26,886 nucleotides of DNA from a virus, in IMG/VR virus record IMGVR_UViG_3300025168_000542, positions 1 to 26,886 of that record; one strand, 5' to 3'. Position numbers and translations under genes: made by a program. How positions within the stretch are numbered: the stretch's first letter is position 1; each line of letters begins with the position of its first letter. The notes beneath the pieces were generated by a model. That model was not told the DNA's origin, searched no databases, and worked only from the letters and a program-made list of their open reading frames with translations. Positions 1-26,886 of the stretch are shown in pieces.

Positions 1-67
1 GTTCGTCCAAGGTTTTCGATTCCGGTACAAGCTGCGCTGCTTCATCAATGAGAATTCTAACTGCCAT
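1..67 (-). CDS. Hypothetical early protein, 5' part only
   Basis: The ATG is at 67-65 on the minus strand, preceded by a GGAG ribosome site in the promoter cassette at 74-157. Only the first 22 codons are inside the window; they read MAVRILIDEAAQLVPES and onwards. The gene continues past the left edge. The cassette, ribosome site and strand match the genes to its right, so it belongs to the same leftward early block. No function can be assigned from so short a piece. Confidence 0.6.
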   Translation of the reverse strand, partial: MAVRILIDEAAQLVPESKTLDE

Positions 68-73
68 GTTTTG

Positions 74-157
74 CTCCGTGGTTTGGTTACCTTTAAATTA
101 TAACCCATTGTTGCAAACTATGCAAGATAAAAAGACAAGTAGTTTGTTTTTTTATTT
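74..157 (-). promoter_or_regulatory. Early promoter cassette, copy 1
   Basis: Minus-strand sigma70-like promoter: -35 TTGCAT at 125-120, 17 bp spacer, -10 TATAAT at 102-97, then a GGTAACCAAACC leader and CGGAG ribosome site before the ATG at 67. An inverted repeat TTGCA-N5-TGCAA (111-125) overlaps the -35 box. An A-rich tract (141-157) lies upstream. It is nearly identical to six other copies in this block. Confidence 0.85.
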
Positions 158-379
158 TTAGTCAAATAGACTTAGAGGTATGTTTTTACAATCACCATCT
201 GAAACAATGTAAACCGTTCCATCACATTCTTGTGTGGAATCTGTATCCCGCAAACGGACGGGGCCGCTTACGTGGCTTGCTACTGCGCTATGCCTGCCCC
301 TGGTCCCAATGTAGACGGTTGCCTCTGGGTTATCATCTACAATATCATTCAGCATTTGGATAAGTTCTTTAATTTCCAT
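158..379 (-). CDS. Hypothetical small early protein (73 aa)
   Basis: Start ATG at 379 with CGGAGTAGAAA just upstream, supplied by cassette copy 2. The N-terminus (MEIKELIQMLNDIVDDNPEA) is a likely amphipathic helix with an acidic 'DDNPEA' turn, followed by short beta-like segments (ATVYIG, TVYIVSDG). Phage proteins of this size with a helix plus a 'DNPEA.V' start are common, but I do not recognise a named family. The stop runs straight into cassette copy 1. It is probably an early host-takeover or accessory protein by position; function unknown. Confidence 0.7.
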   Translation of the reverse strand: MEIKELIQMLNDIVDDNPEATVYIGTRGRHSAVASHVSGPVRLRDTDSTQECDGTVYIVSDGDCKNIPLSLFD

Positions 380-385
380 TTTCTA

Positions 386-469
386 CTCCGTGGTTTGGTT
401 ACCTTTAAATTATAACCCATTGTTGCAAACTATGCAAGATAAAAAGACGTGTAGTTTGTTTTTTTATTT
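386..469 (-). promoter_or_regulatory. Early promoter cassette, copy 2
   Basis: Minus-strand promoter with -35 TTGCAT at 437-432, 17 bp spacer and -10 TATAAT at 414-409, driving the 73-codon gene that starts at 379. It has the same TTGCA-N5-TGCAA inverted repeat (423-437). Variant bases: GGGTTATAAT side as in copies 1 and 7, and GTG at the variable triplet (458-460 region), shared with copies 6 and 7. Between it and the stop at 499 lie about 29 AT-rich bases with no gene. Confidence 0.85.
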
Positions 470-498
470 ATTATTAATATTTAATTTTTTCCTTGACT

Positions 499-1308
499 TT
501 ACATAAAAAATCTTTCGTCTTCTTCAACGTGCTTTTCCCAGGCGTTCCCATTTTGCAAGTCCTGATAAAGTTTGCCGGTCACACTTTCTGGCAAGTCGCC
601 CGGTTCCTCATCTGCGATTCTTTTCGCTAAAGATTTTTGACGGCGTAGGCTTACGCGGTTACGAATCGCATTTTGGTTATTTTTAATTTGCTCCAATTCC
701 TCTTCTAGTTTTTTAGCATTTTGCTCCAATTGCTCAATGGCTTGGGTTTCGTTTTCCGTATAACCAAGCTCTCCGCCAAATCCCCAGCCACTTTCAGTTC
801 CCAATTTGCTCAAAAGTTCTTTTTCCTGGCGTTCGTTGTAGTAACCTACTTGGTCGACAAAAGCCCCCACAAAAATAGAAACCCATTCATCCTGCCTAGC
901 AACTTCTTTTTCTATACTTGTAACTCTAGCAAACTCCTTTTCCCATTTTGCCAATCTTGATTTTTCGGTTTTGCAGCCGCTGTATTTAATCTGGAACGAA
1001 AAGCGCCTCCTGAAAATCAAGGCATTCCTGTCCTCGTTAAATAAAATTTTAAGACGCGACCGCCCGTGTGGGAACCCTAGTGTTTCACCATAGGCGTTCC
1101 TAGGATTTATCTTCTCGAAAAGCTCCAATTCAGCCGGGCTAATCTTAACGCTAATTTCAATCTCGCTGCGGATTTCACCATCTTCCCGTACACCTCGGTC
1201 TGCCTCACTTCTTACTTTTAAATTCTCGCGCAAATAATCTACGTCAAAATCTATGGTCGGGCGTGTAAATACGTTCGGGCTATTATAAGTTTTTTCTTCG
1301 AATAACAT
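499..1308 (-). CDS. Hypothetical early protein (269 aa)
   Basis: The longest gene of the leftward block. ATG at 1308 follows CGGAGTAGAAA from cassette copy 3. It is highly charged. The C-terminal half (about residues 175-245) is a likely coiled coil rich in E, Q, K and L (IEQLEQNAKKLEEELEQIK region), followed by a basic arginine-rich stretch (NRVSLRRQKSLAKRI) and an acidic tail ending EEDERFFM. The N-terminal half has mixed beta-like segments and a conserved-looking INPRNAYGETLGFPHGRSR stretch. No signal peptide or membrane segment. I do not recognise a family. The coiled coil suggests an oligomer or partner-binding protein. Confidence 0.75.
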   Translation of the reverse strand: MLFEEKTYNSPNVFTRPTIDFDVDYLRENLKVRSEADRGVREDGEIRSEIEISVKISPAELELFEKINPRNAYGETLGFPHGRSRLKILFNEDRNALIFRRRFSFQIKYSGCKTEKSRLAKWEKEFARVTSIEKEVARQDEWVSIFVGAFVDQVGYYNERQEKELLSKLGTESGWGFGGELGYTENETQAIEQLEQNAKKLEEELEQIKNNQNAIRNRVSLRRQKSLAKRIADEEPGDLPESVTGKLYQDLQNGNAWEKHVEEDERFFM

Positions 1309-1314
1309 TTTCTA

Positions 1315-1398
1315 CTCCGTGGTTTGGTTACCTTTTAATTATAACCTATTGTTGCAAACTTTGCAAGATAAAAAGACAAGTAGTTTGTTTTTTTATTT
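1315..1398 (-). promoter_or_regulatory. Early promoter cassette, copy 3 (perfect operator palindrome)
   Basis: Minus-strand promoter with -35 TTGCAA at 1366-1361, 17 bp spacer and -10 TATAAT at 1343-1338. Here the inverted repeat is perfect: TTGCAAA-C-TTTGCAA (1352-1366), a 7-bp-arm palindrome around one base. That makes it the best guide to the ancestral operator. The stop codon of the upstream gene (1393-1395) lies inside the A-rich end of the cassette. Confidence 0.85.
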
Positions 1399-1695
1399 AC
1401 TTAGCCAACCCGATTTCCCTGGCTCCACATAACGGTACTTCAACGCGATGCGTTCAACAGGCTTGTCCCGTCCCGTGGTTGTATCTAGGTACTTTATAAT
1501 GACTTCCTTATAGATAGGGCCGCGGCTACTGTTAACATTGGCTTCAGTAAGCCATTCCAGGGCTGCGATCTTAGCCTGTTCGGGATTCGCGAATTTAAAC
1601 CAAACGCCCGGTCTTTTATAAGTTACGGTCTTGCCGTCCGCCTTGCCGCGCTTGTAAAAATTGCAGTTGCTATACCAATCAGTCTTGCTTGCCAT
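1393..1695 (-). CDS. Hypothetical early protein (100 aa)
   Basis: ATG at 1695 follows AAGGAGAAAATT supplied by cassette copy 4. It is a basic, soluble protein with aromatic-rich segments (TDWYSNCNFYKRG, RPGVWFKFANPEQA) and a C-terminal KYRYVEPGKSGWL. The 'EQAKIAALEWL' part looks helical. There is no membrane segment. No family recognised. The stop is inside the A-rich tail of cassette copy 3, so the gene and the next promoter are directly abutted. Confidence 0.7.
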   Translation of the reverse strand: MASKTDWYSNCNFYKRGKADGKTVTYKRPGVWFKFANPEQAKIAALEWLTEANVNSSRGPIYKEVIIKYLDTTTGRDKPVERIALKYRYVEPGKSGWLSK

Positions 1696-1701
1696 AATTT
1701 T

Positions 1702-1786
1702 CTCCTTGGTTTGGTTACCTTTAAATTATAACCTATTGTTGCAAACTATGCAAGATAAAAAGACAAGTAGTTTGTTTTTTTATTTT
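1702..1786 (-). promoter_or_regulatory. Early promoter cassette, copy 4
   Basis: Minus-strand promoter with -35 TTGCAT at 1753-1748, 17 bp spacer and -10 TATAAT at 1730-1725, driving the 100-codon gene at 1695. The ribosome site differs from the other copies (CCAAGGAGAAAA rather than CCACGGAG). It has the same inverted repeat TTGCA-N5-TGCAA (1739-1753). Confidence 0.85.
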
Positions 1787-2105
1787 TTATTTTCCCCGCG
1801 CTGGGCAATTAAATAACGCCATGACATCACCCTAAAAAACCGACTGCGTTTCTAGGCTGCTGTGCACAGTCCGGCCCGGCCCGGCTGGGCAGAATTTAAT
1901 TTTAGGATTTTTCCCAAGCCCAAAAAGCGTAGTTTTCAAAGCCTTAGAAAAGTGGCCAAATACGTGACCTACATGTGGGTCTCTGTGGGCAATGACCTCC
2001 CTTGACCTCCCCTGACCTACATGTGGGTCTATGTAGGTACAGACCTCCCTTGACCTACATGTAGGCAAGCCACCCACCTGTCGGCAGGTGACCCACATGT
2101 GGGTA
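1787..2105. other. Gene-free stretch with GC-rich repeats and palindromes
   Basis: No convincing gene in these 319 bases. From the left it holds a perfect 10-bp palindrome CTGTGCACAG (1860-1869), a direct repeat of CCGGCC-type units (CCGGCCCGGCCCGG, 1871-1884), then a cluster of CCYACRYGTRGG palindromes (1966-2104). A 6-bp hairpin CACCTG-TCGG-CAGGTG (2075-2090) abuts the last palindrome. The GC-rich, palindrome-dense character in an otherwise AT-richer block fits a regulatory region or replication origin. That is inference. Confidence 0.55.
1966..2104. repeat. Palindrome cluster A (CCYACRYGTRGG)
   Basis: Four copies of a 12-16 bp palindrome: GACCTACATGTGGGTC at 1966-1981 and 2014-2029, GACCTACATGTAGGC at 2052-2066, and GACCCACATGTGGGT at 2090-2104. 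Short TGACCTCCC repeats lie between them. The second copy is followed by ATGTAGG, giving CCTACAT-N8-ATGTAGG (2016-2037). The stretch 2052-2078 matches 3740-3766 inside the coding array at 24 of 27 bases, so the two clusters share an origin although this one is not in a gene. Confidence 0.8.
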
Positions 2106-2222
2106 TTAGGAAGTGGTCCACCCCTGCGCTATTACAGGTGCGGTGGGCGGAGGCGTAGGCGGTACAGCAGCGTTGCCATAACCTACAGCCACCCATGCGG
2201 CCAAAAGTATGTAGCGCGCCAC
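2106..2222 (-). CDS. Small secreted or anchored Pro-rich protein (38 aa)
   Basis: Uses a GTG start at 2222, immediately after the TAA of the preceding gene (TAAGTG), so it is likely translated by coupling; GGGTGAG lies upstream. The peptide starts MARYILLAAWVAVGYGNAA, a short basic end plus hydrophobic core like a signal peptide, then a proline-rich tail PPTPPPTAPV. The size and layout recall small phage spanin outer subunits such as Rz1, but there is no lipobox cysteine and no lysis gene nearby. Real gene plausible, function unknown. Confidence 0.45.
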   Translation of the reverse strand: MARYILLAAWVAVGYGNAAVPPTPPPTAPVIAQGWTTS

Positions 2223-2324
2223 TTACTCACCCGCGCCAATGTAATTGGCTAAACTGTATTTCTTGTCCCCAAGCCCTGCTAAATTGCCAGCTAACAAAAT
2301 GCTCATAATAAATACTATTGCCAT
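2223..2324 (-). CDS. Small hydrophobic protein (33 aa)
   Basis: ATG at 2324 with GGAGGCCCAC directly before it, a strong ribosome site. The product begins MAIVFIMSILLAGNLAGLG, a likely single membrane segment or signal peptide, and ends KKYSLANYIGAGE. It lies 28 bp downstream of a minus-strand terminator and no promoter is visible after that terminator, so it needs read-through or an unusual promoter. It is coupled by TAAGTG to the next small gene. No family recognised. Confidence 0.5.
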   Translation of the reverse strand: MAIVFIMSILLAGNLAGLGDKKYSLANYIGAGE

Positions 2325-2351
2325 GTGGGCCTCCGTGGTTGTGTTACACCC
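2325..2351 (-). promoter_or_regulatory. Promoterless remnant of the early cassette
   Basis: The leader CTCCGTGGTTGTGTTAC (2331-2347, plus-strand reading) matches the leader of cassette copy 5 (CTCCGTGGTTGTTTGGTTAC), so this is an eighth copy. Beyond it, where the other copies have the -10 and -35 boxes, the sequence changes into a terminator hairpin. The ribosome site is kept. Confidence 0.6.
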
Positions 2352-2374
2352 AAAAAGCCCGCATATAGCGGGCT
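2352..2374 (-). terminator. Rho-independent terminator (leftward)
   Basis: Minus-strand hairpin with 7-bp arms AGCCCGC/GCGGGCT (2374-2368 and 2362-2356), loop TATAT, then a T-run reading TTTTTGGG. It lies 22 bp after the stop of the 67-codon gene at 2396 and would end transcripts from cassettes 5-7. It has no T-run in the plus direction, so it acts on leftward transcription only. Confidence 0.8.
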
Positions 2375-2395
2375 AATTAGTGGGGGCTATTTGGT

Positions 2396-2599
2396 TTACT
2401 TAACCGGCCAATGAGCCTCACGGTAAAAGGTAACTACAAGCACGTGGTTGCCAGTAGTAGGGCAAATCTCAACAAAGCCCTCATCCACCTCATAATTAGG
2501 TGTAAGCTCATCTACTACCTCAACCATGGTTCCCACGTCTGGGTTGCTTTGGCTAAGGTTGTTAAGGTTGACGCGCTTTGTAATTCTGCTGGGTAGCAT
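2396..2599 (-). CDS. Hypothetical small early protein (67 aa)
   Basis: ATG at 2599 follows CGGAGAATCAA from cassette copy 5. It is a small acidic soluble protein: basic N-terminus (MLPSRITKRVNL), acidic centre (VEVVDELTPNYEVDEGFVEI), and a beta-like C-terminus (HVLVVTFYREAHWPVK). No membrane segment. No family recognised. It is the last gene before the leftward terminator, so it closes a transcription unit. Confidence 0.65.
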   Translation of the reverse strand: MLPSRITKRVNLNNLSQSNPDVGTMVEVVDELTPNYEVDEGFVEICPTTGNHVLVVTFYREAHWPVK

Positions 2600-2605
2600 T
2601 TGATT

Positions 2606-2692
2606 CTCCGTGGTTGTTTGGTTACCTTTAAATTATAACCTATTGTTGCAAACTATGCAAGATAAAAAGACGGGTAGTTTGTTTTTTTATTT
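2606..2692 (-). promoter_or_regulatory. Early promoter cassette, copy 5
   Basis: Minus-strand promoter with -35 TTGCAT at 2660-2655, 17 bp spacer and -10 TATAAT at 2637-2632. Its leader has a 3-base insertion (CCGTGGTTGTTTGG) shared in part with the promoterless copy at 2325. The upstream gene's stop codon (2687-2689) lies inside the A-rich end. The TTGCA-N5-TGCAA inverted repeat is present. Confidence 0.85.
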
Positions 2693-2980
2693 AAAAAACT
2701 TTTTCATAGTTTTACCAAAATCCGCTTGCCATTTAGTGGTAACGCCACTTTCAAAAGCAATTTGGCGTTGCATGGTAGTAGTTTCCCTACATGGTACTTT
2801 AAAAGCATTTTCTGTAAAACGGCAAGTTTTTACACTATAGGTTTTGCCCACTACATAAAAACCACTTTCACCACGTGTTGCAGTAATTTCAACTCTTAAG
2901 GTTTTTTTATTTACCCGTAGAATTACTGCGTCAGTTTGGTTATATTTGCCAAACGTTACTTTTTGATTTACCTTAAACAT
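2687..2980 (-). CDS. Hypothetical early protein, SH3/KOW-like (97 aa)
   Basis: ATG at 2980 follows AAAGGGGAGCAA in cassette copy 6. The N-terminal half reads FKVNQKVTFGKYNQTDAVIL then VNKKTLRVEITATRG. This pattern (hydrophobic-x-G-x-x-V-x-F-G, then a 'V-N-K-K-T-L-x-V' strand) is seen in small phage proteins with an SH3 or KOW-like barrel that bind nucleic acid or proteins. The C-terminal part is basic (KWQADFGKTMKKFFK). The fold is inferred from pattern only; the actual role is unknown. Confidence 0.7.
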   Translation of the reverse strand: MFKVNQKVTFGKYNQTDAVILRVNKKTLRVEITATRGESGFYVVGKTYSVKTCRFTENAFKVPCRETTTMQRQIAFESGVTTKWQADFGKTMKKFFK

Positions 2981-2990
2981 TTGCTCCCCT

Positions 2991-3066
2991 TTGGTTACCT
3001 TTAAATTATAACCTATTGTTGCAAACTATGCAAGATAAAAAGACGTGTAGTTTGTTTTTTTATTTT
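2991..3066 (-). promoter_or_regulatory. Early promoter cassette, copy 6
   Basis: Minus-strand promoter with -35 TTGCAT at 3033-3028, 17 bp spacer and -10 TATAAT at 3010-3005, driving the 97-codon gene. The leader is diverged: CCAAAGGGGAGCAA replaces CCACGGAG, so homology with other copies starts at the GGTAACC side. The inverted repeat TTGCA-N5-TGCAA is kept (3019-3033). Confidence 0.85.
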
Positions 3067-3332
3067 TAACCCGCGCAAAGTGTTGGCGCTAATTCCCGGC
3101 AAAATTCTGCAACTTTATTGGGTACGCAAACAGGCCAGCCATCTGGGCAGCATACACGTACAATGTCCCATCTGGTGCCGAACTTTTGTAATTGCACCAT
3201 GCGTGGTGTACCAAAAGCATTAAACTTAACTTCAAGGTGCATACCATGTGGGCTTCTAGATATTACTTTGTAGGTTATGTTGCTTTTAGCCGTAATGTTT
3301 ACAACTGGCTTTTGAGAGTATGCTAATTCCAT
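3066..3332 (-). CDS. Hypothetical small early protein (88 aa)
   Basis: ATG at 3332 follows CGGAGACCCAC in cassette copy 7. It is a soluble protein with alternating beta-like strands (VVNITAKSNITYKVISR, HLEVKFNAFGTPRMVQL) and a Cys-rich C-terminus (VCCPDGWPVCVPNKVAEFCREL), which could hold a metal or disulfides. No signal peptide. No family recognised. The start codon sits in GACCCACATGG, the half-site of the palindrome that is repeated elsewhere. This is the first gene of the leftward block. Confidence 0.7.
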   Translation of the reverse strand: MELAYSQKPVVNITAKSNITYKVISRSPHGMHLEVKFNAFGTPRMVQLQKFGTRWDIVRVCCPDGWPVCVPNKVAEFCRELAPTLCAG

Positions 3333-3338
3333 GTGGGT

Positions 3339-3424
3339 CTCCGTGGTTTGGTTACCTTTAAATTATAACCCATTGTTGCAAACTATGCAAGATAAAAAGA
3401 CGTGTAGTTTGTTTTTTTATTTTT
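3339..3424 (-). promoter_or_regulatory. Early promoter cassette, copy 7
   Basis: Minus-strand promoter with -35 TTGCAT at 3390-3385, 17 bp spacer and -10 TATAAT at 3367-3362, driving the 88-codon gene. It is the outermost copy, at the divergence point between leftward and rightward genes. It has the same TTGCA-N5-TGCAA repeat (3376-3390) and A-rich upstream tract. Confidence 0.85.
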
Positions 3425-3469
3425 GCCCTTTATATGGGCTATGTTTCTTTTGAGCTTGTATTGTACTAA

Positions 3470-3492
3470 ATAGTGATCTAATGATTCACTAT
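3470..3492. promoter_or_regulatory. Operator-like inverted repeat over a start codon
   Basis: Perfect inverted repeat ATAGTGA-N9-TCACTAT, arms at 3470-3476 and 3486-3492. The right arm includes the first two bases of the ATG at 3491. It lies in the divergent intergenic region. A protein bound here would block transcription or initiation of the rightward gene; autorepression by the encoded helix-turn-helix protein is a natural guess. No clear sigma70 boxes were found for the rightward direction in 3425-3490. Confidence 0.5.
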
Positions 3493-4315
3493 GACCCACA
3501 GTGACCCACATGGATCCGAATGGCTAAAACTTTGTAAAAGTTGTGGCTTGTTGGATAAACCCTTTTATAGCCTGCTGGAGACTAGCCAGCTTGTAGGGTG
3601 CGCACGTACAACGGTGGCAAGGTGGGTCAAGGTGGGCTATTTGGATACACGTAGGTGGGGGCCACGCCGTGTACGTGTTACGGCCACAAGCATACGCAAT
3701 GCCCTACATATGCCCTCACCACCTACTACCGATGCTGTAGACCTACACGTAGGCAAGCCACCTACTACCGATGCTGTAGACCTACACGTAGGCAACCCAC
3801 CTACTACCGATGCGGTAAACTTACATGTGGGTCCAGGGAGTCGAACCGATGCGGTAGACCTACATGTGGGTCCAGGGAGTCGAACCGATGCGGCAGACCT
3901 ACACGTAGGCAACCCACCTACTACCGATGCTGTAGACCTACACGTAGGCAACCCACCTACTACCGATGCGGTAAACTTACATGTGGGTCTCGGGAGTCGA
4001 ACCGATGCGGTAGACCTACATGTGGGTCCGGGTAGTTTAACCGATGCGGTAAACTTACGCGGGAGCCGAACCGATGCTGCTAGCCCACATGGGAGTCGAA
4101 CCGATGCGGTAGACCTACACGGGAGCCGAACCGATGCGGTAGACCTACATGTGGGTCACTCGCCCACGACCGATGCGGTTGACCTACATCCACCTCCATG
4201 TAGGCCCCCCGCCCACTTTTCAGGCGATCCGCCGGGGTGCGAAGCTAACCAGCTCGTAGGACGAGAAAAAAATTCGCAGAAAAAAATTAGCAGAAAAAAA
4301 TTTAAAAAACCCTAG
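3491..4315 (+). CDS. Helix-turn-helix protein with tandem PPTTDAVDLHVG repeats (274 aa)
   Basis: Residues about 27-72 (FYSLLETSQLVGCARTTVAR onward) look like a MerR/excisionase-type winged helix-turn-helix: 'tSQLVGcARTTVARWVKVGYL' then an Arg-rich wing. Two cysteines (CKSCG) precede it. Residues 77-236 are 13 tandem repeats of 13 or 10 residues with core TDAV(D/N)LHVG. The tail is Lys-rich (KNSQKKISRKKFKKP). No clear ribosome site precedes the ATG; an operator-like repeat overlaps it, so the start is uncertain. It lies 11 bp before the modification operon. The likely role is a DNA-binding regulator. The repeat tail is unlike any family I know. DLHVG is kept while its codons vary, which argues that the peptide is translated. 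Confidence 0.65.
   Translation: MTHSDPHGSEWLKLCKSCGLLDKPFYSLLETSQLVGCARTTVARWVKVGYLDTRRWGPRRVRVTATSIRNALHMPSPPTTDAVDLHVGKPPTTDAVDLHVGNPPTTDAVNLHVGPGSRTDAVDLHVGPGSRTDAADLHVGNPPTTDAVDLHVGNPPTTDAVNLHVGLGSRTDAVDLHVGPGSLTDAVNLRGSRTDAASPHGSRTDAVDLHGSRTDAVDLHVGHSPTTDAVDLHPPPCRPPAHFSGDPPGCEANQLVGREKNSQKKISRKKFKKP
3719..4198 (+). repeat. Coding tandem array B with embedded palindromes
   Basis: Thirteen in-frame units: eight of 39 bp (3719-4030), three of 30 bp (4031-4120), two of 39 bp (4121-4198). Two flavours alternate: CCACCTACTACC... with CACGTAGGC, and GGGAGTCGAACC... with CATGTGGGT. Canonical palindromes CCYACRYGTRGG lie at 3740-3754, 3779-3793, 3857-3872, 3896-3910, 3935-3949, 4013-4028 and 4142-4157; variants with CTTACATGTGGG lie at 3820 and 3976. 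The array ends in CCTACAT-N8-ATGTAGG (4183-4204), the same geometry as 2016-2037 in cluster A. Confidence 0.9.
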
Positions 4316-4326
4316 AGGATTTAATC

Positions 4327-4893
4327 ATGGAAACAAAGATGGCAATTGAGCTGGCAAGCACGAAAGACCTTGTCCCATACGCCCGCAACGCGAGGACTCA
4401 CTCAGATTCCCAAATCGCACAAATTGCCGCGAGCATAAAAGAGTTTGGCTGGACTAACCCTATTCTAATCGATGGGGAGAACGGGGTGATTGCGGGGCAT
4501 GGCCGTCTACTGGCTGCCCAAAAACTGGGGCTGTCCGAAGTACCGGTGATCCCCTTAGACGGGCTAACGGAAATTCAGAAGCGGGCTTACATCCTTGCGG
4601 ATAATAAAATTGCGGTCAACTCTGGCTGGGATACAGAAATGCTCGGGTTGGAACTTCAAGAGTTGGGGCCGGATATAGATTTAACGCTGGCTGGATTTAG
4701 CTCTGGCGAAATCGACAACATGCTAGAGGACGGGTGGAACTCCGACATCGACGCCCTTAATTCAACCGAGGCAAACCTAGACGGGATTAGGGAGAGGATA
4801 GTTATTCAGCTCGACGGTACTTTTGTCGAAGAGGTAACTAATAAAATTAAAGCATATTGCGACGAGCATGCCATCAGTGTGGATATCTCGTGA
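4327..4893 (+). CDS. ParB-like (ParB N-terminal/sulfiredoxin fold) DNA-modification partner
   Basis: 188 residues; ATG at 4327 with AGAGGA 8 bp upstream. Residues 12-115 are a ParB N-terminal domain: VPYARNARTHSD, then IKEFGWTNPILID, the phosphate-binding motif AGHGRLLAA (56-64), and a LADNKIAVNSGWD segment. This is the version found at the N-terminus of phage ParB-methyltransferase fusions, but here no methyltransferase follows. Instead, the stop overlaps the GTG of dpdA (GTGA). From what I recall of the bacterial Dpd system, DpdA needs the ParB-fold ATPase DpdB, so a DpdB-like role in base insertion is inferred. The alternatives are a nuclease or partition protein, less likely with no parA. 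Confidence 0.8.
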   Translation: METKMAIELASTKDLVPYARNARTHSDSQIAQIAASIKEFGWTNPILIDGENGVIAGHGRLLAAQKLGLSEVPVIPLDGLTEIQKRAYILADNKIAVNSGWDTEMLGLELQELGPDIDLTLAGFSSGEIDNMLEDGWNSDIDALNSTEANLDGIRERIVIQLDGTFVEEVTNKIKAYCDEHAISVDIS

Positions 4894-5720
4894 AGCCTCC
4901 CCGTCTAAACGCCTTGGTTGCGTATCCGTATTGTTCAGATCGAATGCAGAGGATTGCTAAAGATCTAGGCGGTTCGATTAGGTTTGTTCTGGATTCCGGG
5001 GCTTTTACTTCTTGGAAGTTGGGCAAGGAAATCCACCTCGACGATTACTGTAAATTCATAGAAGGTCTGCCCGTGGAGCCCTGGCGATATTTCACGCTGG
5101 ATGTGATTGGGAACCCCGAAGCCACTATGAAAAACTATCAGACAATGTTGCGCAGAGGTTTTAAGCCGGTTCCTATTTTTACACGTGGCGAAGACCCGTC
5201 GGTTTTGGACGAGTATTATGAGACGAGCGATGTGGTCGGTGTTGGGGGCTTGGTCGGTACTAAAGGCAACCGGGGTTTCGTTAAAGGTATCATGCAGAAG
5301 ATAGGAAAACGAAAGGTTCATTGGCTAGGCTTTACGAATCTTGAGTTCGTTAAATACTTCAAACCATACATGTGCGACACGTCGGCGTGGGAGAGCGTGG
5401 CGCGTTATGGCCAGCTCCGTTTATATATGGGGCGCGGTAAGTTTAAAGCTCTAAATAAAAAAGACTTCGCAAACAAACCGGACCCAGAAGTTTTAGAACG
5501 CATCCAAGGTTTTGGGATCGACCCTTATAAGCTGGCAAAAGACGAGCACTGGAGAGGCGGTTACTCTTCTGCTAGGGAACTGGCGGCTTATAACACTGTC
5601 AATCTAAGCATGGACGTCGAGACTAATTTAGGAACGAAATATTTTTTGGCTGTGGCTGCAAGCTGCGGGTTCGAGCTAATCGCAAAAGCATATAAAGACT
5701 TCACTAAGGGGAAAAACTAA
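4890..5720 (+). CDS. dpdA: DpdA, DNA 7-deazaguanine transglycosylase (phage type)
   Basis: 276 residues from the GTG at 4890, which overlaps the ParB-like stop. An in-frame TTG at 4857 is less likely. TIM-barrel of the tRNA-guanine transglycosylase superfamily: base-recognition motif LDSGAFTSW (Asp35), GVGGLVGTKGN (about 117-127, equivalent to the TGT GGLAVGE loop), HWLGF, and MCDTSAWESV with the likely nucleophile Asp163. The C-terminal Cys zinc site of tRNA-specific TGTs is not seen, as expected of DpdA. It would exchange guanine in phage DNA for a 7-deazaguanine base made by the downstream genes. It is translationally coupled to queC (TAATG). Confidence 0.85.
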   Translation: MKPPRLNALVAYPYCSDRMQRIAKDLGGSIRFVLDSGAFTSWKLGKEIHLDDYCKFIEGLPVEPWRYFTLDVIGNPEATMKNYQTMLRRGFKPVPIFTRGEDPSVLDEYYETSDVVGVGGLVGTKGNRGFVKGIMQKIGKRKVHWLGFTNLEFVKYFKPYMCDTSAWESVARYGQLRLYMGRGKFKALNKKDFANKPDPEVLERIQGFGIDPYKLAKDEHWRGGYSSARELAAYNTVNLSMDVETNLGTKYFLAVAASCGFELIAKAYKDFTKGKN

Positions 5721-6400
5721 TGGGCGACAAAAATAAAAAAGCGGTGGTGATTGTTTCGGGCGGCATGGATTCCGTCACTCTGGCTTACTTACTAAAGAGC
5801 GAAGGTTATGACCTGACGTTAATTGCTTTTGATTACGGTCAGCGCCACGGTAAAGAGTTGGAATTTGCTTTATGGCATGCGGATAAATTGGACGCTGCTT
5901 TTTTTCGTTTAGATATTTCTGGGATCCAACCGTTGTTAAAAGGTTCGGCGCTTACGGATGACATCGAAGTCCCACACGGGCATTACGCAGAAGAGAGCAT
6001 GAAGCTTACCGTGGTCCCAAATCGAAACGCCATCATGCTGAGTATTGCTTGGGGCGTGGCTTGTTCGCAAGAAGCGGATGTTTTGGCTTGTGGTGTCCAT
6101 GCTGGAGATCACCATATTTATCCTGATTGCCGCCCTGAGTTTATCGAAAGTCTGAACAAAGCCCTAAGAGTCGGAACCGAGGGTCACCGTTCCGAGGGTC
6201 TTGAGCTTTATGCTCCCTTTATGCATAAAACAAAAACAGACATTGCGGCAATCGGTGGTGAGTTGGGTGTTCCCTACCACATGACCTGGACCTGTTACGA
6301 AGGGCGCGAATTGCATTGCGGGAAATGCGGTTCGTGTACAGAACGTCAAGAGGCTTTCCACGATAGCGGTGTTCAAGACGGCACGGAGTATCGAGCATAA
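5720..6400 (+). CDS. queC: QueC, 7-cyano-7-deazaguanine (preQ0) synthase
   Basis: 226 residues, full length for the family. N-terminal PP-loop ATPase motif SGGMDS (13-18), the AFDYGQRHGKEL segment, VPNRNAIML, and ADVLACGVHAGDHHIYPDCR, all QueC signatures. Zinc cysteines C192, C200, C203, C206 (CGKCGSC). It converts 7-carboxy-7-deazaguanine plus ammonia and ATP to preQ0. No glutamine amidotransferase domain is fused, unlike the Gat-QueC of phages that make dG+. Its start overlaps the dpdA stop and its stop overlaps the queD start region (TAATG). Confidence 0.95.
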   Translation: MGDKNKKAVVIVSGGMDSVTLAYLLKSEGYDLTLIAFDYGQRHGKELEFALWHADKLDAAFFRLDISGIQPLLKGSALTDDIEVPHGHYAEESMKLTVVPNRNAIMLSIAWGVACSQEADVLACGVHAGDHHIYPDCRPEFIESLNKALRVGTEGHRSEGLELYAPFMHKTKTDIAAIGGELGVPYHMTWTCYEGRELHCGKCGSCTERQEAFHDSGVQDGTEYRA

Positions 6401-6846
6401 TGAAAAGAAACCACGAAGCCGTCCGGCGGATACAGTTTTGTTCGGGACATCGGGTACACAAGCACGAATCGAAATGTGCTCACCCTCACGGCCATAACTA
6501 TGTGGCCTTCATTCACTCAAGGGTTCGGGTCCAGGAAAGTTTTGGCGAGCTGGACGATGTGGGCCGTGTAATAGATTTTTCAGTTCTTAAAGAACGGGTC
6601 GGGACTTGGATCGACGAGAATTGGGATCACGGTTTTATTTACATGAAGGGCGACTTGGATATGGAGATCGTATTCAAGGACTCAGAGTATAAACATTACG
6701 CCATGGAAAAAAACCCTACTGCCGAAAACATGGCCCAACACTTGGTTCGGGACATTTGCCCTAAACTTATGGAAGGGACGAACGTGGATATTTTCAAGGT
6801 CGTCTTATGGGAAACGGAGAATTGCTATGCCGTATTCAGTAACTGA
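6400..6846 (+). CDS. queD: QueD, 6-carboxy-5,6,7,8-tetrahydropterin synthase
   Basis: 148 residues, typical length. Zinc-binding His17 (CSGHRVH), His30 and His32 (CAHPHGHNY), with Cys26 as the catalytic cysteine of the CxxxHGH signature. Substrate-site DDVGRVIDFSVLK and NPTAENMA near the C-terminus are the standard PTPS/QueD motifs. It converts 7,8-dihydroneopterin triphosphate, made by FolE, to carboxytetrahydropterin for QueE. It overlaps queE by 20 bp. No unusual residues were noticed. Confidence 0.95.
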   Translation: MKRNHEAVRRIQFCSGHRVHKHESKCAHPHGHNYVAFIHSRVRVQESFGELDDVGRVIDFSVLKERVGTWIDENWDHGFIYMKGDLDMEIVFKDSEYKHYAMEKNPTAENMAQHLVRDICPKLMEGTNVDIFKVVLWETENCYAVFSN

Positions 6847-7447
6847 AATGTTTTGTGCGTTGCAGGGCGAAGGCCATCGGGTAGGTCAACGAAATGTCTT
6901 CGTTCGTTTTTCCGGCTGTAATTTAAAATGCAGTGCGGATGTCGAGGGCTTTGATTGCGACACCGATTTTCGATCTGTCTATAAAAAATACGAAACCGCC
7001 GACGAGTTGGTTGCAGAGATCCAGGAAGTCTGGGGCGAACCGCTTAAGGATAAGGCGGTTATTCTTACGGGGGGCGAACCGACACTTCAAATCGATCTGG
7101 AGCTGGCAAAGGCACTTAGTCGGGCAGAGTTTTTTGTAGCTATAGAAACCAACGGCATAAAAGATTTGCCGGACGAAGTTATGGGCTACATCGACTGGGT
7201 TAGCTGCTCCCCCAAGACGGCGGAACATACTTTAAAGATTAATCGCGTTGACGAGTTGCGTTATGTTCGAGCGATTCGCCAAGGCGTTCCAAGACCGAAG
7301 TTAAAGGCGACCCACAAGTTCCTATCCCCGGCAGCCGATGGTGGCGGACCAAAACAGGAAAATCTGGACCATTGCCTGAAGCTAATAGACGAAAACCCTA
7401 AATGGCGATTATCCGTTCAAATGCACAAACTTTGGAGCATACGATGA
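6827..7447 (+). CDS. queE: QueE, 7-carboxy-7-deazaguanine synthase (radical SAM)
   Basis: 206 residues. N-terminal EMFCALQGEG and VFVRFSGCNLKC match QueE. The cluster cysteines are C31, C35 and C44, that is CX3CX8C with FDCDTDF, rather than the CX3CX2C of the simplest radical SAM enzymes. The short insertion (SADVEGFD) before the third cysteine resembles one of the QueE variants. LTGGEPTLQ (SAM-binding GGE) and IETNG follow. It contracts carboxytetrahydropterin to 7-carboxy-7-deazaguanine, the QueC substrate. The start overlaps queD; the end overlaps folE (ATGA). Confidence 0.93.
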   Translation: MPYSVTEMFCALQGEGHRVGQRNVFVRFSGCNLKCSADVEGFDCDTDFRSVYKKYETADELVAEIQEVWGEPLKDKAVILTGGEPTLQIDLELAKALSRAEFFVAIETNGIKDLPDEVMGYIDWVSCSPKTAEHTLKINRVDELRYVRAIRQGVPRPKLKATHKFLSPAADGGGPKQENLDHCLKLIDENPKWRLSVQMHKLWSIR

Positions 7448-8061
7448 GCAATAAAGAAGAATTAATCAACGCGCTTACTGAAGAGGCCATAAACGAAACC
7501 AAAGAAAAAGCAGGTCTTAAGGCGGTGGAATCTTTGTTGTGGGTTATTGGCGAAGATCCCAGCCGAGAGGGTCTTTTGGAAACCCCGAAAAGATTCGTGA
7601 AAGCCTGGGGCGAATGGTTTAAAGGCTACAAAGACGACCCGGCGGAAATACTTTCGAAATCGTTTTCCGAGGTGGGTGGATATGACGAGTTGGTTATGTT
7701 GCGGAAGATCCCTTTTGAAAGCCATTGCGAGCACCACATCGCCCCGATTATTGGTTCGGCCACAATTGCTTATCTCCCAGACCAGGGCGTGGTGGGTATT
7801 TCCAAGCTGGCCAGACTTTTGGATTGTTATTCCAAGAGATTACAGGTTCAAGAGAAACTGACAGCCCAAATTGCGGACGCCATCGAAATGTACCTAAAAC
7901 CTCGGGGGGTTGCGGTAATTATTACGGCAGAACACCACTGTATGACGACCCGAGGGGTACACAAGCACAAGTCAGAGATGATAACATCAGAAATGAGGGG
8001 TTCGTTTAGAAGCGAGCCAAGCCTCAGAAATGAAATAATGTCTCTGCACCTGGGAGGGTAA
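7444..8061 (+). CDS. folE: FolE, GTP cyclohydrolase I
   Basis: 205 residues from the ATG at 7444, chosen over the in-frame ATG at 7402 because TTGGAGC lies 6 bp upstream and it overlaps the queE stop (ATGA). Conserved EGLLETPKRFVKAW, the zinc motif FESHCEHH (Cys95, His98), VVGISKLARLLDCYSKRLQVQE, and AEHHCMTTRG (Cys166). It opens GTP to dihydroneopterin triphosphate, the first step of preQ0 synthesis. It is a canonical FolE1 in length and motifs. It is the last gene of the modification operon, 1 bp before the small terminase gene, so it is probably co-transcribed with the head genes. Confidence 0.95.
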   Translation: MSNKEELINALTEEAINETKEKAGLKAVESLLWVIGEDPSREGLLETPKRFVKAWGEWFKGYKDDPAEILSKSFSEVGGYDELVMLRKIPFESHCEHHIAPIIGSATIAYLPDQGVVGISKLARLLDCYSKRLQVQEKLTAQIADAIEMYLKPRGVAVIITAEHHCMTTRGVHKHKSEMITSEMRGSFRSEPSLRNEIMSLHLGG

Positions 8062-8062
8062 T

Positions 8063-8536
8063 ATGGCGGGTAGAAGATCGAAGTTGACGAATGAGGTAAC
8101 CGAGCGATTTATAAGGGCAATTAAGGTCGGGTGCCCGATTAAAGATGCTTGTGGATGTGCTGGAATCAGCGAGACTTCGTACTACAAATGGATTCAATGG
8201 GCCGATTCTGACCGCAAAGACGTAAAGAAATATCGGGAATTTCGGGACGATGTAAAAGCGGCAGAGGGCGAAGCGACTCAAGCGTGGCTCGCAATCATTG
8301 AAAAAGCCGCCCGCGAAGGGTCCTGGCAAGCCGCTGCCTGGAAGTTAGAACGCCGTAGAGACATGTTCATTCCAAGAGTACGGCAAGAGGTTACGGGGAA
8401 AGATGGAGAAGCCATTAAAATCGAAGAGCAGGCCCGAGAAGCGCGAGACATTATCACAAGCGCAATCACTAAGTTTGTTGCCACCGAGCCAGCAAAAGAA
8501 GATTCTGGACAACCTGACCCCGAAACAACTCATTGA
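8063..8536 (+). CDS. Terminase small subunit
   Basis: 157 residues; ATG at 8063 with GGGAGGG 4 bp upstream. The N-terminal half has a helix-turn-helix like those of phage small terminases (KVGCPIKDACGCAGISETSYYKWIQW), then a helical oligomerisation region (KAAEGEATQAWLAIIEKAAREG) and a W-x-x-A-A-W-K-L-E-R-R motif found in many TerS proteins before the C-terminal tail. It would select phage DNA for packaging and stimulate the large subunit. Its 3' end overlaps the large subunit gene by up to 134 bp in another frame. Confidence 0.85.
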   Translation: MAGRRSKLTNEVTERFIRAIKVGCPIKDACGCAGISETSYYKWIQWADSDRKDVKKYREFRDDVKAAEGEATQAWLAIIEKAAREGSWQAAAWKLERRRDMFIPRVRQEVTGKDGEAIKIEEQAREARDIITSAITKFVATEPAKEDSGQPDPETTH

Positions 8537-9764
8537 TCTGAGGTGGGATTGGGATTTTTGGGCTAGGCCAGATCAACGCACTCCCGAAGGCGATTGGAGG
8601 GCTTGGCTCATATGTGCAGGAAGAGGCTATGGAAAAACCCGGACCGGGGCAGAATTCATACGGCAGCGCGTCAATTCTGGAAAAGCTAGAAATATCGCCT
8701 TAGTTGGCAGGACGGCGGCAGATGTCAGAGACGTTATGGTGAACGGGCCGAGCGGTTTGCTGGCCTGCTGCCCGCCGGACGAAAGGCCGATTTATGAGCC
8801 ATCGCGTCGCCGGATCTTATGGCCGAATGGTGCAATAGCTCAAACATTTTCTTCGGAAAAACCCGATCAGCTCCGAGGACCGCAGGCGGATACGGCATGG
8901 TGCGATGAAACCGCGGCATGGACCTACGCTTACGAAACTTGGGATCAGTTGATGTTCGGTTTACGTCTGGGCGATCCTAAATGCGTGGTGACCACTACGC
9001 CTCGGCCTATTCAACTTCTGAGGGATTTAATAAAAAGCGAATCCACCAAAGTCACTAGAGGCACCACTTTCGACAACCGGGACAACTTGGCGGACGGTTT
9101 CTTTAAGCATATTCTGGACAAGTACGAAGGCACAAATTTGGGCAAGCAAGAGCTTTACGCGGAACTGCTGGATTCCGTGCCGGGTGCCTTGTGGACGCGG
9201 TCTGTAATTGAAAACAGCCGAGTAACTGAGTTGCCGGAGCTTTCGCGAATTATAGTTGCCGTCGACCCCGCTATGTCTTCAAAAAAGAAAAGCGACGAGA
9301 CTGGAATTGTTGTTGTCGGACTAGGCGTGGACAATGATTTTTATGTAATCGAAGATCTGAGCGGTCGTTTGTCCGTCGACAACTGGGCTCGGGTGGTCGT
9401 AAATTGCTATAATCGTTACGGGGCTGATCGTGTTGTTGCCGAAGTAAACCAAGGGGGCGAGCTTGTGGAAAAAGTTATTCGGCAAGTAGATAACCGAATT
9501 TCGTACCGGGCTGTCCGTGCATCAAAAGGTAAATTTTCTCGCGCAGAGCCTGTCGCGGCGCGTTATGAGCAGGGTAGGGTCCATCATGTGGGGGCGTTCC
9601 CCTTACTCGAAGACCAGCTATGCACCTATTCGGCCACATTCATGCCCCACAGCCCCGATCGGCTTGATGCCTTGGTCTATGGTATAACCGAACTCGATTC
9701 GCGCTCTCTGGTTAATATACGGGTCGACAACGAGTCCAACTTTGTTCCGAAAATTTGGGTGTAA
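8403..9764 (+). CDS. terL: Terminase large subunit (packaging ATPase/nuclease)
   Basis: 453 residues if the ATG at 8403 is used (GGGGAAAG upstream). The family usually begins near LRWDWDFWARPDQ (residue 46), so a start with little or no overlap is also possible, but no better ATG exists. ATPase: Walker A AGRGYGKT (72-79), VGRTAADVRDVMV, Walker B TAWCDE (Asp168-Glu169), TTTPRP coupling motif. Nuclease of RNase H fold: IIVAVDPA (Asp288), VVAEVNQGG, and SPDRLDALVYG near 428. It resembles terminases of the type in gene transfer agents and GTA-like phages. It is the motor that pulls DNA into the prohead. Confidence 0.95.
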   Translation: MEKPLKSKSRPEKRETLSQAQSLSLLPPSQQKKILDNLTPKQLIDLRWDWDFWARPDQRTPEGDWRAWLICAGRGYGKTRTGAEFIRQRVNSGKARNIALVGRTAADVRDVMVNGPSGLLACCPPDERPIYEPSRRRILWPNGAIAQTFSSEKPDQLRGPQADTAWCDETAAWTYAYETWDQLMFGLRLGDPKCVVTTTPRPIQLLRDLIKSESTKVTRGTTFDNRDNLADGFFKHILDKYEGTNLGKQELYAELLDSVPGALWTRSVIENSRVTELPELSRIIVAVDPAMSSKKKSDETGIVVVGLGVDNDFYVIEDLSGRLSVDNWARVVVNCYNRYGADRVVAEVNQGGELVEKVIRQVDNRISYRAVRASKGKFSRAEPVAARYEQGRVHHVGAFPLLEDQLCTYSATFMPHSPDRLDALVYGITELDSRSLVNIRVDNESNFVPKIWV

Positions 9765-9766
9765 GC

Positions 9767-10684
9767 ATGTGCGGAAGTTTAAATAACGCAACGCGTAATC
9801 GTCGGTCCGGTGTTAAAAAGGCCGAAAGAATTTCGCAGGACGATTTCGACGGCGAGTCGCGTAAACATCGACGGGCTACAACCGAACGGGCTAAAGCCTT
9901 ATCGCGAGCCCTAGAAGGCTGGCTTAAAAAAGAATCTAGAAAAAACGTTAACCGGATTATCCGCGAAATGCGCCGCGACGGTCTTAGGTATTTGATGCGG
10001 GTCGAGAAGGCGGATGGCGATGAGTGGGATTTGGAAACCCTTTTACGTATAGTCGCTCTCTACGGAATCCGACAAATAAATGATAGCGGCCTGGAGTTGG
10101 CCGGGACGTCCTGGCTGTTTACACCTACAGCAAAAGCAGAATGGCTCCTAGAAAAACGGGTTCAACTGCAAAGAATACCGATTAATCTGGAAAAAGAAAT
10201 GCGCAGTTCGGTGGGTAAAGCCTTGGGCACTTGGTCCGTTAACGAACCCGGCTTGACTACTCAACAGGTTTCGCAACGGCTTCGATCGTGGCTTACCGTC
10301 TCGTCAGCCGCCGAGACACCTTATGCGTTAAAGCCCCTCGGGCAACGGTTTACTTCTCACGGCTTGGGCGCCCGTGCTAGGATGATTGCGCGAACCGAAA
10401 CAAACCAAGCACGTAATCGAGGCAGGCTCGAAGCGGGCAAGGTGACAGGCGTGGAATATTGGATGTGGCTTGCCGAAACGGACGGCCTATCCGGTGATAG
10501 ACAGCACGAAGCCCTAGATAGACAAGTTCGGGCAACGGGCGAGGCTTTTGAAAACCCGGCAACGGGGGCGGTTCTTGAATACCCTGGCGATCCAGGTGCG
10601 GAGCCGGGCGAAGTTATTAACTGCCGATGTAGCATCCGTGCACTAACAGCCGATCAAGCTAAACGATTTGGCGATGGAGTTTAA
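9767..10684 (+). CDS. Head morphogenesis protein (Mu gpF / SPP1 gp7-like)
   Basis: 305 residues from the ATG at 9767, 2 bp after the terL stop; an in-frame TTG at 9755 is less likely. The C-terminal third carries the Phage_Mu_F signature: ARMIARTETNQARNRG (about 202-217), then DRQHEALDRQV, then the proline-glycine loop with NCRC near residue 284. The first half is helical and basic. Family members are minor capsid proteins that enter the prohead near the portal and affect DNA ejection. It sits between terminase and portal, an unusual place since portal normally comes first. Confidence 0.9.
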   Translation: MCGSLNNATRNRRSGVKKAERISQDDFDGESRKHRRATTERAKALSRALEGWLKKESRKNVNRIIREMRRDGLRYLMRVEKADGDEWDLETLLRIVALYGIRQINDSGLELAGTSWLFTPTAKAEWLLEKRVQLQRIPINLEKEMRSSVGKALGTWSVNEPGLTTQQVSQRLRSWLTVSSAAETPYALKPLGQRFTSHGLGARARMIARTETNQARNRGRLEAGKVTGVEYWMWLAETDGLSGDRQHEALDRQVRATGEAFENPATGAVLEYPGDPGAEPGEVINCRCSIRALTADQAKRFGDGV

Positions 10685-10687
10685 AAG

Positions 10688-12136
10688 ATGAATGAAGACG
10701 ACAAAAAGATAGATGATTACAATGTTTTAGACGTTTTGGGAGTAACGGGTTTAAATCGTCAGTCCGGTATAGTCAGCGAGGAATGGTTACGCCAACTCGA
10801 AGGCACTAAAGGCGTCAAAATCTACACGGAGATGAAAGACAATGACCCGGTCATTGGCGCAATTCTCTACGCCATCAAAACTTTAGTTCGCCAAACTGAA
10901 TCATCAATCCGCCCGTCGGGGCAAACCGATAAGCATATGGAATATGCTAAATTTGTCAAAGAGTGTTTATCAGACATGACCGTTTGCTGGCCCGACTTTC
11001 TATCGGAAGTCCTGTCCATGTTGCCGTTTGGGTGGTCGTATTTTGAAACTCTTTACAAAATACGCAAAGGCCATACACGCGATCCCAAGACGAATAGCAT
11101 CTACCGGGATGGCCGTATTGGTTGGCGCAAGTTTAGCATCCGGGCACAGGACACTCTCTACAAATGGGAGTTCAGCGACGAGGGCGAGACGCTGGGCATG
11201 TGGCAACTTGCTCCACCGAATTACGAGATTACTTACTTACCTATCGAAAAGTGCGTACACTTTCGAACAGAGAGTCATAAGAACAATCCCGAAGGCAGAT
11301 CCATCCTAAGAAACGCATATCGGTCGTGGTTTTACTGTAAGCGTATACAGGAAATTGAGAGTATAGGAATTGAGAGAGATCTTGCAGGCTTACCCGTAAT
11401 GCAGGTACCTCTAGAGCTTTTATCAAGCAACGCAACGACGGCGCAAAAGGCGGTCGTGGACGACTTCCGCGATATGATCCAAAAAATTCGACGGGACGAG
11501 TACGAAGGCGTGGTCATTCCGTCCGAGACGGATATGGACGGCAACCCGAGTGGGTTTAAACTTAGTCTTTTAAGTTCCGGTGGACGAAGACCGCTAGACG
11601 TTAATGAAATCGTAAAACGATACGAGTCGCGAACAGCTCTATCCGTTCTCGGCGAGTTTGTTTTACTAGGGATGGACGGGATTGGAAGTTTCGCACTAAG
11701 CTCCAACAAGACTGCACTCTTTGCGCAAGCATTGGGAACGTACCTACAAACCATCACGACCGCTTTTAATGAACAAGCCATTGCCCCTCTAATGCGTTTG
11801 AATGGGTGGACCGATCCTGAGTTTTACCCCGAGCTGTTTTTTAGTGATATCGAAACGCCGGACGTAAAAGACTTGGCGGCATCGCTTACGAACCTTGCTG
11901 GTGCTGGGCTTATTACTCCAGACGACGCACTCGAAAAATGGGTTCGTGAATACGCAAACCTGCCTGCCGCCGATGTTGCAAGCAGTAGCCCCGAGGAAGA
12001 AGAAGTACACGAGGACGATGGCTTGTATAGCGAAGGCCGTGAAAGAGGGCTACCTCGCGAAGAGGAAGAGGCGGAAGAAATGGAAGAGGTCGTCGAGCAG
12101 TCGGGGCTTTCTCCTCAAGTGGGGGTGCCTAAATGA
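10688..12136 (+). CDS. Portal protein (DUF935 / Mu gp29-like)
   Basis: 482 residues. Portal-type features: MKDNDPVIGAILYAIKTLVRQ near the start, LPFGWSYFETLYK, IEKCVHFRTESHKNNPEGRSILRNAYR (the typical 'N-P-x-G-x-S-x-L' portal segment), and a C-terminal domain GWTDPEFYPELFFSD followed by DLAASLTNLAGAGLIT. The very C-terminus (about 430-475) is an acidic tail rich in Glu. The dodecamer would sit at the capsid vertex where TerL docks. The stop overlaps the next start (ATGA), as expected for a linked portal and protease. Confidence 0.9.
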   Translation: MNEDDKKIDDYNVLDVLGVTGLNRQSGIVSEEWLRQLEGTKGVKIYTEMKDNDPVIGAILYAIKTLVRQTESSIRPSGQTDKHMEYAKFVKECLSDMTVCWPDFLSEVLSMLPFGWSYFETLYKIRKGHTRDPKTNSIYRDGRIGWRKFSIRAQDTLYKWEFSDEGETLGMWQLAPPNYEITYLPIEKCVHFRTESHKNNPEGRSILRNAYRSWFYCKRIQEIESIGIERDLAGLPVMQVPLELLSSNATTAQKAVVDDFRDMIQKIRRDEYEGVVIPSETDMDGNPSGFKLSLLSSGGRRPLDVNEIVKRYESRTALSVLGEFVLLGMDGIGSFALSSNKTALFAQALGTYLQTITTAFNEQAIAPLMRLNGWTDPEFYPELFFSDIETPDVKDLAASLTNLAGAGLITPDDALEKWVREYANLPAADVASSSPEEEEVHEDDGLYSEGRERGLPREEEEAEEMEEVVEQSGLSPQVGVPK

Positions 12137-14466
12137 AAGACCAGAATCAAACTTTTGTCGATAAGGGCGAAGAGTGGGACGCAATCTATAACGCTATTCT
12201 TGAAAGAACAGGCGACAAGGAACTTGCGGCTGCAACGGCAACAGCACGTGCGGGTTCGCGACTGGAGAAGAAAAGCTACAAGGCCCCTCCGGCAGTTGTT
12301 AGAGAAGTGAACCAAGGGTTTGCGTGGGAAAAAGAATACAACCGAAGCGATGCTAAAACCCAAATTGGGAGAATGATTCAGCGCGGCAAAACACTATCTT
12401 TGGAAATGGTCAAAGGGATGGTCAGTTTCTTTGCTGGTCACGAGCGCGACATTGTAGCATCCGAAGCAAATAGAAACTCAAGGGATAAAGGCTATCCCGG
12501 AGCCGGTTTAATTGCGTGGAAGTTGTATGGCGGTGACGCGGGTAGAAAATGGGCCGAGGGTGTTGTGGCGGAAAGTCGAAAAGAACCTGCCGAAAAATCT
12601 GACGTCGTAAAAGCCAAGAACGTCGAGATTGACGCGCCTGACGGGCATCATTGGATGGATTACGTGGGCGGTCCTGTCCTAATGGTGGGCGACTACCAAC
12701 CACACGACGGGGCAAGCGAGAGTTTTGCGTTTGAAATTATCGAGGAACACGACCCCGACAATTTAAGGAAAGCAGACAACTTTAAGCCCCCCAAAGGTGT
12801 CCAGTCTCAGGCGGCGTTGGGGCTAAAGTGGCGACGGGAATACGGGCGCGGCGGGACCGAGATAGGTGTGGCTAGAGCCCGGACTCTATCAAACGGCAAC
12901 GGCATACCCTTAAAAACAATTAACCGGATGGTTTCGTATTTTGCTCGGCACGAGGTGGATTTAAAACCGGCCAAGAATAGTGACCCTGGCGCAGACGGAT
13001 ATCCAGGCGCTGGCTTAATCGCCTGGAAATTGTGGGGGGGAAACGAGGGCAAGCGCTGGGCGGATGCTATATCGGCGAGAGAAAAGAAAAAAGACGGCGT
13101 TAAAAAAGCATCCAAAGAATACTTGGAAGCGGCCCTAAAATTAGCCAAGGACGAGCTGCCGGGCTGGGCGTACGCTAGGATTCATCAAGCCGCGAGAGGT
13201 ACAGCAGGGGGCAAACGGCGAGGCGCTAAGGCCGGTTCCCGTATGCTTGCTAAAATGGCGATAAGCCAAATGACTCAAAACTTTATCGAAGAAATGAGCG
13301 ATCAAGACATCCGTATGGCTTGGCAGTATTTGGACGACTGGCATCGAAACCACAAACAAGATGCCGAGTTAAGGCCTGAGATTGTAAGAGTGGGTTCGAT
13401 GCTTATGAGCGAGATGACACGGCGCGGCAAAAAATGTCCGTCTTGTGACTTGATGCGAGAAGCCACGACTAGGCTGGAAGTTGAGAAAGCCCAACTTCTT
13501 AAGCTTAATAAAAGCAGTGTCTCGGTTCATTCGCCGAATAGTCCAATTGTTTTTGTGGTCGAGGAACCTAATTCAATCGACAAGGCACGGGGCGAATATT
13601 TAGTGGGGCAAGACGGTAGAATTTTTCAAGATCTTTATTTAAACAAGCTAGGGATCAAAAAAAGCGACGTCTGCATTGTAGATATTACCCAACTGGATTG
13701 GCTAGAAACTAAGCAACCTCGGGAGGTTATAGCACTTGGGCGAACGGCTAAAAACGCATTAGGCGACTTAGCAACTTGTGTTCTCCCTCACCCTAAAGCG
13801 GTTCGTCGTTTTGGCGATAGTGGGGAGATTGAACGCAAGCTCAACTCTGTAGTTAAAAGAAGCGGTCATTTCTTACTTGACCCAGACTCCCAAAATAGTC
13901 CAAGCTTGGAACCAGGAGCAGAAGAGGACAGTTGTGCGCAAGCCGATGAGCTGATTAATAAGCAGGGTGGCGTCAGTCGGGATCTTTCCGAACAGTCTGA
14001 ATCATTAGTCGTGCCGATCTCGAAGGCGGACTCGGAGAAGCAAATAGTCTACGGCATTGTGCTTGATCCTTATCAAGTAGATAGCCAAGACGATTGGGTG
14101 CCTCCAAAAGCAATAGAGGAAACAGCCCATAGATGGCTCGCAGAATCGCGGGTGATTGGGTTAGATCATAGCGAAGTAGCCAAGGCCCATCCGGTGGAAT
14201 CCTACATGGTGCCCTACCCAAGCCGCGAGGATTACGATAATGCTATGGCAAACGAACCTCACCGAGCATATACGATGCCCTTCGGGGAAGACATCGTGCA
14301 TTCAGGCTCATGGGTACTTGGGACAAAACTTGGGGATGAGGAATGGGCGTCAGTAAAAGACGGCGAATTAAACGCCTATAGCATAGGCGGTTATGGAAAC
14401 CGTAAAAAGACGACCAAGAGCAAAATGCCACAAGTTGAATTCGTAGAGTTGAAAGAAGAACGATAA
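12133..14466 (+). CDS. Multidomain prohead protein: duplicated phage domain, UDG-like domain, XkdF-like protease
   Basis: 777 residues, several times the size of a lone prohead protease. In order: short helical start (1-48); a domain ending KGYPGAGLIAWKLYGGDAG (about 49-145); HHWMDYVGGPVLM region (150-215); a second copy of the first domain, with GRGGTEIGVARARTLSNG and DGYPGAGLIAWKLWGGNEG (217-315); helical region with KKCPSC at about 434; a uracil-DNA glycosylase-superfamily-like domain (about 463-578, with VFVVEEPN, IVDITQL, VIALGRTAKNALG, LPHPKAVRRFG); and an XkdF-like serine protease (626-760, with VIGLDHSE and AYSIGGYG as likely His and Ser sites). It overlaps portal and scaffold genes at both ends, the usual place for a maturation protease. 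Confidence 0.8.
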   Translation: MKDQNQTFVDKGEEWDAIYNAILERTGDKELAAATATARAGSRLEKKSYKAPPAVVREVNQGFAWEKEYNRSDAKTQIGRMIQRGKTLSLEMVKGMVSFFAGHERDIVASEANRNSRDKGYPGAGLIAWKLYGGDAGRKWAEGVVAESRKEPAEKSDVVKAKNVEIDAPDGHHWMDYVGGPVLMVGDYQPHDGASESFAFEIIEEHDPDNLRKADNFKPPKGVQSQAALGLKWRREYGRGGTEIGVARARTLSNGNGIPLKTINRMVSYFARHEVDLKPAKNSDPGADGYPGAGLIAWKLWGGNEGKRWADAISAREKKKDGVKKASKEYLEAALKLAKDELPGWAYARIHQAARGTAGGKRRGAKAGSRMLAKMAISQMTQNFIEEMSDQDIRMAWQYLDDWHRNHKQDAELRPEIVRVGSMLMSEMTRRGKKCPSCDLMREATTRLEVEKAQLLKLNKSSVSVHSPNSPIVFVVEEPNSIDKARGEYLVGQDGRIFQDLYLNKLGIKKSDVCIVDITQLDWLETKQPREVIALGRTAKNALGDLATCVLPHPKAVRRFGDSGEIERKLNSVVKRSGHFLLDPDSQNSPSLEPGAEEDSCAQADELINKQGGVSRDLSEQSESLVVPISKADSEKQIVYGIVLDPYQVDSQDDWVPPKAIEETAHRWLAESRVIGLDHSEVAKAHPVESYMVPYPSREDYDNAMANEPHRAYTMPFGEDIVHSGSWVLGTKLGDEEWASVKDGELNAYSIGGYGNRKKTTKSKMPQVEFVELKEER

Positions 14467-15491
14467 TGGCGATCACAGCCCTAACCGACGTAGAAACTCT
14501 TGAAGTAAGCTTAGTGCCTCAAGGCGCTAATAAGAAAAAAAGATTTCCCGTCCTAAAATCAGCGGAGAAAAACATGTCTGATATTTTACACGCGGTTATT
14601 GACGCTCCCAGCAGCGAAGACAACCGATTTGATCAAGTAGTAAAAAGCAGCTCGCTCAGGAACAACCCTGAAGCGGCTGAAGCCGTAATAGGTGCTCTAA
14701 AAATCCTAAACGCTTATTCTGATTCCGTCTCGCCCGCAGAAGCGGTCGGCTTAGTTGCCGACGGTTTGGGTGTCCAGAAGGGTCTTTACGAAAAAGGCAG
14801 TGAGTACGAAGAAAAAGCGGAAGAAGAAGAAGAAGAAGAAAAAGAAGAGGAAGCCGAAGTAAAGATTGAAATGGCGGATGAAGAGGAAGAAGAAACCGAA
14901 AAAGCAGAAGAAGAAGAAGAAGAAACCGAAAAAGCAGAAGAAGAAGAAGAAGAAACCGAAAAAGAAGAAGAAGAAGAGGAAGAGGAGACCGAAAAAGAAG
15001 ACGTCGAAAAGTCTTTAAAGTCACTCCCTAAAAACGTTCGCCGCCAAATGACAGCGCTCTTCAAGTCTCAAAAGCAGGCCATCGCCAAAGCTGCAAAGCT
15101 CGAAAAGGCTTTAAAAGTGGAGCGAGACGAGCGGCTTCGTAAAGACTTTGTGGAAAAAGCCCACAAGGATTTTCCTTACGTTCCCGGCAAATCACCGGAA
15201 GAAGTCGGCTTGATGCTTAAGTCTCTTCATTCGGTAGCACCAAAAATTGCTGAAGACATCGAAGGTATCTTTAAGTCTGTCAGTGCAACAATCGAGAAAA
15301 CCGGTCTGCTCACAGAGTTGGGGTCCGGTATGAGTAGCGGTGGCGATAGCGCTTCGGCTTACGGAAAACTAGATGGGATTGCTCGACAGGCGGTCACTAA
15401 GTCTGGCGTTTCGTATGCGAAAGCTTTTGAAACCGCTATGACTCAAAACCCTGAACTCTATACTGCTTATCTCAACGAGCAAGCCAAGTAA
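14466..15491 (+). CDS. Capsid scaffold / assembly protein with Glu-rich linker
   Basis: 341 residues; ATG overlaps the protease stop (TAATG). The first 30 residues (TDVETLEVSLVPQGANKKKRF) carry the 'VSLVPQGANK' motif found next to XkdF-type proteases and scaffolds, likely a cleavage-proximal segment. Residues about 113-180 are almost pure Glu with repeated EEEEETEKA units (27 bp DNA repeats). Then comes a basic coiled-coil region (VRRQMTALFKSQKQAIAKAAKLEKALKVERDERLRK) and a globular C-terminus. It would guide major capsid protein assembly and be degraded or expelled. The acidic-then-coiled layout is typical of scaffolds. Confidence 0.8.
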   Translation: MAITALTDVETLEVSLVPQGANKKKRFPVLKSAEKNMSDILHAVIDAPSSEDNRFDQVVKSSSLRNNPEAAEAVIGALKILNAYSDSVSPAEAVGLVADGLGVQKGLYEKGSEYEEKAEEEEEEEKEEEAEVKIEMADEEEEETEKAEEEEEETEKAEEEEEETEKEEEEEEEETEKEDVEKSLKSLPKNVRRQMTALFKSQKQAIAKAAKLEKALKVERDERLRKDFVEKAHKDFPYVPGKSPEEVGLMLKSLHSVAPKIAEDIEGIFKSVSATIEKTGLLTELGSGMSSGGDSASAYGKLDGIARQAVTKSGVSYAKAFETAMTQNPELYTAYLNEQAK

Positions 15492-15505
15492 GAAGGAGAC
15501 TCAAC

Positions 15506-15880
15506 ATGGCAATTTCAGAAAATAAAACATGTATCACTCTCGTTGCGGCGGCGGATTTATCCGCGAAGCAATATTATTTTGTAGCTGTGGACGCGAACGG
15601 TAAAGCGGCTCTGACTGGCGACGACGGCAACCCCGTCGGTGTTCTTCAGAACAAGCCAGCTGCGGGCGAAGCGGCAACCATCTGCATTGCAGGGGTAACA
15701 CCTGTCTACGTTGGAACCCACACGGGGATTGGAACTGGCTACAATATTGGATGCGATTCCAATTCAGCAGCTAAAGTTTCAGACACGGGTTCTTATCGTT
15801 TGGGTGTTTCTTTAGAAGACCCAACAGCCAACGGTGATATTATCAGCCTGCTTTTTCAGAAAAACGGAAAACAAGCTTAA
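15506..15880 (+). CDS. Head decoration / capsid cement protein (DUF2190-like)
   Basis: 124 residues; AAGGAGA 10 bp before the ATG. Small Gly/Ala/Thr-rich beta protein: TLVAAADLSAKQYYFVAVDANGKAAL, then GVLQNKPAAGEAATICIAGVTPVYV, then a C-terminal YRLGVSLEDPTANGDIISLLF. The 'pG.LQ.kP' and 'G..v.v...G' pattern is that of DUF2190-type decoration proteins that sit between scaffold and major capsid genes. It would stabilise the expanded head. Position and pattern agree; the exact family is by resemblance. Confidence 0.75.
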   Translation: MAISENKTCITLVAAADLSAKQYYFVAVDANGKAALTGDDGNPVGVLQNKPAAGEAATICIAGVTPVYVGTHTGIGTGYNIGCDSNSAAKVSDTGSYRLGVSLEDPTANGDIISLLFQKNGKQA

Positions 15881-15906
15881 ATAAGCATTTATAGGAGGAT
15901 CCACAA

Positions 15907-16869
15907 ATGCCAAATCCAACTCGTAGTGATGTTCACGTAAATGCTCCGTTGACCAACGTGTCAATTGCGTATCTACAGGAAAATACTAAGTTTATTTCTA
16001 CCCAATTATTCCCCCTCATCAATGTGCCGAAACAGAGCGACCTCTATTTCCAGTACGATCAGGGCGATTTTATGCGAGCCGAAGCTAAAGACCGTGCCCC
16101 CGGTACAGAGTCTGCCGGTGCCGGTTACGATCTGACGACTGCGGCATATTCGTGTGCTGTAAAAGCGCTTCACAAAGACGTGGCGGACCAGATTCGTATG
16201 AATGCGGATGCCCCGCTGAACATGGATAGCGATGCTACTAAATTTTTGACTCAGCAAATGATGATTCGCCGGGACAAAGATTGGGCAGCTAGTTTTTTTA
16301 CAGGCGGAACATGGACCGGTTCTACAACCGGTGCTGATATTAATAAGGCGGCCTCCAAGTGGAACTCCGCTACCGCTACACCGATTGAAGATATTGACGC
16401 CGAAGCTGATTCTATTGAGGCAAAAACTGGATTTCGTGGAAACACGCTTGTTCTAGGTGTTGACGCCTACAACGCGCTGAAGAACTCGGCGGATGTAGTG
16501 GATCGAATTAGATACACTCAGACAGGTGTTGTTACTGAAGATATGCTGGCAGGACTTCTTGGAATGAAGAAAGTTTTGGTTGCTCGCGGTGTTGAAAACA
16601 CAGCACTTCAAGGCGCTGCTGACGTTGTTAGCCGTATTTACACGGGAACCTCAGCCGTTCTCATGTATGTGCCTGACTCACCTAGTTTAATGCACCCATC
16701 TGCGGGATACACGTTTGCATGGCAGTATGCCGGTGCTGGTGGTGACGGACAACGCGTAAGCCGCTTCCGTATGGATCACTTGCGTAGTGACCGCATTGAG
16801 ATGGAAATGAGCTATGACCAAAAGCAGGTTTCGACCGTTCTTGGTGCTCGTTTCATCAACTGCGCATAA
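15907..16869 (+). CDS. Major capsid protein
   Basis: 320 residues. It has the best ribosome site in the window, TAGGAGGA at 15892-15899 with AGGAGG 8 bp from the ATG, as expected for the most abundant virion protein. Begins PNPTRSDVHVNAPLTNVSIAYLQ, then FISTQLFPLINVPKQSDLYFQYDQGDFMR, features of the phage major capsid E type (HK97 fold). Middle: TGFRGNTLVLGVDAYNAL. C-terminal half has YTFAWQYAGAGG then RVSRFRMDHLRSDRIEMEMSYDQK. No cleavage site is obvious. A short inverted repeat GCTTA-AA-TAAGC (15875-15886) lies before the ribosome site. Location after the decoration gene supports it. Confidence 0.9.
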   Translation: MPNPTRSDVHVNAPLTNVSIAYLQENTKFISTQLFPLINVPKQSDLYFQYDQGDFMRAEAKDRAPGTESAGAGYDLTTAAYSCAVKALHKDVADQIRMNADAPLNMDSDATKFLTQQMMIRRDKDWAASFFTGGTWTGSTTGADINKAASKWNSATATPIEDIDAEADSIEAKTGFRGNTLVLGVDAYNALKNSADVVDRIRYTQTGVVTEDMLAGLLGMKKVLVARGVENTALQGAADVVSRIYTGTSAVLMYVPDSPSLMHPSAGYTFAWQYAGAGGDGQRVSRFRMDHLRSDRIEMEMSYDQKQVSTVLGARFINCA

Positions 16870-16871
16870 TT

Positions 16872-17102
16872 ATGTGGGTGGCGGGGAAACCACTAAAGGT
16901 GCCCACGTCGGAGGGCCGGTACGAGGATCGTCAAATTGGCGATCCCGTGCCGGAAGCTCCAACATGGCCGCTTCGTCAGTTTCAAGCGCATAAGAATCTT
17001 GGCTGGATTAAGTTTATTAAACCAACCAAGACTCCGGCAAAAAAACAGGCGAAGAAAAAAAGCAGACGACGGAAGGTCGCGGATGTAGTCGACAAGGGGT
17101 AG
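16872..17102 (+). CDS. Hypothetical small basic head protein (76 aa)
   Basis: ATG at 16872, 2 bp after the capsid stop. Begins MWVAGKPLKVPTSEGRYEDRQIGDPVPEAPTWPLRQF and ends in a Lys/Arg tail (KKQAKKKSRRRKVADVVDKG). Small proteins of this size and position between the major capsid and connector genes are common in siphoviruses and may bind DNA or the capsid interior. No family recognised. Its basic tail would fit nucleic acid contact, which is inference. Confidence 0.75.
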   Translation: MWVAGKPLKVPTSEGRYEDRQIGDPVPEAPTWPLRQFQAHKNLGWIKFIKPTKTPAKKQAKKKSRRRKVADVVDKG

Positions 17103-17108
17103 ATTGAT

Positions 17109-17555
17109 ATGGCTTGGTCTTATAGTGATTCATTAAGCACGAATCGGGACAGAGTACGCCTAACCATTGGCGACACAAATACCAACGATCAAATTCTGCC
17201 GAACGAGACTATCGATGCGCTTTTAACGGATAACAGTGACGATGTCCTTTTAACGTCCGTTGCTAGTGTCCGTGCAATCATTGCAAAATACTCCAGAGAG
17301 CTTTCTCGTGGGGCAATTGGCATGAGTGCGGATATGACGGTTTTCGTGGCCCATTACCGCGATCTCCTCACCGATCTTATAAAACAGACTCGGGGGCTGT
17401 CCGGCGTCAGGTATAAATCCGCTTTTAGCCAATCCAGAAAAGAAACCATCGAGAGCGACGACGATTACATTCGCCCCTTCGCTGCGGTGGGGCGGGATGA
17501 TTACCCGGGCAGTGGTCAAAACAGTCCGGGCGACGACAACGGCGATGAATACTAA
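17109..17555 (+). CDS. Head-tail connector protein (gp6/adaptor-like)
   Basis: 148 residues. Begins AWSYSDSLSTNRDRVRLTIGDTN, then DDVLLTSVASVRAIIAKYSRELS, the helical pattern of head-completion adaptors (RDRVRLxIGD and ADxxLxxA.SVRA motifs) that dock on the portal after packaging. The C-terminus is acidic and likely disordered (DDNGDEY). It follows the capsid genes as expected. Called by resemblance and position; stop overlaps the next ATG (TAATG). Confidence 0.75.
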   Translation: MAWSYSDSLSTNRDRVRLTIGDTNTNDQILPNETIDALLTDNSDDVLLTSVASVRAIIAKYSRELSRGAIGMSADMTVFVAHYRDLLTDLIKQTRGLSGVRYKSAFSQSRKETIESDDDYIRPFAAVGRDDYPGSGQNSPGDDNGDEY

Positions 17556-18163
17556 TGGCTGGCAAGGATCTCGGAAATGTTACGCGGTTTTTAGAAGACT
17601 ACGTTAAAGAGTTAAAATCCAGTCAGTTTAAAGCCATGTTCGAGGCCGCGCAGACCTTAACGCTTGTCATTGATATGGCTTGTCGTGCAAACTTTAAAAA
17701 AGCCACGGGGTCTTTAGCTGGGTCGTTTAGTGAAGCCCCTGTTTTGGACAGAGGCGGTAGACTTGAGACAGGTTCCTATTCGCCTTTGCCTTACGCGGGC
17801 ATTCGTGAAACGGGCGGCGTTATAAGAAAGAAAAGCAAGCGGCTGACAATCCCAATGACTAAAAAGGCAGTAAGCACGGGGAGTCCACTAAACTGGTCAG
17901 GTGGCAAACCTCTGGTCTATTTATTTAAAAGATCGAGTGCTGGCAGTGGTTATGCGGGTGTTCTCGCAACCATCAAAAGAAAAAGAACAAAAAAAAATCC
18001 AGCGGTTTTCCAAACTCAGTATGCTCTTAGGAATTACGTAACGCACCCGAAGTCTGGTTACTTGTCTTTTTCTGAAAAAATGGCCGCGCCCGAAGTCGAG
18101 AAAATTATTGGCGACTACGCTGTAAAGTCTTTTGTCGATACAAAATCCCCTGGAGTCAAGTAA
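17555..18163 (+). CDS. Tail completion / neck protein (HK97 gp10-like)
   Basis: 202 residues; start overlaps the previous stop. The segment RANFKKATGSLAGSF... then GSYSPLPYAGIRETGGVIRKKSKRLTIPM is typical of HK97 gp10 / Mu gpG-like proteins: a turn 'TGSLAxSF', then 'YAxxxExGG.I..k'. It is basic, with a Lys-rich loop (KRKRTKKNPAVF). It would join the neck between head and tail. The stop overlaps the next ATG. Family by resemblance. Confidence 0.75.
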   Translation: MAGKDLGNVTRFLEDYVKELKSSQFKAMFEAAQTLTLVIDMACRANFKKATGSLAGSFSEAPVLDRGGRLETGSYSPLPYAGIRETGGVIRKKSKRLTIPMTKKAVSTGSPLNWSGGKPLVYLFKRSSAGSGYAGVLATIKRKRTKKNPAVFQTQYALRNYVTHPKSGYLSFSEKMAAPEVEKIIGDYAVKSFVDTKSPGVK

Positions 18164-18618
18164 TGGGTACTCCAGCAAGAACCAATATCTTAGCAAACAT
18201 AAGCACGACGCTTGCCGGGATTACTACGGGGAACGGTTATAATACAACCGTCGTCACCGTTGGAAAAGAAGCGAGCACTTGGGCCGAAATCCCTGTCTCT
18301 CTTAAGCCGTGGATCGGTTACGTTCCTATCGCCGAAACTTTGCAATACTTACCAGCTAACCAGATTAGAATGGTTTTGCCGATTGATTTAATTTGTCATG
18401 TGGTTGGTCAAACACAAGCCGACCGTGCGACAAAATTAAGCAATTTACTTGATGACGTGATCGCTGCTTTAAGTGTGGACACAACTAGGGCTTCCAATGC
18501 AATATCAACAACGGCGGTCACTGTAGACACGGACGAAGGCGCTCCGGGTGCAATTGGTCAAGGGTCGATGGTTTTGCGGGTTGAAGTTGCTTATATGCGA
18601 ACAAGCGGGCAATCTTAG
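18163..18618 (+). CDS. Tail terminator-like protein
   Basis: 151 residues. Layout is that of tail terminators: N-terminal helix (TNILANISTTLAGI), beta segment VTVGKEASTWAEIPVSLKPWIGYVP, RMVLPIDLICHVVG (central strand), helix TKLSNLLDDVIAAL, and C-terminal strand QGSMVLRVEVAYM. Position between the neck protein and the tail tube gene agrees. It would cap the tail tube at its head end and set tail length with the tape measure. Inferred by pattern and synteny. Confidence 0.65.
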   Translation: MGTPARTNILANISTTLAGITTGNGYNTTVVTVGKEASTWAEIPVSLKPWIGYVPIAETLQYLPANQIRMVLPIDLICHVVGQTQADRATKLSNLLDDVIAALSVDTTRASNAISTTAVTVDTDEGAPGAIGQGSMVLRVEVAYMRTSGQS

Positions 18619-18629
18619 GAGGGTTGATA

Positions 18630-18848
18630 ATGAAAATTAAATACATGGGTATCACTGCAATTCGACTAGGCGATAAACCTTTAAGTTTTGGCGATGTGCT
18701 CGATCTTTCGGATTCGGAAGCCAAGCACCTTCTTGAAAGCAAACTGTTTTCAAAAGTTGAAGAAGAGCCGCCTAAAACAACGACAAAAACCAAGGCTAAG
18801 AAAAAAGCCGTAGAACCAACAATCGAAACGACTGAAGAGGAGAGCTAG
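18630..18848 (+). CDS. Hypothetical small protein with charged tail (72 aa)
   Basis: The ATG at 18630 is chosen over an in-frame TTG at 18624 because AGGAGGG (18617-18623) is 6 bp upstream. Begins MKIKYMGITAIRLGDKPLSFGDVLDLSDSEAKHL, a compact fold like small phage proteins with a 'V..G..v.ls..eA..Ll' pattern. The rest is Lys/Thr/Glu-rich and probably disordered. Positioned between tail terminator and tube genes, as is common. Function unknown. Confidence 0.75.
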   Translation: MKIKYMGITAIRLGDKPLSFGDVLDLSDSEAKHLLESKLFSKVEEEPPKTTTKTKAKKKAVEPTIETTEEES

Positions 18849-18850
18849 AT

Positions 18851-20287
18851 ATGGGTGCTTCAACCGATCATGCATTAGGCCGGAATTTAAATTTTTACTG
18901 TAAAGTGGAAACAACTGCTGGTGCTCAGTACGGCACAACTTCGCAGGAACAAGTTGCCGCCGACGACGCTGCTAAAGTTCTTGCAACGTCGATGGAATTT
19001 TCGGTTGCTAGAGCCGACCGCATGGATTCCCGTACTACAAGATCCGTTCTTGAGCGTATTACAGGCAAGCAGGAAATTTCATGGTCTTGCGAAAGCTACC
19101 TGCTACCTGCTGGGGCACCTACGGTGCCGGACATAGCGCCGCTGCTTCACGCTGGGTTGGGTTCGGGGCCTTATGTGGGTTCGGCTGCGACTTTGGGGAC
19201 GGCGGTTGTTACGGGAGCGTCTAAGGCGTCCAGCGCCGTTATATCGTTTTCGGCAGGACACCCGTTTAAGCTAAACGATATGGTTTATTTTACGGGCGTT
19301 GTTGGCATGACTGAGCTGAACGGCTTAACTTTAAAAGTCACCGCGGTCGACTCGGGCGGCGCGGACGTGACTTTTGCAGTCAACTCTACGGGCTTTGGGA
19401 CTTGGGGAGCGGGCGGTACTCAAAACGCACTGCTCCAGACCTATCGGGTATCTGATACCAACGCCCTTCCAACTGTAAGACTATCACGAGAAACTAATCA
19501 AATTTTAAGAGAAGATCTGTTTGGTTGCTGGGTCGAAGAAGTTGGCGTCTCTGCAAGCGGTGGCGAAGAACCCAAGATCACATTTAGTGGCGGGGCTTTT
19601 AATTACGCTTTGACCGGTACAGGAGCTTCCGAAGGCTCAAACTCAGGCACAACTTTAAACGTGGAAGCTGGCCAAGGCGTAAACTTCATGGTCGGTTCCG
19701 TGATTAGCGTTTCGACAAACACCAACGAGATTGTAACAGCTAAAAGCACTGACGCTTTAACGACCAGTTCAATGGGCAGCACTAGCGACGCGACGCCGGT
19801 TCTGCCGACAATTTACACTCCAGTAACTGCGGGGAATCCTATCAACGGTATTTCGGGCAGTTTGCTTTTAAACAGCGTAAGTCTGCCGATAACGTCTTTT
19901 GATATGTCACTGGCAAACGGTCTTAAGCCCATTAGTGACGAGGCTATGACAAAAGGGACCAGTGATTTTATCGCTGGTTATCGTTCTGTTTCGGGTAACA
20001 TTAGCGTTCGGGCACGTAAGGATATGATCCAAAATCTTGCTCAACGTTATGTCCAAACAACTGCAACGGCAGATCCTTCGTTTGCGAGCATTCCCGTTGT
20101 CATTACTTTGGGCAGCGAAACAGGCAAACAATGCGTTATCACTATGGCAACTTGCGAACTTGATTTCGCGGGCATCGAAATACCGGAAGCTGAAGAAGCT
20201 ATCCTGTCGATTCCTTTTAAAGCTCTAGGCGCAACGGGTGCCGATAGCTCAAATCAGGAAATCCTATTTTCTTGGAACCAGAATTAA
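18851..20287 (+). CDS. Major tail tube protein with inserted FCCH-like domain
   Basis: 478 residues; GAGGAG upstream of the ATG at 18851. The N-terminus (ALGRNLNFYCKVETTAG), TGKQEISWSCESYLLPAG, and the C-terminal half (NGLKPISDEAMTKGTSDFIAGYRSVSGNISVR, ITMATCELDFAGIEIPE) are typical of long-tail tube proteins. Residues about 136-195 (GHPFKLNDMVYFTGVVGMTELNGLTLKVTA) resemble the ubiquitin-activating-enzyme FCCH-like domain found on phage tail proteins. It lies just before the tail chaperone genes, as a tube protein should. Confidence 0.85.
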   Translation: MGASTDHALGRNLNFYCKVETTAGAQYGTTSQEQVAADDAAKVLATSMEFSVARADRMDSRTTRSVLERITGKQEISWSCESYLLPAGAPTVPDIAPLLHAGLGSGPYVGSAATLGTAVVTGASKASSAVISFSAGHPFKLNDMVYFTGVVGMTELNGLTLKVTAVDSGGADVTFAVNSTGFGTWGAGGTQNALLQTYRVSDTNALPTVRLSRETNQILREDLFGCWVEEVGVSASGGEEPKITFSGGAFNYALTGTGASEGSNSGTTLNVEAGQGVNFMVGSVISVSTNTNEIVTAKSTDALTTSSMGSTSDATPVLPTIYTPVTAGNPINGISGSLLLNSVSLPITSFDMSLANGLKPISDEAMTKGTSDFIAGYRSVSGNISVRARKDMIQNLAQRYVQTTATADPSFASIPVVITLGSETGKQCVITMATCELDFAGIEIPEAEEAILSIPFKALGATGADSSNQEILFSWNQN

Positions 20288-20313
20288 CATTTAAAAATTT
20301 ACGGGGAAACAAT

Positions 20314-20664
20314 ATGACTATCAGCGAAGCGGACGCAGTTCTGTACGTGCCAGAACATGGCGACAATAGACACCTGCCTGATGAAGAACAAATTTTTGTA
20401 AAAATTGTTCCAATGACTGGCGGTGAGTTTAGAAGATACACCCGCGCAGCCACATTAAAAAAGAACCAAACTAACCTCGAAAAAGTCGTCGAGAAAATTA
20501 TTATTGAACGGGTTCTGGAAGTCGAGAACTACAAAGACATTCGCGACAAGGCTGTTTCGACTTCAGAGGAATTTTTTGAGCAGGCTGAAGTAGCCCTTAT
20601 CGACGAAGTTTTTTCGGCACTCACTGAGATCAGTGTTTTGAAAGGCGGTCAAAGAAAAAAATAG
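20314..20664 (+). CDS. Tail assembly chaperone, short form (lambda gpG-like)
   Basis: 116 residues from the ATG at 20314, chosen over an upstream in-frame TTG (20272) because GGGGA lies 6 bp before it and it does not overlap the tube gene. Helical and acidic, with VKIVPMTGGEFRRYTRAATLKK and a C-terminal helix. Position between tail tube and tape measure, plus the frameshift site at its end, identifies it. About 30 residues of its C-terminus (AEVALIDEVFSALTEISVLKGG) are hydrophobic enough to bind tape-measure segments. Confidence 0.8.
   Translation: MTISEADAVLYVPEHGDNRHLPDEEQIFVKIVPMTGGEFRRYTRAATLKKNQTNLEKVVEKIIIERVLEVENYKDIRDKAVSTSEEFFEQAEVALIDEVFSALTEISVLKGGQRKK
20655..20661 (+). other. Programmed -1 frameshift slippery site A_AAA_AAA
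   Basis: The short chaperone ends ...CAA AGA AAA AAA TAG. The heptamer A_AAA_AAA is in register. A -1 slip makes the next codon ATA at 20661 and leads directly, with no stop, into ATC GCC CTT CGT ATG (20667-20681), the frame of the next gene. A fused product would be 249 residues. This mirrors the lambda G/GT arrangement, where the slippery sequence is G_GGA_AAG. No downstream stimulating structure was identified by eye. Confidence 0.8.
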
Positions 20665-20678
20665 AGATCGCCCTTCGT

Positions 20679-21062
20679 ATGTCATTGAGTGACGATGCTT
20701 CTGTTAAGAAGTGGGGTTGTTCAAAATGCCGGGGCGAGGGTTTTGAGGACGGCGATAAATACCGGGAATTTCGCAACTGTGACTCGTCTAAGAATGAGAA
20801 CATTGCTTGGGAATGGATGCCTGGGCTTCGCCGCTGCCCTTGGAGCCAAGCAGATGACGAGACCTGGGAAGCGATCCGGTGGTGGGGCGAGTTTAAAGAG
20901 TTCGGTGTTTTGCCTTGGGGCGGTTCTGATTTGATGGAGCAGCCTGCTTACGTTTTAGAAGTTTTTAATCTTTGCACAGAGATTAAAAACGTTTTTCATG
21001 GCGAGATGTCTAAGAAAGAGAAGAGTCAATGGCAGAAAACCGCAAAATCGGGATCTCGTTAA
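20679..21062 (+). CDS. Tail assembly chaperone extension (gpT part of GT)
   Basis: 127 codons from an internal ATG, but best read as the T-part of a frameshift fusion starting at 20661 (133 residues after the slip). Weak ribosome site before the ATG agrees. It is Trp- and Cys-rich: a likely zinc pair CSKC near the start, RNCD and RRCPW further on. A later motif, GVLPWGGSDLMEQPAYVLEVF, resembles the 'LPxxGGLxDQPxxLxE' pattern seen in gpT-like extensions. It overlaps the tape measure gene by 34 bp. Role: holds the tape measure while the tail tube polymerises. Confidence 0.75.
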   Translation: MSLSDDASVKKWGCSKCRGEGFEDGDKYREFRNCDSSKNENIAWEWMPGLRRCPWSQADDETWEAIRWWGEFKEFGVLPWGGSDLMEQPAYVLEVFNLCTEIKNVFHGEMSKKEKSQWQKTAKSGSR

Positions 21063-23059
21063 TCCTCGAAGACAAAATGTCGGCCGCCGTCGACAAGACC
21101 GCCAAAACTATCGGCAAGGTTTCCAAAGCTGCGGACACTGCTAGAGCAAAAGCCGCAAAAGTCGCCGACACAATTAAAAAATGGGCTAAACTTTTAATGC
21201 CTATCGGACTGGTCACGGCTGCAATAACGGGGGTAGGAGCAGCCGCGTTTATGCTAACTAAAAAAGTAGCTACTGCCGGTGACGCAATGATTAAAGGTGC
21301 GCAACGTCTAACACTTAGCACAGACGCCTATCAAAAATTCAACCACGTTATGCAAATCAGCGGAACGAGTATGGAAGAGCAAAAAGGATCCATGACCCGA
21401 TTTGCAAGAACCGCCCGTGACGCATCGAACGGTGTAAAAGTTGCTGAAGAAGCCTTTGATAGATTAAACGTAAGCGTTAAAAATAACGACGGCTCTTTTA
21501 AAAGCACCGAACAGCTTATGTATGAGGTTTCGGATTCGTTTAAAGAGATGCCACCGACTGTAGAGAAATCCGCTCTAATGATGGACATGTTTGGTCGGTC
21601 GGGGGCGTCGCTTGCTCAAATGATGAATTTAGGTTCCGGCGGCATGAAAGAGCTTGGTAAGGATGCCGAAAGACTTGGCGGGATTATGAAAGAATCCGCC
21701 GCTAAGAAGTCGGAAGAGTTTGTAGACGCTCTAACGCGCCTAAACACTGCTGTCGGCGGTGTTACTCGATCGATGGGCGAAACCATGCAGCCTATGTTTA
21801 CTCGCGTTATGGAGTCCATGGCGAACTCTGTGGTGGATTTAAAAGGGGCCTATGCGCCGGTCTTCCAGGGGCTTGTTGATTTTGCTTCGCAAGCTGCGCA
21901 GGCCGTTGTCCCAACTCTTGGCTTCCTTGCTAAAGCCTTTGTGGGTTTTGGAACCGTTGTTATGCAGGCATGGAAGGCTTTGCAAATTGGTCTGAACAGT
22001 ATTGTTTCAGGCTGGATTCAGATGTTTAATATTTTGATAGAGCAATCGAATAAGTGGTTAGGAACCGATTACACGCCTATCATGGACAGCTTCGGGATCG
22101 TTGCTAATGAGCTGGGCGAGGATATGGGCAATATCCAAGAAGCCTCCAACCAGACAATGAAAGCCATTGATAACATTGGTGACGCTATTTTAAACACTGG
22201 CAAAAAACTACACGTCACAACGCCCATTGCTGAAAAGGCGCGGGACGCTGTGAAGGGGTTGGGCAAGGCCACTAAACAGCTCACGGACGAAGAATTGAAA
22301 AATATGGCTGCTTTGGAAAAAAGCAGAAAAAAGAGAAAAGAAGCCGCCGAAGAGAAGGTTAAGCAGTTTAAAGAGGATCAGGAAAACTATCGCATTAAAA
22401 TAGCGATCAAGCTTACCAAGGAGCTAGAGGCTGCGGATGAAAAGCGCCAAAAGGCCCGCAAAGCGGCGCATAAAGAGGCTATAAAAGAAGCCGAGGTTCA
22501 CGCCAAAGCCTATCTTCAAATAGGAAATACCATAGGCGAATCTTTCACGGACGGTTTCTCGAATGCCGAAGAGGGGCAAAATAAATTCCACGAAGGCCTG
22601 AAAAAAATGGGGCACGATACTATCATGCAGGCTCTGGACATTATGCAGACTCAAATTACTGCACACGCAGCTACGGGCGCAGCGGCAGCAGCAGCTAATA
22701 CAGCGGGCATACCTCTTATCGGTCCCATGTTAGCGGCAGCGGCGGGTGCTGCGATGTTTGGTTTAATTAAGGGGTTTATCTCTTACGGAATGGGCTCAAT
22801 TCCCGGCATGGCTGAGGGTGGTTTTGTTACTGGCGGTTCACCGAATCAAGACTCGGTGCCACGAATGCTTATGCCGGGCGAATACGTTATGTCTAAGCGC
22901 GAAGTAGCAAACGGTCGTGCGGATGGTGTAAAAGGCGGCCAAACTGTAAACGTCCAAATATCTTCGAGCTTGCCACCGGGACGCGCCGAAATGAAAAAGT
23001 TTGTTCGCAGAAATATAGTGCCCGCTTTGCGCGAACTAAAAACTCAAGGGATGTTCTAA
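21029..23059 (+). CDS. Tape measure protein
   Basis: 676 residues; ATG overlaps the chaperone gene by 34 bp. It is the longest tail gene before the tip proteins. Hydrophobic stretch at about 54-76 (LLMPIGLVTAAITGVGAAAFML), long helical middle with charged coiled-coil segments (about 400-500, KKRKEAAEEKVKQFKEDQENY and following), and a second hydrophobic part at about 548-590. The C-terminal AEGGFVTGGSPNQDSVPRML and MPGEYVMSKREV is the standard tape-measure ending. At roughly 1.5 angstrom per residue it predicts a tail near 100 nm, hence a siphovirus. Confidence 0.95.
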   Translation: MAENRKIGISLILEDKMSAAVDKTAKTIGKVSKAADTARAKAAKVADTIKKWAKLLMPIGLVTAAITGVGAAAFMLTKKVATAGDAMIKGAQRLTLSTDAYQKFNHVMQISGTSMEEQKGSMTRFARTARDASNGVKVAEEAFDRLNVSVKNNDGSFKSTEQLMYEVSDSFKEMPPTVEKSALMMDMFGRSGASLAQMMNLGSGGMKELGKDAERLGGIMKESAAKKSEEFVDALTRLNTAVGGVTRSMGETMQPMFTRVMESMANSVVDLKGAYAPVFQGLVDFASQAAQAVVPTLGFLAKAFVGFGTVVMQAWKALQIGLNSIVSGWIQMFNILIEQSNKWLGTDYTPIMDSFGIVANELGEDMGNIQEASNQTMKAIDNIGDAILNTGKKLHVTTPIAEKARDAVKGLGKATKQLTDEELKNMAALEKSRKKRKEAAEEKVKQFKEDQENYRIKIAIKLTKELEAADEKRQKARKAAHKEAIKEAEVHAKAYLQIGNTIGESFTDGFSNAEEGQNKFHEGLKKMGHDTIMQALDIMQTQITAHAATGAAAAAANTAGIPLIGPMLAAAAGAAMFGLIKGFISYGMGSIPGMAEGGFVTGGSPNQDSVPRMLMPGEYVMSKREVANGRADGVKGGQTVNVQISSSLPPGRAEMKKFVRRNIVPALRELKTQGMF

Positions 23060-23060
23060 G

Positions 23061-24209
23061 ATGGCTTATTCGGCGGCAGCGCTTAGCAGTGCGGAGACTG
23101 CGGGATTTACTAACGACAAACCGTTAATGGCGTCGCAGAGCGCTAACGTTGCCACCTCTAGCAGTCATTGGACTTTTACGGGTTCGGGGGCGGATACTGA
23201 TAAAACGTTGGCCAGTGCGCCAGCAGTTCGCGCACATGACGACATTGGCGCATTTACAACCGAGCCCACAAATATATCCCAAACCATAACAGCAGCCACA
23301 AAAACGAATCCTTGTGTTGTAACGTCTAACGGTCATGGGCTTGTTAACGGGGATAAGGTTTTTATAACCGACGTCGGGGGCATGACGCAGCTAAATAACC
23401 TAGAGTATGAGGTCACGAATAAATCGACTAACACTATAGATTTGCTGGGCATTAACGCTACGTCGGGCTATGACACGTACACTGGCGGTGGCAAAGTAAC
23501 ATCCGTCAAGTTTTACAATTTCTTCTTCACTACGGGAGACGAAATAAGCTTCGACACTTTGTGCGTTTTGGGACACAACCTAAACTCCATCGGGGCGGTT
23601 AGTGTTTCATTAGAAATTGCAGACAATAGTGCTTATAGCTCGAACTTAAAAGAGATAGCACAATACACTATTTCAGGGACAACCGATAACCGCATACTCT
23701 TTACAAATTTGAATAGCGAAGGCGGTTCAAACACGTATAGCGCGACCGGCACTGCTCAACGATATTCGAGCGTTGCTTATGTTCGTCTTAAAATTGTTCA
23801 CGCGGGGGCAACCGCTCCAAAAGTGGGCGAGATATTTTTAGGTACTAGATACCAACTATCAAGAAACCCTAACGTGCCTTGGAATAATAAAGACGAGCAC
23901 AGCGAAATTTCGGATTTTGTAAGCCAAAACGGTATCATTCAAAGGTATGTTTTTTATCGCGGGCAAGCTGTTAGATCGGTAGAAATGTCTCTAGGGTCAA
24001 GTTCGAATATTGCGGTCGTGGACGATTGGTACAACGCTATTCACGAAGGCACCCGTTCGTTTCTTTGGATTGATACGCCTAGTTCTGGTGCCGAATGCAG
24101 ACTTATGATTCTGGACTCTGCCGACCTTGTTTTTCCTTTGGCCGGTCCTTTTGAAAGAAATTTATCTTTTACGATGCGGGAGCAACCGCCTTACTTATCG
24201 AGGGAATAA
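23061..24209 (+). CDS. Distal tail protein with FCCH-like domain
   Basis: 382 residues. Follows the tape measure gene by 1 bp. Residues about 92-140 (NGHGLVNGDKVFITDVGGMTQLNNLEYEVTN region) are an FCCH-like domain similar to that in the tail tube protein at 18851. Before and after it are beta-rich segments (FTGSGADTDKTLASAP; YSSVAYVRLKIVHAGATAPKVGEIFLG; RYVFYRGQAVRSVEMSLGSSS). Its place between the tape measure and the tip fits a Dit-like distal tail component. Its stop is directly followed by the next ATG. Confidence 0.75.
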   Translation: MAYSAAALSSAETAGFTNDKPLMASQSANVATSSSHWTFTGSGADTDKTLASAPAVRAHDDIGAFTTEPTNISQTITAATKTNPCVVTSNGHGLVNGDKVFITDVGGMTQLNNLEYEVTNKSTNTIDLLGINATSGYDTYTGGGKVTSVKFYNFFFTTGDEISFDTLCVLGHNLNSIGAVSVSLEIADNSAYSSNLKEIAQYTISGTTDNRILFTNLNSEGGSNTYSATGTAQRYSSVAYVRLKIVHAGATAPKVGEIFLGTRYQLSRNPNVPWNNKDEHSEISDFVSQNGIIQRYVFYRGQAVRSVEMSLGSSSNIAVVDDWYNAIHEGTRSFLWIDTPSSGAECRLMILDSADLVFPLAGPFERNLSFTMREQPPYLSRE

Positions 24210-26886
24210 ATGGCAGGATCTCCATCAGCCGCATGGCTTCTTGAAATGCGAAAAGGCACGGTTGAGCCCGTTGTCCATTGCTCTATTGCGCTTAGCGGTA
24301 CGACAATGGATTTCCACAACTGGACTTGTGGGGGTTTGGATAGCACGGTTACTGGCGACCCTTTACTGAGCGACATGGCTTCCGTTAGCCAGCAGACTGA
24401 TCCAGTTGTAAGAAGCACTCAAATGTCTGAGGTTACGCTCACTCTTACAGACGACGGTAAAATTCGAGGGCTGGCGGACACTCAGACCCTTTATAATTCG
24501 ACAGTCACCATCAAACTAGGGACGGCTAATTTAGCACTCTCTGACTTCGTGGTTATTTTCAAAGGTCCCATAATAAGAATTCACCCAACGCCTGGGCAGG
24601 TCCTTTTAAAAGTGGCTGACATGGGTTCTTTAATTTACGAGAAAAGAAGCCGGAGAACTTATTACAGCGCTCACCCTTTTGAAGTTATGAAACAAATGTT
24701 GCTTGATTCGGGTGTTGTTGTTGGGGATATCCACACGGCAAGTTTTACGCCGTCAAACTACTCTGATGACATTTCGCATTACTGTTATAGCTCGAAACAA
24801 TATTACACGGGCGGCGAACATATTAGCAGCAAAACTCATTGGAGATACGATTACGGTGGGATTTTAACTCTAGATAATTCAGCTTTTCTTATTTTGGATT
24901 GTCGCGATTTTGTCGATGAGACTTTGGCTTTGACACGAACTTCCATGTTTATTGACACGGACGGCAAGGTCAAGCTTCAGCATTATAACTCCTCGAACGC
25001 TATTGTTAAGCATTTCACTGCTGACGAATATAGCGAATTTTCCCAGTTGGAAGAAGACGTCCAAATATACAATGAAATTGAATGCCAAATGGTTAACAAC
25101 AAAGGTCAGTTGTTTACTCGGCAGGATAACGCCTCGATAACTAGAAACGCAAAGCAGCCGTTGCAAATAGACTCTTCGTATCTTTCCCCAGTAACTGGCA
25201 AAGTAAGAAAACAACCGGGCGGCAATCCCGGAGCGTCAGATCAAGTTTTAGGTTTTTGCGGGACGAGAAATTTGGTTGCGGGTGTTTCGGGCGACGAGTC
25301 AATAACTGCTGACAGGCCTTGTTATTGGATGAACCGGTGCGAAATCTTTAAAGGCACTGCGGCGCTTACTTACGATGGGTGGGTTCAGGGCAATCAATAC
25401 ACAACGCACGATCGCTTTATAGACGACGACGGCGACCTGACTAGCGACTTTTTTGTAGGCCCGGTCCAAGTTACTTTAAACGGTATGGCGACGCGCCCTT
25501 TTGCGGGCAACCAAGCCGACATCGATAATAGCGAGCATTACGTTTATGACGTAACCATATTATACGATTTTGCTAGTTACGTTTTAGAGAGGTTTTCGCA
25601 CTCTGCCCCGAAAATTCAATTCAACTTGAGCATTGAATACGCCTATCTTGAGATCGGCGATTTTATATCCCTCGACAACGATGTTTTTCTTTCCACCGAG
25701 CTTGATTTAAACGGTCTCGATTCTGCCGTAAAATTTGAAATTACTCAGAAAGAAATTACGCCCTTGGGCAGTGACGTGGGTGTCTCGCTTACTTGCGTTT
25801 ACGCAACCCAGACCTCTCCACCTACAAGAACCCTCGCAGACGAGATCGGGGATATGTACAAAATTATGAGCCCCAGTGCTCTTCAAAGCGACATAGATTT
25901 AGGCGTTATGGCTAACTCGGTTATCGGTGGAGGGCTTGAGCTGGGTCTCGGCTCAGGGCTTGATGGTACGGTTAGTGAGGGCATCGGCGCATCCGCTTCG
26001 GGTTGGATGCGGCAAATTCCCCCGGACGTGACCTTTAGGGCAGTCGCTAACAGGGATAATTATATCGGGATTGACGGAATCACGGGTACGATTAGCGTTA
26101 TGTCAGGGCCTTTGGGGGGCAGCGAGCCGCCTTTGAAATCTAACGAGATTCGCCTTGGAAAAGTTGTTTCGGGGGCTAGTTCGTTAAGTTCAGCAGTTGA
26201 TTTAAGACAATTTGGGATTGCTTCTGTAAACCAGATCGATCCCTTGGCCGTTGCTCCGGGTCTTTTTAATCTTTGGAACAATAGTTTCGACATCTGGCCC
26301 AACACAGCCGAAACGCCTCCGGGTTGGGATTATGATCAAGGCGTGATCTTAACCGATTTTGAAAGAAGCTCGACGGCTCACAATAGTGTCCATTCACTAA
26401 AGACTTTAAACACAGCAACCAACGTTCGTTTTAACTCTAGAAAATTTCCCGTCGATCCTAATAAAAGTTATGACGCCTCTGTTTATCTTCAGACGTCGGC
26501 GGCTTTTGCATTAAGAATGGATGTTTATTGGTACAAAGCCGATCGGACAGCTTCGAGCGTTACCGCAAGCGTTATTATTACGAATGCCAACCTGTCTTCG
26601 ACGGGGGCTTGGCACCAGAAAAACTCGATTGTCACTCCGCCTTCAGATGCTGCTTATGGGAAGTTCGTTTTGTTTCGTGCGGCGAGTCCCGGCGGTGTGG
26701 GTTATTTTGACGATTTAAAATTTCGTGAAGTGCCTGCCGGATTTCGAGCTAAGACGCCTTCAGCGGGGGGCGGGACCAGTATTGCAAAGGACACTGATAC
26801 AGCAATTGTCTTCACTGCCGAAACGCACGACTACGGCGGGGTCTATACAACGTCGGGGGGCTCCGCTGGACGGTTTACAGCGCCCG
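24210..26886 (+). CDS. Tail tip / fibre protein, 3' truncated at the window edge
   Basis: Open without a stop from the ATG at 24210 to the end: at least 892 codons. Begins AGSPSAAWLLEMRKGTVEPVV. Residues about 1-690 are a tip/hub-like region with regular beta strands (SMFIDTDGKVKLQHYNSS, FSQLEEDVQIYNEIECQMV). From about residue 687 comes a carbohydrate-binding-module-like part (NLWNNSFDIWPN, GWDYDQG, SYDASVYLQTSAAFALRMDVYWY, VGYFDDLKF). From about 848 a C1q-like domain starts (AIVFTAETHDYGGVYTTS), cut by the window edge. The last two domains suggest host receptor binding. The gene has no stop in view, so length and C-terminus are unknown. Confidence 0.85.
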   Translation, partial: MAGSPSAAWLLEMRKGTVEPVVHCSIALSGTTMDFHNWTCGGLDSTVTGDPLLSDMASVSQQTDPVVRSTQMSEVTLTLTDDGKIRGLADTQTLYNSTVTIKLGTANLALSDFVVIFKGPIIRIHPTPGQVLLKVADMGSLIYEKRSRRTYYSAHPFEVMKQMLLDSGVVVGDIHTASFTPSNYSDDISHYCYSSKQYYTGGEHISSKTHWRYDYGGILTLDNSAFLILDCRDFVDETLALTRTSMFIDTDGKVKLQHYNSSNAIVKHFTADEYSEFSQLEEDVQIYNEIECQMVNNKGQLFTRQDNASITRNAKQPLQIDSSYLSPVTGKVRKQPGGNPGASDQVLGFCGTRNLVAGVSGDESITADRPCYWMNRCEIFKGTAALTYDGWVQGNQYTTHDRFIDDDGDLTSDFFVGPVQVTLNGMATRPFAGNQADIDNSEHYVYDVTILYDFASYVLERFSHSAPKIQFNLSIEYAYLEIGDFISLDNDVFLSTELDLNGLDSAVKFEITQKEITPLGSDVGVSLTCVYATQTSPPTRTLADEIGDMYKIMSPSALQSDIDLGVMANSVIGGGLELGLGSGLDGTVSEGIGASASGWMRQIPPDVTFRAVANRDNYIGIDGITGTISVMSGPLGGSEPPLKSNEIRLGKVVSGASSLSSAVDLRQFGIASVNQIDPLAVAPGLFNLWNNSFDIWPNTAETPPGWDYDQGVILTDFERSSTAHNSVHSLKTLNTATNVRFNSRKFPVDPNKSYDASVYLQTSAAFALRMDVYWYKADRTASSVTASVIITNANLSSTGAWHQKNSIVTPPSDAAYGKFVLFRAASPGGVGYFDDLKFREVPAGFRAKTPSAGGGTSIAKDTDTAIVFTAETHDYGGVYTTSGGSAGRFTAP

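Follow-up and report, generated by a model that had tools for sequence, protein, structure and literature searches.

A conserved slippery heptamer predicted to fuse two tail assembly chaperone frames, followed by RNA structure, in a family of uncultured phages

Results

A short chaperone-like ORF ends on a slippery heptamer upstream of a tape measure gene

The window, meaning the whole stretch of DNA analysed here, comprises the 26,886 bases of a virus record. On its plus strand, a G-like ORF of 116 aa (20314-20664), assigned as a tail assembly chaperone from a structure model and a fold match, runs from ATG 20314 to the TAG at 20662-20664. It is preceded by the Shine-Dalgarno (SD)-like sequence ACGGGGA (20301-20307, plus strand), whose predicted duplex with the anti-SD has an energy of -5.7 kcal/mol. 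The protein has the C-terminus ..GGQRKK, and the last codons of its frame read CAA AGA AAA AAA TAG. These letters place the heptamer A_AAA_AAA at 20655-20661 in the register of the G-like frame, with the stop codon abutting it. The -1 frame is open from 20661 for 133 codons up to its stop at 21060-21062, and the nearest upstream stop in that frame is at 20625-20627. This T-like extension (20661-21062, plus strand), which we predict is entered by -1 slippage, carries a CxxC motif (C-S-K-C) at its residues 20-23. Given a start at ATG 20314, the predicted G-T fusion would comprise 116 + 133 = 249 residues. The first-pass annotation had described a poly-A heptamer in register at the end of the short frame, an open -1 frame leading into a CxxC-containing extension and a 249-residue fusion, and our reading of the sequence agrees with it on all of these.

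The upstream ORF (18851-20287, plus strand, 478 aa) is a putative major tail protein gene; its role is assigned from gene order only, and its product gave no clear PHROG. Downstream lies a tape measure protein gene (21029-23059, plus strand, 676 aa) that matches tape measure PHROGs (e.g., phrog_8462, E 5.8e-37). The tape measure gene starts within the 3' end of the T-like frame and overlaps it by 34 nt. The locus has the G/G-T arrangement, in which a short ORF and a longer -1 frame lie directly upstream of a tape measure gene. We also observed an E1_FCCH-like stretch in two proteins whose genes flank the chaperone and tape measure genes, those of 18851-20287 (just below the Pfam cut-off) and 23061-24209, which possibly share a common tail-protein domain.

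Several features lie elsewhere in the window. A cassette at 4327-8061 holds QueC, PTPS (QueD-like), radical SAM (QueE-like) and GTP cyclohydrolase I genes, and beside it is a ParB_N-like gene just below the Pfam cut-off. The ORF at 4857-5720 had no match and presumably resembles a DpdA-type transglycosylase. The cassette suggests that the phage DNA carries 7-deazaguanine modifications. Positions 3719-4149, inside an ORF with repeated TTDAVDLHVG, hold 39- and 30-bp tandem repeats that have a palindrome-like core, CCTACACGTAGG, and a similar motif occurs at 1965-2068. A GAA-rich 30-bp repeat array lies at 14808-15001 within ORF 14466-15491. The window contains no tRNA.

A-runs of seven are frequent in the window. 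We counted X_XXY_YYZ heptamers in 24 plus-strand ORFs treated as genes (6838 codons, with the open-ended ORF at 24210-26885 left out). Fifty-four heptamers are in register. Only the one at 20655 is followed by more than 39 open codons in the -1 frame, where it has 133.

The heptamer and its register are conserved across the family

We searched for relatives with the window T-like protein, which returned 10 loci, and with the window tape measure protein, which returned 27. An alignment of 11 T-like domains, led by that of the window, then identified 91 relatives among viral contigs, and the best 80 of these were analysed. Adding the window as well as L021 and L022, both from the tape measure search, gave 83 rows, or 41 clusters at a T-like-domain identity cut-off of 90%. 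IMG/VR is the sole source of the relatives. Because the query was the T-like protein and not the heptamer, this search did not favour slippery sites.

An in-register heptamer is present at the G/T joint in 40 of the 41 clusters and in 82 of the 83 rows (81 plus L067). The exception in both counts is L109, which was kept out of the tests below because it has no heptamer; they cover the other 40 clusters. L109 is alone in lacking an X_XXY_YYZ heptamer there; its frames overlap around CTTGGGGGAATC, at about 2970-3010. The heptamer is A_AAA_AAA in 24 clusters, A_AAA_AAC in 8, A_AAA_AAG in 3 and G_GGA_AAC in 2, with one cluster each for G_GGA_AAG (L091), C_CCA_AAC and C_CCA_AAA. The first-pass annotation had counted an A-run broken in relatives, together with only independent products, as evidence against its proposal. 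When we checked, 16 of the 40 clusters were not A_AAA_AAA, yet each of them has another X_XXY_YYZ heptamer in the same register.

The position of the heptamer is also constrained. Measured on the alignment, the distance from the start of the heptamer to an invariant Trp is 54 nt in 13/40 clusters, 57 nt in 25/40 and 60 nt in 2/40. For 8/40 clusters, the motif position was a fixed fallback in the joint-heptamer, 45-nt shuffle and start-codon tests; distances and start codons were recounted against the aligned Trp, and the start-codon counts were the same. Across clusters, heptamer matches number 44 in register compared with 31 and 12 in the other two registers. Most off-register matches are the same A-run displaced by one or two bases, and it is therefore the sites without an A-run that carry weight. 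On the tree of the T-like protein, which was built with the first 12 codons excluded and in which several long branches are uncertain, the heptamer letters change at least 10 times. These data indicate that the letters drift while the heptamer class and its register stay.

The stop codon of the G-like frame directly abuts the heptamer in 22/40 clusters, and in 7/40 it lies 135-186 nt beyond. In L080, L082, L083 and L084, the slippery site sits inside a run of nine A's and the 0-frame stop comes 135-168 nt later; for these four, transcriptional instead of ribosomal slippage is conceivable.

RNA structure downstream of the heptamer appears to be selected in many members

The RNA structure behind the heptamer was not part of the first-pass annotation, nor were two further conserved cysteines and the lack of a convincing match in the annotated libraries searched, both described below. 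Compared with dinucleotide shuffles, the first 45 nt after the heptamer gave a mean z of -2.47 over the 40 clusters, and 20/40 fell under -2. Positions 30 nt or further away gave mean z values from -0.42 to +0.25, with 0 to 6 of 40 clusters under -2. When synonymous codons were permuted, at most 3 of 150 permutations were as stable as the native first 45 nt in 18/40 clusters, compared with 2, 1, 1 and 1 of 40 clusters at four other 45-nt positions. With 18/40 clusters here and only one or two at the controls, the structure goes beyond what coding alone explains. The remaining 22/40 clusters missed this mark. In 7/40 clusters the permutation ignores a second coding frame, because the 0-frame stop comes 135-186 nt later. 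Over the first 80 nt, 15/40 clusters pass; the control positions covered 45 nt.

Sister clades of the window share a local hairpin of 13 bp that begins 5 nt after the heptamer, and 14 clusters form at least 10 of its 13 pairs. In an alignment of 22 clusters, 24 cells changed on both sides of a pair compared with 10.3 in shuffles (0 of 500 shuffles reached the observed number), and the hairpin beat slid versions of itself on all five covariation measures. Two of the five measures were reached by shuffles, pairs changed on both sides in 17 of 500 and further pair types in 133 of 500. The test as a whole favours the hairpin, since these 22 of the 40 clusters were picked after their folds had been seen.

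The window itself carries a degenerate copy of this hairpin at 20667-20696 (plus strand), with 9 of 13 pairs, which is not significant in the window itself. We ruled out the full local hairpin there: besides the missing pairs, the first 45 nt do not outperform controls (z -1.09 in shuffles at offset 5, and +0.95 in codon permutation). A second architecture is predicted in its place, a 7-bp stem that closes a branched fold. Its 5' arm, TCGCCCT (20668-20674, plus strand), begins 6 nt after the heptamer and pairs with the 3' arm GGGGCGA (20731-20737, plus strand). With wobble allowed, the stem is common to the window, L037, L038 and L046, and 5 further members of the L038 cluster also carry it. 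When 40 spacings were tried, full 7-bp partners of the window 5' arm turned up in 10/40 clusters, 4 of them at the spacing of the window. Because partners arise this readily, the case for the closing stem is built on its sharing and on the codon-permutation test. In that test over 80 nt, the number of permutations as stable as the native sequence (of 150) was 1 for the window (z -2.83), 0 for L037, 4 for L038, 1 for L046 and 0 for L052, the last being a fifth member of the clade of the window, one without the closing stem. The dinucleotide test of 89 nt in the window was weaker (z -1.58, 16 of 200).

For the family, then, the tests point to selected structure about 5-8 nt past the heptamer. 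For the window alone, the evidence is the 80-nt codon-permutation test together with the shared stem. On the basis of the permutation, stem-sharing and shuffle results, we regard a stimulatory structure as likely across the family and as fairly likely in the window. Codon permutation gave no support for an upstream SD-like stimulator (mean z -0.42 over 40 clusters), and Rfam at the gathering threshold gave no match in the window.

The G-like protein is predicted to have a chaperone fold, and the T-like domain has four conserved cysteines

An AlphaFold2 model of the G-like protein (pLDDT 91) had as its top match in BFVD a viral tail assembly chaperone (E 2.2e-6, TM 0.72). In the PDB, the HK97 chaperone 2ob9 ranked first, as a weak match (E 0.37); it aligned with Z 4.9 over 88 residues at 4.9 A and 7% identity, which alone could reflect a common arrangement, and 3fgx gave Z 5.1. 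As modelled, the G-like protein has a tail-assembly-chaperone fold, for which the BFVD match is the main support and the PDB match is suggestive. Sequence searches gave no convincing name for the protein. The best PDB hit, at E 0.12, was not a phage protein by name, Pfam gave no convincing match (the member from the window was searched), and a PHROGs search with 39 members gave nothing convincing, its best hit being an unnamed family at E 0.0049. The G-like alignment has 39 rows, with L087 missing.

The T-like domain contains four conserved cysteines, encoded at 20718, 20727, 20778 and 20835 within the stretch 20718-20837 (plus strand). All four are present in 39/40 clusters and three of them in 40/40, a pattern of conservation that suggests a possible metal (zinc) site. 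The model of the domain has a pLDDT of 88, and a fold search of the PDB returned 3 matches, all with E 5.8 or worse and the best with Z 3.0. The best PDB sequence hit, at E 0.025, was not a phage protein by name either. Neither Pfam nor PHROGs gave a convincing match; phrog_9001, a tail assembly chaperone family, reached a best E of 0.16 and did so with 2/40 members only. A tblastn search of 50,697 phage records found nothing at E 1 for the window G-like and T-like proteins or for the T-like proteins of L022 and L014, and two scans of genome contigs with T-like alignments found no relative. We did not find this family, or a four-cysteine tail assembly chaperone, in literature titles and abstract openings among the matches listed, which lie mostly outside subscription journals.

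Other routes to the T-like domain

If the T-like protein were made independently, it would have to start within its own frame, at ATG 20679 in the window, or by coupled reinitiation after the TAG at 20662. The window does offer this in-frame ATG, 18 nt past the slip point and at residue 7 of the extension. Across the family, an ATG lies between the slip point and the Trp in 12/40 clusters, and some start codon occurs in 18/40 in the stretch of the T-like frame that begins 30 nt upstream of the slip point and extends as far as the Trp. However, the same stretch holds no ATG, GTG or TTG in the other 22/40 clusters. Pairing with the anti-SD is also weak: the predicted duplex is -2.9 kcal/mol at ATG 20679 compared with -5.7 kcal/mol at ATG 20314, and only one of the 40 clusters has a T-like-frame start with a duplex of -6 kcal/mol or better, a GTG in L022. 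The residues of the extension that precede the window ATG are themselves conserved (Ala4 in 34/40 clusters and Arg6 in 37/40), and independent translation does not account for an in-register heptamer in nearly every cluster. We consider independent production or reinitiation very improbable in the window, and an independent start is, from these sequence comparisons, an unlikely route to the T-like domain for the family. The absence of start codons also speaks against a third reading, that both genes are real and Lys-rich 3' ends happen to produce the heptamer by chance. Coincidence gains from the frequency of A7 runs and in-register heptamers in the window; against it, the heptamer keeps a distance of 54-60 nt from the Trp in 40/41 clusters, including those whose sites are not A-runs. 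We regard it as extremely unlikely.

Slippage could instead occur during transcription: RNA polymerase would add or drop A's, and a fraction of the transcripts would then carry the fused frame before translation. The window has an uninterrupted A7 at its site, and runs of nine and of eight A's are each found in 4/40 clusters. Transcriptional slippage has been named as a possible reason for the avoidance of AAAAAAA in E. coli genes (PMC4066793). In 13/40 clusters, however, the site has six A's or fewer, including G_GGA_AAC/G and C_CCA_AAC/A, and at such sites tandem tRNA slippage is still allowed. Short A-runs would be expected to slip poorly in transcription. The selected RNA structure behind the site is a further point against this reading, which we judge improbable. 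It may also coexist with ribosomal slippage at the same run, and our likelihoods for the different readings do not sum to one.

Discussion

We conclude that the region very probably encodes a lambda-type G/G-T pair of tail assembly chaperones through a -1 ribosomal frameshift. This is what the first-pass annotation had proposed in naming a programmed -1 frameshift of conserved lambda-type logic, and the proposal is borne out as far as comparative sequence evidence goes by the register of the heptamer, the joint conserved in 40/41 clusters, the predicted chaperone fold and the tape measure gene downstream.

In the mechanism we favour, two tail helper proteins would be made from one message because some ribosomes slip back by one letter on seven A's. 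Most ribosomes would end at the TAG at 20662 and release the 116-aa chaperone. A smaller share, holding Lys-tRNAs on both AAA codons, would slip back one base, putting the TAG out of frame, and would read on as ATA GAG ATC to produce the 249-aa fusion with its four-cysteine T-like domain. Slippage is probably stimulated by RNA structure, a local hairpin in the sister clades and a longer closing stem in most of the clade of the window. Judging by gene order and fold, and by analogy with lambda, we would expect the short form to coat the tape measure protein and the rarer fusion to recruit the tail tube protein. The cysteines of the T-like domain may bind metal.

A fuller proposal is tentative, and we hold it as possible rather than probable. 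Here, the locus represents an undescribed chaperone family of uncultured phages in which a selected 3' RNA element sets the ratio of G to G-T. This element would come in two interchangeable architectures with a common 5' arm, either the local 13-bp hairpin or a multibranched fold of about 70 nt closed by the 7-bp stem, and the T domain of the fusion would be a four-cysteine, probably zinc-binding domain and not a lambda-type T.

Frameshifted tail chaperones are textbook knowledge, and the mechanism itself, lambda-type G/GT, is already known. The new elements are a chaperone family with no convincing counterpart in the annotated libraries searched, its four-cysteine T-like domain and a selected RNA element in many of its members. 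Across 41 clusters the slippery letters and the RNA structure vary while the arrangement is constant, which makes the family a natural comparison set for studying the tuning of a fixed protein ratio by an RNA element. For annotators, the family also offers a means of naming two ORFs that would otherwise stay anonymous in this group of uncultured phages.

The closest parallel is lambda G/G-T. The gene order ahead of the tape measure gene is alike, as are a short form with a rarer -1 fusion and an X_XXY_YYZ heptamer close to where the short frame ends; the G_GGA_AAG of L091 is also the heptamer of lambda. The two differ in that no named chaperone family matches ours convincingly in sequence and that its T-like domain has four conserved cysteines, which lambda T is not known to have. 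The family also differs from lambda in having the stop directly after the heptamer in 22/40 clusters and, in many members, selected RNA structure past the site. In lambda, both gpG and the less abundant gpGT attach to the tape measure protein, and the tube protein is bound through the T part (PMC5009743).

HK97 offers a second comparison. Its tail assembly chaperone 2ob9 (gp13) was the first PDB match of the G-like model, and a shared fold is likely from the modelled structure, although identity is 7% and the Foldseek E value is 0.37. For an HK97-like tail chaperone cluster, frameshift efficiencies of 6% and 7% were measured in two genes (PMC3711429).

IS911 and dnaX are like our family in combining a slippery heptamer with a downstream structure, although the genes are different. 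Their stimulators are a three-way junction in IS911 and a simple stem-loop in dnaX (PMC5009743). Downstream structures are described as generally beginning 5-8 nt after the slippery sequence (PMC4066793), and the heptamer-structure spacing of 5-6 nt in our family fits this range. An upstream SD-like stimulator, described for IS911 (PMC4066793) and implied for dnaX (PMC5009743), distinguishes both of these systems from the window family, where such an element is unsupported and the candidate stimulator lies 3' of the heptamer.
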